Source of the DNA: Saccharicrinis fermentans DSM 9555 = JCM 21142
GTDB taxonomy: Bacteria; Bacteroidota; Bacteroidia; Bacteroidales; Marinilabiliaceae
Length of the DNA stretch: 64,000 nucleotides
NCBI RefSeq assembly: GCF_000517085.1
Contig: NZ_KI912107.1
Span: 1,364,398-1,428,397, forward strand
Direction of reading: 5' to 3'
The notes below the pieces were generated by a model. The model saw nothing but the letters and a program-made list of their open reading frames with translations. It was not told the origin of the DNA and ran no database searches. This document shows, one piece after another, positions 1 through 64,000 of the stretch (positions are counted from its first letter, which is position 1; each line of letters opens with the position of its first letter). The translations under genes were made by a program, and so were the position numbers.

Positions 1-1
1 A

Positions 2-862
2 GGTTCTGATGATCCTGTACAATTAATTCAATTGAATCCACAAAAAGGCTGGTTTGCGGAGCGATGGTATACAGATAAAACAAAACGTGAAAAACCTGCT
101 TTATTTGGTAAATACAAGGGAGATATGCATGATGCGTTCTGGTATTTTGATGAGGAAATAGCTAAGGCTACCGAAACCTATTATGCCTCATCAAAAGGAA
201 AGGAATATCAATATATTGGATTTGTACAAAATGGTGAAATATTGCATTTTAATGAAAATTCACACGCAAGGATTAAAGGAGAGTTTAGTCCGGAAGAAGA
301 TGGGGTGACCTTTTACTTTGATGCCTGTTTTACCGATACATTACGGAAGCAAAAAGTAGGAAATCATGCACCAGGGAAGCCTGTAATTGATATAATTAAC
401 GGTCCGGTTATTAAAATGAATGACACCACATTCCGTGTGAGTTTTAACCGTATGGGTCTGGATAATCCCAGGCGTACCGGTGATATATGGTTGTTGGCCC
501 ATCATTCCGGCGATAACAAATACAAAAGCTCCGTTCAGCAATTTAATTTGCGCATCCCATATAAACTGGAAGAGGGAGCTGAGCAAACTATTGATTTTGA
601 ATTCATTCCCGATCAAACAGGTAATGTTGGATCATTGCCTTTGAATGCCACAGCCAGTTCTGGTCTGCCGGTATATTTTTATGTGAAAGAAGGACCTGCA
701 AAAGTAGTTGGGGACAAGCTGGTATTTACAACCATCCCTCCTAAAAGTAAGTTTCCTGTTAAAGTAACCGTTGTGGCATGGCAATATGGAAACATAAAAG
801 AACCTAAAATACAAACTGCCAACCCGGTTGGAAGGAGTTTTTTAATCATGAATAATCATTGA
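2..862 (+). CDS. Unknown exported-type protein, C-terminal part only (5' end outside window)
   Basis: The frame is open from the first bases of the window, so this is the C-terminal 286 residues of a longer protein; the TTG at position 32 is not a convincing start. I do not recognise a named family. The first half contains Trp/Tyr-rich segments (GWFAERW, DAFWYFDEE). The second half looks like two beta-sandwich or Ig-like stretches, with phrases such as FEFIPDQTG and LPVYFYVKEGPA that are typical of cadherin/Ig-like repeats in Bacteroidota surface proteins. It ends 36 bp before the ATG of the beta-helix gene and is probably co-transcribed with it. A polysaccharide-binding or auxiliary role in the same PUL is inference from position only. 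Confidence 0.6.
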   Translation, partial: GSDDPVQLIQLNPQKGWFAERWYTDKTKREKPALFGKYKGDMHDAFWYFDEEIAKATETYYASSKGKEYQYIGFVQNGEILHFNENSHARIKGEFSPEEDGVTFYFDACFTDTLRKQKVGNHAPGKPVIDIINGPVIKMNDTTFRVSFNRMGLDNPRRTGDIWLLAHHSGDNKYKSSVQQFNLRIPYKLEEGAEQTIDFEFIPDQTGNVGSLPLNATASSGLPVYFYVKEGPAKVVGDKLVFTTIPPKSKFPVKVTVVAWQYGNIKEPKIQTANPVGRSFLIMNNH

Positions 863-898
863 GTCCATTCTATATTGAATAGTTTAAAAAAATATAAA

Positions 899-2326
899 AT
901 GAGTAAAATAGGAAATTATAGATTGATTCTAACTGTTTCAATGCTTTTACTAAGTCTTGTTGCAGTTCAGTCAAAAAACAGAGTAAAGGAAACTACAACA
1001 CTTGAAGCTTTGGTTCAGGTAGCTGCAGAGGATGATCAACAGGTTCGGATGAAACCCGGAGTTTATGCTCTTGATGAGTACCTGACAGAAGAACGCTTAG
1101 CTCATCTTTTAACCCAGTTGCCACCTCAAACCAAAGAACAGCGTCGCCCACCCCGTTGGTTTTTACGTTTTAGCGGTAGTAATAATACCTTTGATTTTAC
1201 TGGTGTTACCATCGAAATAAACACAGAACTATACAGTAAGTTGCCTTATGGTTATATGCGTTGTGTATTCATTGATGGTGATGGCAATACAATAAAAGGA
1301 TTAACCGTAAAAAATACCGGTCCCGAAGATAAAGGAAGTAATGGCAATATCTTCACAGTATTTGGCAACAATACATTGATTCAGGATGTAAAATTATACG
1401 TACGGGGTTCCTCTTATGGATATGGAGATTTATTTGGAAAAGGAGGTCCTGTGTTAACCCACCTTCAAAAGCAGAGTGGCATCATGGTGGGACAAAACAA
1501 TACGCTGAAACGGTGCAAAGTTTTTAGCCAGGCTTTTGGGCATTGTTTTTATATCCAGACTCATGGACATGATACTCGTGATATTTTGTTGGAGGATTGT
1601 TATGCCGAAGGTGCCACGCGCAGCACAAATGATATGCTTGCAGAAAGAGGGGGTATTGCAGAAAAATTGAATTACCGAAGCGTATACCAAAACCGTGATG
1701 GACGTTATATAATTACGCCGGGTTATACAAAATCTTTAAGCGAAGATGGTTTTCGTACCTATGGCGGTGTGGGTAAAGTCACCCTTATCAATTGTACAGC
1801 CGAAAATACCCGTGCCGGATTTGAGATTGGGGGGACAAATGATGCCGAAAACCGCACGGTCCTTCAAGGCTGTCAGGCTATAGGTGCCGAACGTGCATTT
1901 CTGCTCGGATCAAATGTGCAGGTGCGCGATTGCAGGGGCGATATACAATATGGTCCATTGCTCTACTTACGGGAAAATACAGTAGGTGCCGATGTGGAGT
2001 TAGAACTGATACCTGGTATGCCAAAGTCGATGGTACATACCATTGCTACCATTGCAGGTAAAAACCACCGAGTGCGACTTTATACCAATGCCCCCAAAGT
2101 TCCAATGCCTGCATTACCGGTTATGCTTGGGTTTGGGATGCCGGCTCATGCAGAAATGAGTTCTCCTATCCTGCCTATGGAAACAGAAAATGTAGTGTTG
2201 ATAAATGAGTTGGAACATATGGTAGTTATTAAAAGCAATGAAGCAAACAATACAGAAGTACAATCACCAGCACCCATTTTACAGAATAGTGAGACCCAAA
2301 AAATAGGAGGAAGGGGCAAGTGGTAG
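899..2326 (+). CDS. Exported right-handed parallel beta-helix protein
   Basis: The protein is 475 aa from the ATG at 899. A TTG 24 bp upstream would add eight residues before the charged N-terminus and is less likely. Residues about 7-26 form a signal peptide (LILTVSMLLLSLVAV followed by QS). The body consists of repeated short beta-strand turns such as NTIKGLTVKNTG, NTLIQDVKLYV and NTLKRCKVFS, spaced about 22-25 residues apart. This is the signature of a pectate-lyase-like or polygalacturonase-like right-handed beta-helix. I see no clear catalytic Asp-Asp-His arrangement of GH28, so the activity is open: lyase, hydrolase or epimerase are all possible. It lies next to lyase and hydrolase genes, which supports a polysaccharide-directed role in the periplasm or at the surface. 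Confidence 0.75.
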   Translation: MSKIGNYRLILTVSMLLLSLVAVQSKNRVKETTTLEALVQVAAEDDQQVRMKPGVYALDEYLTEERLAHLLTQLPPQTKEQRRPPRWFLRFSGSNNTFDFTGVTIEINTELYSKLPYGYMRCVFIDGDGNTIKGLTVKNTGPEDKGSNGNIFTVFGNNTLIQDVKLYVRGSSYGYGDLFGKGGPVLTHLQKQSGIMVGQNNTLKRCKVFSQAFGHCFYIQTHGHDTRDILLEDCYAEGATRSTNDMLAERGGIAEKLNYRSVYQNRDGRYIITPGYTKSLSEDGFRTYGGVGKVTLINCTAENTRAGFEIGGTNDAENRTVLQGCQAIGAERAFLLGSNVQVRDCRGDIQYGPLLYLRENTVGADVELELIPGMPKSMVHTIATIAGKNHRVRLYTNAPKVPMPALPVMLGFGMPAHAEMSSPILPMETENVVLINELEHMVVIKSNEANNTEVQSPAPILQNSETQKIGGRGKW

Positions 2327-2364
2327 GTTCTGTTTTTATTATAAAGGAGTAAATTAAAAAATAA

Positions 2365-3032
2365 GCCAATAAAACTGGTGTTGGTTATTATTCTAATTTG
2401 GTAGATAATCCATGGTTTGAAACTAATATAATGAAATCTCATGGTGCATTAGGCGAGTGCTACTCTTCACTTGCTTTTCAAATGGAAGGTGATACTTCCA
2501 CTTCTCTGGGACGTATAAATAATGGTTTGGGTTATTGGCTTGAAAGCCCTGATTTTGATGGTTGGGGAGGTCGTTATAAGTACTATCAGCCCTATGGAGA
2601 AACGGGTCCTATATGGACTAGTAATAAGTTCAATCGCAATACTTATAAATATGAACCCGGGAAAAAACACACTTCAAATGGTACCGCTATCTGGCGCTGG
2701 CGTGATCATTTTCAATATGATTTTGCTGCCAGGATGGATTGGTGTGTTGCTAACGATATTTAATAATGCAAATCACAATCCGGTCTCAATTTTAAACGGA
2801 GATCATACAAAAAACGTATTGTATTTAATTGCAGAAGATAAGGATTTTATTGAGCTTTCAGTAGAGAGTACGTATGGTCAAGTTAGTGATGATATATAAA
2901 TAAAGTGGTGTATTTATCCAGAAGCTGGAGATATTATAGGGAGTAACTTTAAATAATAAGAAAGAAATGACCACTAGTGTAGATCTATCAAATGCATCAG
3001 GAAAGACTTTGTATGTATTATTTACAAGCTAA
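2365..3032 (+). pseudogene. Remnant of a DUF1593 (nucleoside hydrolase-like, Sde0182-type) protein
   Basis: This is a broken gene. The frame open from about 2365 encodes segments found in DUF1593 proteins: NPWF, GALGE followed by YSSLAFQMEGDT, NNGLG, WGGRY and RWRDHFQYDFAARMDW. It stops at 2763. Homology continues in another frame from about 2763 with NNANHNPV and NGD, and a later piece near 2975-3032 reads VDLSNASGKTLYVL, which resembles the C-terminal sandwich domain. At least two frameshifts or stops are present. The N-terminal half, which carries the nucleoside-hydrolase-like site in this family, is absent. The fragment lies between the beta-helix and heparinase-fold genes, so it once belonged to the same locus. 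The family assignment is by remembered motifs. Confidence 0.65.
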
Positions 3033-3103
3033 TGACCAAGGTGAATCTAATATATATATACAAATCAACGTGTCGTGATAAAACTTTAAATAATATACTA
3101 ACC

Positions 3104-5401
3104 ATGGAAAAGAAGGTAACTTTAATGCTAATATTAATAATTTCATTAACTGTTTCAGGGCAGAAGCGGAATTATTTATTTCATACAGATGAAAACATAG
3201 CCAGGTTAAAAAATCAGATAGATACAGATATTGAAGTTAATAATGCATGGAAACATCAACTGGAAAAGGCCGATAACCTGGTTAATAAAGAACGTTGCGG
3301 AGCTTCAGATTGTCAGGAGCTGGGATTGGCTTTTCGTGTTACGGGAGATGAAAAATATGCCGAGGCTGTGAAACGAATTTTATTGGATTACTCTGCTCGT
3401 AAAACATGGGAAGGTAATGATCTTTTGAGCAGAGATCCTGCATGGACAGGAGGATTAAATACATCGCATACTGGTTTTTATATTAGTATAGGGTACGATT
3501 GTATTTATGATTATCTCACAAAGAAAGAGAGAAGTCAAATTGCTGAAGGACTGGTTAAGGTATGCATTAATCCTCTTAAAAATAATTGGCTCGATCCACA
3601 AACCAGCTTCCATACATTTGATACCATGGGGCATAATTGGTGGAGTGCTTGCGTTTATATGACTGGATTTACTTCATTAGCTATTCAAAATGAAATACCG
3701 GAAGCCAAACAATGGGCCATTGATATTTCTAAAACCATTACAGAGTGGCTATATTATTCGGGTAGTGTACTTCAGAATAAGCCTCGTAATTTTGATCGTA
3801 ATGGAGGGTTTTATGAGAGCATCAATTATGCAGCCTATGGAGTAAGTCAGTATTTGTTGTTTCGTTTGGCAATGAATAATGTTTTACCAAATGTGAAACA
3901 ACCAGATATATCTGAGCTGGAAAAAATGGCTGATTTCTTTATTTACACAACATACTATGTAAAAGATGACATTCCTAAAGTTGTAAACTTTGGAGATGGA
4001 AACACTAAAAGAACAGGAAATGCTTGCGTTTTACTTTTATGGAACTTAGGATATCATAAAGATACTTATGTGTGGTATCTAAACAAAACAATGAAAGGAG
4101 ATAATAAAGAAGCTATTCAACTAGATTCACCTAATGGTTTAATATTAAATCCTGATTTGCCTGAGTTATCAGAAAACTACACTCCTGATATGGATCTTTC
4201 TCAAATTTATGAAGATATGGGCTGGGCTACCATGCGAAATTCTTGGGGAGACAATGCTTCCATGGTAGCGGTAAAATCAGGATTAACATGGAATCATGCG
4301 CATGCTGATGCGGGTTCATTTATTGTGTTTCATGATGGAAAATACTTAATAATTGATTCTGGAAATTCATCTTATGGAAATCCTCTTTATACACAATTTT
4401 ACTGCCAGAGTGAAGCACACAATGTTGTGTTGTTCAATGGAGAAGGCCAGGATAGGGGAGATCCGTATTTTGGAGTGGTTAATTATGGTTCTTTGCATAA
4501 TTTGGTAGATACAGGTGATTTTAAATATCTGTTGGCCAATGCAACAGGTCCTTATTCACATGTTTTAAAAAGAAACTATAGAAACTTTATCTGGGTTGGT
4601 GAAGTATTGTTAGTCATTGATGATTTATTGGCTCGTGAACCGGGGCAATTTGAATGGCTGTTACATTATAATGGTGAGTCGAAACGAAGAGGATTGGATC
4701 TGTCGATCAAAGATGGAGATGCTGAAGTATTGGTTCGTCCATTATATCCTGAGACTTTCTCTGATGGCGGATTACCTCATGATTTTCCTGAAAAAATGCG
4801 ATTAGAAGAAAAATTTGGTTATGAAGATCATCATCCTGAAAACAGAAAGCCTTACTGGTCGGTGAGTCATTTTGAAAAAACTGCCAGAACAAAGTTTATA
4901 TCTGCTATTATCTTTAAATCTGAAAGCAATAAAGATAAGCTTCCTGTTATTGAACGTTTTCAGGGAAACAACTATTTGGGAGTCAGGATTACACAACAAG
5001 GAAAGAAAACAGAAGTATATCTTAACTTACTGGCTGATGGAAGTATTAAGCATCGAAACAGTGTGAATGAGATGAATGGATGGCAAACTGATGCTTATCT
5101 GACAGCTTTAACTTTTGATGAAAAAACTGATATTTCCAAAGTAGAAAATCTGAAAGACTGTTTTATTGGTCATGGAAGTTACCTGAGAAAAGATGATCAG
5201 GTTCTGGTACATGCATTGTCAAAGTACACAGCATATTTTAAAGATATTAATACTAAAGTTAATGTGATTTTTCAAGGACAACCGGAAGTTTATTTAAACG
5301 TCTATGATCCTATGAAGACAAAGCAAATAAAGGTAAACGGAAGCTGGGTTACTGGATTGTATAATAAAGAATTAAAGACGATAAATTTAAAAGTAGAATA
5401 A
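3104..5401 (+). CDS. Heparinase II/III-family polysaccharide lyase, exported
   Basis: The protein is 765 aa from the ATG at 3104. The longer frame upstream from 3032 has no signal sequence at its start and overlaps the decayed gene, so I prefer 3104. Residues about 5-19 are a signal peptide ending SGQ. An alpha/alpha-toroid region runs to about residue 370, with GHNWW and NGGFYESINYAAYG resembling the active-site helices of heparinase II-type lyases. The beta-sheet C-terminal part starts near residue 380 and has the His-x-His-x-Asp motif (NHAHADAGSF, H398/H400/D402) that binds metal in this superfamily. The exact PL family and the uronate substrate cannot be told from sequence alone. The stop is only 3 bp before the GH97 start, so the two genes form an operon. 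Confidence 0.82.
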   Translation: MEKKVTLMLILIISLTVSGQKRNYLFHTDENIARLKNQIDTDIEVNNAWKHQLEKADNLVNKERCGASDCQELGLAFRVTGDEKYAEAVKRILLDYSARKTWEGNDLLSRDPAWTGGLNTSHTGFYISIGYDCIYDYLTKKERSQIAEGLVKVCINPLKNNWLDPQTSFHTFDTMGHNWWSACVYMTGFTSLAIQNEIPEAKQWAIDISKTITEWLYYSGSVLQNKPRNFDRNGGFYESINYAAYGVSQYLLFRLAMNNVLPNVKQPDISELEKMADFFIYTTYYVKDDIPKVVNFGDGNTKRTGNACVLLLWNLGYHKDTYVWYLNKTMKGDNKEAIQLDSPNGLILNPDLPELSENYTPDMDLSQIYEDMGWATMRNSWGDNASMVAVKSGLTWNHAHADAGSFIVFHDGKYLIIDSGNSSYGNPLYTQFYCQSEAHNVVLFNGEGQDRGDPYFGVVNYGSLHNLVDTGDFKYLLANATGPYSHVLKRNYRNFIWVGEVLLVIDDLLAREPGQFEWLLHYNGESKRRGLDLSIKDGDAEVLVRPLYPETFSDGGLPHDFPEKMRLEEKFGYEDHHPENRKPYWSVSHFEKTARTKFISAIIFKSESNKDKLPVIERFQGNNYLGVRITQQGKKTEVYLNLLADGSIKHRNSVNEMNGWQTDAYLTALTFDEKTDISKVENLKDCFIGHGSYLRKDDQVLVHALSKYTAYFKDINTKVNVIFQGQPEVYLNVYDPMKTKQIKVNGSWVTGLYNKELKTINLKVE

Positions 5402-5404
5402 GCC

Positions 5405-7354
5405 ATGTTTAAGAAGTTATATTTGATTTTAACAGGATTGGCTATTGTAGGTCAGTTGGTAGCTGAGGGAATTATTCCCGAAACAAATGTAAAAGTAGAA
5501 TCTCCTGATGGAAATTTAACCTTTGAATTTTATCAAAAAGAATTAGGTCAGGATAAAAAGCAAATGTATTACACTGTTGAGTATAAAAAACAACCTGTTG
5601 TATTGGAATCTGAATTAGGAATATTAATTGAAAATAATCTGTTTGAATCGGCTTTGGGTATTGAAAATGATCCTAGCGATAAATGGTGTGAGAATCTCGA
5701 GTTTAAATCATCAAGTCCGAGAGTTGTTGATACAACATGGTCTCCTTTATATGGAGAACGTAACTTAGTAAAGGATAATTATAATTATCAAGTTCTTCAT
5801 TTTGTAAAATTTGAGTCAGCAGAGGATATTCATGAAGGTCATTCTGGTACGAGCTATGATAAGCGCAGAAGCTATTTAATGGATTTGGAAGTTCGTGTTT
5901 ATAATGAGGGAGTAGCTTTTAGATATTTTTTTCCGGAGACTTCAAATGGATTGTTTCTTCATATTGAAGGTGAGCAAACAAGCTTTACAATGCCAGATGA
6001 AACCATGGCATTTTATGAACGATGGGCACAAGGTCCATATGAACTTTTATCATTAAAAAACTGGCCGGATGAATGTGAACGCCCTTTAACCTTAAATTTA
6101 AAGAATGGATTAAGAGTGGCTTTATTAGAAGCCAGAATGATAGATTACAGTAGAGGAAAATTTAAATTGAGTGAGGATAAAGCTAATACTATTGAGTTAA
6201 CCATGTATGATAAGGTAGATGCTATTAGTCCGTACGCAACTCCATGGAGAGTAATTATGGTAGCAGAAACACCTGGAGAATTATTAGAAAATAATGATCT
6301 TGTTTTAAACTTAAATGCTTCAAATCAGCTTCAAAATACATCATGGATAAAGCCTGGTAAAGTAATCAGATCTAACCTGACTACGAAAGATGCAAAAGAA
6401 TGCATTGATTTTGCAGCAGAAAGAAACCTTCAATATGTACATCTAGATGCTGGTTGGTATGGTCCTGAAATGAAAGTGGCAAGTGATGCAACAAGTGTTT
6501 CACCTGATCGTGATTTGGATATGCACGAAGTTGTTAACTATGCAGGGGCAAAAGGTATTGGAATTTTTGTATATATCAACCAAAGAGCATTGGGTGATGA
6601 TTTGGATAAAGTATTTGCAAAGTGCAGAGATTGGGGATTTAAAGGAGTGAAATTTGGATTTGTTCAGATAGGTTCATCCCGTTGGACTGCATGGTTGCAC
6701 GATGCTATTAAAAAAGCTGCGGAGTATCATTTGATGATTGATATTCATGATGAATATCGACCTACTGGTTTTAGTCGTACTTATCCTAATCTAATGACTC
6801 AGGAAGGTATTAGAGGAAATGAAGAAATGCCGGATGCAACGCATAATACAATCTTACCTTTTACTAGATATTTAGCAGGTGCAGGAGATTATACTATCTG
6901 TTATTATAACAATCGTATTAAAACAACACACGCTCATCAATTGGCATTATCGGTTGTTTATTATAGTCCTATACAGTTTTTATACTGGTACGATACACCA
7001 TCTCATTATAGGGGAGAAAAAGAAATTGCGTTTTTTGATGCAGTACCAACTGTTTGGGATGATACAAGAGTCTTGAGTGGAGAAATAGGTGAATATATAT
7101 CCGTTGCCCGTAAATCAGGAGATACGTGGTTTGTTGGAGCTATTACGAATAATGATGCCCGGGAAATTACGATTTCAATGAATTTTTTAGAGGAAAAGAA
7201 AAAATATGTTGCAACAATTTATTACGATGACCCGGATTTAAAAACACGAACAAATGTAAATATCAATATTCAAACCGTAAATTATTCCTCTGAGTTAAAG
7301 CTAAAGCTTCAGAAAAGTGGTGGGGTTGCGATTCATATTCAGTTAAACGAATAA
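5405..7354 (+). CDS. Glycoside hydrolase family 97 (alpha-glucosidase/alpha-galactosidase type), exported
   Basis: The protein is 649 aa, close to the length of short GH97 enzymes. An N-terminal signal peptide of about 20 residues is followed by the GH97 N-terminal sandwich (VKVESPDGNL, FRYFFP) to about residue 270. The (beta/alpha)8 barrel follows (YVHLDAGWYG, RPTGFSRTYPN, RGNEEMP) and then a C-terminal beta domain (WFVGAITNNDAR to the end). In retaining members a nucleophile Asp sits in the GVKxD segment; here that segment reads GVKFGF, with Gly. In SusB-type inverting members a Glu follows the His before RPTG; here the text is HDEYRPTG. The mechanism and substrate anomer therefore cannot be assigned. 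It overlaps no neighbour and follows the lyase by 3 bp. Confidence 0.85.
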   Translation: MFKKLYLILTGLAIVGQLVAEGIIPETNVKVESPDGNLTFEFYQKELGQDKKQMYYTVEYKKQPVVLESELGILIENNLFESALGIENDPSDKWCENLEFKSSSPRVVDTTWSPLYGERNLVKDNYNYQVLHFVKFESAEDIHEGHSGTSYDKRRSYLMDLEVRVYNEGVAFRYFFPETSNGLFLHIEGEQTSFTMPDETMAFYERWAQGPYELLSLKNWPDECERPLTLNLKNGLRVALLEARMIDYSRGKFKLSEDKANTIELTMYDKVDAISPYATPWRVIMVAETPGELLENNDLVLNLNASNQLQNTSWIKPGKVIRSNLTTKDAKECIDFAAERNLQYVHLDAGWYGPEMKVASDATSVSPDRDLDMHEVVNYAGAKGIGIFVYINQRALGDDLDKVFAKCRDWGFKGVKFGFVQIGSSRWTAWLHDAIKKAAEYHLMIDIHDEYRPTGFSRTYPNLMTQEGIRGNEEMPDATHNTILPFTRYLAGAGDYTICYYNNRIKTTHAHQLALSVVYYSPIQFLYWYDTPSHYRGEKEIAFFDAVPTVWDDTRVLSGEIGEYISVARKSGDTWFVGAITNNDAREITISMNFLEEKKKYVATIYYDDPDLKTRTNVNINIQTVNYSSELKLKLQKSGGVAIHIQLNE

Positions 7355-7365
7355 TATAATATATA

Positions 7366-7764
7366 ATGGTTGCTACAATGTTAGGAGAAACTCCAAGAGT
7401 GTTTTTGGATAGAGGGGATGTTCGAGAGGCCTTGCTTAGTATTTTAGATACATCGAAGATTTTGTGGGATGATGCTATCGTTTTGGATGGTGAAATAGGG
7501 AAAAACATTGTAGTCGCACGTCGTTTGGGGGCTGACTGGTTTATTGGTGCTATTACTAATATGGATGCAATGGAGATTACAACACCACTAACATTTCTGG
7601 AAGAAGGAAAAAAATATCAGGCAACGATATATTATGATGACCCAAAGTTGAATGCCCAAACCAATGTTGGTATAGAGACACATACGGTAAACAATAAAAA
7701 GGAATTGAAGTATAGTTTGCTACCCTCAGGTGGTGTTGCGATTAAAATTGAACCAGTAAAATAA
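7366..7764 (+). pseudogene. C-terminal fragment of a second GH97
   Basis: This 132-residue ORF aligns with the C-terminal beta domain of the GH97 directly upstream: WDDAIVLDGEIG against WDDTRVLSGEIG, WFIGAITNMDA against WFVGAITNNDA, and YQATIYYDDP against YVATIYYDDP. It ends in SGGVAIKIE. There is no signal peptide, N-terminal domain or catalytic barrel, so it cannot be an enzyme. The first 30 or so residues do not match the GH97 region well. It is best read as what remains after deletion of most of a tandem GH97 paralogue, probably during the rearrangement that also left the IS66 scar about 150 bp downstream. It may still be translated, starting 11 bp after the intact GH97 stop. Confidence 0.75.
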
Positions 7765-7920
7765 AATGAGGTTTTAAAGTAGTATGTAGTAAATGGATGG
7801 CAGTTTAAAGGCATAAGTTAAAAAGTCTTCATTGCTACATACATTTTTCAAAGTAAAAAAAAGAGTAGTTTTTTTATATGCAAAACAAAGTAAATATGCG
7901 GTCTGCTACATATTGCAAAA

Positions 7921-8658
7921 GTAAAAAAAACGCTCCAATCCGGATGTCGATTTGAGCGTTGGAATTCTCTAAGTTTTACTGGAATCTTTGGAAATTAATC
8001 GAAAATAGTGGGTGTTTTTAGAAAATTCTGATAACTATTAGACTTATTCCAATTGTGCGGCAAAAGATCAGCCAAATCTAAATCATAATTACTGCTGTAT
8101 AACGCAATCTTAGAAAATACATCCGTAAGCCAAGCGCTTTCGCAGTTCAGCTCTTTGCTTGTTATTCATGTTCTGATCGGTGGCCATTTGCTTAACCTGA
8201 TAGATTTTAGCAATTTTGTGCCAAAGCATATTCAGCCCCCGTTTTGTCTTCTTTTAGACTTTCGGAGAATTTCCTGCGCGCATGAGCCCAACAACTAAGA
8301 AGCAAAATACCTTTCTTTTGCTCATAGATTGAATATGCCTGATATCCATCGGTTTGAATAGCTCCCTGAAAATCCTTTAATAAAGGAAGTATCACTTTTT
8401 GTGCTGGGAGCCTTTGTCGTAGTGAAAGAAAACTAAGTTATTCATTACTGATCGAACCATCCACAGATAAGCCTTTTGTGCTTTTCGTTGCTAATAACCG
8501 GAATGGTACTTTCGTCAACCTGAATATAATCAGATTTTAGAACAATTTCTTTTAAACGTGCATAAAGAGCTCTTAGTAAATCACAGCTTCCTTGAAACCA
8601 ACCATTAATGGTGGATGCGGGTAATTTTATACCTACCATTTTGAACATGGCCATTTTA
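7921..8658 (-). mobile_element. Decayed IS66-family insertion sequence (transposase remnant)
   Basis: Minus-strand frames carry pieces of an IS66 TnpC transposase in the right order. From 8654 downward there is GIKLPASTINGWFQ and DYIQVDEST (the DDE-type core). WMVRSVMNNLVFFHYDKGS follows, then VILPLLKDFQGAIQTDGYQAY with CWAHARRKF. The next piece ends at RKRLAY and is fused directly to the C-terminal tail WLTDVFSKIALYSSNYDLD, ending LLPHNW near 8040 (stop at 7995). I count at least three frameshifts plus an internal deletion between RKRLAY and WLTDVF. The N-terminal third is missing. The GTAA at 7921, followed by an inverted repeat (AACGCTC/GAGCGTT), looks like an IS66-type terminus, but no matching right end is visible. 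Confidence 0.75.
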
Positions 8659-8659
8659 C

Positions 8660-8941
8660 GACGACATGGCAGATGCTGGTTTTAATGCCTATATACTGGC
8701 CAAAGCCATGGGCATGAGTACATCTACCTTTTATAGAAACACAAAAAAAATTACGAACAAAACACCTGGTGCGTTTGTAAAGGATATCTGTTAACAAAGA
8801 GCTGTTAAGTTGCTTAAAAAAAGTGATTTAAGTGTTTCTTGAAATTGCCGAGAACGAAGACTATTTAGATGTTAAAAGCTTTAAAAAGCATTCGAAACTA
8901 TATATGGGTTAATTCTATCAGAATATCGTTCAAAGTTGTAA
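8660..8941 (+). pseudogene. Remnant of an AraC-type HTH domain, probably from a hybrid two-component regulator
   Basis: The plus-strand frame from 8660 encodes AYILAKAMGMSTSTFYRNTKK followed by ITNKTPGAFVKDI, which is the first half of an AraC HTH. An in-frame stop follows, then QRAVKLLKKSDLSVS, another stop, and in shifted frames DVKSFKKH and LSEYRSKL, the typical end of the domain at the stop at 8941. In Bacteroidota such C-termini usually belong to hybrid two-component system PUL regulators, which fits a lost regulator of the neighbouring PUL. Everything upstream of the HTH is replaced by the IS66 remnant, so insertion and deletion probably destroyed it. Confidence 0.65.
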
Positions 8942-9374
8942 AGGAATACGTATAATAAAGTAGGCTGTCTCAAGCGTTGTATTATATTTTTTTCGCTTCT
9001 GTGTCTTGTAAAAAAATCGACGCTGTAAAATTCTTCCTATTTAGGATCTATGAAAATTTATGCTGATAAGTTAATGCTGAATCTAACCCTAGATTTTATA
9101 CCTATACTTTATTCAAATTTTACTGACACTAAGTATTTATAACACCTTTATGCTGTGTGATTTTTTTTGTCAATTTAAGAGGTGACCTATTTAGCATACA
9201 GTGCATCAGTGATATATGTTGTTAAGGTGACAAGAATACACCCTCTTTTTGAATATTATCAATCATGTGATTTGACAAAAATACTCCTCTCTATTGAACG
9301 TTACACCTTGTTTTTTTTTGTTAAAATCTGTGAAATTGCACCTGTGTTTGAAACAATAAATGCGAACTAAATAA
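8942..9374 (+). other. Gene-free stretch, very AT-rich
   Basis: About 430 bp without a supportable gene. It begins with AGGCTGTCTC near 8962, which resembles the end of some insertion sequences, but no partner copy is visible. The rest has several T-runs and no clear terminator. A possible weak promoter (TGTGTTTG near 9340) lies just upstream of the small membrane ORF at 9375. Confidence 0.5.
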
Positions 9375-9485
9375 ATGGATATGGCTAGAGTAGATAAAGA
9401 GATTAAAAAGGTGAAGCAGTTAAAGTCAATTTTATATGTTGTTTTTGCACTCATTATTGTTGTTGTAATTGGTCTCTTTATATAA
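9375..9485 (+). CDS. Possible 36-aa single-pass membrane protein upstream of SusC
   Basis: ATG at 9375, stop at 9483-9485. The peptide begins MDMARVDKEIKKVKQ and ends with an uninterrupted hydrophobic run of about 18 residues (LYVVFALIIVVVIGLFI). A charged, helical N-terminus followed by one transmembrane helix is a coherent small-protein design, and the frame has no internal stop. It lies 79 bp upstream of the first SusC gene of this PUL on the same strand. I do not recognise a family. It could be chance, or the leftover tail of a longer gene, since no ribosome-binding site is obvious. Confidence 0.4.
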   Translation: MDMARVDKEIKKVKQLKSILYVVFALIIVVVIGLFI

Positions 9486-9564
9486 AAGAATCAATCTGAG
9501 AACACGTAAACAAGTATCATTGAATTTTGCAGGTTACTAATATATTGAAAGTTAAATTATAATT

Positions 9565-12500
9565 ATGGAAAACAAATTTAAACCAATGAAGAGTATGGGA
9601 TTTTTGATTGCAATGCTTCTTTTTTGTAGCACTGTAATTTTTGCCCAAGAGCTTCAAGTGAGTGGTAAGGTTACCGATTTAGGTGGTGACCCATTACCTG
9701 GTGTCGCGGTGGTGGTTAAAGGAACAACTGTTGGCACAATAACAGGTATGAATGGGGAATATCATTTAAATGTTGAATCGGAAAAGGTTTTGGTGTTTTC
9801 ATTTATCGGAATGAAAACAAAAGAAGTGGCCGTAGGAGTAAACACTTTAATGAATGTGATCCTTGAGGATGAGACTACAGACCTTGAGGAAGTGCAAGTG
9901 ATTGCCTATGGTAGTCAGAAAAAAGTTTCTGTAGTGGGTGCTATTACTTCTGTAGGTAATAAAGATTTGGTGTCTACACCAACAGGCAGTGTGGCTAACT
10001 CTTTAGCAGGACACGTTACAGGATTAGCGTCTATTCAATCTTCAGGACAACCTGGAGCCAACGATCCGGATTTGTACATTCGTGGGATTTCAACGCTCGA
10101 CGCATCCACTTCAACACCATTAATGATGGTGGATGGTGTTGAACGTGATTTTATGCAATTAGATCCTGAAGAGATAGAGAGTATTTCTATTTTAAAGGAT
10201 GCTTCTGCCACAGCTGTTTATGGTATAAGGGGTGCAAACGGTGTTATTTTGGTGACTACCAAGCGAGGAAGTGTGGGAAAGCCTAAGATTTCAGTGAGTG
10301 CCTCAATGAGTATGCAACAGCCTACTCAGTTGTTGGATTTTGCAGATAGTTATACTTATGCCACAGTTTATAATAAAGCACAGTTAAATGATGGTATAGC
10401 AGAAGATAAATTGATGTTTTCGCAGGATGCTATTGATAATTTTAAAACAGGAGAAAACCCACTTGTGTATCCCAATACCGATTGGATGGATTATCTGTTT
10501 AAGAGTTTTGCAAAACAACATAAAGAAAATGTCAATATTACCGGAGGTTCCAAAAGGGTAAAATACTTTGTTTCTCTGGGCTTCTTTTCGCAAGACGGTA
10601 TGTTGGAGGATTTTGGTTCGCTTGATTACGACTATAATTTTGGTTATAACCGTTTTAACTATCGCTCAAATGTTGATGTAGAAGTTACTAATACAACTAC
10701 GCTGGCATTAACCATTGGAGGACGTACCGAAGATAGGGTAGAACCCAATACCAAGGAGGGTATGGATCAAATGTGGCGCCAGATATACTGGGCAGTTCCT
10801 TTTTCTGGATCAGGTGTGGTAGATGACAAATACCTAGTTAATGGAAACAACTATATTGATCTTCAGAAGAAAGATGGCTTGGATCCTTTTTACGGCAGAG
10901 GTTTTAAAGAATTTAATAAAAACACACTTAACTTCGATATTGCTTTAAAACAAAAGCTCGACTTTGTTACTGAAGGACTTCGTTTTGGTGTAAAAGCTGC
11001 CTACAATACTAGCTATAATCATAATAAAACACGCAGCACATCAGTTAGAACTTATGATCCTATATTTTTGAAAGATGCAGAAACAAATGTAAGTGCAGAA
11101 GACCCTAATGCATATGATGTTGTTTATAAAACTTCGGGATCATTTGGTAATCTAGGTTATAATGAAGATACCGATAAGGCGCGTAATTGGTATGCTGAAG
11201 CTACTTTAAACTATAATAGAAACTTCGGTCTGCACGCTGTTGGTGCACTTTTGTTATACAACCAGCGTAGAAACTATTATCCCGAACAGTATGCTGATCT
11301 TCCCACAGGATATATTGGGAGTGCGTTCCGTGCTACTTATGCCTATAATAATCGATATTTGGCTGAAATTAATATGGGATACAATGGTTCTGAGCAGTTT
11401 GACTCAAAAAAGCGTTATGGCTTATTTCCCGCAGTATCGCTTGGTTGGGTAATAACGGAAGAAGCTTTTATGCAAGGTCAAGATATACTGTCATTTTTAA
11501 AGATTAGAGGTTCTTATGGTTTAGTAGGTAATGACCGTTTAGGGGCAAATCGTTTTTTGTATTTGCCAGATGCTTATGATGTTAGTGCCGGAGGGTATAA
11601 CTTTGGTATTGATGTCCCTCAAAGTTTGCCGGGAGCATCAGAATCGCGTATAGGGAATCCTAACCTTACCTGGGAAACGGCCGTTAAGCAAAATTATGGG
11701 ATCGATGCTAAATTTTTCGATAATCAATTGTCAGTCAATGCAGATTTTTTTATAGAGGATCGAGAAGATATATTAGTAACACGAGCAACGGTTCCCGGTT
11801 ATGTGGCAGCAACTTTACCTGCGGTTAATTTGGGTGAAGTAAATAATAAAGGTGGTGAAATAGAAGTGATTTGGCGTCAAAGATTAAACGGAAACTTTAA
11901 CTATTTTATTAAACTGAATGCTTCGCATGCCAAAAATAAAATTATTTTTAAAGATGAGGTAAGACCCAATGAAAGTTATATGGCCGCTACTGGTCGTGCT
12001 GTAGGGCAACATTTTGGTTATCAAACCCTCGGCTTTTGGCAAGAGGAACATTTTGATGTTGACAACGAAGGAAGCTATACGTTAAAGCCTGAATTTGTGT
12101 CCTATCAAAACCCTCAACCTGGTGATGTACGTTACAAGGATAGAAACAATGATGGCAAGATTGATACCGACGATATTGGTTATGTCGGTTATTCAAATGT
12201 ACCGCAGACTACTCTTGGTGCTTCTTTTGGATTTGAGTATAAGGGTTTTGACTTCAAAACTGTATGGGCGGGAGCGACTAATGTATCCCGTTACCTTGAT
12301 GATACTTACAAAGTTGCATTTGGTGCTACTAAAAGTCGATCACTATTGCAATATATGGTTGATGATGCCTGGACTCCAGAAACAGCCTATTCGGCCACTT
12401 ATCCACGTATTTCTATAACTGGAGCTGACAGAAATATGCAGAAATCTGATTTGTGGGTTAAAGATGCTTCGTACTTAAGACTTAAAAATTTAGAATTAGG

Positions 12501-12684
12501 ATATACAGTGAAAGCTTCTTTTATGAATAAGCTAGGACTTAGCAATATGAGAGTTTACTTTAGTGGATATAACCTGTTGACATTTAGTAGATTGAAAATG
12601 GTAGATCCGGAAGCTAAAACGGGAAGTAATTCAGTGTATCCTGTTATGCGGGTTTATAATCTTGGCTTAAACTTGAAATTCTAA
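9565..12684 (+). CDS. SusC/RagA-like TonB-dependent outer-membrane transporter
   Basis: The protein is 1039 aa with a signal peptide to about residue 27 (TVIFAQ). The carboxypeptidase-regulatory-like sandwich spans about 30-112 (SGKVTDLGGDPLPGVAVVVKG). A TonB-box-like EEVQVIAYG follows, then the plug domain with YIRGISTL, MMVDGVER and SISILKDASATAVYGIRGANG. The rest is a 22-strand-type beta-barrel ending in a C-terminal Phe (NLGLNLKF). It imports oligosaccharides across the outer membrane with its SusD partner, driven by TonB-ExbBD. It is the first of two SusC/SusD pairs in tandem and is followed by its SusD after about 110 bp. The substrate is not encoded in the sequence in a readable way; the GH128-type enzyme at the end of the unit suggests beta-1,3-glucan. 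Confidence 0.93.
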   Translation: MENKFKPMKSMGFLIAMLLFCSTVIFAQELQVSGKVTDLGGDPLPGVAVVVKGTTVGTITGMNGEYHLNVESEKVLVFSFIGMKTKEVAVGVNTLMNVILEDETTDLEEVQVIAYGSQKKVSVVGAITSVGNKDLVSTPTGSVANSLAGHVTGLASIQSSGQPGANDPDLYIRGISTLDASTSTPLMMVDGVERDFMQLDPEEIESISILKDASATAVYGIRGANGVILVTTKRGSVGKPKISVSASMSMQQPTQLLDFADSYTYATVYNKAQLNDGIAEDKLMFSQDAIDNFKTGENPLVYPNTDWMDYLFKSFAKQHKENVNITGGSKRVKYFVSLGFFSQDGMLEDFGSLDYDYNFGYNRFNYRSNVDVEVTNTTTLALTIGGRTEDRVEPNTKEGMDQMWRQIYWAVPFSGSGVVDDKYLVNGNNYIDLQKKDGLDPFYGRGFKEFNKNTLNFDIALKQKLDFVTEGLRFGVKAAYNTSYNHNKTRSTSVRTYDPIFLKDAETNVSAEDPNAYDVVYKTSGSFGNLGYNEDTDKARNWYAEATLNYNRNFGLHAVGALLLYNQRRNYYPEQYADLPTGYIGSAFRATYAYNNRYLAEINMGYNGSEQFDSKKRYGLFPAVSLGWVITEEAFMQGQDILSFLKIRGSYGLVGNDRLGANRFLYLPDAYDVSAGGYNFGIDVPQSLPGASESRIGNPNLTWETAVKQNYGIDAKFFDNQLSVNADFFIEDREDILVTRATVPGYVAATLPAVNLGEVNNKGGEIEVIWRQRLNGNFNYFIKLNASHAKNKIIFKDEVRPNESYMAATGRAVGQHFGYQTLGFWQEEHFDVDNEGSYTLKPEFVSYQNPQPGDVRYKDRNNDGKIDTDDIGYVGYSNVPQTTLGASFGFEYKGFDFKTVWAGATNVSRYLDDTYKVAFGATKSRSLLQYMVDDAWTPETAYSATYPRISITGADRNMQKSDLWVKDASYLRLKNLELGYTVKASFMNKLGLSNMRVYFSGYNLLTFSRLKMVDPEAKTGSNSVYPVMRVYNLGLNLKF

Positions 12685-12795
12685 AACAAGCATAGAAAAA
12701 TGAATATGAAACGAGCCTGATAATGGATTTATCACTCAGATAGATAATTAAGTCTGGCGAGTTGCATGTGATCATTGAAAATAAAATTTAGACAC

Positions 12796-14577
12796 ATGAA
12801 AAATAGTAAAAATTATATATGGATGGCCCTCTTTGCATGTTTGTTTATGGCTTGCGAAGAAGTTAAATTCGGAGATGAGTTCTTGGCGAAACCGCCCAGT
12901 GGAGATGTTACTATAGATACGGTGTATAGTAACATTGTATATGCAGAACAAGCCCTTTGGAATACTTATGCTACACTACCTTATCGTATTAATAGAAATT
13001 GGAATGCCAAAGGTAATGTGATGGGGATGGATATTATGGAGAGTATTACCGATCTGGTACAGAGTCATCTTGCCTGGGGAGGTGCTGCCAAATATTATGG
13101 GGGTCAATATGATGCAGGGTCGGAAAATAGTGGTACATGGACCAAATATCATTTTACCCAAGAGGATAGTTGGACAGGTATAAGAAAAGCCTATTTATTT
13201 ATCGAAAATATTGATGGAGTACCCGATGTTAGTGAGGATTATATAAGACGTTTAAAGGCGGAGGCTAAATTAATAATTGCTATTCATTATTCTGATATGT
13301 TCAGACATTATGGTGGATTGCCTTGGATTGATAGCTCGGTGTCACCTAGCGATGATTTTAACAAACAACGATTAACTGCTAAGGAAACACTTGATAACAT
13401 TATTGACTTAATAGATGAAGCTATTGCTGATTTACCTTGGGAACTGGAAAGTAATGATAATTGGGAAGGGAGAATGCATCGTGCAGGAGCCATGGGACTC
13501 AAAGCCCGAATGTTGCTCTTTGGGGCGAGTCCCTTGTTTAATGACGATGTACCTTATTTGGCTGGAGATGCATCTAGTCAAAAGATGACTTGGTTTGGCG
13601 AAAAAGACCCTCAACTATGGGTCGAAGCCAGGGATGCTGCCAAGGCTTTGATTGATGAATTGCAGCTAAGGGGTGTATATAGTATGGTTAATACGGGTAA
13701 TCCTCGTCAGGATTTTCAGGATGGTTATTACAAAAGAGGTTTGCATGAAGTTCTAATACCCGTTCATGCCGGATATAAAACAGGAGATTATTGGTCTCAG
13801 AACTACTATTTCTACCAATCAGCAGGAGGTTATGGTACTAACTGTTGGACACAAAACTATGTGGATATGTTTCCCATGAAAAATGGAGGGGCTATTTATG
13901 ATGCCAATGGCAATCCGGCCAATGGTTACGATCCGAATGATCCTTACAAAGACAGAGATCCTCGTTTGTACGAAACTATTCTGACCAATGGAGATGAATA
14001 CTTAGGAAGAACTGCTGAAATATGGATTGGAGGGAGAGAAAGAAAAAATGTCACTTCAAAGGGGCGTATTACTGGGTATGGAGCACGAAAATTTTGGCTG
14101 GATGGAGATGCTTCTACATCTGTTAAATCTATTACGCATTGGCCCTATTTACGATTACCTGAAATTTATCTTTCTTATGCTGAGGCGATTAATGAGATAG
14201 AAGGCGGTCCTACAGCGGAGGCTTATGAATATGTTAATAAAGTGCGTTCACGAGTTGGAGTCGGAGTCTTGGAGGAAGGTTTAAATCAACAAGAATTTAG
14301 AGAAGCATTATTGCGCGAACGAGCTTGTGAATTTGGTTTGGAAGAGGTGCGATGGTTCGATCTTATTCGATGGAAACGTGAACAGGATTTCACTAAAACC
14401 TTACATGGAATGGATATTAAAAGTGGTGACGGCGCAGGTGGTCAATTAACTTACAATGTTACCGATCAACCTGAAAGATTTTGGAAAAAGGAATGGAGTC
14501 CTAAATGGTACTTGAGTGCATTCCCACCAGATGAAGTGAATAAGGATTATGGTTTGGTACAAAACCCGGGTTGGTAA
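12796..14577 (+). CDS. SusD/RagB-like surface glycan-binding lipoprotein
   Basis: The protein is 593 aa from the ATG at 12796; an in-frame TTG 21 bp earlier would place charged residues before a normal lipoprotein signal. The lipobox LFMAC gives a lipidated Cys followed by EEVKFGDE, an acidic stretch of the kind that directs lipoproteins to the cell surface in this phylum. The SusD fold is shown by TPR-like helices and by the C-terminal block with ALLRERACEFGLEEVRWFDLIRW and the end YGLVQNPGW. It caps the preceding SusC and delivers glycan to it. The long gap to SusC (111 bp) is larger than for the other pairs here but contains no clear terminator. Confidence 0.92.
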   Translation: MKNSKNYIWMALFACLFMACEEVKFGDEFLAKPPSGDVTIDTVYSNIVYAEQALWNTYATLPYRINRNWNAKGNVMGMDIMESITDLVQSHLAWGGAAKYYGGQYDAGSENSGTWTKYHFTQEDSWTGIRKAYLFIENIDGVPDVSEDYIRRLKAEAKLIIAIHYSDMFRHYGGLPWIDSSVSPSDDFNKQRLTAKETLDNIIDLIDEAIADLPWELESNDNWEGRMHRAGAMGLKARMLLFGASPLFNDDVPYLAGDASSQKMTWFGEKDPQLWVEARDAAKALIDELQLRGVYSMVNTGNPRQDFQDGYYKRGLHEVLIPVHAGYKTGDYWSQNYYFYQSAGGYGTNCWTQNYVDMFPMKNGGAIYDANGNPANGYDPNDPYKDRDPRLYETILTNGDEYLGRTAEIWIGGRERKNVTSKGRITGYGARKFWLDGDASTSVKSITHWPYLRLPEIYLSYAEAINEIEGGPTAEAYEYVNKVRSRVGVGVLEEGLNQQEFREALLRERACEFGLEEVRWFDLIRWKREQDFTKTLHGMDIKSGDGAGGQLTYNVTDQPERFWKKEWSPKWYLSAFPPDEVNKDYGLVQNPGW

Positions 14578-14601
14578 ATAAAAATTTCAAATTTGAAAAC
14601 A

Positions 14602-17406
14602 ATGAAAATGAAGTTAAATAAAACTCTTATTAAAGAGGTCCTATATTGTGGGGTGCTCTCTACGCTTCTTCTGTTTCCGTCTCGCCTTTCTGCGCAGAAA
14701 GCTAATGTCACACAAAATGACGTAGAAGTCTTTGAGATTCGCAAGAATAAGTTAGACAATCTTGGGGCGGCATCAATAAGTCAAGTTGATCATGAGGAAA
14801 TAGAAAATGTAAACAGTATTGATCCTAGTAATTCTTTCTTTGGTTTATTAAATGGTCTGCAGGTATATCAGAATAATGGTTTTGCAGGTCAACGTAGTGC
14901 GAGTTTATTGATTAGAGGAAGAAGTTCTTTACAGGACAACTCAATTCTTGTGTTGGTGGATGGCTTTGAAAGACGTCTGGACGATCTAACTACAATGGAC
15001 ATTGAAAAAGTGCAAGTGTTAAAAGATGCTGCCGCAGTCGCTATCTATGGACAACGAGGTGCTAATGGTGTTCTTTTGGTTACCACTAAAAGGGGGGGGC
15101 GTGAAGGTATGAATGTTAACGTGAAGTATGATGTAGGTGTTAGCCAGGCTTTTCGCATGCCGGATATGCTTAATGCTGCCGATTATGCCAGAGCAGTAAA
15201 TGAAGCTTTATATTATGATGGTTTGCCCATGAAGTATACTGCCCATGAAATTGCGGCATACGAAGAAGGCAATGCTTACTCTCTTTATCCTAATGTAGAT
15301 TGGGCAAATGAACTGCTAAATAAAAGTGGAACAGTTAGTAATCTTAATGTGGAATTTGATGGTGGAGGTAAAAATGTAAAGTATTATGTAGGTATTAGCC
15401 ATCAAGGTGAAAAAGGACTGCTTAGTCATGATAGATCTGAAGAGGATATCTATACTGCTTTAGAATACGACCGTTTGGGTTTTCGTTCTAACTTGGACAT
15501 CGATCTGACTAAATCGACCTTACTACGTTTAAATATTGGAGGAAATATAGTGCAGAATACCCGTGGTGGCAAATCACCAGATGATATATTTGGGGAGATA
15601 TATGGCACTCCCTCGGCAGCAATGCCAGTAAAAACCGCCAATGGCATCTGGGGAGGTACAGATATTTATAGTAATAATCCCGTAGCCTCACAAATAGCCA
15701 GCGGTAATGGAAGCACTCATGCCCGTAGTATTATGACTGACCTGACACTAGAACAAAAGCTGGATGTATTAACCGAAGGTTTAGCTGTTGATGTGACTTA
15801 TTCATACGATAATGCAGTGACTTATTGGGATGGTTATACTCGTAGTTATCAATATGAAAAAGTGACCCCAACGATGGATCAGGACGGGATGGTTACCGAT
15901 ACTACGTATGTACAGTATGGAGAGAATACCTCCCTTGATTCTTACAGTACTTTTGGAGGGCAACAGCGCTATAATGCATTTCGGACTCGCATTAAGTACG
16001 AAAAAACATGGGGCGATCATTCGCTAAACGGTTATATAATGTATCAGCAAGATAAAACAGTTAAACTGAACCAATATAATACCTACTTAAACCAGAATCT
16101 TGCTCTAAAGGCATATTATAGTTATAAACAAAAGTACCTGGCTGATTTAACTGTGTCGTATGCAGGTACTAACTGGTTGCCTGAAGGAGAACGATTTTCT
16201 GCTTATCCTGCCCTTGGCTTAGGATGGATTCTGTCAGAAGAGTCATTCTTAAGTTCTTCTGAAGTTATTGATTTCCTGAAGTTTAGAGCTTCGGCTGGTA
16301 TTTCTGGGAATAGTCTGATTATAAAGAATATTGCTGAACAACAATTTGGGAGCGGTAATGGCTATTATTGGGGTGGAAACAACAATAGTGCAAGTGGTCT
16401 GCAAGAGAAACAATTGGCTACAGATAATCCTAAAAGTGAGCATTCTTTTATGGGGAACATAGGGTTGGATGCGATTATAGCCAATAATCTATCGCTGGCA
16501 ATAGATGCATTTTATGAAAAAAGATATGACATTTTAGTTGAATCTGCCGGGGTTACATCAGGCACATTGGGTATAAGTTCGGCTTATTTACCTGTAGGAA
16601 AAGTGAAGAATGTGGGTATTGAATCAGCACTGGATTGGAAACACAATATTGGCGAGCTCAAATATAATCTAGGAGGTAATTTTAGTTTTGTTAGGAATAC
16701 CATTTTAGAGATGAATGAAGCATATCGTCCATACGAAAGTATGAAAACAACGGGGCACTCCATGGGGCAGTTTTTTGGTTACAAAAGCGAAGGTTTCTTT
16801 TCTGACGTCGCAGATATAGATAGTCATCCGGAGCAGCGTTTTTCCGAGGTGAGTCCGGGTGATATTAAGTATGTAGATCATAACAAGGATGGACGTGTGG
16901 ATGAATTCGATATTCAGGCCATTAAAGGAACGGCTGTCCCTGAAATCTATTATGCTTTTAATTTAGGTATGGAATATAAGGGCTTTGGGTTTTCTGCACT
17001 TTTTCAGGGAACAGCTAACAAAAGTGTGTTGTTAAATACGCAGGATATCTTTGTTCCTTTGCGAGATAACGGTAATATATCATCGTTTTCAGCTTCGCGG
17101 TGGACTGAAGCTACAAAAACTACTGCAAAATTACCACGATTAAGTACCCAGGAAAATCTGAACAATTACAAAAATAATGATATATGGATAGTAAATGGCT
17201 CTTTTCTAAAACTTAGAAATGCAGAGTTTTATTACAATCTGCCTGAAGATATTGCTTCTAAATTGAAAGTGGGAAGTTGTAGATTTTATATCAGAGGTAA
17301 TAATTTACTCTCGTTTGATAGCATTGGTATGATGGATCCTGAATATTTGGGAAGAGGTTATCCTACCTTACGTTCTTATTTGGCGGGTGTGAAAATCAGT
17401 TTTTAA
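14602..17406 (+). CDS. SusC-like TonB-dependent transporter lacking the N-terminal sandwich domain
   Basis: The protein is 934 aa from the ATG at 14602. The signal peptide ends at RLSAQ (about residue 32). Unlike the other three SusC proteins here, there is no carboxypeptidase-like domain. After about 30 residues the plug begins (SFFGLLNGLQVYQNNG, SLLIRGRSSL, LVLVDGFERR, VLKDAAAVAIYGQRGANG), followed by the beta-barrel to a terminal Phe (GVKISF). Lack of this domain is seen in some Bacteroidota transporters and is not by itself damage. It starts 24 bp after the upstream SusD and is followed after 36 bp by its own SusD, so the four genes are probably one transcript. Sequence divergence from the first SusC suggests a different ligand size or branching pattern. 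Confidence 0.9.
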   Translation: MKMKLNKTLIKEVLYCGVLSTLLLFPSRLSAQKANVTQNDVEVFEIRKNKLDNLGAASISQVDHEEIENVNSIDPSNSFFGLLNGLQVYQNNGFAGQRSASLLIRGRSSLQDNSILVLVDGFERRLDDLTTMDIEKVQVLKDAAAVAIYGQRGANGVLLVTTKRGGREGMNVNVKYDVGVSQAFRMPDMLNAADYARAVNEALYYDGLPMKYTAHEIAAYEEGNAYSLYPNVDWANELLNKSGTVSNLNVEFDGGGKNVKYYVGISHQGEKGLLSHDRSEEDIYTALEYDRLGFRSNLDIDLTKSTLLRLNIGGNIVQNTRGGKSPDDIFGEIYGTPSAAMPVKTANGIWGGTDIYSNNPVASQIASGNGSTHARSIMTDLTLEQKLDVLTEGLAVDVTYSYDNAVTYWDGYTRSYQYEKVTPTMDQDGMVTDTTYVQYGENTSLDSYSTFGGQQRYNAFRTRIKYEKTWGDHSLNGYIMYQQDKTVKLNQYNTYLNQNLALKAYYSYKQKYLADLTVSYAGTNWLPEGERFSAYPALGLGWILSEESFLSSSEVIDFLKFRASAGISGNSLIIKNIAEQQFGSGNGYYWGGNNNSASGLQEKQLATDNPKSEHSFMGNIGLDAIIANNLSLAIDAFYEKRYDILVESAGVTSGTLGISSAYLPVGKVKNVGIESALDWKHNIGELKYNLGGNFSFVRNTILEMNEAYRPYESMKTTGHSMGQFFGYKSEGFFSDVADIDSHPEQRFSEVSPGDIKYVDHNKDGRVDEFDIQAIKGTAVPEIYYAFNLGMEYKGFGFSALFQGTANKSVLLNTQDIFVPLRDNGNISSFSASRWTEATKTTAKLPRLSTQENLNNYKNNDIWIVNGSFLKLRNAEFYYNLPEDIASKLKVGSCRFYIRGNNLLSFDSIGMMDPEYLGRGYPTLRSYLAGVKISF

Positions 17407-17442
17407 TCAGGAAGACATATTTTAATAATACAAATTTGTAAC

Positions 17443-19104
17443 ATGATGAGAATTAATATCAAACATATATTATTGGGTTTTATCTGTTCCCTTTGTCTGG
17501 TGGGATGTGATTTTCTTGATTATGAAGAGAATTCATACTTGATAGAGGAAGATGTTTTTACGGATTTTAGTAGAACAAAAAACTTTTTGACCGACATATA
17601 TGGTCGTTTACCTGTAGACTTTGGTACTATTGATGGTGCCATTCGTGGAGCAGGAGTTGATGAGGCAGAACATTTGTACACCACATCAGGTGTACAAAAA
17701 TATAATGATGGTTCATGGTCCGCTATCAATGTTGTAGACAGTCGTTGGAGTGAATATTATGGAGCCATAAGAGCGGCTAATAAATTTTTAATAAATATCC
17801 AAGGCCAGGAATTTGAAGAGGAAAAGTACAATGATGGATATCCCGAAATGATGAAGCAATTTAATAACTATCCATTTGAAGCCCGTTTTCTTCGTGCATT
17901 TTTTTATTTTGAGTTGGTTAAACGTTATGGAGATATCCCTTTATATGACGATGTGTTAACAGAAGAAGAAGCTAATCAAATAGGAAAATCATCGTTTGAT
18001 GACGTGATTGACTTTATTGTTTCGGAATGTACTGATGTTGCCGAAGTGTTGCCTGAGAACTATAGTTCTATGCCCAATGGAGAAACAGGCAGGGCCACAA
18101 AGGGTGCTGCTTTGGCACTGAAAGCTAGAGCTTTGTTGTATGCAGCAAGTCCTTTACATAACCAAAATAATGATTTGAGTAAATGGAAAGAGGCAGCTAA
18201 AGCAGCCAAAGAAGTGCTGGATATGAGTTATGAACTTGAGCCTAGCTATGCTGGTGTTGTAAACAACAGATCAAGTAAAGAGCTTATCTTTGAACGCAGA
18301 CAAGGTAATTCTCGTTCTTTTGAGGTTAATAATTTTCCAATTGGTGTACAAGGAGGAAAAACCTCTACGTGCCCAACGCAAAATCTAGTGGATGCCTACG
18401 AAATGTTAAATGGTGATGTATTCGATTGGAGCAATCCATTACATGCTAACTCACCCTATGCAAATCGCGACCCTAGATTGACACAAACGATATTGTATAA
18501 TGGTAGTATCTGGAAAGGAAAATCGATTCAGACCTTTAAAGGAGGATTGAATGCACCTCCATTAACGAATGCCACTGTTACTGGTTATTACCTCAAAAAA
18601 TACCTCATTGAGAGTATCGATATTCCTCCACATGTTACCCCGACAAACAAAGAGCATGTATGGGTTATATTCCGTTTGGGAGAGATGTATTTGAATTATG
18701 CCGAAGCCATGAACGAAGCTTATGGGAGTCCGGAATTGGATCCAGATAGTTATGGAATGACAGCTCTTGCAGCTGTTAATGCAATACGAGAGAGGGCAAT
18801 GATGCCTGATTTCCCTGCAGGGATGTCTCAGGAAGAGTTTCGCACGCGCTTGCGAAATGAACGACGTGTAGAGCTGGCCTTTGAAGATCATCGATTCTGG
18901 GATGTTCGTCGTTGGAAAGTGGGAGAGGAAACAAAAGATATTTATGGTGTCGAGATTGAACAAGATAATTATGGTATTAAAACTTACACTAAGGTATTGA
19001 TAGAGAGTAGGATATTTGATGACCAAATGAATCTTTATCCCATACCGCAGCAAGAACTGTTTGTTAATCCCAAATTATTGCCGCAAAATGCTGGTTGGGA
19101 GTAA
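17443..19104 (+). CDS. SusD/RagB-like surface glycan-binding lipoprotein (second pair)
   Basis: The protein is 553 aa. The signal peptide ends in the lipobox CLVGC, followed by DFLDYEENS, a Cys-plus-acidic pattern that favours export to the cell surface. Domain signatures are YPFEARFLRAFFYFELVKRYGDIP in the N-terminal part, ALALKARALLYAASPLHN in the middle, and RTRLRNERRVELAFEDHRFWDVRRW near residue 490, ending QNAGWE. It partners the preceding SusC. The GH128-like gene starts 28 bp after its stop, so the hydrolase is translated from the same message. Confidence 0.92.
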   Translation: MMRINIKHILLGFICSLCLVGCDFLDYEENSYLIEEDVFTDFSRTKNFLTDIYGRLPVDFGTIDGAIRGAGVDEAEHLYTTSGVQKYNDGSWSAINVVDSRWSEYYGAIRAANKFLINIQGQEFEEEKYNDGYPEMMKQFNNYPFEARFLRAFFYFELVKRYGDIPLYDDVLTEEEANQIGKSSFDDVIDFIVSECTDVAEVLPENYSSMPNGETGRATKGAALALKARALLYAASPLHNQNNDLSKWKEAAKAAKEVLDMSYELEPSYAGVVNNRSSKELIFERRQGNSRSFEVNNFPIGVQGGKTSTCPTQNLVDAYEMLNGDVFDWSNPLHANSPYANRDPRLTQTILYNGSIWKGKSIQTFKGGLNAPPLTNATVTGYYLKKYLIESIDIPPHVTPTNKEHVWVIFRLGEMYLNYAEAMNEAYGSPELDPDSYGMTALAAVNAIRERAMMPDFPAGMSQEEFRTRLRNERRVELAFEDHRFWDVRRWKVGEETKDIYGVEIEQDNYGIKTYTKVLIESRIFDDQMNLYPIPQQELFVNPKLLPQNAGWE

Positions 19105-19132
19105 AATACTTATTTCAAAAAATCATAAAAAA

Positions 19133-20513
19133 ATGAAACAATTACTCATTATTATAAATGCCATGTTATGGCTTGTCTTTGTTAGTTGTGAAGATACTTT
19201 TGTTACAGGAAGCGATGCGTTTACTTTTAACGAAGAGTTGGTGGCGGTGTCCGATACAGCAACACCACAGTTGATTATAACAGAAAAAAAAGGAGTTTGT
19301 ATTACTAAAAAAAATGCAAAATGGCCTATTCGGGTATCTATGTTTAAACCATTTTGGCACTATAGCTGGGGAAATGAGATTACCGAGTATGACGTAGAAG
19401 GTGTAGAATTTGTTCCTATGTTTTGGGGAGGCAATGTATCACAAACCGGTATTGATAGAATGTTGAGTTATAAGCAGGACGGTTTAATTCAATACGTCTT
19501 AGGTTTCAACGAACCGGATAGTAAAGAACAAAGTAATGTCTCTGTCGATAAGGCCTTAGAGACATGGCCATTACTTGAAAGTATTGGTTTGCCTCTCGGG
19601 AGTCCGGCAACAGTTAACCCTGAAAATGATTGGATGCAAGAATTTATGACACGAAGTGGACAGTTAGGTTACCGTGTGGATTTTGTATGTGTGCATAATT
19701 ATGGAGGTATTAATGCCCAGACGCTATTGGATAAATTGGAACGTGTATACAACCTTTATGGTAAACCTATATGGATTACTGAATTTGCCGTGGCAGATTG
19801 GGGGGGCGGCTTCACCAGAAGAAAATAAATACACAGCTTCTCAAGTACTTGATTTTATGAAAATAGTTCTGCCGGAGCTGGAAAAACGAGATTATATTCA
19901 TCGTTACTCCTGGTTTTCATTTGGTTTAAACAGTGCCCCAGGTACCTGCAGTGCCCTTTTTGATTCAGACGGTAATTATACTGAGTTAGGACAATACTAT
20001 GCCAATTTTACGGCTAACGAAGAGTGTGGTGAAGGTGTTGAAGTACCCCCGCTTGCGCCAGTTGGAGATAATCTGCTGATTAATGGAGATTTTGAAACGG
20101 GTGATTTAACTGGTTGGTCCACTGTAGGTGATGTAAAAGGAGAGAGCACGTATCAAATTAATGGTACTGCATCGGTTCGTATGACAGGTAATAGTGCTTC
20201 TGATCGTCAGCTTTCACAGAAAATTACTTTGGAAGGAGGTAAATCTTATGCGCTTACTTTCACTGGTCGAATACATAACGGCCATGGTGCAGAGGGAATT
20301 AAAGTTAATGATAACGGAGGAGAGCTCTATGCCAAAATAAAAATAGGGGAAGGTAAAGCTACCACGCTTATTACGCTGACAGAGGATGTTGCTACTACGA
20401 AGACCGTAAATTTTGAAGTGCCTGAAGAAGAAATTGAGGTTACGGTCATCTTTATGAAAAACAAGGATATTGCTTATGTTGATGATGTGGAAGTAATACT
20501 TCTTGATAATTAA
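19133..20513 (+). pseudogene. GH128-like beta-1,3-glucanase lipoprotein with CBM-like C-terminus; frame broken in a G7 tract
   Basis: The gene starts at the ATG at 19133 with a lipoprotein signal (LVFVSC then EDTF). The Glyco_hydro_cc/GH128 domain follows, with GFNEPD (acid/base Glu127) and WITEFAVADW (nucleophile Glu217). Directly after ADW the frame runs into seven G's (19800-19806). As written the protein ends at 19828 after 231 residues. With six G's it continues without interruption into AASPEENKYTASQVLDF and the rest of the domain. A carbohydrate-binding-like sandwich follows (LLINGDFETGDLTGWS to the end, about the last 145 residues). The single extra G may be a sequencing error, a recent mutation, or slippage. 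If intact, it would be a surface endo-beta-1,3-glucanase for the two SusC/SusD pairs upstream. Confidence 0.8.
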
Positions 20514-20530
20514 TTAGATATAATGTTTGA

Positions 20531-20561
20531 CTCACCTTTATTTATGATAATTAAAGGTGAG
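20531..20561 (+). terminator. Hairpin terminator after the GH128-type gene
   Basis: Perfect 10-bp stem CTCACCTTTA/TAAAGGTGAG with an 11-nt loop, 17 bp after the stop codon. The T-run after it is weak (TCTATGTTTTTG), so termination may be incomplete. It closes the tandem SusC/SusD unit. Confidence 0.65.
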
Positions 20562-20675
20562 TCTATGTTTTTGATATTCTATTTCTTTCTTGCACTTATA
20601 AGGTAAAAGATGTGAACCCTTGTATGATATGTTCTCAATAAAGTATCACTAGTGATCGACTAATAATGTATTAAA

Positions 20676-21254
20676 TTAATAATGTGCACTATAATGGTTT
20701 GCATCAATAACTTCTCTGTATTTATCAATAATTTTCTTAAAATCTTCCCAGGTATTTCTTTTGAGATTAGGGTTTCTTAATAGTGCAGAAGGGTGAAATA
20801 CTGGCATCACTAAATGAGTGTTCCATTCCATCCAGGTTCCTCTAAGCTTTGTTATTTTTAAGTCTGGATTGTTGAACAAGTGCTTTAGCGCAGTAGCTCC
20901 TAGTGGAATAATAATTTTAGGGTTGACTATGTTTATTTGCTCAAGTAATAACGGAAAACATTTCTTCACTTCTTCATCAGTAGGAATCCGATTGTCGGGA
21001 GGACGGCATTTTACAATGTTGCTGATAAAAATATGATGCTCACGTGTAAAACCACAGGCCTCAAAAATCTTATCCAATAATTGGCCTGATTTGCCTACAA
21101 ATGGTCTTCCTATTCTATCTTCATCTGCACCCGGAGCTTCACCAATCACCATTATTTCTGCATTATAATTCCCTTCTCCCCATATGGCATGGTTGCGGGT
21201 TTTATGTAATTTGCATGCTTTGCAGTTGATTATTTTTTCTTTTAGCGTTTCCAT
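20676..21254 (-). CDS. Family 4 uracil-DNA glycosylase (iron-sulfur type)
   Basis: The protein is 192 aa. It removes uracil from DNA in the first step of base-excision repair, in the cytoplasm. Motif A reads GEAPGADED (residues 38-46), and the second active-site motif is HPSALL near residue 153. Four cysteines at 11, 14, 83 and 99 (CKAC, VKC, KKC) fit the [4Fe-4S] cluster of family 4 enzymes. Length and motif spacing are normal. It is the only evident housekeeping gene in the window and faces away from the symporter gene, with a 307-bp divergent promoter region between them. It is not functionally linked to the PULs. Confidence 0.93.
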   Translation of the reverse strand: METLKEKIINCKACKLHKTRNHAIWGEGNYNAEIMVIGEAPGADEDRIGRPFVGKSGQLLDKIFEACGFTREHHIFISNIVKCRPPDNRIPTDEEVKKCFPLLLEQINIVNPKIIIPLGATALKHLFNNPDLKITKLRGTWMEWNTHLVMPVFHPSALLRNPNLKRNTWEDFKKIIDKYREVIDANHYSAHY

Positions 21255-21443
21255 TCATTAAAGATTTAATATGCTAAATTAAAAAGAGGGTGGTGATATT
21301 CAAAACAATTCACGTTTTTTTATGGTTCCGACAGTTCTCTTATTGATTCCAAGCGATGAAAATTATGATCGGAAAAATAATTGTAACCCGATACTTCTGT
21401 TTGTTGCGTTGATAGGTGATTATTTCTTACTAAATCTATTTTC

Positions 21444-21474
21444 GAAAACGCTTTCGACGAATGTAATCGTTTAC
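21444..21474 (+). promoter_or_regulatory. Paired LacI-type operator upstream of the symporter gene
   Basis: Two 12-bp near-palindromes centred on CG: GAAAACGCTTTC at 21444-21455 and GTAATCGTTTAC at 21463-21474. Their starts are 19 bp apart. The right one differs by one base from GTAAACGTTTAC, the left by three. The same 19-bp arrangement recurs at 25806 and 33920. The likely binder is the LacI protein encoded at 36832-37857. A TAnnTTTG -7 element (TACATTTG, 21522-21529) lies downstream, 33 bp before the symporter start. Confidence 0.7.
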
Positions 21475-21561
21475 GAAATTGTTTTTTCTTGTTATAGTAG
21501 GCTTAACTACTAGCTATAATTTACATTTGTAAGGAATTCAGACAAAATAATAAACTATTAT

Positions 21562-23292
21562 ATGGCATTTAAAGATTTAATAGTATTTTTTTTATATATC
21601 CTTGGAAATGTAGGAATCAGTATTTTTTTAGGAAAAAAAATAAAAGATTCGGATGATTTCTTTGCTGCAGGCCGTCAATCATCATGGTGGCTAAGTGGCT
21701 TGTCAGCTTTTATGACCATGTTTTCTGCAGGCACTTTTGTGGTCTGGGGAGGAATAGCTTTTAAAGCTGGATTTGTTGCCGTAACCATCTCCATGTGTTT
21801 GGGGATAAGTGCCATGTTTGTGGGATATTACCTGGCAGGAAAATGGCGTAAGTTGGGCGTATCTTCAGCCGCTGAATATATTACCTTGCGATATGGAAAC
21901 TGGGCATTAAATGTTTATACTTGGTTTAATATTTTGTACCGGCTGTTAGGTATGGCTGTCGCATTATATTCTTTAGCTATTGTTCTTCATGCGATTATTC
22001 CTGCAAATTGGGATGCTTTCTTTATCAATACGATTGGCATTAGTGCAGTTAACTTTATCATTATCTTTTGTGGAATCATTATTGTTGCCTATGCTATATT
22101 TGGAGGATTATGGGCCGTGTTGTTAACCGATGTATTACAATTTGTAATTCTGATGGTAGCAGTAATAGCAGTTATTCCATTGGGTTTTATGAAAATGGGA
22201 GGCATCTCAATATTTATACAGCAAGCTCCAGAGAAATTCTTTGCACCGGTAAATCATGAATTTACCTGGATATTTATGGCCGCTTGGGTCGTTATCCATA
22301 TGTTTAAGATTGGTGGGGAATGGGCTTTTGTGCAACGTTTTATCTGTGTATCTAAAACTAAAGATGCAAAAAAAGCTACTTATTTGTTTGGTGCGTTATA
22401 TTTCATCAGTCCTATTATTTGGATGTTGCCTCCTATGATGTACCGTATCATTGACCCATCTGCAAATTTTGAGCAAGCCTATGTGTTGGCCTGTAAATAT
22501 GCACTACCGGAAGGTTTACTTGGATTAATGATTGCTTCTATGTTTGCTGCAACGGTTAGTATGATTGATTCTGAATTAAATGTTTATGCAGGTGTTTTAA
22601 CCAAAGATTTTTATAAAAAGATATTTAAAAAAGCTACCGAAAAAAATCAGGTGGTTGTGGGTAGAATATTAACCCTTGTATTGGGGGCTTTAGTTACCTG
22701 GTTAGCTATTCTGGTTCCTCAAATGGGGGGAGCAGAAAATATTATCCTTTCTATTACAGCTCTGGTGGCCGGAATAACAGTATTACCTGTTGTTTGGGGA
22801 ATGTTCTCTAAGAAGATTAACCAACAGGGAATTTTTATGGCCATATTAATAAGTGCAGCATTCATTATTCTTGCCAAATATGGTTTTTTGACTAGTGAAG
22901 GATGGTTTATTACGGATAATCCTTCTGGTATTTTTACTTGGATATTAAATTATGCACGTACCATTGAAGCTGTTTTGGGAGTAATCATACCTGTTGTTGT
23001 ACTTTTGGCCATTGAGGCTTCTTTAAAAACGGGAAGCAAGCATTTTATTCCCATTAACGAACATTGTGAAGAAGGTGAGAACGGAGAGTCATCATTGTTT
23101 CCAGCTAAGATTATGGCTGTTTCAATTGGAATTCTAGCCACTATTATTGCCCTATTGGCCATAACAGCTACCAAAGATATCACATCACAATGGGTATTAA
23201 GTATATCCCTATATCTTATTAGTGGAGGTATCTGGTTTTCTGTTAAGAAAAAAGAAAAAAATAGACAGACGTCTGTTAATTGTAATAATTAG
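21562..23292 (+). CDS. Sodium:solute symporter (SSS family)
   Basis: The protein is 576 aa with about 13-14 hydrophobic helices and no cleaved signal. The family is shown by the N-terminal KKIKDSDDFFAAGRQSSWW segment, by SAAEYITLRYG near residue 110, and by the helix around IFGGLWAVLLTDVLQFVILM. These are typical of SSS transporters for sugars and organic acids. It should move a monosaccharide or sugar acid with Na+ across the inner membrane. It is followed after about 130 bp by the FAD-dependent oxidoreductase gene and preceded by the paired LacI-type operator, so the two form an inducible unit ending at the terminator at 25765. The substrate is unknown; the neighbouring oxidoreductase suggests a sugar or sugar derivative that is oxidised after uptake. 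Confidence 0.9.
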   Translation: MAFKDLIVFFLYILGNVGISIFLGKKIKDSDDFFAAGRQSSWWLSGLSAFMTMFSAGTFVVWGGIAFKAGFVAVTISMCLGISAMFVGYYLAGKWRKLGVSSAAEYITLRYGNWALNVYTWFNILYRLLGMAVALYSLAIVLHAIIPANWDAFFINTIGISAVNFIIIFCGIIIVAYAIFGGLWAVLLTDVLQFVILMVAVIAVIPLGFMKMGGISIFIQQAPEKFFAPVNHEFTWIFMAAWVVIHMFKIGGEWAFVQRFICVSKTKDAKKATYLFGALYFISPIIWMLPPMMYRIIDPSANFEQAYVLACKYALPEGLLGLMIASMFAATVSMIDSELNVYAGVLTKDFYKKIFKKATEKNQVVVGRILTLVLGALVTWLAILVPQMGGAENIILSITALVAGITVLPVVWGMFSKKINQQGIFMAILISAAFIILAKYGFLTSEGWFITDNPSGIFTWILNYARTIEAVLGVIIPVVVLLAIEASLKTGSKHFIPINEHCEEGENGESSLFPAKIMAVSIGILATIIALLAITATKDITSQWVLSISLYLISGGIWFSVKKKEKNRQTSVNCNN

Positions 23293-23419
23293 TTTTTTAG
23301 AAGAAAAAGAAATATATAAAAATAAGACAAGTATATAGACGAATATCGAATGAAATTTCACTGCCCTTGAATTCATTAGTCTTTTGTCTGTATACTTTTA
23401 TCTTGATACTTTTTATACC

Positions 23420-25735
23420 ATGAAAACAAAGAACGAAAAATACGAAGTTGTAGTAGTAGGTGGAGGAATGGCTGGATTTTGTGCGGCTGTTTCCTCTGCT
23501 AGAATGGGAAGAAAAACTTGTTTAATTCAAAATCGTCCTGTTTTTGGAGGTAACTGTTCATCTGAGATTGGTGTAACCATACATGGCGCAGCTGCCTTTC
23601 ATGCTTATGCACGTGAAACAGGTATTATCTCAGAATTATTGATCGAAGAGCGTTCACAAAATCATGCTGAGATATATGAGAATGGTTGGATTAACAGTGT
23701 TTGGGATATGGTGATGTATGATATGGCAGTGAAAGAGGAAGATTTAACTTTTTATCTTAATACTGACATGCGTGATGTTAAAATGTCTTCAGACAATAAA
23801 ATTGAAGCCGTAGTTGCTTATATACAAAGTGCAGAGACTGAGTTAATTATTGAAGGAGATATTTTTGCGGATTGTACTGGTGATGGTATTGTAGCAGATA
23901 GGGCAGGTTGCGAATGGCGTTGGGGTTCAGAATCAAAAAGTGAATTTAACGAAATTCATGCTCCAGAAGTAGGCAGTAAAGAGGATGTAATGGGTAACTC
24001 TATCCATTTTAGATGTAAGGATATGGGGCGTCCAGTTCCTTTTAAAGCACCTGATTGGGCTGTAAAGCACGATAATCCGGAATACTTTTATAATCAAGGA
24101 CGTATACCTAAGGATAAACGAGGTGGATTTTGGTGGTTGGAGATAGGCGTGCCTTATAATACCATTTATGATAATGAGGATATTCGTCATGAATTAACCC
24201 GACATACTTTAGGCGTTTGGGATTGGATGAAAAATTGCGACCCCAAGATGAAAGAGGAAACAAAAAATTATGCGATAGATTGGATTGGTCAGGTTCCTGG
24301 GAAACGTGAGAATCGTCGTATTATGGGTGAATACTTTATGACCGAGAATGATATTCAGGAGAAAACGGTATTTAGAGACGAAATTGGTTTTGGTGGATGG
24401 TTTGTTGATCTTCATACCCCAGGAGGATTGTTGGCAAGGCATGCCGAAGCATCTGCAGCTACGGATGGTGAAGAATACAATACCTTCGACGAATACATGG
24501 TAAAATCCTATTGCGGTCCATACGGTTTTCCTTTACGATCTTTAATTGCAAGGGATGTGGATAACCTAATGATGGCAGGACGTAATATTAGTTGTTCACA
24601 TGCGGCACTTGGTACATTAAGAGTTATGGGAACAACCGCCGTTATGGGCGAAGCCATTGGTGTGGCTGCTTCTACAGCTATTAAGCATGGTGTAAATATA
24701 AAAGAGGTTCCTCAAAAATATATTTATGAAGTTCAACAGAACTTGTTACGTAATGGATGCTTTTTACCAAATGTTAAGAATACCGATAAAAAAGATTTAG
24801 CATTAAAAGCAAAAATAATAGCAAGTAGCGAAGATTATTTGCTAGGCGCAGGTCCGGAATCAAAAGGTTTTCACGAAGGTTTGGCTATCTGGAAGGATCA
24901 ACCTCAGTATCATGTGGAGACTTTAGAGACCATTAAAGGTCAGATTGTGGGAATAGGGAGTGATAGATTAGACTCAGTTTCTGTTTGTTTAACAAATACT
25001 TCTGATATAGAGCAAGAAGTTGAAGCTTATATACGTCCGATAGATAGTATTTGGGATTATCGAGTTGATGCAAATGAAGTTATTGCTTCTGCAATTTTAA
25101 AAGTTCCGGTTGGTGAAAAAGTTTGGATAGATTGGGAGGTAAACCTTACCAAGGAAAATGGACTGCCATTAAATCAATATGTTAGAATCGATTTGGGAGC
25201 TAATAATAATTTGGAATGGCATGAAGCAGGTTGTGTAATCCCGGGACATACAGCGATGTATCAAATTGGAAAGAATAAAATGCGTCGTTACTACAATGGA
25301 AATACATTGAGTTTTAAGGTTTCTCCAGCACAAAACTGTTTTAAGGCCACAAATATTATTACAGGGGAGTCCAGACCTCATTCGTATACCAACGTATGGA
25401 TTTCAAATAGAAATAATCCGTTAGATCAGTGGTTACAATTAATCTGGGATACACCGCAAGATGTTAGTTTGGTTGAGTTGACATTTCCGGGGCATTTGTT
25501 AAGAGAGTATCATGCATACGCACCGTTATATCGAGATCCTCAGTGTCCTAAAGATTTAGAAATTCAAGGTTTTATTAATGGTGGCTGGGTTAAAATTGCT
25601 GAGATTAACGACAATTATCAACGTCAGCGAAAAGTTAAACTCGATAAATCTTATTCGTTAAGTCAATTAAGAATAGTTATTAAAACTACCAATGGTGATG
25701 CGAGTGCTATGATTTACGAGGTTAGGGTATATTAG
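23420..25735 (+). CDS. FAD-dependent oxidoreductase (FAD_oxidored family) with C-terminal discoidin-like domain
   Basis: The protein is 771 aa from the ATG at 23420. There is no signal peptide, so it is cytoplasmic as written. A Rossmann FAD-binding motif lies at the N-terminus (VVVVGGGMAGFCAA), followed by VFGGNCSSEIG; the second FAD contact region is NLMMAGRNISCSHAALG near residue 390. The C-terminal 130 residues (from about SYTNVWISN) have the look of an F5/8 type C (discoidin-like) sandwich, which is odd for an intracellular enzyme. Related proteins are often annotated only as FAD-dependent oxidoreductase or xanthan lyase-like, without a proven reaction. With the symporter upstream, oxidation of an imported sugar is a reasonable but unproven role. 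Confidence 0.8.
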   Translation: MKTKNEKYEVVVVGGGMAGFCAAVSSARMGRKTCLIQNRPVFGGNCSSEIGVTIHGAAAFHAYARETGIISELLIEERSQNHAEIYENGWINSVWDMVMYDMAVKEEDLTFYLNTDMRDVKMSSDNKIEAVVAYIQSAETELIIEGDIFADCTGDGIVADRAGCEWRWGSESKSEFNEIHAPEVGSKEDVMGNSIHFRCKDMGRPVPFKAPDWAVKHDNPEYFYNQGRIPKDKRGGFWWLEIGVPYNTIYDNEDIRHELTRHTLGVWDWMKNCDPKMKEETKNYAIDWIGQVPGKRENRRIMGEYFMTENDIQEKTVFRDEIGFGGWFVDLHTPGGLLARHAEASAATDGEEYNTFDEYMVKSYCGPYGFPLRSLIARDVDNLMMAGRNISCSHAALGTLRVMGTTAVMGEAIGVAASTAIKHGVNIKEVPQKYIYEVQQNLLRNGCFLPNVKNTDKKDLALKAKIIASSEDYLLGAGPESKGFHEGLAIWKDQPQYHVETLETIKGQIVGIGSDRLDSVSVCLTNTSDIEQEVEAYIRPIDSIWDYRVDANEVIASAILKVPVGEKVWIDWEVNLTKENGLPLNQYVRIDLGANNNLEWHEAGCVIPGHTAMYQIGKNKMRRYYNGNTLSFKVSPAQNCFKATNIITGESRPHSYTNVWISNRNNPLDQWLQLIWDTPQDVSLVELTFPGHLLREYHAYAPLYRDPQCPKDLEIQGFINGGWVKIAEINDNYQRQRKVKLDKSYSLSQLRIVIKTTNGDASAMIYEVRVY

Positions 25736-25764
25736 AGGTATGGGGAATAGATGTATATATAGTT

Positions 25765-25792
25765 GGCTGCACCTTTGGGGGCAGCCTTTTTT
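25765..25792 (+). terminator. Rho-independent terminator after the oxidoreductase
   Basis: Stem GGCTGC/GCAGCC with a 10-nt loop followed by six T's, 30 bp after the stop codon. It ends the symporter-oxidoreductase unit just before the operator cluster of the next SusC gene. Confidence 0.85.
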
Positions 25793-25805
25793 ATTCAACA
25801 ACTTC

Positions 25806-25848
25806 GTAATCGTTTACGATGAATGTAAACGTTATCGTAAACGGTTAC
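25806..25848 (+). promoter_or_regulatory. Triple LacI-type operator upstream of SusC
   Basis: Three 12-bp sites with a CG centre: GTAATCGTTTAC (25806-25817), GTAAACGTTATC (25825-25836) and GTAAACGGTTAC (25837-25848). Each differs from GTAAACGTTTAC by one or two bases. The first two start 19 bp apart, as in the other two operators of this regulon; the third directly abuts the second. They lie 126 bp before the SusC start. Confidence 0.75.
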
Positions 25849-25866
25849 GTCTTTAATAATGAAGTT

Positions 25867-25924
25867 ATGTATTGTTAGCACATGTTAAAATAAGTTACTT
25901 CGTATAGTAATACTAACAATACAT
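25867..25924 (+). repeat. 12-bp perfect inverted repeat in the SusC leader
   Basis: ATGTATTGTTAG (25867-25878) and CTAACAATACAT (25913-25924) form perfect arms around a 34-nt spacer, which itself holds a small TTACT/AGTAA stem. It lies between the operators and the SusC start, so it may be a leader RNA structure or a widely spaced protein site. There is no T-run, so it is not a standard terminator. Confidence 0.55.
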
Positions 25925-25973
25925 GATGTGAATATCAAAAAAAGCTATTTATATCTATTTAAACATTTATTCT

Positions 25974-28900
25974 ATGAAAAGAGTACTTAGGAGGATCCTT
26001 GCCAAAAGAGGATTGCTGACAATTTCCTGGATGTTTCTATTTGCGATAACATTATCGGCAATAGAAAATTCATCAGGTACCACAAACAATAAGATTCAAG
26101 AGGATGGCAAAAGAACTATTACTGGAAAAGTAATGGATGAATATGGAGATTTATTACCAGGTGTATCTGTGGTTATAGAAGGAACTACAATTGGCACAAT
26201 TACAGATATTGAAGGGAACTATAATCTAGTAATCACTGAAGGTGCCAAATATTTAGTTTTTTCTTTTGTTGGAATGGAAGATCAGCGGGTTTCATTAGGA
26301 ATTGAGAATACAGTGAACGTTGTGTTAAAGTCCGGAGTTATCGGTCTAGAAGAGATAGTGGCTGTGGGTTATGGAACTACTAAAAAGAAAGACCTAACAG
26401 GTTCTGTTGCTATTGTGAAAGCAGATGAGATTACCACAAAGAAAACAACGAATATTTCAGAGGCTATTCAAGGAGTGGTTCCTGGAGTATCTGTTACAAG
26501 AAGTAGTGGTGCTCCTGATGCGTCAACAACAATTCGTATGCGTGGTTTTACCACCATGCAGGGTTCCAGTGTCCCACTAATTCTTGTGGATGATATTCCT
26601 GTAGGAAGCATCGATGATGTGAACCCTAATGATGTTCAATCGATGTCTTTCCTAAAGGACGGAGCTGCTGCTGCGATTTATGGTTCACGTGCAGCTGCGG
26701 GGGTTGTGATTATAACAACCAAACGAGGACGTAGTGATAAAATATCGGTAAACTACGATTACAACTATTTTGTTCGTACCCCCACCCGAACACCTAAGGT
26801 AGTTGGGGTTGAAAAATGGTTACAAATGCGTAACGAATATGAGTGGAATGACCTTGGAAATCCAGAAGGTGGTGAATTTGCGCTGTATAGTGAAGATTAT
26901 ATCAATAACTATTTGCAAAATAATGCAGATAGTCCAGATGAGTATCCAAATACCAATTGGGAAGAGTTATTAATGAAGGATTTCTCTACTGGTCAAAGGC
27001 ATTCATTTAATATTTATGGGGGGAATAAGGTATTAAAGACAAATGCTTCTTTTACTTATGAGAAGCAGGATGCACTTTATGATCACTATGATTATGAGAG
27101 AGCTATTATGCGTGTAAATAATGATATTAAAATCAGTGATAATATTGGTGCAGTAGTTGATTTTACATACAAAAGAACGGTAACAGAAAAACCAACAGTT
27201 AACCCAACGGCTGCTTCTCGTAGTTATCCGGCCATATACGCTGGACAGTGGAGTGATGGTAGAGTAGCCTCTGGTAAAGACGGATCAAATATCTGGGCCG
27301 AGTTACAATATGGAGGTTTTAATGATAAAGAATCTCATTTGTTATATGGAAGATTAGGAGCGTGGATTAAACCTATAAATGATTTAAAACTATCTATGTA
27401 TTATGCTCCTAATATGTACTTTGAGAAGAATAAATATTTTAGAAAATCTGTCCCTTATTGGGACTGGGATAATCCAAACAATGAAGGTACTCCTCTGGGG
27501 TATGCAATTTCATCAACTTCGCTACAAGAAAGTAGAACGGATAATAGTAAAAATACGCTTCAGTTTATTGGTAAATATAATAAAAACTTTGGTAGACATA
27601 AGGTGGAAGCCATGGCTGGTTACGAAGAATATTCCTTTAATGAAGAAAAGTTAAGTATTGAAGGTAAGGAATATATCTTGCAGGATTATCCATATCTAGA
27701 TATGGCACCAGAAGGTCAATTGTTTGCAAATGGAAGTAATACCGGTGAGGAAGATAAGAATTATAGATCTGCTTTTGGTAGAGTTGCTTATAATTATAGT
27801 AGCAAATATTACTTGCAGGCTAACTTTAGGGCAGATGCATCTTCTCGATTTGCTGAGGATTACAGATGGGGTTATTTTCCTTCGGTTTCTGCAGGTTGGC
27901 TAGTTACTGGAGAAGATTTCATGAGTTCCATTGATGCAATTTCTTATTTGAAGTTACGTGCTTCATACGGGGAGTTGGGTAATGATCGCTTAGGTAACTA
28001 TATCTATATGTCGCAAATTGATTTTGCTAACATTCTATTATCACAAGGAAATACTTCCGTTTCGGATGTTGCGGCTGCTCAATATCAGCTTGCTATTGAG
28101 GATATTAAGTGGGAAGTAACAAAAACTTGGGACATTGGTGTGGATGCTGCATTTTTTAATAATAGTTTATCTGTTACTGCAGATTACTATAAAAAAGAAA
28201 CTACAGATATGTTGTTGAGTTTAACAACTCCTGATTTAATAGGGTATGATGATCCTTATTATAACGTGGGAGATATGAAAACAACGGGCTGGGAGTTTTC
28301 TTTGGAATATAATAACAAAATAGGGGATCTATCCTATGGGGGTGGCTTTAATATTTCTGATTATACTTCTACTATTGGTGATGTATCTGGAAGAAGATTA
28401 TTTGCAGATAGTAGTACTAAACTTTCGGAAGAAGGTGGCGAGTTTAAAGAATGGTATGGTTACAAAACTGATGGTATTTTTCAAACACAGGATGAAGTTG
28501 ATGCCTATGTTACACCGAGTAGTAAGATAGGAGTTGGAGATGTTAAATATTTGGATATTAGTGGACCAGAAGGTGTTCCGGATGGGATTATTAGTGCTGA
28601 ATATGATAAAGTAAAACTAGGAAGTTCAACCCCTCATTACGAATATGGAGGAAATATAAAATTAGGATACAAAGGTTTCCAGTTTGTAGCAACATTCCAG
28701 GGGGTTGGAGAATGGAATCGTAGAATTTATCCCGCTATGGTTGAACCGTTTGGTGAAAGGTGGCAGAATGTGCCGGACATCTATGAGAAAAGTTACTTTA
28801 GCTATTACAATACGCCGGAGCAAAACTTAAAAGCTAAATATCCACGTTTAGGTTTTCAAACAAAAAGCCACAATTACGGTATGTCAGATTTTTGGTTGGT

Positions 28901-29123
28901 GGATGGTTCATATTTCAGATTAAAGAATATTAACCTAAGCTATACTTTGCCTAAAAATATAATAGATAAAACAGGTATTGGTTTAAGCGATGTTAAGGTT
29001 TATTTCTCAGGTTCAGACTTGTTCTCTATAGACAATTATCCTGATGGATGGGATCCGGAAGTGGGAAGTAGTTCATATGCCATTACAAAGACATACTTGT
29101 TTGGTATTTCCGTTAAACTTTAA
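25974..29123 (+). CDS. SusC/RagA-like TonB-dependent transporter (LacI regulon)
   Basis: The protein is 1049 aa. A long signal region (charged to about residue 13, hydrophobic to about 30) is followed by the carboxypeptidase-like sandwich (RTITGKVMDEYGDLLPGVSVVIEG). The TonB-box region EEIVAVGYG comes next, then the plug with GVVPGVSVTRSSGAPDAS, MRGFTTMQ, LVDDIPVG and FLKDGAAAAIYGSRAAAG, and the beta-barrel ending LFGISVKL. It imports glycans across the outer membrane together with the SusD encoded 11 bp downstream. The triple operator upstream and the LacI gene at the end of the region suggest induction by a pathway intermediate. The substrate is not identified; the sulfatase and GH30-like hydrolase nearby suggest a sulfated or substituted glycan. 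Confidence 0.93.
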   Translation: MKRVLRRILAKRGLLTISWMFLFAITLSAIENSSGTTNNKIQEDGKRTITGKVMDEYGDLLPGVSVVIEGTTIGTITDIEGNYNLVITEGAKYLVFSFVGMEDQRVSLGIENTVNVVLKSGVIGLEEIVAVGYGTTKKKDLTGSVAIVKADEITTKKTTNISEAIQGVVPGVSVTRSSGAPDASTTIRMRGFTTMQGSSVPLILVDDIPVGSIDDVNPNDVQSMSFLKDGAAAAIYGSRAAAGVVIITTKRGRSDKISVNYDYNYFVRTPTRTPKVVGVEKWLQMRNEYEWNDLGNPEGGEFALYSEDYINNYLQNNADSPDEYPNTNWEELLMKDFSTGQRHSFNIYGGNKVLKTNASFTYEKQDALYDHYDYERAIMRVNNDIKISDNIGAVVDFTYKRTVTEKPTVNPTAASRSYPAIYAGQWSDGRVASGKDGSNIWAELQYGGFNDKESHLLYGRLGAWIKPINDLKLSMYYAPNMYFEKNKYFRKSVPYWDWDNPNNEGTPLGYAISSTSLQESRTDNSKNTLQFIGKYNKNFGRHKVEAMAGYEEYSFNEEKLSIEGKEYILQDYPYLDMAPEGQLFANGSNTGEEDKNYRSAFGRVAYNYSSKYYLQANFRADASSRFAEDYRWGYFPSVSAGWLVTGEDFMSSIDAISYLKLRASYGELGNDRLGNYIYMSQIDFANILLSQGNTSVSDVAAAQYQLAIEDIKWEVTKTWDIGVDAAFFNNSLSVTADYYKKETTDMLLSLTTPDLIGYDDPYYNVGDMKTTGWEFSLEYNNKIGDLSYGGGFNISDYTSTIGDVSGRRLFADSSTKLSEEGGEFKEWYGYKTDGIFQTQDEVDAYVTPSSKIGVGDVKYLDISGPEGVPDGIISAEYDKVKLGSSTPHYEYGGNIKLGYKGFQFVATFQGVGEWNRRIYPAMVEPFGERWQNVPDIYEKSYFSYYNTPEQNLKAKYPRLGFQTKSHNYGMSDFWLVDGSYFRLKNINLSYTLPKNIIDKTGIGLSDVKVYFSGSDLFSIDNYPDGWDPEVGSSSYAITKTYLFGISVKL

Positions 29124-29134
29124 AAGAATATATA

Positions 29135-30904
29135 ATGAAGAATCTATTAAAAGCAATAATTATAATGATTGCGGTTGGAATTACATCTTGTAATGATATG
29201 GATGTAGTACCAACAGATAGCGCATCCTCCGGTAATTGGTACTCTAATATTGATCAAATCAGGTGGTCTCTTAATGATGGTTATAGAGTCACTTTCTGGA
29301 AAACAGATGATGAATCATGGACGGATAATTGGACACAAAGGACATCAGTAAGTGAAATAGTATCTGGGTCGGTTACCAGTTCTTTTGGTTCTGCAAAAAC
29401 TAATTGGGCGCATTTATACAAGGCAATAACAAGGTCAAATATTCTTATTCGTGAAATCCCATTGGCTACTTATTTAGCCGAAGAAGTAAGAAATAAATTG
29501 GTTGCAGAAGCATATTTTATGAGGGCTTCATATTATTCTTATTTGGTGACTCATTTTGGTGATGTTCCTTTTTTATTGGATGAGATTACGATTGATGAAT
29601 CATTTGAAGTAGAGCGCACTGATAAAAATGTAATTCTTGAACAAATTTACAAAGATTATGATTTTGCCGCAGAGTGGTTGCCGGCAGAGTATGGCGCTAA
29701 TGAAAAACGTTATGCCTCATCAGGTGCAGCTTTAGCCTTGAAAGCAAGGGTTGCTTTATATATGGGTGACTATGCTATTTCAGCCGATGCATCAAAGGCA
29801 TGTATGAATTTAGGTGTGTATGAGCTTCATGACAGCTATGGTGAGTATTTTTTGCCAGAAACAAAGAACTCAAAGGAAACTATATTTGCTATTCCAAGAA
29901 ATTCTGATTTGGACGATTATTTAGGAAAAAATTATCCTCAAAAGGCCACTCTACCACGTAATAGAGATGGATGGGGAGCGTACAATCCTTCATGGGAGCT
30001 ATTGGCTGCTTATACTTGTACTGATGGCTTACCTATTGATGAATCACCATTATTTGAATCGACTAACCCATTTAAAAACCGTGATCCTCGTTTGATGGAG
30101 ACAATTATACCCTTTGGTTCTTTAAAAGATGGGGATGGTTTGGTTCCTGAATCAGGTTATAGATTTCTAGATCGTGAATACAATCCACATCCAGATGCCA
30201 AGAAAATATTGAATTATGCTATAGGAACACAGGTAAAGAATAATGATACAAAATCTGTTGCCCAGTATGCTAGTTTTAATGGTTTACTATGGAAGAAAGG
30301 AGTAAATGAGAAATGGACTGAATTCTTAGCAGATCCAGATAATGTAATTATTCGTTATGCAGATGTGTTATTAATGTATGCTGAAGCTAATATAGAGTTA
30401 GGTTCTTCCCATATTGATGCTTCTGTATTAGAGGCAATTAATAAGGTTCGGGCCAGAGCGTATGGTGTAGATGTGGCAGATGTGGCAAATTATCCAGCGG
30501 TTATAAGTACCAACCAGGATGAACTTCGCTTGATTGTTAGAAATGAGCGCCGTGTGGAATTTGCCAACGAAGGATTGCGTTATATGGATTTAATTAGATG
30601 GAGATTGGCAGAAAAAGCATTAGTAGGTAATATCTACGGGTTATTAGATGTAAACGTAAAAGCGTCTGGAGCTGCTACAGGTCCGTTAGTTGATGAGGTT
30701 ACCAGTAAGGGACTTTGGTTTTGGGGATTAAAACCTGAGATTGATGATGAAACCGGATTGCCTGATTTTACAAATCTACATGATGCAGGCTTGTGTAAAG
30801 TAATTGCAGTTCGTAATTTCGATGCAACACGCCAATATTTATGGCCTATTCCTGCAGAAGAAAGAAAGATTAACGAGAACTTAGGACAAAATCCTAATTA
30901 TTAA
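29135..30904 (+). CDS. SusD/RagB-like surface glycan-binding lipoprotein (LacI regulon)
   Basis: The protein is 589 aa. The signal peptide ends at the lipobox GITSC, followed by NDMDVVPTD. SusD signatures include EAYFMRASYYSYLVTHFGDVP, ALALKARVALYMGDY, NPFKNRDPRL and LRLIVRNERRVEFANEGLRYMDLIRW, with the typical C-terminal ENLGQNPNY. It starts 11 bp after its SusC, so the two are co-translated, and a rho-independent terminator follows. It binds glycan at the cell surface as the lid of the SusC channel. Confidence 0.92.
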   Translation: MKNLLKAIIIMIAVGITSCNDMDVVPTDSASSGNWYSNIDQIRWSLNDGYRVTFWKTDDESWTDNWTQRTSVSEIVSGSVTSSFGSAKTNWAHLYKAITRSNILIREIPLATYLAEEVRNKLVAEAYFMRASYYSYLVTHFGDVPFLLDEITIDESFEVERTDKNVILEQIYKDYDFAAEWLPAEYGANEKRYASSGAALALKARVALYMGDYAISADASKACMNLGVYELHDSYGEYFLPETKNSKETIFAIPRNSDLDDYLGKNYPQKATLPRNRDGWGAYNPSWELLAAYTCTDGLPIDESPLFESTNPFKNRDPRLMETIIPFGSLKDGDGLVPESGYRFLDREYNPHPDAKKILNYAIGTQVKNNDTKSVAQYASFNGLLWKKGVNEKWTEFLADPDNVIIRYADVLLMYAEANIELGSSHIDASVLEAINKVRARAYGVDVADVANYPAVISTNQDELRLIVRNERRVEFANEGLRYMDLIRWRLAEKALVGNIYGLLDVNVKASGAATGPLVDEVTSKGLWFWGLKPEIDDETGLPDFTNLHDAGLCKVIAVRNFDATRQYLWPIPAEERKINENLGQNPNY

Positions 30905-30921
30905 GTAAATAATAAAGATGA

Positions 30922-30956
30922 GAAAGGGTTTGACTTTCAGTCAAGCCTTTTTTTTT
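30922..30956 (+). terminator. Rho-independent terminator after SusD
   Basis: An imperfect stem (AAAGGGTTTGACT against AGTCAAGCCTTT) with a 3-nt loop runs into a nine-T tract. It lies about 18 bp after the SusD stop and before the convergent regulator gene. Confidence 0.8.
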
Positions 30957-30997
30957 GCTCAATAGATAAATGGCTGGTAGGTATTTGCTACTAACCT

Positions 30998-32245
30998 TTA
31001 TTGCACTGAATTAAAATCTTCTTTAAAGGAAATATCCCCATTGATAGAATTTAATTCAAAATCGTCAATGGAGCCGGTTCCGTAAAATAAAATCTCAACC
31101 CCTTTAATTAAACCAAGCTCTCTTTTGTAGTTTTGGGTATAAATAACATCATCATTGATGATAAAGTTAAGTTGTTTGTCTGAGTTTTGTATCTCCACAT
31201 TACCCCAGTCTGTTAAATCCACACAGAAAGCCGACATATCGTCCTGACTACCATTTTTGCCTATTTCACTATAACGGGCTAATATCCAGTATGAACAGCC
31301 TGGTTTTGAAAAATACTGCTGTATCATGCCACTTTCACATTTGACTCGTACAACAATGTTATTGCAATTGGTTTGTGGCCAGAAACCCGCATTCTTAATT
31401 CGCATCTTTAAACGAAAATTATCCCCGTCAATGCCAAAATCCTGGTAATTTAATAAGCGAAGTATGGAGATTTGTGTGGTATCCATTCCACATTTTGCCA
31501 TATCAGAAGTGTTTAGGTGCCAGTATCCATTTGATTTTTGAATAATATCCCGGTCAATAGGGAATATTGTATTATCTTGGTTCATACGTCGTGCTGTTCC
31601 TATAGCTGCCCATCCATCAGAAGGAATCGTTACTTTTGATAATGTTTTAACAACCTTGTTATTTTTTATAATCTGTGGCTGGAAAATACCGGGGTATTTG
31701 TAAAAATGAGCAATGTTGCTTTTTTTCTTAGGAATTTGCACAGTATCCATATAGTCGCCAAAATAGATAGTGTAGTTATTCTTTTTGTGATCTTCTCCTT
31801 CTAACTTAAAAAATACGGTGGCTGTGTTTTTACCTTCTGTACGGTCTAATTTAAGTTTAGTATCAATCGTTGAAACTTTATAGCTTGAATGTGTAATAAT
31901 ATAATAGGTACCTGCTCCAATTAATATAACACATAAAGATATAAGTGCTATTTTAATTTGGTTTTTACTAATACTTAGTTTTCTTGAGTTAATAATTTCA
32001 GAACGAATACTTATTGCGTATTTTTCCAGTGCCAGATGTGTTGCTTCCTGGGGAGTATAGTTTTCTTTTGTTTTTAGCTTGCCAAAAATCCTTTTTAAAG
32101 TACTCGCACTAACTATAACTTTTGTTTTTTGTTGTATCAAGAAACTCAGGTTGTGATAATCTTTATTTTTCCATGTTTCTATTTTGCCTTTATTAAAATA
32201 GCGTTCGAATATATCTTGTATTTCCTCTGTAGTAAGCTTGTTCAT
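30998..32245 (-). CDS. Membrane-anchored one-component regulator: HTH-like N-terminus, one TM helix, large periplasmic sensor
   Basis: The protein is 415 aa from the ATG at 32245; the frame extends 27 residues upstream, but those residues look like 5' leader. Residues 1-95 are charged and helical, with VSASTLKRIFGKLK resembling the recognition helix of small HTH proteins in Bacteroidota. One transmembrane helix lies at about 97-118 (IALISLCVILIGAGTYYII). The remaining 300 residues face the periplasm. A PKD-like sandwich at about 130-210 (VFFKLEGED, NYTIYFGDYMDTV) is followed by a lectin-like jelly roll (GYWHLNTSD, FRLKMRIKN, GVEILFYGTG). There is no kinase, receiver or anti-sigma motif. This ToxR-like layout suggests direct control of nearby genes by a periplasmic glycan. 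It is divergent from the sulfatase. Confidence 0.6.
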   Translation of the reverse strand: MNKLTTEEIQDIFERYFNKGKIETWKNKDYHNLSFLIQQKTKVIVSASTLKRIFGKLKTKENYTPQEATHLALEKYAISIRSEIINSRKLSISKNQIKIALISLCVILIGAGTYYIITHSSYKVSTIDTKLKLDRTEGKNTATVFFKLEGEDHKKNNYTIYFGDYMDTVQIPKKKSNIAHFYKYPGIFQPQIIKNNKVVKTLSKVTIPSDGWAAIGTARRMNQDNTIFPIDRDIIQKSNGYWHLNTSDMAKCGMDTTQISILRLLNYQDFGIDGDNFRLKMRIKNAGFWPQTNCNNIVVRVKCESGMIQQYFSKPGCSYWILARYSEIGKNGSQDDMSAFCVDLTDWGNVEIQNSDKQLNFIINDDVIYTQNYKRELGLIKGVEILFYGTGSIDDFELNSINGDISFKEDFNSVQ

Positions 32246-32452
32246 TGTTGATATGCATCTTTGTAATTGACAGATGTAAAGCAAGTTAAGTTGCTCGCGT
32301 TTATGCGCAGCTTTTGCATAACACAAAAGTATTAAAATATCGTTCTAATCTATATTTTTAAGATAAGAAACAAGTTAATAACGGCATGGAGTAGTCAACA
32401 ATTGTAAAAAATGAAAAAGAAGACTATTGCATGATACAAATACATTTTTAAT

Positions 32453-33838
32453 ATGAGAACTTTAGTATTATTAATTGCGCTACAATTATTATCCCCGGTT
32501 ATATGGGCTAAAAAGCGCACATACACACGTCCAAATTTTATTGTTATTTATACCGATGATCAGCAATATAATGGTGTTGGTTATACGGGTAATGATATTA
32601 TTAATACGCCTTTTATAGATAAGTTGGCGTCAAAGTCATTGAAATTTACTAATGCCAATGTAGCCTTTGCGCTTTGTAGTCCAAGCCGTGCTGCGATGCT
32701 TACCGGGCGATATAACAGTGCTAATGGAGTATTGCAACTTAATAGTAAGCTAAACAAAGGCGAAGTATCTGTTGCTTCCTTGTTGAAAGAAGCAGGTTAT
32801 TCAACTGCTATGACAGGAAAATGGCATATACCTCAAAAACCAAAGCAATTAGGTTTCGATTTTTTTAGTTATATGTATTCCAATGGAACCTATTATAACC
32901 GTCAGTTTTTTGAGGAAGGAGATACTTTAAAACCTGCAATACATTGTGATTTATATGCAGCCAATAAGGCGAAAGAGTATCTAAATAAAAAAGCTAAAAA
33001 AGATGAACCGTTCTTTTTATACTACTGTGCCCAAACGCCACACATGAATGGTAAGCTAATATGGGATGCTAAAGGGGAAACGAAAGCACAGTATGATTAT
33101 AAAGATATGCCAGTGCCAGCCAATCATGCTGATGATTTATCGGATAAACCTGAATATCTGAAGAAAGTACGTAATCGCAGACAGGCTAAAAAATACGGTT
33201 ACCCCGATTCAACAGCTATTCAAAAACATGCGCTGGATTACTATTCTGTAATAACAGAGCTGGATGGTTTTGTCGAAGGATTAATCAAAGAGGTAAAAAG
33301 TCTTGGCCTATTGGATAATACCTACATCTTTTTTATGAGCGATAATGGATGGATGGTTGGTGACCATGGATTTACCAGTAAAGTACTTCCTTATCGTCCT
33401 GCCAGTCATGTTCCATTTTTTGTGTTAGGACCTGGTATAAAGAAAAATACTGAATCGAACACTATGGTTTCTAATATCGATATAGCACCAACTATGCTCG
33501 ATTTAGCAGGAGTATCGGTACCTGATTATATGCATGGTAAAAGTTTAAAAGATGTTCTTACTCAAAAAGAAAGTGTTGTTCGTGATATATTTATTTACGA
33601 AGGGGTAGGTAAATATGGTGGTTCAAGACCAAATCTCACGGCTATTTCTGACGATTACAGGTTGATCATTACTTATAAAGATGAAACGTTAAAAGAAGAA
33701 TCATTCCGCGAATTATATCATCAAAAGAAAGATAAGTGGGAAATGACTAATCTGGCTTCAAATCCGGAGTATGCCTCTGTGGTTCGTAAGTTAGAGTCAG
33801 ATATTAAAAAGCATAAAATTGAAGTTTTAGGAATGTGA
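32453..33838 (+). CDS. Type I sulfatase, exported (sulfatase S1 family)
   Basis: The protein is 461 aa with a signal peptide to about residue 20. The formylglycine motif is CSPSRAAMLTGR, with the Cys at residue 75, so it needs an anaerobic or aerobic sulfatase-maturating enzyme, which is not encoded in this window. Metal-binding residues are visible in the N-terminal IYTDDQQ and in FMSDNGWMVGDHG. It removes sulfate esters from a glycan, probably in the periplasm. The subfamily cannot be fixed by eye. It is divergent from the membrane regulator and upstream of the GH30-type genes, so it probably acts on the same substrate as the SusC/SusD pair before it. No LacI-type operator lies directly upstream. 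Confidence 0.9.
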   Translation: MRTLVLLIALQLLSPVIWAKKRTYTRPNFIVIYTDDQQYNGVGYTGNDIINTPFIDKLASKSLKFTNANVAFALCSPSRAAMLTGRYNSANGVLQLNSKLNKGEVSVASLLKEAGYSTAMTGKWHIPQKPKQLGFDFFSYMYSNGTYYNRQFFEEGDTLKPAIHCDLYAANKAKEYLNKKAKKDEPFFLYYCAQTPHMNGKLIWDAKGETKAQYDYKDMPVPANHADDLSDKPEYLKKVRNRRQAKKYGYPDSTAIQKHALDYYSVITELDGFVEGLIKEVKSLGLLDNTYIFFMSDNGWMVGDHGFTSKVLPYRPASHVPFFVLGPGIKKNTESNTMVSNIDIAPTMLDLAGVSVPDYMHGKSLKDVLTQKESVVRDIFIYEGVGKYGGSRPNLTAISDDYRLIITYKDETLKEESFRELYHQKKDKWEMTNLASNPEYASVVRKLESDIKKHKIEVLGM

Positions 33839-33919
33839 AAAAATGGTGCATCAAAGTATTTATTGTATATGATTTGTCAAGTGAAAGATACTATATTCAT
33901 ATTATAAAAGAAACTTTTC

Positions 33920-33950
33920 GGAAACGCTTACGGCGATTGTAAACGTTTAC
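33920..33950 (+). promoter_or_regulatory. Paired LacI-type operator upstream of the GH30-type genes
   Basis: GGAAACGCTTAC at 33920-33931 and the perfect palindrome GTAAACGTTTAC at 33939-33950, starting exactly 19 bp apart. The perfect copy defines the consensus used for the sites at 21444 and 25806. It lies 85 bp upstream of the ORF at 34035. Confidence 0.75.
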
Positions 33951-34034
33951 ATTAATGCGTAAATGTTAAAAACGGCACAGCCATTTGTCTATTATCGATA
34001 TAAATAGCTTATTAGCTAATATAAAAAGAAAGCC

Positions 34035-34661
34035 ATGTTAGTAAAAATAATAGTTGTCGTTTTTATTCTTTCAACCATCCTTTCTCAATTATCCGCTCAA
34101 CTAATAAGCGTTGATGAAGGTTCGTGCGAAGAGGAATATAAGGGGACAGGTATTTTCTGTATTTCATATCTGGGCCAATATTTGCGTATGTGGAATAGCT
34201 GGCAGTTAGGGGCTTTTCGTATGCTGTATGAAGAACTAGTCATAAATTATGTTAAATTTTATTCAAGATATAGGGCAAAGGATAATCCAGATAGATATAA
34301 TGATGTTTTAGTTGCTATTGGCAATGCTAAAGTATACAATCATGACTTGACGGTGTTAATATGTACGCACAATCTGCCTGGTGAGTTGAAGGATGACTGT
34401 GACATAGGTGATTATTACAATCATGAATGTGGCTCGCATCTTGTGAGTGATGTTGCGATAGCTCGACATATGATTGATTTATTTAATATAGGTGGAAATG
34501 TTTTTCTTGCATTTTTAACTAATTCACATAAGTTTCCTCTTAAGGCCGGATTATTCGCCACCACTTGGAATGGCAAATCTGTAAGAAACTCCATCTTCTA
34601 TGGATTTAAGCACCTGTCGGCTACGCATTCTTTATATTCGGGAAGGGTAACCGTGATTTAA
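34035..34661 (+). pseudogene. Probable internally deleted GH30-like gene (208-aa ORF)
   Basis: The ORF is intact but looks like an enzyme with its middle missing. There is a signal peptide (about residues 1-22, ending LSAQ). VLVAIGNAKVYNHDLTVLICTHNLPGELKDD then resembles the early barrel of GH30-type hydrolases, where a similar stretch reads trp-Ser-Pro-Pro. The last part (DLFNIGGNVFLAFL, GFKHLSA, SGRVTVI) resembles the end of such barrels and the closing beta domain. The two Glu-bearing motifs of clan GH-A are absent. It sits behind a perfect paired operator and 111 bp before an intact GH30-like gene, so it may still be transcribed. The family link rests on weak motif similarity; an unrelated small exported protein is possible. 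Confidence 0.45.
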
Positions 34662-34772
34662 CAGCCATGGTAAATACAAAGTAGTGACTTTATGAGAAGA
34701 AGGGGAAGCTTATGTTTATTTGATAGCGGTTATGGATAATTTATATAATAAGTTAATGTAAATATTATAGTT

Positions 34773-36701
34773 ATGTACAAAAGTGAAATTTTAATAATTA
34801 CTATGTTTTTGTTCTTGAGTTGGGGAATGAATGCCCAATCAATAAAAGAAGAACAATTACAGGGTACTGTAGACATACATACAGATCAATATAAGCAAAC
34901 AGTTTGGGGAATAGGCTTCGAGATTCAAAGTGATGCCATTGGTTCCGGAAATACTGGATTGCCAGAAGAAAGACACGCAGTGCCACACGATTTAACGCCA
35001 AGCGAGCGTGAACGTTTTGCAAAAGAAATGTTGGACGGTTTTCGATATTGTCGTTTAGCTGGTGGACTGTATTGGAGAGGACTGGATGCCGAAAAAAAAT
35101 ATTTAATGCCACGTTGGCCTGAGCAATTGGAAGAGCTGCGTCAGATGATGGAATGGGCTGGTGTTGAAGGTGTATCATTGGAGTATTGGTCGCCACCACC
35201 ATATTGGAAAGCTAATTTGAAGTATGTAGGTAAGGGAAGTAAAGATAGGACTAACACCCTACGTTGTTTTGGACCGGACTTTGTAAATGATCCTGTATAT
35301 AAGGGTGACACGGCTAAGTTTTTAAAAGAATATGGACAGGCGTGTGTAAAAGATATTGAGACGTTAAAAGAAGCAGGTATAAAAACAGTACAGTGGGGTA
35401 TTAGCAATGAACCCTTTACTAATAATGCACAATATTCCTCGTGTAAGTTTTTTTCTGCCGAGGATTATATTAGAGCTTATGTTGCTTCAGCGAGTGCTGT
35501 TAGAAATTTAGATTCTACAATCTTGTTAATGAGTGATACAGAACCAGGTTATCCAAGAAAAATTGCTAAAGGAATGCACAGGCGTGAAGTGGCTGAGTTA
35601 GTAGATGCTTATGTGGTACATACCATTGGATGGGACTCAGAACGCGTTAAAAATGTTCATGAAAAAATCAGTAAAACATTGCCTAAGCGTCCTTGGTTTC
35701 AAAATGAATATGAGTATTTAAAAGGCAGTGCAAGTCCTGAACGCTGTTTAAATACTGCTCAACATATCATGAATTCATTTCAGTTGGGGCAAAATCCTAC
35801 ATGGTATTGGATTCATGCTCTAAAGCCTTTTAAGAATTCTGAAGCAAGTGGATATTCATTAGGTTTTTGGAAATCTCAATTGCCGGGTCATGAGCCAAAA
35901 AATATTGGAAAATATGAACGATGGGTTAAAGGTGATATTATAACTAAAATGCCTGAAATGTTCAAAAAAATGGAGTATCTGAATGGTATTCGTCCTTCAG
36001 ATAAAGAACCTGGTGTGTATTATAGTTTTATTTTGAATCAACCTGCCACAGCTTATATGTTGGTTGATCAGGTAGGTGGGTATGAGCCAATAGGATGGAC
36101 CAAGACAGAACTAAAGGTAGTTCGTTCGCAAGGAACTGATATTGTATATACCAAAAAGCTTAAGAAAGGAAATAATTCTGTTGCTAAACATGATGGAAAG
36201 AATGGAGATACTTATGGAGCTCCTCATGCTTTGTTCTTAGATGGTGAAGATATGCAAACCTTTGAAGTAGAGGTGGGAGTAAATAGTCCAATGAAGATTC
36301 GTTCAAAGGCTATGAAGTTAGAATTGGAGGCCGATAAAATGAAGCCAGGGAGTTGGATATATAATGATTTCAACTGGAATGCTGTAGGGAGTTTCGTAAA
36401 ACGTATGCCATGGGATTGCAGAGTAATAGATTTAACTGAAAATAACTATCATAAAGATGCACGTGTTTTTGCATATGAAAAACCGAACGGAAAGCGAGTT
36501 GTCGTTGTATCTAATCGCACTGGAGCTGATTATACTTTTTATTTAAATACGGGTATTGATAGAGCAAAATGGATTGGTTATCGTTATACTCCTTGGGAAA
36601 GAGGAGAAAATACCATGGGTGTAAAAGTTGGGAATAAAAAAGGGAAAAGCTTTTCTGTAACATTGCCTGATTTGTCATGGGAATTTTGGGAAGAGCGTTA
36701 G
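34773..36701 (+). CDS. GH30-like clan GH-A glycoside hydrolase, exported
   Basis: The protein is 642 aa with a signal peptide to about residue 21 (GMNAQ). The barrel domain carries SLEYWSPPPYWK (the Ser-Pro-Pro element of GH30-type enzymes), GISNEPF with the acid/base Glu213, and WFQNEYEY with the nucleophile Glu312. The later part (about residues 520-642) is a beta domain ending VTLPDLSWEFWEE. Clan GH-A is well supported; the precise family is less sure because the sequence is diverged. It would cleave a beta-linked glycan in the periplasm or outside. It is the last gene of the putative LacI regulon, facing the LacI gene across a bidirectional hairpin. Confidence 0.75.
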   Translation: MYKSEILIITMFLFLSWGMNAQSIKEEQLQGTVDIHTDQYKQTVWGIGFEIQSDAIGSGNTGLPEERHAVPHDLTPSERERFAKEMLDGFRYCRLAGGLYWRGLDAEKKYLMPRWPEQLEELRQMMEWAGVEGVSLEYWSPPPYWKANLKYVGKGSKDRTNTLRCFGPDFVNDPVYKGDTAKFLKEYGQACVKDIETLKEAGIKTVQWGISNEPFTNNAQYSSCKFFSAEDYIRAYVASASAVRNLDSTILLMSDTEPGYPRKIAKGMHRREVAELVDAYVVHTIGWDSERVKNVHEKISKTLPKRPWFQNEYEYLKGSASPERCLNTAQHIMNSFQLGQNPTWYWIHALKPFKNSEASGYSLGFWKSQLPGHEPKNIGKYERWVKGDIITKMPEMFKKMEYLNGIRPSDKEPGVYYSFILNQPATAYMLVDQVGGYEPIGWTKTELKVVRSQGTDIVYTKKLKKGNNSVAKHDGKNGDTYGAPHALFLDGEDMQTFEVEVGVNSPMKIRSKAMKLELEADKMKPGSWIYNDFNWNAVGSFVKRMPWDCRVIDLTENNYHKDARVFAYEKPNGKRVVVVSNRTGADYTFYLNTGIDRAKWIGYRYTPWERGENTMGVKVGNKKGKSFSVTLPDLSWEFWEER

Positions 36702-36778
36702 GTTTCGTTTTTTTAACTTCAATAGAATTCCCTTCGTATAGTTGTATTCTCGGAGGCTCAATTTAAATGAAGGCAGAA

Positions 36779-36806
36779 ATTATAGCTGGACTTGTCCAGC
36801 TATAAT
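36779..36806. terminator. Bidirectional hairpin terminator between GH30-like and LacI genes
   Basis: Perfect 13-bp inverted repeat with arms ATTATAGCTGGAC and GTCCAGCTATAAT and a 2-nt TT centre. It lies between two convergent genes, 77 bp after one stop and 26 bp before the other. There is no long T-run on either side, so termination efficiency is uncertain. Confidence 0.7.
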
Positions 36807-36831
36807 AAAGGAGCAATAGCATTGAAAATGA

Positions 36832-37857
36832 TTAACCCGGCTTTCTCATAGATGATGGACGTAATACAAGTTTTCCTCTCATTGAAATAACTTTGTCAGA
36901 ATAAGTTTTGACATCTCCTTCTTCAATTTGTTTTAAAAGCAAATCGGCCGATTTCTTGCCCATATCGAAATATTCTTGTTTGATTGTTGATAATGCTGGT
37001 TCAATTAACTCTGCGGATTTAGAATCTGAAAAACCAAAAAAACCTATTTCTTCAGGAATCTTGTATCCTTTATTCTTAAATTCTTTCATAGCTCCAATAG
37101 CCATAAAGTCATTGCATGAAAAAACGGCATCGGGAATATTATTACACTCAAGCATCTTTTGTGCAATTTTTTTTCCTCCTTCCACAGTGAAATGACCATC
37201 AAACAAATAAGAGTCATCAAAAGGTAACTTGTATTTTTTTAAGGCATCTTTATACCCTTTGATTCGTTTGTCTACAAAAGAAATTTCTTGGTCTGCATAA
37301 AGATGATGTATTTTTTTATATCCTTGTAATATAAGGTGTTCTGTTGCGAAGAAAGCACATTTGTAATCGTCTAAGATAACTTGGGGAGCAGGTATTTTAT
37401 CGCTAACTCTATTAAAAAAAACCATAGGCATCTCTTGTTGTACAAGTTCTTGAAAGTGTTCAATGTTGGCTGTGTTTTTACACATAGAAATGATAAGTCC
37501 ATCAACCATGTTTTCTTTCAACTTATTGAGTATATCTATTTCTGCTTTTTGATCCTCATTGGATATCATAATTAAGGCCTGATAGCCTGCTTTAATTAGG
37601 GTGTCTTGTATGCCTACAATAACTTTCGGGAAGAACATATTTGTAAATTCAGGTATCATAACACCGATTGTATAGGATCGTTTTTGGATTAATCTTTTCG
37701 CAATGGAGTTTGGAGTATATCCCATCTCTCTGGCTTTTTTTAGGATCATTTCCTTAGTATCCTTCCTTATATCGTATTTGTCATTGAATGCTCTGGAAAT
37801 TGTTGCCACCGAAACATTTAATTCTTTTGCTATATCTTTAATAGTTATGTGTTTCAT
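36832..37857 (-). CDS. LacI-family transcriptional regulator
   Basis: The protein is 341 aa. The N-terminal HTH reads TIKDIAKELNVSVATISRAFN, followed by the hinge helix with NSIAKRL, whose Leu normally inserts at a central CG step. From about residue 62 it has the periplasmic-binding-protein-like sugar-sensing domain (TIGVMIPEFTNMFF, VFFNRVSD, PDAVFSCNDFMAIGA, EEIGFFGFSD). It is cytoplasmic and dimeric. The CG-centred palindromes at 21444, 25806 and 33920 are the natural candidate operators, since this is the only LacI gene in the window and it sits at the end of that gene block. Whether the ligand relieves repression or triggers activation cannot be told. No perfect copy of the site lies in its own promoter region. 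Confidence 0.93.
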   Translation of the reverse strand: MKHITIKDIAKELNVSVATISRAFNDKYDIRKDTKEMILKKAREMGYTPNSIAKRLIQKRSYTIGVMIPEFTNMFFPKVIVGIQDTLIKAGYQALIMISNEDQKAEIDILNKLKENMVDGLIISMCKNTANIEHFQELVQQEMPMVFFNRVSDKIPAPQVILDDYKCAFFATEHLILQGYKKIHHLYADQEISFVDKRIKGYKDALKKYKLPFDDSYLFDGHFTVEGGKKIAQKMLECNNIPDAVFSCNDFMAIGAMKEFKNKGYKIPEEIGFFGFSDSKSAELIEPALSTIKQEYFDMGKKSADLLLKQIEEGDVKTYSDKVISMRGKLVLRPSSMRKPG

Positions 37858-38289
37858 GCTTCAAATATAAGAATAAAGTATTTAACATTTGTTTGCATTT
37901 GACATAAACAGTGCATTTAGAACGTTTGTTTTTTAAACTTGCTTATTTCGAAATGAATGGTTTATTGCCCAAAATCCACATCTTCAATGATGAGATATGA
38001 GAAACAAAACGAATACCAACCTTGCGGTCGATTTGTTGGTGGTTGGGTATTTAAATGAGGATTACTTACTGATTCGAAATTACGAAATATGATTATGGAA
38101 AAATTGAGACCACTTGTGTTTGCTTGAATATGTTCTGTTGATTGATAATTAAACTCATCATGCTCACACCCGAAACCCTCATACCCTATAATTCATACCT
38201 TATACCCTTCAACTCGCCGATTTAATATCTTAAAGTTATGGTTTGTTATTTGTGGGAAGATAAGTAATTTAGGTGTTGCGTCTTTTGAT
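37858..38289. other. Intergenic stretch between LacI and histidine kinase genes
   Basis: About 430 bp without a supported gene. It holds the LacI promoter region, an imperfect hairpin at 38013-38052 (AATACCAACC against GGTTGGGTATT), and a repetitive ATACCCT-rich segment at 38176-38210. A 22-codon ORF over the hairpin is probably chance. Confidence 0.5.
38176..38210 (+). repeat. ATACCCT-rich repetitive segment
   Basis: Successive units ATACCCTATA, ATACCTTATA and ACCCTTCA make a short degenerate repeat in an otherwise featureless gap. It does not form a stem or encode anything I can support. Confidence 0.4.
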
Positions 38290-40200
38290 TTAATTCTTCC
38301 AGGTGTGATTAACGGGTATGTATGGTATGGAGAGTATGAAGGTAGATCCGTGATTTTTTTTCGATTCAACTGTCAAATCACCACCCAAAAGGTTGGCATT
38401 TTCTTTTGATATGGATAATCCAAGCCCCAAGCCTCCATTTTTCCGTGATAATATTTTTTCTTCTTGCACAAAACGATCGAATATGTGTTTAATGTTATCT
38501 TTTGATATACCAACCCCTGAATCTTTTACGTATAAAATAAGCTTTTTTTCATTTATTTCATAACCTAATTTTATAAAACCCTGAGAGGTAAATTTAAGTG
38601 CATTTGTTAATAAGTTAATAAGTATCCTGTTTAAGATAGATTTATCACTTTTGATATGGGCTTTATTTTCAGGCAACGTGGTTTTAATGGTAAATGAAAG
38701 GCCTTTTTGTTTTGCCTTAATTGAAAATTGCGTGTGTAGTTCGCTCATAAAAGTGTTTAAACAAAAATAGGAAGAGTGGGTTTTTACCTGATTAGTTTCT
38801 AATCTCGACATTTCTAAAATATCATCGATAATTCGCAAAAGTTGAAAGCTTCCATTGATAATGATTTTAATGTAGTTATTCCTTTGCTCTTGATTTAGCG
38901 TATCGTCCTTTAGTAACTCAGAAAAACCCACCATGCTATTTATTGGTGTCCTTATTTCATGACTCATATTTAATAAAAATGCCAACTTTAACCGATCGCT
39001 TTCTTCGGCTCTCTCTTTTTCAATTTTAAGCTGTTTGTTTTGGGCTCTATATTCAGAATTTAATCGTTCATATTTTTCATTTTCCAATTTTAAATTCCGC
39101 TGACTTAATTTTTTTTTGTTGTTTGTGTATAATAGCAAAACCAATAAAGCGGTATAAGATATTAGGATAGCCAATAACCAATATATTTTTGCTTTATGTA
39201 ATTCAAAAAAAGTAAACTTACGATGGTAAAAGACACTTGAAGAAGGTAGTCGTTTGTGAGAAATATTCCATCTCTTTAATTCTTTCCAATCATAATTGTA
39301 TATATAGTCTGCTTTTTGATTTGGTATATGTTCTATATTTTGTCCATTAAAAATCTGCTTAATAACTTTTACTGCTTTAATTGCTTTTGAATTTGTAGAA
39401 ACCACTAATCCACCCAAAATACCAGTCTTGGCTGCTAAGATATCAGAAAAACAAAAGACAGGGCGATTGCAGTTTGTAGCCAAATCCATGCTGAATTCCT
39501 TGGCCATTACCGATTTGCCATCTAAATCCTGTGTGAATGATAGGTGATAAACCAAGGAATTTTCAGGTAAGTTTTTTACTGAATCTAATAATGTATTTTT
39601 GCTTAAATTCGCTAAGTAGTTGAAAGAAATGGAATCTTTTAAATGGTTTATGTCACGGTTAAATAGTTTCAGTGTGTGATTAGATAATTCATTATGGGCT
39701 GTGATGACATATATTTTTTTTGTTTTAGGAAAAAGACTCAAAGCATGCTCAATCATTGGTTTAAAATAATATTCATGATTAATTACAATGGCATTAGGTA
39801 AGTCTTTCGCTGTTTTATTAGAAACATCAATTAATACTTTAGGAATATCAGGAAAGAGGTTTCTTTCAATGATAAATTGAACTGCGTTGATTTTACAGAG
39901 TACGATAACATCGGGTAAGTCATTTTGGTATTTATAACGAAGTGAATTCTCTAAGATATTTTTGTATTCTTCTGATTTGTAGAGTATTAAATCGGTGTAT
40001 TCCGAGGCTAATTCAATGTCAAAGGTAGTAATGTGTTTAAGAGATTCCTTAAATTGATTGTTAAAAACATTGTTCCAGGGGCGAACTTCTTCTAATGAAT
40101 GGATGATTAAAATTTTTTTGAACGTTACATTATTTTTTTTTGAATACCCTAATAGTGCGAATGGTGTCAATGCTAATATAATTAGTGTTGTTTTATTCAT
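38290..40200 (-). CDS. Membrane sensor histidine kinase with periplasmic-binding-type sensor
   Basis: The protein is 636 aa. A signal or TM segment at residues 1-19 is followed by a periplasmic domain of about 300 residues resembling ABC sugar-binding proteins (ILIIHSLEEVRPWN, LPDVIVLCKINAVQFI, GGLVVSTNSKA). A second TM helix lies near residue 340 (IYWLLAILISYTALLVLLL). A coiled-coil linker precedes the HisKA domain with the phosphoacceptor His in NMSHEIRTP. The HATPase domain has NLLTNALKFT (N box), VKDSGVGIS and GGLGLGLSI (G boxes). There is no receiver or AraC output domain, and no response regulator gene is next to it, so its partner must be elsewhere. It probably senses a small extracellular ligand. 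Confidence 0.88.
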   Translation of the reverse strand: MNKTTLIILALTPFALLGYSKKNNVTFKKILIIHSLEEVRPWNNVFNNQFKESLKHITTFDIELASEYTDLILYKSEEYKNILENSLRYKYQNDLPDVIVLCKINAVQFIIERNLFPDIPKVLIDVSNKTAKDLPNAIVINHEYYFKPMIEHALSLFPKTKKIYVITAHNELSNHTLKLFNRDINHLKDSISFNYLANLSKNTLLDSVKNLPENSLVYHLSFTQDLDGKSVMAKEFSMDLATNCNRPVFCFSDILAAKTGILGGLVVSTNSKAIKAVKVIKQIFNGQNIEHIPNQKADYIYNYDWKELKRWNISHKRLPSSSVFYHRKFTFFELHKAKIYWLLAILISYTALLVLLLYTNNKKKLSQRNLKLENEKYERLNSEYRAQNKQLKIEKERAEESDRLKLAFLLNMSHEIRTPINSMVGFSELLKDDTLNQEQRNNYIKIIINGSFQLLRIIDDILEMSRLETNQVKTHSSYFCLNTFMSELHTQFSIKAKQKGLSFTIKTTLPENKAHIKSDKSILNRILINLLTNALKFTSQGFIKLGYEINEKKLILYVKDSGVGISKDNIKHIFDRFVQEEKILSRKNGGLGLGLSISKENANLLGGDLTVESKKNHGSTFILSIPYIPVNHTWKN

Positions 40201-40713
40201 TATTCCACGCTTTCTTTATCTATCCTAGAGGATATCAGTACCAATTTGGATGATTAAATAATTTTTAACCCTAAAAAATGTATTAGAATATTTATTGCAA
40301 CGTTAAAAACGTTGTCAGTTAACTTATTTAAATCTATCATAGCGGAGCTATGCATTCTTTTAACAAGCTTTTGGTTGGGTGTACTTTTATACTCATAATA
40401 AAGTTCTAATGTGTTGTTGTGGTTAAATAGTATTAAAGGAATTGTGATTCATTAAAAAATGATCTTTTAAGAAATCAAAATATACAAGATTTATTAGATA
40501 AATGCAATATATTAGTCCATTATGTTCTTTTTTTCAAATCATTAAAGATCATATAATGGCAAATAATAGGTTTGTGGTAAAACAGGAGGAGCTTACCTTT
40601 AACTTTGTGTTGTAAAAAATATGATGTTGTAATACAATATAATATTGGGAAGTGGTAATGGTTATTAATGAGAGAATAGACTTGTTTATTTTGTGATTTC
40701 TCTTCTTGATAAT
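40201..40713. other. Intergenic stretch between kinase and AraC genes
   Basis: About 510 bp without a supported gene. It contains a perfect 17-bp hairpin or operator, CAACGTT-AAA-AACGTTG at 40298-40314, in the region that should hold the kinase promoter. The rest is AT-rich and shows nothing I can name. Confidence 0.5.
40298..40314. promoter_or_regulatory. Perfect inverted repeat upstream of the histidine kinase gene
   Basis: Arms CAACGTT and AACGTTG with a 3-nt centre, about 100 bp upstream of the kinase start. It could be a regulator site or a short hairpin; no T-run follows on either strand. Confidence 0.4.
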
Positions 40714-41592
40714 TTACAATACATTTCTTGTTCCGGTGAAATTAGTTCTAAATTCACTGGGAGTACAATCTTGTTTTTTGCGGAATATGCGGTTAAAATT
40801 TGAAATATTATTGAAGCCACATTCAAAGCAAATTTCAGAAATGCTTTTGTTGGTTTCGATTAAAGACCTAGTTGCAATGCCCAGCCTAATTTCGTTTACA
40901 AAATCAACGAAGGACTTGCCGGTGCGTTGTTTGATCAAACGACTGAAAGAGACTACAGACATGTTAATTAGCTGGGCTGCATCTTCAACTTTAAGTTTTT
41001 GAGCATAATTCTCCTTGATGTAATTATATACTGTTTCAATTCTTTCGCTATTATGGAAATCGCTTTGGCGCTGAAAGGCTACGTTGGTTAATAATTGCTG
41101 GTCACGAGAAATGGCTAAATCGTATAGTAAGGACTGGAATTCAAGAAAGCTATCAAAACCTCTTTTTTTACTTAACTCAAACAATTTTGGCTCTATTAGT
41201 TTAATGGTTTCTTGGGAGAAAAGAATTCCCCTATTGGCGTTGATAAAAAGTTCTTTGATAGGTTTTAATAGGTTTCGGTTGGATAAAGCCTCGTCAAAAA
41301 GCTCACGTGGAAACTGAATAGTGATCTCGTGAATATCATCTTCGGGATTATAATGCCCATTTTCCCAACCGTGATAAAGGTTAGGACCGGCCATTACCAA
41401 TTCTTTATCTTGAATTTCGCCAATATGATCACCAACTATTCGTTTGGCTCGCTTTGCATTAGCAATATAGTTGATTTCAAACTCAGGGTGAAAATGCAAA
41501 GGAAAATCGAAGCCTTTTCTTACTCTGTCAAATATTAAAAAACAATCATTTTCTTTTAGGGGAGTAATTTCTCTATGTATATGATCTTTCAT
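40714..41592 (-). CDS. AraC-family transcriptional regulator (cupin + AraC HTH)
   Basis: The protein is 292 aa. The N-terminal cupin-like sensor domain includes DFPLHFHPEFEINYI and NLYHGWENG. The C-terminal part (from about residue 185) is a double HTH: LKVEDAAQLINMSVVSFSRL is the first helix pair, and SISEICFECGFNNISNFNRIFRK is the second, followed by TPSEFR. It is cytoplasmic. It is transcribed divergently from the mannan SusC gene, with 354 bp between the starts, so it is the natural regulator of that PUL, probably an activator responding to manno-oligosaccharides. No receiver domain is present, unlike the hybrid regulators common in Bacteroides. Confidence 0.92.
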   Translation of the reverse strand: MKDHIHREITPLKENDCFLIFDRVRKGFDFPLHFHPEFEINYIANAKRAKRIVGDHIGEIQDKELVMAGPNLYHGWENGHYNPEDDIHEITIQFPRELFDEALSNRNLLKPIKELFINANRGILFSQETIKLIEPKLFELSKKRGFDSFLEFQSLLYDLAISRDQQLLTNVAFQRQSDFHNSERIETVYNYIKENYAQKLKVEDAAQLINMSVVSFSRLIKQRTGKSFVDFVNEIRLGIATRSLIETNKSISEICFECGFNNISNFNRIFRKKQDCTPSEFRTNFTGTRNVL

Positions 41593-41852
41593 TTATATAG
41601 GTGTAAAAATAATCACTTGTTATTTATAATAGTATTGGTAATATTCCAAAAAACAATGTAAATATAATAAAAATAGTTGTGCATATTGTTAATAAATGTA
41701 ATTATATGTGTGAGTTAATATAGTTGGTTATTGATTTAATTATTTGGTAATTAATAGTTAAGCAAGTGTTTGTCTGGGAGGCGATATATTGTGTGTTTGT
41801 ATTTAAGTGAAATATTGGTGAAATAATAGTATTGATGAATGATATAAAACTA

Positions 41853-41884
41853 TTTGATGTGGCTTATGATGGAGTATATATTTG
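41853..41884 (+). promoter_or_regulatory. Bacteroidota-type promoter for the mannan PUL
   Basis: A -33 TTTG at 41853-41856 and a -7 TATATTTG (matching TAnnTTTG) at 41877-41884, separated by 20 bp, as in sigma-ABfr promoters. The expected start site is near 41891, about 55 bp before the SusC ATG. It lies in the divergent region shared with the AraC gene. Confidence 0.7.
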
Positions 41885-41946
41885 CAATAATGATTTATTT
41901 CCGGAAATCTGATTAGTGAAATGTATAATTAAATCTTAGAAAACAG

Positions 41947-44900
41947 ATGAATATGAAAAGGAATCTGCGATTATTCTTGACGCTGCTAATAATGTCTACC
42001 TGCTGGGTAGCATTTGCACAGGAAAGATCCATAAGCGGAGAGGTAGTTGATTCGAATGGAGAATCGATGCCAGGAGTTTCTATTGTAGTAAAAGGAACTA
42101 CCAATGGAACTATTACCAATGTTGATGGTAAGTATGTTGTGAGTAATGTGTCGGAAGATGCTACTTTGGTTTTTTCATTTATTGGCTTTGATGCACAGGA
42201 AATACCTGTAAAAGGGAAAAGCAATATTAATGTAACATTGGCAGCTTCTGTACAGGATATTGACGAAGTTGTGGTGGTGGGTTATGGTTCGTTACGTAAA
42301 AGTGATTTAACTGGAGCTGTAGCAAAAGTGGGAGGAGAAGAGCTTAAAGGACCATCTACACCCGATGCGGTTCAGGCTTTGCAAGGAAAAGTTGCAGGTG
42401 TAAATATTACACCTAGCTCAGGAGAGCCGGGAGCTGGTATGAATATTAGTATCCGTGGTACTGGTTCATGGAGTAATTCTTCACCTTTATATGTGGTAGA
42501 TGGATTTCCGATGAGCGATTTAAGCTCTGTAGATCCTGCTAATATTGAAAGTATCGAAATTTTAAAAGATGCATCGGCAACCGCCATTTATGGTTCGCGT
42601 GGTGCCAATGGAGTTGTGCTTGTATCTACCAAACAAGGTAAAGAAGGTAAAATGCAATTTGAGGTTTCTGCATATGGTGGAGCACAATGGACTTCTAACA
42701 CCATTGATATGGTAACGGCTTCTGAATTTGCTACTTTACGTTTAGAGGCTTATGCCAACGATGGTGCTTCGGTTCCTTCGGATGAACAGCGTATATTAAA
42801 TGAGGTAATTGCCAACAATAGCAAAGGAACTGATTGGCAAGATGAAATGTTTAGAATAGCACCTATTCAAAACTACTCTATTTCGGCCCGTGGAGGTAGT
42901 GAAAAAAGCACATATAATCTAGGTGTTACTTATTTTAACCAGGAAGGTTTAATTAAGAATAGTGGAATGAAGAAGTTATATACTTACATCAATAATAAGT
43001 ATAATTTCACTGAAAAAGTAAGTTTGGATGCCAATATTTCATATTCTACTTACAAAAAGAATAATCATAATAACGATAGTTTCAGCGGTGCTTTACCAGT
43101 AGGAATTCGGATGGATCCTTTAACGCCTGCGTGGGATGATTTTACAAATAATTATGGTTCGCGTTTCATGGGAGGAGTTGTTGTAACGAACCCTATGCGT
43201 GCAATTGATGCTTCTAAAGATCAAACAAAGGGCGATCATCGTTTGGTGTCTAACTTTACCTTGAATATTGATGATATTTTTGTTGAAGGATTAAGTTTTA
43301 GAACAATGGGAGCAGCACAGCTAACATTCTTTAATTCTAAAAACTATTACGAAGAGTATTATATTGCAGTGGATCAGCGAAACGATCTAAGCTCGTTGTA
43401 TGAGCAACGTGGTAGCAATACCGCATTAACCTGGAATGGATTTTTTAATTATGTAAAAAGAACGGGTAATCATAGTATCAATGCTACATTGGGTTCTGAG
43501 GTGCAAGTCTTTAAGACCAGTAATATTTCGGGTACAAGATATGATATTCCAGGTGTCCAGGACTTAATGTACTTCGACCAATCTAAAGATCCGGTTAATT
43601 TTCAGTTAAATGGTGAAGGCGAAGAAAATAGAATATTATCTTATTTTGCACGTGCCAACTACTCTTTTAAAGATAAATATTTATTTACAGCAACTATTCG
43701 TGCTGATGGTTCTTCTAAATTTCACGAAGATCAACGTTGGGGATATTTCCCTTCATTTTCTGCAGGTTGGAATATAAAAGAAGAACCCTTTATGCAAGAT
43801 ATTGATGTTCTTACGCGCTTGAAGTTTCGAGGAGGTTGGGGACAAGTGGGTAATGCCAATGCGGTAGGAGCCTGGAATTACTTGTCGCTAATGAGCTTGG
43901 GATATACTTATGTGTTTGGAGAATCGGCTGCCGAAGGTGCCAAAGCAGCTGTATTAAGTAATAAGGACTTAAAGTGGGAAGTGTCTGAACAAATGAACCT
44001 AGGTTTAGATATCGGTTTATTTGACCAGCGCTTAGGTGTAACTTTAGATTGGTTTGACAGACGTACCAATGATATGCAAATCAGTAAGCCTATTCCTTAT
44101 TATGTAGGAGCCGGACGACCTGTAGTGAATGCTGCTTCTATGAAAAACGCCGGTTTTGAATTTACGGTGGGCTGGAACGATAAAAAAGGTGACTTTAAAT
44201 ATGATATTAGCTTAAATGGCTCCATAGTAAATCAGGAAATTACTGATATGGCTGGTGGAGAAGCTATATCTGGTGGTCGTATGAATGGATGGGCCGGAAA
44301 CGCAGAGTTCACTACTCGTACCGAAAAAGGTTACGAAATTGGATATTTCTATGGCATTAAAACAGATGGAATCTTTACTTCGCAACAAGAACTAGATGCG
44401 TATACGAAAGATGGAAATCCAATTCAACCGAATGCTGAAATTGGAGATGTGAAGTTTGTAGATGATAATGATGACGGTAAGATAGATGGTGAGGATCGTG
44501 CTTATTTAGGAAGTGCTGCACCTGATTTTTCTGGAGGTTTAAATCTTGGTTTAGAATATAAAGGAATTGATTTTCGTGCTTCTTTAGTCGGTGTATTTGG
44601 TAACGAAATTGTGAATGGTATCAACTATTGGATTAATACTTCAGGTGTACTTTCTAATTATCGTACAGATAGATTAGACCGCTGGTCTGCTGATAACCCT
44701 ACTGGTACGGAGCCAAGAATGACAGCGGCAGATGCCAACCAAAATAGTCGCTTCTCAGATCGTTATGTAGAGGATGGTTCTTATGTTCGTTTACGTAATG
44801 TTCAGTTAGGTTATTCACTACCAAAGTCTATTATTGCTCCATTAAAACTTTCAAAAGTTCGTATTTATATGTCATGTGATAACTTGTTAACCTTCACAAG

Positions 44901-45021
44901 TTACTCTGGTTGGACACCTGAACTCGGAAACTTAGATGGTGCTAATCTCGCTCCGGGAGTCGATTATGCAACCTATCCAACACCTGTGATTTTAACAGGT
45001 GGTATCAATGTTAATTTCTAA
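41947..45021 (+). CDS. SusC/RagA-like TonB-dependent transporter (mannan PUL)
   Basis: The protein is 1024 aa with a signal peptide ending at WVAFAQ. An internal ATG two codons in is an equally good start. The carboxypeptidase-like sandwich (RSISGEVVDSNGESMPGVSIVVKG) runs to about residue 105, followed by the TonB box DEVVVVGYG. The plug has VAGVNITPSSGEPGAGM, IRGTGSW, VVDGFPMSD and ILKDASATAIYGSRGANG, and then the barrel ends GGINVNF. It imports manno-oligosaccharides through the outer membrane with the SusD 18 bp downstream. The substrate is inferred from the GH26, GH130, epimerase and beta-mannosidase genes behind it. Confidence 0.94.
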   Translation: MNMKRNLRLFLTLLIMSTCWVAFAQERSISGEVVDSNGESMPGVSIVVKGTTNGTITNVDGKYVVSNVSEDATLVFSFIGFDAQEIPVKGKSNINVTLAASVQDIDEVVVVGYGSLRKSDLTGAVAKVGGEELKGPSTPDAVQALQGKVAGVNITPSSGEPGAGMNISIRGTGSWSNSSPLYVVDGFPMSDLSSVDPANIESIEILKDASATAIYGSRGANGVVLVSTKQGKEGKMQFEVSAYGGAQWTSNTIDMVTASEFATLRLEAYANDGASVPSDEQRILNEVIANNSKGTDWQDEMFRIAPIQNYSISARGGSEKSTYNLGVTYFNQEGLIKNSGMKKLYTYINNKYNFTEKVSLDANISYSTYKKNNHNNDSFSGALPVGIRMDPLTPAWDDFTNNYGSRFMGGVVVTNPMRAIDASKDQTKGDHRLVSNFTLNIDDIFVEGLSFRTMGAAQLTFFNSKNYYEEYYIAVDQRNDLSSLYEQRGSNTALTWNGFFNYVKRTGNHSINATLGSEVQVFKTSNISGTRYDIPGVQDLMYFDQSKDPVNFQLNGEGEENRILSYFARANYSFKDKYLFTATIRADGSSKFHEDQRWGYFPSFSAGWNIKEEPFMQDIDVLTRLKFRGGWGQVGNANAVGAWNYLSLMSLGYTYVFGESAAEGAKAAVLSNKDLKWEVSEQMNLGLDIGLFDQRLGVTLDWFDRRTNDMQISKPIPYYVGAGRPVVNAASMKNAGFEFTVGWNDKKGDFKYDISLNGSIVNQEITDMAGGEAISGGRMNGWAGNAEFTTRTEKGYEIGYFYGIKTDGIFTSQQELDAYTKDGNPIQPNAEIGDVKFVDDNDDGKIDGEDRAYLGSAAPDFSGGLNLGLEYKGIDFRASLVGVFGNEIVNGINYWINTSGVLSNYRTDRLDRWSADNPTGTEPRMTAADANQNSRFSDRYVEDGSYVRLRNVQLGYSLPKSIIAPLKLSKVRIYMSCDNLLTFTSYSGWTPELGNLDGANLAPGVDYATYPTPVILTGGINVNF

Positions 45022-45039
45022 ATTGAAAAATAGATAGAG

Positions 45040-46698
45040 ATGAAAAAGTTATTATATATAAGTGCAATACTCACTACCTTCATGGTTACGGCTTGTTCCG
45101 ATTTTTTGGAAGTAGACCCAATTGCACGCGAAACAGAAGAAAATTTCTTTGAAACACCCGATAACGCCATACTTGCCATCAACGGTATTTACGATGTTAT
45201 TGGGCAATCGGAAGGTTCAGGTCATGATGGACAATGGTTAACGCATAATTATGAGTTCTTCTTTGGTGATTTATTGGCTGATGATGCAGAAAAAGGATCT
45301 AAAGAGGCTGATTTACAAACTGTTCAAGATATGGTTGAGTGGAGGCCTGGAACTTCTAATAGTGTATTAGAATCTGTTTGGATAAAATGTTTTGATGGAA
45401 TATACAGAGCTAATATAGCTTTAAAATGGTTGCCACAAAGTTCTTTGGATGCGGATTTAAAGTCGCGTTTAGAGGGTGAGGCTTATTTTCTTAAGGGATA
45501 TTTTTATTTTTATTTGGTTCGTGTATTTGGTGGTGTGCCATTATTCGATGAGCCTGTAGAATCAGGTGAGTTCGGTACTATTCCACGTGCATCATATCAT
45601 GAGACTTTTGAATATGCGGCTTTGCATTTTGAAAAAGCAATAGAACGCTTACCGAATAAATCGGATTATGCCAGTAGCGATATGGGACGTGCCACACTAG
45701 GTGCTGCACAGGGATATTTAGCTCGTCTTCGTATGTATCAAATTAGTATGGATGCTGAGGCAACGGTAACATATCAAGATGTCAAAGAATTGACTTCTGC
45801 TATTATCGGCTCAGGGCAATATTCCCTAATGACTAATTATGCACAGTTGTTTGAGTTTATTGGAGAAAATGGCAGTGAGTCTATTTTTGAATTACAGATG
45901 GTTGAAGGGAGTACAGCCAATGCTCCAGCAAAAACAGGAACTAACCTAAGTCAGTTTACGGGTAACCGTGGTGATTGGGGATGGGGATTCCAGAATCCAA
46001 CCCAGGATTTAGTGGATGCATTCGAAAGCCAAGACCCTCGTTTAAGTTGTTCAATTTATGGTCCTGCATACAATGGAGGGGTCGTTCAGGGAGCTGCTTA
46101 TGATTATAAGATGGAGGAAATGATGACGCCGTACTTAAATAGAAAAACAGCTTTGGCTGATGCTGAAAAACCTTCTATTACCAAAAGTAGTGCTTATAAT
46201 ATCCGTAAGATGCGTTATGCCGAGATTCTTCTATTACATGCCGAGGTTGAAATTGAATTAGGTAATTATATAGCAGCTGAAGATATTATTGAGTCTATTA
46301 GAGCTCGTGCCCGTACAAGTACTATGGCGCGTGGTTTTGCCGAAGGGCAGTTAAGCTACCCTTCAACAGGTTGGGGAGGGAACCTTCCTTATTTAGGCTT
46401 GCCTACAGAAAGAGATGCTGCCATAGATTTATTGCTGAAAGAGAAACGTGTTGAAATGGCCAATGAGGGTCTGCGTTTTTGGGATTTAGTGCGTCACGGT
46501 AAGTATTTAGATATGTTAGACCATAAGCAAGCTACCTTTAAAAATAACGATGGCAGTCTTCGTTATGAAAGTGTAAACTTAAGAGCGAATTGTTTAGAGA
46601 AATGTATTGATGGTAAAAATGGGGTAAAAGTACCATTGATGCCAATTCCGGAATCAGAAGTAAATGATTGGGACTTAACTCAAAATAAAGGATATTAA
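45040..46698 (+). CDS. SusD/RagB-like surface glycan-binding lipoprotein (mannan PUL)
   Basis: The protein is 552 aa. The lipobox MVTAC is followed by SDFLEVDP, which fits surface export. SusD signatures include EGEAYFLKGYFYFYLVRVFGGVP, ATLGAAQGYLARLRMYQ and DLLLKEKRVEMANEGLRFWDLVRHG, ending DLTQNKGY. It binds mannan fragments at the surface as the lid of the preceding SusC. The next gene, a glycan-binding lipoprotein, starts 14 bp downstream. Confidence 0.93.
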   Translation: MKKLLYISAILTTFMVTACSDFLEVDPIARETEENFFETPDNAILAINGIYDVIGQSEGSGHDGQWLTHNYEFFFGDLLADDAEKGSKEADLQTVQDMVEWRPGTSNSVLESVWIKCFDGIYRANIALKWLPQSSLDADLKSRLEGEAYFLKGYFYFYLVRVFGGVPLFDEPVESGEFGTIPRASYHETFEYAALHFEKAIERLPNKSDYASSDMGRATLGAAQGYLARLRMYQISMDAEATVTYQDVKELTSAIIGSGQYSLMTNYAQLFEFIGENGSESIFELQMVEGSTANAPAKTGTNLSQFTGNRGDWGWGFQNPTQDLVDAFESQDPRLSCSIYGPAYNGGVVQGAAYDYKMEEMMTPYLNRKTALADAEKPSITKSSAYNIRKMRYAEILLLHAEVEIELGNYIAAEDIIESIRARARTSTMARGFAEGQLSYPSTGWGGNLPYLGLPTERDAAIDLLLKEKRVEMANEGLRFWDLVRHGKYLDMLDHKQATFKNNDGSLRYESVNLRANCLEKCIDGKNGVKVPLMPIPESEVNDWDLTQNKGY

Positions 46699-46712
46699 TA
46701 AATTAAACTGCA

Positions 46713-48431
46713 ATGAAAAATATATTAAAATATAGCTTATTCTCTTTTTTATTGGGCTTGGTAGTATTTGCTACAGGGTGCGAGGAGAAAGAGTTATCGG
46801 AAGACTATGATATAAATTGGCCTATACCCGAAATCACAGAAGTTTCGGTTGCAGGTGATGTAGCTATTGGATCTCAAATAACAGTGAAAGGAGCATATTT
46901 TGCTGATGCTGTGGTTACCATCAATGGTATTGAATGTACAGTGATTAGTGTGAATGATACGGAAACAGAGATGACTGTTGAGTTACCCAGAATCTTTGAA
47001 CAAGGATTGCTACGTGTAGCTAATGTATTTAATCGTTATAGTGAAAGCGATGAATTACTTAATCCAGTTTATCCTGAAGTAACCGTGACAAAGGTTAACG
47101 ATATTCCTCAGGGACTTCAGTTTAAGGTGGAAGGTGAAAATGTTGATGTAATATCAGAAGTATATATTGATGGCGAAAGTGTACCCATCTTAACACGAGA
47201 ACCTTCGGAAATATTGATTAACTCAGGAGAACTGGATTTAAAACCAGGACAGTTGGTAAGTGTTAGTTTTAAAAGCTTAGGACCCAATGCGATTCCTGAA
47301 GTAGCTAATGTAAATGTGATTTATCCCTTTATTGAGTATAAAGAATTAATTATTTGGGATTTTGAGGATGGAAATCATCATTACGTAGGAGAGCCAACTG
47401 CAAGTGTTGCATCTGGTGGATCTGATTGTCCGGGTAATGTAGATAAGTTCTTTCAACTAAGAGCTCCTGGTTATGGCTGGGATAAAGTAACGGGAGAAAT
47501 GACTTCTGAAGAAGTCCCTGATGTATCTACTTTTATCAATCCTTATTTGACTTTTGCGGTGCGTACTCCTGCAGGTAGTGCTGGTTACTTCCAAATGGAA
47601 GATCAAAATGGAAACTGGCGTCATTTCGGCTATGGTTTCAAAACAGATGGCGAATGGATGATTATTTCACAGCCTTTGAACGAAAGTTGGGAAGGCGGTG
47701 AGTTTGACACCAGAGCCTTTAAACCTAAGTTGAGCTTTAAAGCCGGAAATGCGGGAACACAACAGGATGTTGATATTGCTTACATGAAAATTACAGAAGG
47801 AATGTATGACGGTACCCTGGAACCAGGCGATGCCATTGGTTCAACTGATATTCCAGCAAAGATTGATTTGTTAACGTTTGAAGATACCGAAAATCATCCC
47901 GATCAGGTGAATAATGGTGTTACTATCGGTTCCTTAGATAATACTTTGCGTCCTTTAGAGGATCAGATTACTGCTTTTAATGGTAGTCATTTTTACACTT
48001 TTGGTAACGATCCTGCCGCAGGTGGCTGGAGCGGTTACTGGGGGAACAGTATCTCGGTTGATACCAAAGATATTGATTTGTCCAAGTTTAATGATCCGTA
48101 TTTATCGATGGCTTTAAATACAGGGAATGGTCTGGGTCAGCAATATCTCATTGTTCGTATGTACCAATATGATGAGCAGTTAGTCATGGTTCGTAAGTTT
48201 TTTCCAAATAATGATGGACTTTGGACAAATCATCAGTTTAGTTTATTTAATGAGGATCTTGAAAACTGGAGCGATGATTCTACAGAACTAGGAGCGCATT
48301 ATAAGACTTTAAAAAGAATGAATCCAGCAGAACCAATTGACAGAATTGAATTTATTGTGTCGCGTAATGATCAAAACGAAGTGTTAATTAGCATGGATGA
48401 ATTCACAATTACTGAAGGTCCCAGATATTAA
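46713..48431 (+). CDS. Surface glycan-binding lipoprotein with IPT/TIG-like domain (SGBP type)
   Basis: The protein is 572 aa. The signal peptide ends at the lipobox VFATGC, followed by EEKELSED, a strongly acidic surface-export pattern. Residues about 35-120 form an IPT/TIG-like Ig domain (PIPEITEVSVAGDVAIGSQITVKGA); a second such domain may follow to about 210. The remaining 360 residues are two beta-sandwich stretches that start with IWDFEDGNHHYVG and LLTFEDTENHPDQ. This looks like a duplicated carbohydrate-binding module. It has no catalytic motif. Its position directly after SusC/SusD is the classic place of the accessory surface glycan-binding protein that concentrates polysaccharide for the surface endo-mannanase. 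A hairpin without a T-run follows. Confidence 0.82.
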   Translation: MKNILKYSLFSFLLGLVVFATGCEEKELSEDYDINWPIPEITEVSVAGDVAIGSQITVKGAYFADAVVTINGIECTVISVNDTETEMTVELPRIFEQGLLRVANVFNRYSESDELLNPVYPEVTVTKVNDIPQGLQFKVEGENVDVISEVYIDGESVPILTREPSEILINSGELDLKPGQLVSVSFKSLGPNAIPEVANVNVIYPFIEYKELIIWDFEDGNHHYVGEPTASVASGGSDCPGNVDKFFQLRAPGYGWDKVTGEMTSEEVPDVSTFINPYLTFAVRTPAGSAGYFQMEDQNGNWRHFGYGFKTDGEWMIISQPLNESWEGGEFDTRAFKPKLSFKAGNAGTQQDVDIAYMKITEGMYDGTLEPGDAIGSTDIPAKIDLLTFEDTENHPDQVNNGVTIGSLDNTLRPLEDQITAFNGSHFYTFGNDPAAGGWSGYWGNSISVDTKDIDLSKFNDPYLSMALNTGNGLGQQYLIVRMYQYDEQLVMVRKFFPNNDGLWTNHQFSLFNEDLENWSDDSTELGAHYKTLKRMNPAEPIDRIEFIVSRNDQNEVLISMDEFTITEGPRY

Positions 48432-48455
48432 ATACTATTTGAATTATTAATTATA

Positions 48456-48485
48456 TGCAAGCCGTCTGTTATAAGTCGGCTTGCA
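48456..48485 (+). terminator. Hairpin without T-run inside the mannan operon
   Basis: Perfect 9-bp stem TGCAAGCCG/CGGCTTGCA with a 12-nt loop, between the glycan-binding protein and the first GH26. No T-run follows, so it is better read as an mRNA-processing or 3'-protecting structure than as a full terminator. Confidence 0.55.
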
Positions 48486-48503
48486 ATATTCATATTATTC
48501 ATC

Positions 48504-50453
48504 ATGAGGCAATTGTATAAACAAGTAATAGGCGCACTATTTTTTCTTATTACTTTATTGGCGTGCAGCAATGAGGAGGATACCTTAAGTAATTTATCCG
48601 AATTAAATAGCTTTTCTGTGCAGGAATTAATGATTACTTTTCAGCAAGATGCTACGGGTAATTGGTATTCAAAGGCAAATAAGGATGATGATCTAAGTGA
48701 ACTAACTGCCGAATTTGAAATATCGCCACAGGCTATGATGTTTATTGGCAATACGCCTCAAACTTCCGGATATAATAAGAACGATTTTACTAATCCTGTT
48801 ATTTACACTGTCCGTGCCGAAGATGGCACTAAAACAAACTACAAAGTATCGGTTTTTAAAGAGGCTTTCATTGCTTCATTTGGGATAAAAGAATTAGCAG
48901 ATGTGGAATTCATAAACACGTCAAATGATATAATAGCTACCGTTGTAAATGGCACTGATTTAAGTGCATTGACAGCTGTTTTTGAGGCTACTGAAGGAGC
49001 TAAACTTTATGTGAATGGGGTTGAACAAGAGTCTGGTAAAACAGTGAATGACTTTACAAAACCACTGATCTATAAATTGATAGAAATAGACGGAACTGAA
49101 AAAGATTATACAGTAACAATTTCTGTAGCAGAAAATCAGGCTCCTATAGCCGATGCAGGAGATGATAAAACGATTTTGGTTAATCCAGGACAAACGACGG
49201 CTGTTGTTCAGTTAGATGGCTCTGGTTCTTCAGATGCGGAAGGGGCTATTGCTACTTATGAATGGAAAAGAGGAAATGCTGTGATCGCATCTGGAATTAA
49301 GTCTGAAGTATTATTAGAAATTGGTACCCACGAAATTGAATTATGGGTAAGGGATGAACATGGAGAAACAGCGTTTGATAATATATATATAATTGTACAA
49401 GAGGCTGGTGTTTATGTTCCTATTGATGGCAATGCAACGCAAGATACAAAAAATTTATTGACGAATCTTGGTATGATAGGAAATAGTTCTGAATTTATAT
49501 TTGGACAAGAATTTCCTTTGTCATTCCAACAAAATGAATTAAGCTATGATCTAACTACCTCCGATTGTAAGACTGTTACTGGAGATCATCCGGGTGTTTT
49601 TGGTATTGACCCACATTATATGTTGTATAAATCAGCATCTCAACGTCAATTACATATCGATGAAGCAAAAAAGGCTTATGAAAATGGTTCTGTGATAACT
49701 TTCGATTTTCACCAACAAAGCAAGACTGATCACAAAATATACATGAGCGACATAACTACATCAACTGACAAGAGTTTAATGTATGATATTGTGAATGATA
49801 ACAATGAGGCCAGAGCCTGGTTCTATGAAGAGTTGGATGATGTTATAGGAATCATCAATAATGATTTAGGTTTCCCTATTGTTTTTCGCTTGTTCCATGA
49901 AATGGACGGAGACTGGTTTTGGTGGGGAACCAAAGCTACTAACCACAGCAAACAGCTTTACATTGAATTTTATAAAATGTCTGTAGATTATATTAAGGAA
50001 AGAACAAGTCTTGTATTATTTGCCTGGTCTCCAAATTATACTTTACAAGAGGATTATTACCCTGGAGATGACTATGTAGATATCGTTGGGATAGATATGT
50101 ATGAACCTGCGAAATCGACACTTAAATCAAATCTGATTGCCCTTAGTAATTTTGCTATTAGTCATAATAAAATTGCCGCTTTAACAGAAACGGGGTATAG
50201 GAACGATTATATCAGCTCAAAACCAGCCTTCTGGAATGATGTAGTTTTAGAAGCAATTAAAGAAGGAGGAAACGATATACGCATTGCCTGGGTATTATCA
50301 TGGTTTAATGCCCCCTGGACGAGTAACCAAAGCGATTTGTTTATTCCTAATGCGGAGACTCCACAAGCTGCCAAAGATAAATTTATTGAATTTGAGAATG
50401 ATGCAACTACCCTTTTTCAGGAAGATGTAAGAGCATTACAAGTGTATGAGTGA
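48504..50453 (+). CDS. GH26 endo-beta-1,4-mannanase, surface lipoprotein, multidomain
   Basis: The protein is 649 aa. The lipobox LLAC is followed by SNEEDTLS, an acidic run that predicts surface display. Two related sandwich repeats follow (about residues 30-115 and 118-205, each ending in YxVxV/ISV). A PKD domain lies at about 210-300 (PIADAGDDKTILVNPG, VQLDGSGSSDAEG). The catalytic GH26 domain fills the rest. The acid/base is in RLFHEMDGDWFWWG (Glu466) and the nucleophile in ALTETGY (Glu562). It should cut mannan or glucomannan chains outside the cell to products that SusC can import. The N-terminal sandwiches likely hold the catalytic domain away from the membrane or bind glycan. Confidence 0.92.
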   Translation: MRQLYKQVIGALFFLITLLACSNEEDTLSNLSELNSFSVQELMITFQQDATGNWYSKANKDDDLSELTAEFEISPQAMMFIGNTPQTSGYNKNDFTNPVIYTVRAEDGTKTNYKVSVFKEAFIASFGIKELADVEFINTSNDIIATVVNGTDLSALTAVFEATEGAKLYVNGVEQESGKTVNDFTKPLIYKLIEIDGTEKDYTVTISVAENQAPIADAGDDKTILVNPGQTTAVVQLDGSGSSDAEGAIATYEWKRGNAVIASGIKSEVLLEIGTHEIELWVRDEHGETAFDNIYIIVQEAGVYVPIDGNATQDTKNLLTNLGMIGNSSEFIFGQEFPLSFQQNELSYDLTTSDCKTVTGDHPGVFGIDPHYMLYKSASQRQLHIDEAKKAYENGSVITFDFHQQSKTDHKIYMSDITTSTDKSLMYDIVNDNNEARAWFYEELDDVIGIINNDLGFPIVFRLFHEMDGDWFWWGTKATNHSKQLYIEFYKMSVDYIKERTSLVLFAWSPNYTLQEDYYPGDDYVDIVGIDMYEPAKSTLKSNLIALSNFAISHNKIAALTETGYRNDYISSKPAFWNDVVLEAIKEGGNDIRIAWVLSWFNAPWTSNQSDLFIPNAETPQAAKDKFIEFENDATTLFQEDVRALQVYE

Positions 50454-50512
50454 GGTATTTAGCTTTGTTTAGAAAAAAGAAGGTAAAGAGGTAAGTGTTA
50501 ATCTATAATATA

Positions 50513-51610
50513 ATGAATATAAGACAAGTAACATATGGTTTAATTGTGGGGATGATAGTTCTTGCTTGCGGCACCACACCCAAAAAAGCAGAAACAGTTG
50601 AAAATGTCATTCTTCAAAAACTTGGTAAAACAAAAGCCAAAGGTATTCTATTCGGACATCAGGATGACCTGGCCTATGGAATGCAATGGAGTTATGTGGA
50701 CGGGGAGTCAGATGTTAAAAGAGTAACAGGAGATTATCCAGCTATGTTTGGATGGGAATTGGGAGGAATTGAAGAAGATAGAGTTGTAAACCTCGATAGT
50801 GTTCCTTTTGATGCCATAAAGCGATTGACTATATGGGGACATAAACAAGGAGGAATAAATACTTTTAGCTGGCATCCATTTTCTCCTATAAATAGTATAA
50901 GTTCCTGGAATGGAGACTCGGTTGTGGTTAAACACCTTATTCCTGGAGGATCCTATCACGAACAGTTTAAAGTGCAATTGGATAAAGTATCTGTTTTTCT
51001 TCAAGAGCTGAAGGATGAAAAAGGAAAATCCATTCCCTTTATATTCCGCCCTTGGCATGAAATGGATGGCAACTGGTTTTGGTGGGGAAGAAACGCCTGT
51101 ACACCTGAGGAAGTCAAAGCATTGTTCCGTTTTACCATTGAATACCTACGTAAGGAGAAAGGTCTGGATCAAATGCTTGTGGCATACTCACCAGATAGAA
51201 ACTTTGACACTAAGGAGGAGTATTTGACCTGGTATCCGGGTGATGATGTGGTAGATATAGTGGGAATGGATGATTATTGGGATTTCAAACAAGAAAATGG
51301 AGAGCTGGATGTCATCAAGAAACTACATATCGTTATTGAAACCGCCAATCAAAAAGGGAAACTTTCTGCTTTAACAGAAACTGGGTGTTCCAATGTGACT
51401 GATTCGCTTTGGTTCACGAAAAAACTGAGCTTTGTTTTAAATGATAGTATAATCAGTAAAGAGTTAAGTTATGTCATGCTATGGAGAAATGATCCAAAAG
51501 TACATTTCTTTTTCCCGTATCCCGGTCATCCTGCAGCTCAAGATGCTAAACAGTTTAGTCAGCAAGCTAATATATTGCTTTTAAGAGATTTTGTAGGGAT
51601 GACAAAATAA
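50513..51610 (+). CDS. GH26 beta-mannanase/mannobiohydrolase, lipoprotein
   Basis: The protein is 365 aa from the ATG at 50513; a GTG 18 bp earlier is less likely. The lipobox VLAC is followed by GTTPKKAE, which lacks acidic residues near the Cys and so predicts retention on the periplasmic side. The single GH26 domain shows [15 protein letters not shown] (acid/base Glu183) and [10 protein letters not shown] (nucleophile Glu289). It lacks the N-terminal modules of the first GH26. By comparison with known Bacteroides mannan systems, this second GH26 is likely to release mannobiose from imported oligosaccharides, which is the substrate of the epimerase and phosphorylase. It is followed by the GH130 gene after a few bases. 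Confidence 0.92.
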
Positions 51611-51653
51611 AAGTATGAATGACCTAGTCGTAAACAATATAAAAACATATAGA

Positions 51654-52841
51654 ATGAAAAAGTTATCGTTTGAAGATCGATTGAATAAGATAAAACATGA
51701 TCATAAGACCTTGATAGAAAAATCGAATAAAGAAAGATTTAGCACCAATGGTATATATGCTCGTTACGAAAATCCTATTTTAACCAGGGATCATATTCCA
51801 TTAAGCTGGCGTTACGATTTTAATAAGGAAACCAATCCATTTTTAATGGAGCGCATTGGTTTTAATGCGACGTTCAATGCAGGGGCTATCAAATTAAATG
51901 GAAAATATTTGTTAGTTGTTCGTGTTGAAGGTAATGATCGTAAGTCATTTTTTGCGGTAGCAGAAAGTCCTAATGGAGTTGATAACTTTAAGTTCTGGGA
52001 TCGACCTATTACGCTACCTCAAAACAAAAAGCCGGATACCAATGTGTACGATATGCGTTTAACGCAGCATGATGATGGTTATATCTATGGTGTTTTCTGC
52101 ACTGAAAGGAAAGATCCAAGTGCTCCGGAAGGTGATACTTCAACAGCTGTGGCAGAAGCAGGAATTGCTCGTACAAAGGATATGATAATATGGGAGCGTT
52201 TGCCTGATTTGGTCTCTACAACAGGACAACAGCGCAATGTGGTTTTGTTTCCGCATTTAATCGACGGCAAATATGCATTTTACACACGACCACAAGATGG
52301 TTTTATTGATACAGGTAAAGGTGGAGGTGTAGGTTTTGGACTATCTGAAAGTATCGAAAAACCTGAAGTAAAAGAAGAAATTATTGTGGATCCTAAAACG
52401 TATCATACCATTTATGAGGTTAAGAACGGTTTGGGGCCTGCGCCAATTAAAACAGAATTTGGGTGGTTGCAGTTGGCTCATGGTGTACGAAATACTGCAG
52501 CAGGCTTAAGATATACTCTTTATATGTTTATGACTGATCTTGAAAAACCATGGATTGTGACATATAAACCGAACGGTCATTTCATTGCTCCCCTACAAGA
52601 AGAGCGTGTTGGGGATGTTTCTAATGTCGTTTTTGCCAATGGATGGATAAAGGACGATGATGGAGAAGTAAAGATCTACTATGCATCATCTGATACTCGT
52701 ATGCATGTCGCTACTTCTTCCGTAGATAAATTGGTGGATTATTGCATGAATTCACCTCAAGATAGGCTGTATTCTCATTTGTCTGTGCGTACAATAAATG
52801 AATTGATTGATAATAACAAAAAATTTATGGATTTGATTTAG
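51654..52841 (+). CDS. GH130 4-O-beta-D-mannosyl-D-glucose phosphorylase
   Basis: The protein is 395 aa from the ATG at 51654, which gives the usual N-terminus ([20 protein letters not shown]). An ATG 39 bp earlier, 4 bp after the GH26 stop, is also possible. There is no signal peptide, so it is cytoplasmic. It is a five-bladed propeller with [41 protein letters not shown] (the Asp expected as acid) and [14 protein letters not shown], matching the GH130_1 subgroup. The reaction is mannosyl-glucose plus phosphate to mannose-1-phosphate plus glucose. It acts after the 2-epimerase. Assignment to mannosyl-glucose rather than mannobiose phosphorylase rests on the sequence and on the epimerase neighbour. 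Confidence 0.88.
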
Positions 52842-52852
52842 AGTCAGGCTGA

Positions 52853-52905
52853 GGATTGGAGCATAATAACTGCTATTGTGTACAAAAAGCTCCAACCTAC
52901 TTTTT
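52853..52905 (+). terminator. Hairpin with short T-run after the GH130 gene
   Basis: Stem AGGaTTGGAGC/GCTCCAA-CCT (one bulged A) around a 26-nt loop, followed by TACTTTTTAG. It separates the phosphorylase from the epimerase and may cause partial termination inside the operon. Confidence 0.5.
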
Positions 52906-52950
52906 AGCATGATGGGTGTACAAAACTAAATCAATAAATAACCGGATATA

Positions 52951-54176
52951 ATGAGCGTCATAGAAAATAATAATATAATGTCTGATATATTTTCTCTTGT
53001 AGGGGAGATGCAGTTGGAACTTAATCGTTTGCTTGATTATTGGATAAATGAAACGGTTGATGCAAAGAATGGTGGTTTTGTGGGGAGAATTGATTCTTTG
53101 GGAAAGAGAGATGAAACAGCTGCAAAAGGAGTAGTGTTAAATGCCCGTATTTTATGGACTTTTGCTTCAGCTTATCGGATTACTAAGCAAAAAAAATATA
53201 AAGAAATAGCAGATTTAGCTTATAATTATTTAATCAATAAATTTTGGGATAAAATAGATGGAGGCTTTGTGTGGGCTGTTGATTATAAAGGTAATGTTAT
53301 AAGTAACCGTAAACAAGCCTATGCACAAGGTTTTGGTATTTATGCATTGGCTGAATATAAAAGAGCTACAGGAAGCGATCAGGCACTGGAATACGCTCGT
53401 CAACTTTATTATATTATCGAAAGTAAATATTGGGATAGTAAAAGTTGTGGCTATATAGAGGCTTTGAAAAGAAATTGGAGTCCTTTGGATGATATGCGTT
53501 TAAGCGATAAAGATGCTAACTTGCCTAAGTCGATGAATACACATTTGCATATTCTGGAACCTTATACAAACCTCTATAGGATATGGCCTGATCGTCAGCT
53601 AAAGGATAGTATTAAATCTATTATTAACATCTTCCAAAATAATATTATTGATGCTCAAACGGGACATTACAATTTGTTTTTTGAAATGGATTGGACTGTT
53701 AAATCGCAGGTTATTTCTTATGGACATGATATTGAAGGAGCTTGGTTAATGCATGAAGCAGCTGAAGTTATTGGTGAAACTAAGCTTATTGAAGAAGTTC
53801 GACAAACCTCGCTTAACCTCGTGGATCTTACATTAAGTGAAGGCTTAGATAAAGACGGTTCTTTGTTTAACGAAAAAAAGGAGAGCACTTGGACACAGAT
53901 AAACACTGGTGGCCTCAAGCAGAAGCTATGGTAGGCTTGTTGGATGCTTGGGAAATGAATGGTAATAACGATTATTTAGTTGCTATTAGAAAGCTTTGGG
54001 TGTTTATTAAGGAGAACCTCATGGATATAGAAAAGGGAGAGTGGTTTTGGAGCGTTGATATGAATGGTGTTCCTAATCAAGAAGAGGATAAGGTTGGATT
54101 TTGGAAATGTCCATACCATAATGGTCGTGCTTTAATGGAAATCATTGAGCGTTTGAAAAAACGTCAAGTATACTAA
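52951..54176 (+). pseudogene. AGE-family epimerase (cellobiose 2-epimerase/mannobiose 2-epimerase type); frame broken in an A-tract
   Basis: The first frame runs from the ATG at 52951 with normal AGE-family sequence (NARILWTFASAYRIT, RKQAYAQGFGIYALAEY, NTHLHILEPYTNLYRIWP, SYGHDIEGAWLM). It then goes wrong after FNEK and stops at 53934. Adding one A to the seven-A tract at 53873-53879 restores GEHLDTDKHWWPQAEAMVG and continues to the natural end at 54176, including the catalytic-His motif PYHNGRA. The missing part carries two of the conserved His, so the short product would be inactive. If intact, it is a 408-aa cytoplasmic enzyme converting mannobiose to mannosyl-glucose for the GH130 enzyme upstream. 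A sequencing error is likely, since the pathway needs this step. Confidence 0.85.
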
Positions 54177-54338
54177 ATAGCTATGATGTTTAAAATTCGT
54201 GTGATTCGATTCAAGGGTGGTTGAATACAAATAAAATTGCGCTAGTATTTCTATTTAGTAATTAAATTATAATATGTTGAGCATTTGTGCCTAAGTTCGT
54301 TTGCTGACAGGTATGAGTTCAATATCAATCTAAATCTT

Positions 54339-55724
54339 ATGTCAGAAAAACTACATATCAAAGAAAAAATAGGTTATGGTTTTGGGGATTTCGCTTCCTC
54401 AATGTTTTGGAAGATATTTGCCATGTATCTTACCTTTTTTTATACCGATGTGGTAGAATTATCACCTGAGTCGGTGGCGTTAATGTTTATTATGGTTCGA
54501 TTATGGGACGGGCTTAATGATCCGCTTATGGGAATTATTGCCGACAGAACCAATACCGCTAAGGGTAAATTTCGCCCTTATCTTTTATGGATAGCGATAC
54601 CGTTTGGACTAATTGGAGTATTGACTTTCTCTGTTCCTGATTTTGGTCCATCTGGGAAGCTTATTTATGCTTATATTACTTACACCCTAATGATGATGGT
54701 CTATACTGCTATTAATGTGCCTTATGGTTCATTGATGGCAGTGATGACTGATCACCCAAAGGAAAGAACAAGCTTGGCCTCGTTCCGATTTATTGGTGCT
54801 TATTCTGGTGGTATAGCCATGACAGCTTCCGCTCCTTATATACTCGATTTTTTTAAAAACACAGGAGCATCTGATGCAAAAAGCTATTCATATATGGTAA
54901 CTATTTATGCGGTTGTTGCAGCATTCTTTTTTGTGATGACTTATATGTGGACCAAGGAAAGAGTGCAAGCGCTGAAAGAAAAGAACTCGATTTGGAACGA
55001 TTTAAATGACCTTGTTAAAAATGCACAATGGTTTATTATGCTTGGGGCTGGCATCTTAATGTTGGTGTTTTTAACGTTCCGTGAGTCGAGTATTATGTAT
55101 TACTTCAAGTATTTTGTACAAGATCAAAGTATAGCCATATTCGGAGATGTGACCTGGGGAAAGTTATCCGGGGCGTATATGACGATATGGCTAATTGCTA
55201 ATATGGTGGGCGTATTATTGGCTATTCCGGTCTCTAATTTGTTGGGAAAAAAGGGAACATTTATCCTTGCTATGTTTTTATCGGCTATCTTAAGTGTTTT
55301 CTTATATTGGCTTAATCCACAACAGGTATTTGTGATATTTATACTTAATTTTCTGAATGGAATCAGTGCAGGTATCGTACTTCCATTGGTATGGTCCATG
55401 TATGCAGATATTGCGGATTACTCAGAGTGGAAAACAGGTAGACGTGCTACAGGTTTATTATTTTCTTCTTCTTCAATGTCGCAAAAATTAGGGTTAATGG
55501 CTGGAGGTGCATTACCCTTATATATTCTTTCTTTATATGGTTTTGAAGCTAATTCAGAACAAACAGAACAGTCGTTAGAAGGTATTCGGCTAATGATAAG
55601 TGTTTACCCGGGTATTACAGCTGCATTATCAGGAGTGCTTCTTTTTTTATATAAATTGAATGATAAACGTATGACGGATATTACGAATGATCTTGCAGAA
55701 AGGCGAGGTAAGGAGAAATTATAA
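54339..55724 (+). CDS. GPH-family sugar:cation symporter (MelB-like)
   Basis: The protein is 461 aa from the ATG at 54339. About 12 TM helices are visible. The MelB/GPH family is shown by the start KIGYGFGDFASSMFW, by LWDGLNDPLMGIIADRT with KGKFRPYLLW (the conserved cytoplasmic loop), and by the central YADIADYSEWKTGRRATGLLFSS. It imports mannobiose or similar oligosaccharides across the inner membrane with Na+ or H+. It lies between the epimerase and the phosphoesterase, which fits the gene order of the known Bacteroides fragilis mannan cluster, where this transporter feeds the epimerase and phosphorylase. Confidence 0.9.
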   Translation: MSEKLHIKEKIGYGFGDFASSMFWKIFAMYLTFFYTDVVELSPESVALMFIMVRLWDGLNDPLMGIIADRTNTAKGKFRPYLLWIAIPFGLIGVLTFSVPDFGPSGKLIYAYITYTLMMMVYTAINVPYGSLMAVMTDHPKERTSLASFRFIGAYSGGIAMTASAPYILDFFKNTGASDAKSYSYMVTIYAVVAAFFFVMTYMWTKERVQALKEKNSIWNDLNDLVKNAQWFIMLGAGILMLVFLTFRESSIMYYFKYFVQDQSIAIFGDVTWGKLSGAYMTIWLIANMVGVLLAIPVSNLLGKKGTFILAMFLSAILSVFLYWLNPQQVFVIFILNFLNGISAGIVLPLVWSMYADIADYSEWKTGRRATGLLFSSSSMSQKLGLMAGGALPLYILSLYGFEANSEQTEQSLEGIRLMISVYPGITAALSGVLLFLYKLNDKRMTDITNDLAERRGKEKL

Positions 55725-55766
55725 TCTTTATGCTGGTGAGGTTCTAACAAATAAAAACAAATAATT

Positions 55767-57269
55767 ATGCGATTATTATTAATATTTATATGTATCGGTT
55801 TGCTTGTAAAAGTGAATGCCCAGAGAAGTATAACGGGCATCGTGTTTATCGATGAAAATGCTGATGGAATATATAATAAGGGAGAACAAACAATTTCAGA
55901 TGTTGCAATATCCAATCAAAGAGATGTTGTTTTAAGCGATAATAAAGGAAGATATAAACTACCTTATACGGGTAACGAGTTTGTTTTTGTTACTAAACCA
56001 GCCGGTTACAAATTAAAAAACGACAGTTTGGGCTATGGTCTGTTTTATCAACCAGTAGATAAGAGAAAAATAAGAAAAATGAATTTTCCTCTTTACAAAA
56101 AAGAGGAGAATAAAACGATACATACAATTCTTGTTGGGGATCCACAAATGGCAGATAAAGTACGTCTTGATTATTATCGCGATGGTAGTGTTAGTCATAT
56201 GATGAAACAAGAAGCGGATTTTTTTATGGTTTTGGGTGATATTGCCGATGATGATCCCAGTATTTTTCAGCAAGAAAAAGAATTGATGGCGAAATTAGGA
56301 ATGGACGGATATCATGTAGCCGGTAATCATGACGCCAATTATGAAAGTTCAGAAGCCCGTACTCATTTTAAAACTTTTAAAAAAATTTATGGACCGGATT
56401 ATTATTCGTTTGAATATGGCTGGGCTCATTTTGTTGTACTTAATAATGTCAATTATTTTGGTTGGAATAGTAAGGATAATAAACGGGGTTCTTATTTTGG
56501 AGGTGTTGACAAACAACAATTGACTTGGTTAAAAAATGATTTGTCAACAGTTTCATCTGATAAGTTAATTATAATAAATACACATATCCCTTTGTTGGAG
56601 GAGTATATGGATACAGCTTCAATTGCAGCGATTCATAAATTACTTGAACCTTTTGATAATATTTTAGGCTTAAGTGGTCATTTGCATGGTGTTAAAGCAT
56701 ATGATGATGATAGTTCAACCTTGTGGAACGGACAGGGAAAATATGAATCGTTGGTGGTTGGTGCAACATGTGGAAGCTGGTGGACAGGACCTTATACCGA
56801 GACAGAATTACCCTATGCTACATGTACAGACGGAACACCCAAAGGTTATTTTATCCTTGAATTAAAAGCTAATGATTATAATTATCGATTTGTTCCGGAA
56901 CTTTATCCTGAAGATTACCAAATGCGTATTAGTTCGCCGAAAGGAAATGTTGAACTACAAGATGTTGAAGAAACAGAGGTGATTGTTAATTGGTTTGTGG
57001 GCAAAGAAGTTGATAAGGTTTATATGCAGATTGATAATCAAACGCCTATATTAATGCAACGATTCACAGGAGTAGATCCGTTTATTGTGGCTAGCTTATC
57101 CAAAAGAATAAACAACGATCATTGGACGCCGGGGATAGTAGAGACAGATCATCTCTGGAAGGCTAAATTACCAGCAGATTTAGAGAAGGGTTATCATAGC
57201 ATATTTGTTAAAGCACACAAAAAAAATGGACATATATATAAGACCCAAAAAGTATTAGAAGTAGAATAA
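55767..57269 (+). CDS. Calcineurin-like metallophosphoesterase, exported
   Basis: The protein is 500 aa with a signal peptide to about residue 18 (VNAQ). Residues about 20-105 form an SdrD B/metallophosphoesterase N-terminal sandwich (GIVFIDENADGIYNKGEQ). The metallophosphoesterase domain has its full set of metal ligands: VGDPQ, LGDIADD, AGNHDANY, NTHIPL and LSGHLHG. A C-terminal sandwich follows from about residue 400. It hydrolyses a phosphate ester or phosphodiester in the periplasm. Such enzymes are not part of the core mannan pathway; here it could remove phosphate decorations from mannan or from another cell-wall glycan. It lies in the middle of the operon with no gap large enough for its own promoter. 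Confidence 0.85.
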   Translation: MRLLLIFICIGLLVKVNAQRSITGIVFIDENADGIYNKGEQTISDVAISNQRDVVLSDNKGRYKLPYTGNEFVFVTKPAGYKLKNDSLGYGLFYQPVDKRKIRKMNFPLYKKEENKTIHTILVGDPQMADKVRLDYYRDGSVSHMMKQEADFFMVLGDIADDDPSIFQQEKELMAKLGMDGYHVAGNHDANYESSEARTHFKTFKKIYGPDYYSFEYGWAHFVVLNNVNYFGWNSKDNKRGSYFGGVDKQQLTWLKNDLSTVSSDKLIIINTHIPLLEEYMDTASIAAIHKLLEPFDNILGLSGHLHGVKAYDDDSSTLWNGQGKYESLVVGATCGSWWTGPYTETELPYATCTDGTPKGYFILELKANDYNYRFVPELYPEDYQMRISSPKGNVELQDVEETEVIVNWFVGKEVDKVYMQIDNQTPILMQRFTGVDPFIVASLSKRINNDHWTPGIVETDHLWKAKLPADLEKGYHSIFVKAHKKNGHIYKTQKVLEVE

Positions 57270-57286
57270 TTATTTAAACTACCGAA

Positions 57287-59119
57287 ATGAAAAGAATTGC
57301 ATTGTTAGTCATAACTGTATCATTTATATTTAATTTATTAGCTCAAAACCAAGGTTTTGAGAATTTTATTACCACCAAAGGAAAACATCTGATGGATGGA
57401 GATAAAGTTTACCGTTTTATTTCGATGAATATACCCAACCTGAATTATGTGGAGGACGAGATGTCTTTTACCAGAGAACATCCGTATCGATATCCTACAG
57501 AGTTTGAGATTCGAGATGCTTTTGAAACGGTTAAACAAATGGGTGGTAAAGTCATTCGTATTTATACTTTACCGGTAAAGCGTTCTGATGAAACTGATAA
57601 AGTACCCACTTTTGTAACTGGCCCCGGAGAATTTGTTGAAGAGGCTTTTGTAGTGAACGATCTTATGTTGAAGATTGCCAACGAAACAGGGGTACGTATT
57701 ATATTTTCATTTTTGAATAACTGGAAATGGATGGGAGGGGCGCCTCAATATGCAGAATTTAGAGGAAAGACTTTTGATGACTTTTGGGTAGATAAGCAAC
57801 TGATAAGAGACTTCAAAAAAACGATTGAATTTACGATAAACAGAACAAACACACTCACCGGGATTCCTTATAAAGAGGATAAAGCTATTATGTGTTGGGA
57901 AACAGGCAATGAACTTAAGTCTCCATATAGCTGGGTGAAGGATATAGCAGCATATGTAAAGAAATTGGATAAAAACCATTTATTAATGGATGGTTTTTAT
58001 GCCATCGATCATTATAGATATGTGCATCCTGAGTCGGTGGAAGATCTAAATATTGATATTCTTTCTTCGCATCATTACGAGCAAGATCCTTTTGCGCAGA
58101 AAGTAAATATCCAAAAGAATCTGGAAATCATAAAAGGACGTAAACCATACATTCTGGGTGAATTAGGTTTTGAAAGTACTACTGCTCATGAAGAGATTTA
58201 TAATGATATCATTGCCAACGATGAAATTGCCGGAACGTTAAATTGGAGTATTCGCTACCATCGCGAAGAAGGGGGCTTTTATTGGCATTCAGAACCGGTT
58301 GGTCATAACCTTTTTAAAGCATATCACTGGCCTGGTTTTCGTAGTGGTTATCAATATGATGAGATTGGTTTATTGAAGCTTATGAGAAAGAAAGCTTATG
58401 AAATTGATGGATTAGAACCACCAGCCTTACCCGTTCCTAAAGCTCCTAAGCTATTATCTATCGATAAAGTGTATGAGATAAATTGGCAAGGTTCTGTAGG
58501 TGCTTCGGGTTACAATATTGAAAGGGCGGAATCAGATAATGGACCTTGGAAACAAATAGCATACAATGTAAGCGATGCCGATGTGCAATATTTTTCACTG
58601 TTTAATGATAGAAGTGCTCAATTGGGGAAATCTTATTATTATCGGGTGGAAGCATTGAATGCTTCCGGTGTGTCGCCAAAATCAAATGTTGTTGGACCTG
58701 TTAATGTAGCTGAGAAAGCATTAATTGATGAAATGGGAAACTTAATGACGGTATATGTTGCCAAAGACGTAACTTTTGATACGGAATTTGACCGGAAGTT
58801 TAAAGAAGATATGGAGCGTATGGTTGGAAAAAAAGGTAGTGAAGTGATTTATTGTGTTCCTGGAACAATTACTGCGATAAAAATTTATTCGTTTGAGCAA
58901 AACAAGGAAACTGCATTAAGCTTATATGCGTCAATGGATGGCAATACATATGAGAATGTTATCCCCGAAATTATTGGAAATAGAACAGGAGCCGGCGACT
59001 ACGATTATTGGGATGCTATTTTATATCAAACACAAATGAAAAAAGCAAATTATCAGTTTGTAAAGATTGCTTATCAGGATAAAGCTCAGATTGGTAGGGT
59101 GTTAATTAGCTATAAATAA
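57287..59119 (+). CDS. GH5-like (GH-A clan) beta-mannanase/mannosidase with FnIII-like C-terminus, exported
   Basis: The protein is 610 aa with a signal peptide to about residue 19 (LLAQ). The GH-A barrel is marked by GGKVIRIYTLPV, WETGNEL (acid/base Glu209) and ILGELGFE (nucleophile Glu292). It has a long loop with YHREEGGFYWHSEP. A fibronectin type III-like domain follows at about 395-475 (YNIERAESDNGPW), then a C-terminal discoidin-like sandwich. The sequence is close in style to GH5_7-type mannanases, but subfamily assignment needs alignment. It would cut mannan or release exo-products in the periplasm or at the surface. It starts 17 bp after the phosphoesterase and is 5 bp ahead of the sulfatase. 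Confidence 0.75.
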   Translation: MKRIALLVITVSFIFNLLAQNQGFENFITTKGKHLMDGDKVYRFISMNIPNLNYVEDEMSFTREHPYRYPTEFEIRDAFETVKQMGGKVIRIYTLPVKRSDETDKVPTFVTGPGEFVEEAFVVNDLMLKIANETGVRIIFSFLNNWKWMGGAPQYAEFRGKTFDDFWVDKQLIRDFKKTIEFTINRTNTLTGIPYKEDKAIMCWETGNELKSPYSWVKDIAAYVKKLDKNHLLMDGFYAIDHYRYVHPESVEDLNIDILSSHHYEQDPFAQKVNIQKNLEIIKGRKPYILGELGFESTTAHEEIYNDIIANDEIAGTLNWSIRYHREEGGFYWHSEPVGHNLFKAYHWPGFRSGYQYDEIGLLKLMRKKAYEIDGLEPPALPVPKAPKLLSIDKVYEINWQGSVGASGYNIERAESDNGPWKQIAYNVSDADVQYFSLFNDRSAQLGKSYYYRVEALNASGVSPKSNVVGPVNVAEKALIDEMGNLMTVYVAKDVTFDTEFDRKFKEDMERMVGKKGSEVIYCVPGTITAIKIYSFEQNKETALSLYASMDGNTYENVIPEIIGNRTGAGDYDYWDAILYQTQMKKANYQFVKIAYQDKAQIGRVLISYK

Positions 59120-59124
59120 TAAGT

Positions 59125-60897
59125 ATGAAATTTAAAGTTAAACATATTTTTTTACTCGTTGGGATTACCATATTTACGATTGCTTGTCAATGGGAGAAGA
59201 GTGATAAAGTATTACCGCCCAATGTTTTATTAGTTGTGACAGATGATCAGGCTTATGGCGATTTATCAATGAATGAGAACACTATCACAGAAACACCTGT
59301 TATCGACAAATTGGCCAAGGAGGGAGCTTATGCGAATCACTTTTATGTAAGTCCTGTATGTGCGCCAACCAGAGCCAGTCTTTTAACGGGGCGATATCAT
59401 CAAAGAACTGGTGTTTCGGGTGTAACACGAGGCAGAGAAGATATGCGTTTGGATGAAGTAACCATTGGCGATGTCTTTAAGAGTATAGGCTATCAAACCG
59501 GAATATTTGGGAAATGGCATAATGGAGCACATTATCCGTATCATCCTTTGGGACGTGGTTTCGATGAGTTTGTGGGTTTTACTTCTGGTCACTGGAGTAA
59601 TTATTTTAATACTACTATCGAAAAAAATGGAGAACCATTTAAAGCAAAGGGTTATTTGCCTGATGTGTTAACTGATGAAGCCATATCGTTTATAGAAAAT
59701 GCGAACACAGAAGGAAAACCTTTTTTATGTTACGTGCCATACCAAACTCCACATACACCATTACAAGTGCCAGATAAGTATTTTGATAAATATAAGGCTA
59801 AAGGAGCTGATGATTTTAATGCATGTATTTATGGCATGTGTGAGAATATTGATGACAACGTGGGAAGACTTTTATCTACCCTGGACAAATTAAAGGTAAG
59901 AGATAATACCATCGTTATATATTTGTCCGATAATGGACCTCTAAACTTTCGCTTTAATTACGATCTTAAAGGAAGAAAAGGACAGGTGGATGAAGGAGGT
60001 GTTCGTGTACCATTTATCATTAGCTGGCCAAATCATATTAAAAAGGGATTAGTTATTGATGAAGCATTGGCACACATCGATGTATTACCCACCCTATTAT
60101 CATTAGTGAATGCAGAGTATAAGTTTCCGAAACCACTAGATGGAGTGAGTTTTAAGAGTCTTTTGATGGGTGATACACATTTTCCCAAACGTTTTTTGTT
60201 AAATGAATTTTTTGGACGCAAAAGAGTATTGGCTGATCCATATTTGATGGTTGAGAATGCATTATTTGATATACGGAATGATGCAGGTCAAAGGTATGAT
60301 TTAAGCAGCGATAAGCCTGCATTGTATGACTCGTTAAAAAAAGTTTTTGATACATGGTTTAAGGAGGCTTCAGCTGATCAAGTAAAGGAGAAATCTATAC
60401 CAGTTGGATATGATGCATACCCGATAACAACCTTACCTGCGCATGAGGCCGATTTGTTTCCTCCTTTTGAAGCACGTAAAGATAGAAGACATACAGGAAT
60501 CGCCTACCATAGTTTATATGGTTGGGCACACGATTGGATTGACTTTTGGACAAATACGGAAGCTTATGCACAATGGCAGATTGATGTGGTTGATGAAGCT
60601 GTATATAATTTGGAAATATATTATGCGCTTGCAGACCAAGATATTGGCACTCAATTAAAACTTACAATTGGAGATGTGAGTGTCGATTTTGTAGTTGACA
60701 AGTCATTCGTTCATAGTGATTTTAAAGATTATGATAGAGTGAAACGAGAGCAGGAAGCACCAGAAACAGATTGGGGAAAACTAAATATTGGTAAAGTATG
60801 TCTCGAAAAAGGGAAGTGCGATGTTACAATTCAAGCACTAGATATTCCCGGTAAGAAAACGATAGAATTGAAAGAAATTCAGTTAATTAAAAATTAA
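59125..60897 (+). CDS. Arylsulfatase-type sulfatase lipoprotein with C-terminal carbohydrate-binding-like domain
   Basis: The protein is 590 aa with lipobox FTIAC followed by QWEKSDK. The formylglycine motif is CAPTRASLLTGR, with the Cys at residue 79. Metal ligands appear in VVTDDQAYGD and in YLSDNGP. The sulfatase domain ends near residue 420. The remaining 150 residues (from AQWQIDVVDEAVYNLEIYYAL) look like a CBM6-type or similar sandwich, an unusual fusion. The CAPTR form (rather than CSPSR) separates it from the sulfatase at 32453. It should remove sulfate from a mannan-type glycan in the periplasm. Being embedded in the mannan operon, 5 bp after the GH5-like gene, it points to a sulfated mannan as substrate. 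Confidence 0.88.
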   Translation: MKFKVKHIFLLVGITIFTIACQWEKSDKVLPPNVLLVVTDDQAYGDLSMNENTITETPVIDKLAKEGAYANHFYVSPVCAPTRASLLTGRYHQRTGVSGVTRGREDMRLDEVTIGDVFKSIGYQTGIFGKWHNGAHYPYHPLGRGFDEFVGFTSGHWSNYFNTTIEKNGEPFKAKGYLPDVLTDEAISFIENANTEGKPFLCYVPYQTPHTPLQVPDKYFDKYKAKGADDFNACIYGMCENIDDNVGRLLSTLDKLKVRDNTIVIYLSDNGPLNFRFNYDLKGRKGQVDEGGVRVPFIISWPNHIKKGLVIDEALAHIDVLPTLLSLVNAEYKFPKPLDGVSFKSLLMGDTHFPKRFLLNEFFGRKRVLADPYLMVENALFDIRNDAGQRYDLSSDKPALYDSLKKVFDTWFKEASADQVKEKSIPVGYDAYPITTLPAHEADLFPPFEARKDRRHTGIAYHSLYGWAHDWIDFWTNTEAYAQWQIDVVDEAVYNLEIYYALADQDIGTQLKLTIGDVSVDFVVDKSFVHSDFKDYDRVKREQEAPETDWGKLNIGKVCLEKGKCDVTIQALDIPGKKTIELKEIQLIKN

Positions 60898-60911
60898 ACA
60901 AATAGAATTTT

Positions 60912-62165
60912 ATGGTATTCTTGAATAAATATAGCTTGTTATTTCTGGTTGGATTAGTCTTATATTCTTGTGTACAATCAAAGATGCAAAAGGATAATAC
61001 ATATGAAGATTCCTCCATTAAAAATTCTATTTCATTTTTTGATCAAGCGTATGATAATGAGCGAGGTGTCTATCTTTCAGAAGTTGACTTTTATGGCAGT
61101 ACATTGTCTTCAAAAATTCATACCGTTGCTTTGAGTCGAATAATTTATGGTTTGGCTTATTCTTCACAGTATTTTCCAGAAAATATGAATAGAGCTGAAA
61201 GTTGTGCACGGTTCCAGCTGACGAGAATGCTAGGAAGGGATAGTGTAGGACCTTACTTTATTCCTGAAGTGGGAGACGGTAAAATTAGTCAACCAGAAAG
61301 TTTGGATATATGGCAACAAGCTTATGGTTTATGTGGTCTTACTGAGCTTTATCGTTCCGGTAAGAACGATAAATTATTAACTGAAATACATCATCTTAAT
61401 AAGGCATTCATAGAACGCTTTAGAGACAAAGAGAATGGAGGTTTTTATGGCGAGTATAATTTTAATTCTGGTGGAGTTTCAGGTACAAAGACCATTCAGT
61501 CATTGATGTATCCTATAACCGCTTATATGGCTAATTTATGGTTCGCTGATAAATCAAACCGTATTGAGTACGAGGGAATAATCAAAGAACACTTATCGAT
61601 TGCTTATAGTAAGGTTTGGAATGATTCCATGGGTTGGGTGAATACAAAGTTTGATGATAAGTGGAAGCCAATGACTGAAGCCAGCGAAAAGGCTTGGGTA
61701 ACTCCTGGTCATAATTTTCAGCTTGCAGCTTTAATGCTTCGGAGTTCTAAATGGCCTTTTATTTCTGCTGAAAATCAAATGAAATATGAAAAAATGGGCA
61801 CAAGCATCCTTAAAGAAACATTAAGAAAGGATATCTGGATAAACGATTCTATTACTAACGGATTTTATGGAGGAATCAATCCATTAACCAATAAGGTGCT
61901 GGATAAGAATTGTTCTTGGTGGCAACATTGTGAAGCTTTAATTGCCCTGTCTCTTTGTCCGGAGTTTAAAGAAGAGTTCGAATCCATCAAGGAATTCTAT
62001 TTTGATTCTTTTGTAGATGTTAAAAATGGAGGAGAAATTGCCAATATCGATTTAGAAGGGAAGCCAATCATCGAACCCAAAGGTCAAAAAGGAAAATCAG
62101 TTTATCATCATATCGAAATGTTAAGAATGTTAAACGAAACCGGCATGGCCGGAGCAAATAATTAG
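60912..62165 (+). CDS. Exported AGE-fold lipoprotein of unknown activity
   Basis: The protein is 417 aa. The signal peptide ends in the lipobox LYSC, followed by VQSKMQKD, so it is a lipoprotein facing the periplasm. The sequence has the (alpha/alpha)6-barrel pattern of N-acylglucosamine/cellobiose 2-epimerases: TVALSRIIYGLAYSS, NGGFYGEYNF, WVTPGHNFQLAALML, WWQHCEALIAL and YHHIEML. The three His-bearing motifs match the family, with small changes (WWQH for WWPQ). Epimerases of this family are normally cytoplasmic, so an exported one is odd: it may act on imported sugar in the periplasm, or bind it without turnover. It starts 15 bp after the sulfatase stop, and the GH2 gene follows after 150 bp. 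Confidence 0.7.
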   Translation: MVFLNKYSLLFLVGLVLYSCVQSKMQKDNTYEDSSIKNSISFFDQAYDNERGVYLSEVDFYGSTLSSKIHTVALSRIIYGLAYSSQYFPENMNRAESCARFQLTRMLGRDSVGPYFIPEVGDGKISQPESLDIWQQAYGLCGLTELYRSGKNDKLLTEIHHLNKAFIERFRDKENGGFYGEYNFNSGGVSGTKTIQSLMYPITAYMANLWFADKSNRIEYEGIIKEHLSIAYSKVWNDSMGWVNTKFDDKWKPMTEASEKAWVTPGHNFQLAALMLRSSKWPFISAENQMKYEKMGTSILKETLRKDIWINDSITNGFYGGINPLTNKVLDKNCSWWQHCEALIALSLCPEFKEEFESIKEFYFDSFVDVKNGGEIANIDLEGKPIIEPKGQKGKSVYHHIEMLRMLNETGMAGANN

Positions 62166-62265
62166 GTCACTTAGGAGTATATCTATCCGGCCAAAACGGA
62201 AATTTAAGATTACACTAGTTATCATGTTTTTGCTAATTTTTAAAGATATAAATAAATTAAAAAAC

Positions 62266-62291
62266 TCAGTGTCCCCGCGTCTCTGTGTTCT
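62266..62291 (+). repeat. CTCnGTGTC-type intergenic motif
   Basis: A GC-richer island in AT-rich DNA, reading CTCAGTGTCCCCGCG then TCTCTGTGTTC, in the 150-bp gap before the GH2 gene. It resembles the degenerate CTCTGTGTCTCTGTG-type sequences that recur between genes in many environmental bacteria. Its function is unknown, and only one copy is seen here. Confidence 0.4.
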
Positions 62292-62314
62292 TTTGTCCCG
62301 GAAAACTAACTAAA

Positions 62315-64000
62315 ATGAAAAACTACCTGTATTATTTAACTACTTGGATAGCTGCCACAATTGTTCTATCCTCGTGTCAACCTACTGATACTGAAAATAT
62401 GAAAGTACGAGAAATTAATTCAAATTGGAAGTATGCCCAGGTTAATGGCGACTTGTCTGGTGAGGCTACAGTTCCTGGAGTAATTCATACCGACTTGTTG
62501 AACAACAAGCAAATTGAAGACCCGTTTTATCGTACGAATGAAAAAGACCAGCAATGGATTGATAAGGAAGATTGGGAGTATTCAACAAACTTCGTTCTGT
62601 CTGCTCAAGATTTGAAATATGATAACATGGTTTTGAATTTTGAGGGTTTGGATACTTATGCAGATGTGTATTTGAATGGAGAAAAGATATTGGAAGCAGA
62701 TAATATGTTTCGAAGATGGGAAGTGGATATTAAAACGCTTGCCAAGGAGGGAGAGAATGAATTGAAAATTTACTTTCATTCACCGATAAAGAAAGGTTTA
62801 GAGTTATTGGAGACTGCTGATTATGCTTATCCTGCGATTAACGACCAGTCAGAAAACGGAGGACTGGGAGATAAAAAAGTATCCATATTTACCCGTAAAG
62901 CTGGTTATCATTATGGTTGGGATTGGGGTCCTCGTTTTGTTACTAGTGGTATTTGGAAGCCCGTTATGCTAAAGTTTTGGAATGAGTTGAGAATAAATAA
63001 TGTATTTATAAAACAGCCGTCTGTTACCAAGAAATTAGCAAAGCTTGAAGCTGTTATTGAACTACAGCTAAATGAAGATACAGAAGTTTCGGTTATTGTC
63101 ATAAATAAAGAAAATAATCATATTCTTGCTGAACAAAAAAATGTAGTTTCTAAAGATGATAATTCTATTTCTATTCCATTTGAAATTCAGAATCCGAAAT
63201 TATGGTGGTCGAATGGACTTGGTGATGCCCATATGTATGCATTTGAGGTAAAAGTGATGAAAGGAAATAAAGAGTTGGCATCTTCTACAGTTAATTCAGG
63301 ATTAAGAAGTTTAAAATTAATTCGCGAAAAGGATGAAGTCGGAGAGTCTTTCGTATTTGAGCTAAATGGAGTAAGAGTATTTGCCAAAGGAGCTAATTAT
63401 ATACCAAATGATAATTTTGTAACACGCGTAACAAAAGCTGATTACGAAAAAATTATTGCTGATGCTGTGAATGCTAATATGAATATGTTACGTGTTTGGG
63501 GTGGAGGAATCTATGAAAACGATTATTTCTATGATTTATGTGATCAAAATGGCATCATGGTATGGCAAGACTTTATGTTTGCTTGTAGCATGTATCCGGG
63601 GAATGATAGAATGTTGGCTTCGATAAAAGAAGAGGCTAAAGATAATGTTATTCGTTTACGTAACCATCCGTCTATTGCTGTTTGGTGTGGTAATAACGAG
63701 ATAAATGCTGCCTGGAGCTATTATTCTGATGGAGGATGGGGATGGAAAGAAACTTATACAGCTGAACAAAGGGAAGAAATTCAGAAAGCTTACCTGGATA
63801 TATTTCATGATGTGCTACCGGAAGTAGTATCTAATTATACCGATGGCGACGACTATTGGCCATCGTCTCCTCAAGCTGGTTTTGAACCTGATAAACATGC
63901 TGGTTATGAGAATACAGCCGGAGATATGCATTACTGGGGAGTATGGCATGGTAAACATCCATTTGAAGATTTCGATAAGTATAAAGCTCGTTTTATGAGT
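62315..64000 (+). CDS. GH2 beta-mannosidase, lipoprotein; 3' end outside window
   Basis: The frame is open from the ATG at 62315 to the end of the window, giving 562 residues. The lipobox LSSC (Cys22) is followed by QPTDTEN. GH2 beta-mannosidase sequence is clear: the jelly-roll N-terminal domain with DPFYRTNEKDQQWIDKEDW, YHYGWDWGPRFVTSGIW near residue 200, then NGVRVFAKGANYIPNDNF, RVWGGGIYENDYFYDLCD, and WCGNNEIN with the acid/base Glu462. The nucleophile Glu lies beyond the window edge. It releases mannose from the non-reducing end of manno-oligosaccharides in the periplasm. It is the last visible gene of the mannan PUL and is probably full length outside the window. Confidence 0.92.
   Translation, partial: MKNYLYYLTTWIAATIVLSSCQPTDTENMKVREINSNWKYAQVNGDLSGEATVPGVIHTDLLNNKQIEDPFYRTNEKDQQWIDKEDWEYSTNFVLSAQDLKYDNMVLNFEGLDTYADVYLNGEKILEADNMFRRWEVDIKTLAKEGENELKIYFHSPIKKGLELLETADYAYPAINDQSENGGLGDKKVSIFTRKAGYHYGWDWGPRFVTSGIWKPVMLKFWNELRINNVFIKQPSVTKKLAKLEAVIELQLNEDTEVSVIVINKENNHILAEQKNVVSKDDNSISIPFEIQNPKLWWSNGLGDAHMYAFEVKVMKGNKELASSTVNSGLRSLKLIREKDEVGESFVFELNGVRVFAKGANYIPNDNFVTRVTKADYEKIIADAVNANMNMLRVWGGGIYENDYFYDLCDQNGIMVWQDFMFACSMYPGNDRMLASIKEEAKDNVIRLRNHPSIAVWCGNNEINAAWSYYSDGGWGWKETYTAEQREEIQKAYLDIFHDVLPEVVSNYTDGDDYWPSSPQAGFEPDKHAGYENTAGDMHYWGVWHGKHPFEDFDKYKARFMS

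Follow-up and report, generated by a model that had tools for sequence, protein, structure and literature searches.

A conserved polar array of putative LacI-family operators upstream of uptake operons in Saccharicrinis fermentans and other Bacteroidota

CcpA, a member of the LacI family, is a dual activator and repressor, and LacI-family proteins bound upstream of promoters can also repress through contact or looping. At ackA, pta, and ilvB, CcpA cre sites located upstream of the −35 element accompany activation (PMC3463425). Ravcheev et al. (2014; PMC4052901) reported tandem LacI-family sites upstream of 1118 operons and triples upstream of 116, with intersite peaks at 13, 22, and 32 bp. Among their cases are RafR and ScrR, with obligatory double operators at 21–22 bp, and E. 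coli GntR, with overlapping sites at gntKU. According to that paper, the structures can hardly accommodate dimers bound at a distance of about 13 bp, and overlapping sites are left unexplained there. Another paper (PMC12125979) concerns an AraC/LacI hybrid. Among the open-licence papers searched, no description of the element reported below or of a LacI-family activator of Bacteroidota was found.

The window analysed here is a stretch of 64,000 nucleotides from S. fermentans DSM 9555, in which a first-pass annotation had described paired 12-bp sites at three promoters. Direct reading confirmed the sites at all three places, with a start-to-start distance of 19 bp in every pair. On the forward strand, O1 and O2 are located at 21444..21455 (GAAAACGCTTTC) and 21463..21474 (GTAATCGTTTAC, perfect) in promoter 1, at 25806..25817 (GTAATCGTTTAC) and 25825..25836 (GTAAACGTTATC) in promoter 2, and at 33920..33931 (GGAAACGCTTAC) and 33939..33950 (GTAAACGTTTAC, perfect) in promoter 3, respectively. 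Third sites that had not been annotated before were observed on the same strand at 25837..25848 in promoter 2 (O3, GTAAACGGTTAC), which abuts O2 at a 12-bp pitch, and at 21475..21486 in promoter 1 (GAAATTGTTTTT), where the O3 position is degenerate. Promoter 3 has two sites only, and no third site was found there. When sites with up to two mismatches to GWAAWCGWTTWC were paired over spacings of 12–60 bp, the whole window contained three pairs at 19 bp, two at 31 bp, two at 12 bp, and none at any other spacing. Single sites were not enriched in the window (49 versus 42.3 ± 7.0 in shuffled sequences).

The pairing was also evaluated over the 5.98-Mb genome. A profile built from the three pairs gave three strong matches, which were these pairs themselves (34–35 bits), and the next match reached 12.8 bits; a first look with the pair profile had scored 150 of the 230 candidates. 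The annotation's view that the pairing exceeds chance was thus borne out. Of the 16 exact GWAAWCGWTTWC sites listed genome-wide, three lie in this region, and the binomial chance of this exact-site cluster in a given 12.5 kb is about 5e-6. At up to one mismatch, the reversed control was commoner in the genome than the motif (486 versus 313). The pairing alone, and not the single sites, is special.

The three promoters belong to sugar-uptake genes. On the forward strand, promoter 1 is followed by genes for an SSS-family sodium/solute symporter (21562..23292; PF00474) and an FAD-dependent oxidoreductase (23384..25735; PF12831), and promoter 2 by genes for a SusC/RagA-family TonB-dependent outer membrane protein (25974..29123; TIGR04056) and a SusD-family lipoprotein (29135..30904; PF07980). 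Promoter 3 precedes, on the same strand, an ORF of 208 amino acid residues without a Pfam or NCBIfam match (34035..34661) and a gene for a GH30-like protein with a weak PF17189 match only (34773..36701). The LacI-family regulator P0001, with the recognition helix SVATISR, is encoded on the reverse strand at 36832..37857, and no array was found in the region upstream of this lacI gene.

We compared 80 loci from Bacteroidota that encode a protein related to this LacI regulator. In these loci, 117 of the 131 site pairs were spaced at 12, 18/19, or 30/31 bp (peaks at 31, 19, 12, 30, and 18 bp), and the reversed control gave none. An array was detected in 61 of the 80 loci and was a triple in most relatives; the criteria used detected none in the other 19, and at L170 (G004:C81) the triple criteria yielded no array despite a profile match. 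The pair is part of a larger polar array, O1–18/19–O2–12–O3, with O1 and O3 separated by 30 or 31 bp. The annotation had taken 19 bp as about two helical turns that place two dimers on one face of the DNA; at 10.5 bp per turn, however, 19 bp corresponds to 1.81 turns, and it is the outer pair (31 bp, 2.95 turns) that is in phase. In relatives, the lacI genes are divergent from genes for SSS symporters or SusC, and this array occupies the region between them: O3 was directed toward the target gene and lacI lay on the opposite side in 54 of the 56 arrays beside a divergent lacI. The operons facing O3 mostly began with a symporter or SusC gene, and a relative of the PF12831-type oxidoreductase followed the symporter in 39 of the 42 array-linked cases. 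Carriers of the array include the cultured, non-pathogenic Labilibacter marinus and an Algibacter strain, and the linked genes include those for GH2, GH43, GH97, and sulfatases. The proposed regulon is supported for the symporter–oxidoreductase and SusC/SusD operons; the third target (34035 and the GH30-like gene) is weaker, with two sites and no array-linked relative of either gene found.

The array shares CG-centred even palindromes and tandem or overlapping sites with the tandem LacI-family operators of PMC4052901, and its 12- and 30/31-bp distances resemble two of the peaks reported there. Section 9 of that paper does not describe the fixed 18/19-bp step, the polar order of 18/19 then 12 bp, or a constant distance between array and −7 element. 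Like RafR and ScrR, the present system has LacI-type site pairs at a fixed distance, but this distance is 19 bp in the window and 12, 18/19, or 30/31 bp in the relatives instead of 21–22 bp; moreover, 19 bp does not correspond to whole turns, and a third site follows 12 bp further on. The overlapping operators of GntR at gntKU, about 13 bp apart, have a counterpart in the 12-bp step, which is only the proximal part of the triple. With CcpA at ackA, pta, and ilvB (PMC3463425), the array has in common the protein family, operators upstream of the promoter, and helix-face dependence; unlike those cases, it comprises three operators and is combined with a Bacteroidota −7 promoter. The partner of CcpA is HPr-Ser-P, which P0001 is not known to have.

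The distance from O3 to a −7-like element (TAnnTTTG with up to one mismatch, measured from the O3 start) was predicted, and the prediction recorded, before new loci were retrieved. After removal of L167, which was 97% like a training array, 55 of the 56 new arrays remained, and 33 of these had the element at 56–59 bp, 25 of them at exactly 57 bp. At 60% redundancy, the corresponding count was 31 of 53, and the median over windows of equal width was 3. The predicted 46–48-bp class barely exceeded background (three matches), and 20 of the 55 new arrays had no −7-like element in either range. In the window, one of the three promoters had an operator at a helix-phased distance upstream of the core promoter: the −7 element of promoter 1 (TACATTTG; 21522..21529, forward strand) lies 47 bp from the O3 start and 59 bp from the O2 start, and promoters 2 and 3 lacked a canonical −7 element at up to one mismatch. 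On the lacI side, no clear pile-up of −7 elements was seen in 21 divergent cases. The position of the operators upstream of the promoter amounts to an activator-like geometry.

Chance or simple common descent, with a single duplication whose spacing was kept for lack of insertions and deletions, could be considered as a source of these regularities, as some arrays are near-identical: 5 of the 80 loci are records already in the set, and two pairs of loci overlap. The counts nevertheless persisted when the 7 overlapping or already seen loci were dropped (102 of 114 pairs). The length of the interval between O3 and the −7 element was kept while its mean pairwise identity was near chance (0.344 versus 0.317 in shuffled sequences), and other distances, such as those to the start codons, varied widely. 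We regard this explanation as most improbable.

The recurrence in many related bacteria of one ordered array, always ahead of the promoter and at a fixed distance from it, suggests that this LacI-family member may switch its genes on. Where the annotation had allowed activation as well as repression, we infer activation, the mode favoured by the phase-locked placement upstream of the promoter. LacI dimers would occupy the array, which lies upstream of the core promoter, and touch RNA polymerase; the regulator would mainly activate, as CcpA does at ackA, and a sugar effector would decide its DNA-bound state. GalR inhibits RNA polymerase by contact from a site near −60, and the fixed distance could likewise reflect contact inhibition in ordinary LacI-type repression, in which dimers bind cooperatively, perhaps bending or looping the DNA, until an effector releases them. 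The O1–O3 distance of nearly three turns fits such cooperative dimers, the family consists mostly of repressors with well-known double sites (PMC4052901), and in relatives the O1 end lies near the start of the divergent lacI, as in autorepression, which makes autoregulation plausible there. However, the operators do not cover the −7 and start region; they are located upstream of it, and their distance from it is nearly constant. A steric repressor does not need such a placement, and we judge repression unlikely as the main mode.

In a separate comparison, TTG occurred between −36 and −20 in 0.42 of 43 array promoters and 0.21 of 28 controls, which lacked a −33 signal as well. A weak −33 element had been expected with activation, but TTG was commoner in the array promoters than in the controls, so this comparison lends activation no support.

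P0001 matched PF00356 (48.9 bits; cut-off, 27) and PF00532 (108.5 bits), corresponding to an N-terminal LacI helix-turn-helix and a periplasmic-binding-protein-like sugar domain, and its PDB matches included CcpA, the best among solved structures, and PurR. The CG-centred palindromic sites (GNAANCGNTTNC) have the form of LacI/GalR-family operators. On the basis of these domains and the matching operator, P0001 is a LacI/GalR-family regulator, and its binding to the sites is predicted. Residue 18 of the regulator covaried with position 2 of the operator, Ala18 occurring with GTAA and Ser18 with GGAA/GAAA. All 80 relatives had Ser18 (79 by pattern and L147 by eye), and none of their 138 O1/O3 left half-sites had T at position 2; P0001 has Ala18, and T was present at this position in five of the seven left half-sites of the window. 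Among 71 genomes of the family, a strong array was found in 6, all of which belonged to the 9 carrying the regulator, and in none of the 62 without it; G019 and G193 had the regulator and no strong array. The covariation and co-occurrence link this LacI protein to the array and, with the position of the array between divergent lacI and symporter or SusC genes in relatives, uphold the predicted binding by the protein at 36832. A different factor might bind the array with lacI merely nearby: the AraC-type protein at 40714, for instance, a global regulator, or another paralogue of the LacI family, given that the genome encodes five LacI-type proteins with a full helix and one fragment and that the lacI of the window is not divergent from an array. 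In addition to the covariation, the co-occurrence, and the abutment of arrays on lacI in relatives, the V-A helix is unique to P0001 among the five full helices, and the SASTVSR protein, the one other member in the genome with adjoining CG-centred exact sites, has GCAA-type sites; we therefore consider a different factor very unlikely.

Comparison across the loci shows the element, the spacing of its sites, its polarity, how far it lies from the promoter, and its association with this clade of LacI proteins. These results confirm what the annotation had observed and support its interpretation in part. A conserved polar multi-operator element is probably bound by the LacI protein at 36832, which would act mainly as an activator of uptake and degradation operons. 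As a conserved natural element whose register, polarity, and distance to the promoter are fixed in many species, the array makes the puzzle of overlapping operators about 13 bp apart (PMC4052901) directly testable. If activation is true, LacI-type proteins would do more than release many sugar-utilisation operons of bacteria degrading algal and plant polymers: they would switch them on. Predictions of regulons in Bacteroidota should then seek arrays upstream of the −7 element and not operators over it.

It is conceivable, though rather doubtful, that LacI proteins of Bacteroidota form a class of array-binding activators, in which several dimers, ordered and polar, on operators at a 12-bp pitch (with the 18/19-bp step here) would turn one face toward RNA polymerase. 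Their distances from the −7 element would be whole numbers of turns (about 47, 57, 78, and 90 bp), and the class would span at least two clades that differ in their operator letters. In a second LacI clade, a distance of 78 ± 1 bp, predicted in advance, was borne out only partly: 7 of the 91 candidate −7 matches and 4 of the 18 exact ones were located at 77–79 bp. The biggest single peak in this clade comprised nine matches at 15 bp, at the array edge, and four further exact matches lay at 90 bp, a distance that had not been predicted.

The six 12-bp sites that the first-pass annotation had placed at promoters 1 (21444 and 21463), 2 (25806 and 25825), and 3 (33920 and 33939), with a start-to-start spacing of 19 bp in each pair, were borne out by direct reading. 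The only site-pair spacings in the window were 19, 31, and 12 bp, and the 31- and 12-bp pairs were due to positions 25837 and 21475, where a third site falls. Single sites were not enriched in the window or in the genome, and the reversed control matched more often genome-wide, so it is the pairing that carries the signal. The paired motif did not occur at random across the genome: a profile built from three 37-bp stretches of the window matched these three at 34–35 bits, and the remainder scored at most 12.8 bits (150 of 230 first-look candidates scored). Directly behind promoter 3 lies a 208-aa ORF (34035–34661) with no Pfam or NCBIfam match, possibly a short gene, or a decayed one, ahead of the GH30-like gene at 34773.

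In 61 genomes searched, seven relatives (L002–L008) of the window's LacI-family regulator P0001 (36832–37857, minus strand) were found besides its own genome, with 48–55% identity in alignments that covered the query fully or for the most part. Triple arrays, consisting of operators O1, O2 (18/19 bp on), and O3 (12 bp further, nearest the promoter), were present near the homologous lacI gene in six of the seven; in genome G019, just a weak profile match (E 0.0025) was seen there. In G001, G002, G004, G018, and G033, the array was flanked on one side by lacI, or by a short stretch past that gene, and on the other by a symporter gene followed by an FAD oxidoreductase gene, both resembling those at 21562 and 23384 in the window, and one array in G042 faced a SusC gene.

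A scan with the alignment of the eight proteins yielded 80 loci from Bacteroidales, Flavobacteriaceae, and other Bacteroidota, five of which (L087, L103, L114, L120, and L162) were already in the first genome set and two pairs of which overlap. Among site pairs whose combined mismatches did not exceed one, spacings of 31, 19, 12, 30, and 18 bp occurred 38, 32, 30, 13, and 4 times, respectively, accounting for 117 of 131 pairs (102 of 114 after removal of seven loci that overlapped or had been seen before), and the reversed-pattern control gave no pairs across the 80 loci. An array with at most four mismatches was present in 61 of the 80 loci. The first gene behind O3 in 71 arrays outside the window, some of them from G042, encoded a symporter in 42, SusC in 16, and another protein or LacI in 13, and an FAD oxidoreductase gene came next in 39 of the 42 symporter cases. 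O3 faced the target in 54 of 56 arrays with divergent lacI; the two exceptions (L100 and L116) were near-symmetric arrays of ambiguous orientation. Linked genes included sulfatase, GH2, GH43, and GH97 families. In Cellulophaga sp. F20128 (L138), one lacI was surrounded by four arrays in 21 kb, each before different genes. The window region 48504–53934, whose proteins by eye resemble a beta-mannan degradation cluster (GH26-like, GH130-like, and epimerase-like), carried no array.

Across 69 non-redundant arrays, the complete set of four fixed letters was retained in the left and right halves of O1 in 57 and 56, of O2 in 14 and 52, and of O3 in 46 and 53, respectively; O2 is therefore mostly a right half abutting O3. 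The window departs from this pattern: O2 was the best site at promoters 1 and 3, where O3 was degenerate or absent.

Seven of the first 11 arrays had a −7-like element, TAnnTTTG, at 47, 57, or 58 bp, counted from where O3 starts, and this distance was recorded as a prediction before new arrays were fetched. Of 56 new non-redundant arrays, one (L167, 97% like an earlier array) was set aside. The element was found at 56–59 bp in 33 of the remaining 55, at exactly 57 bp in 25, and at 46–48 bp in three, out of 101 hits over offsets 15–109. Under a 60% redundancy limit, 31 of 53 arrays had it at 56–59 bp; the median count in other windows 4 bp wide was 3. The mean pairwise identity of the 41-bp interval between array and −7 element was 0.344 versus 0.317 when shuffled, and the distance to the automatically called start codon varied with an SD of 31 bp. 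Because the interval is close to shuffled in identity, its length is kept, and the start-codon distance varies, we conclude that the array-to-(−7) distance is kept by selection. If the −7 motif is taken to span about −11 to −4, the O3 centre lies near −62. At promoter 1 of the window, TACATTTG was 47 bp from O3 and 59 bp from O2; promoters 2 and 3 had nothing better than 2-mismatch candidates, at 54 bp.

Operators that all precede the core promoter, with a spacing exact to the base pair, would fit an activator touching RNA polymerase better than a steric repressor. LacI-family activators are already known. The nearest solved relative of P0001 is CcpA, which activates in this way from upstream cre sites (PMC3463425). 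A test for a missing −33 element in the array promoters gave no clear signal either way and, if anything, ran opposite to expectation. LacI-type sites in tandem, in triples, or overlapping one another are likewise known (PMC4052901). No description of the polar 18/19 + 12 array locked to the −7 element was found in the literature searched.

In the LacI family, the letters of the operator depend on residues 17 and 18, and V-A goes with GTAA in GalR. The recognition helix of P0001 has V17-A18, the only V-A among the five full LacI helices of its genome, and that of the relatives has x-S18 (80 of 80, L147 read by eye). T occupied position 2 in five of seven left half-sites in the window versus none of 138 O1/O3 left half-sites in the relatives (Fisher 4e-8, indicative only, as the sequences are related), and position 2 was G or A in all 174 half-sites of exact sites in the relatives (180 of 180 with L147). 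In 71 genomes of the family, the regulator was found at E 1e-85 or better in nine, and a GG-type profile found the array at 1e-5 or better in six, all within these nine; five of the six had contributed to profile training, and G192 had not. The window's own genome was missed by the GG-type profile because its operator letters differ; its own profile found it, with a weak match in G192 as the sole other. Several GG-type array matches in G192 (contigs C1, C3, and C90), two of them 36 kb apart on one contig, suggest a larger regulon there.

Sites of the form GCAAACGNTTGC at a 12-bp pitch accompanied the SASTVSR-type LacI encoded in this genome and the proteins related to it; in this SASTVSR/SPSTVSR clade, GCAAACG half-sites recurred every 12 bp with a full palindrome at the end. 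Seven loci of the first set had their proximal palindrome 78–79 bp from −7 (two counted from the pair's second site). The new set comprised 28 loci, 17 with an exact palindrome, and 40 site-orientations. Here, 7 of 91 −7 hits fell at 77–79 bp, as did 4 of the 18 exact ones, and four exact hits fell at 90 bp. Distances of 47, 57–58, 78–79, and 90 bp are close to whole-turn steps. This is suggestive, but the class at 90 bp had not been foreseen, and hits were more numerous at offset 15. Second-clade loci included L013 (2725–2800), L018, L030, L024, L025, L017, L026, L028, and L034. Several loci of this clade also had in common an inverted repeat resembling ATGTTNNNNAACAT on the upstream side and a word resembling AATGTTTA on the downstream side, which may be sites of another factor.
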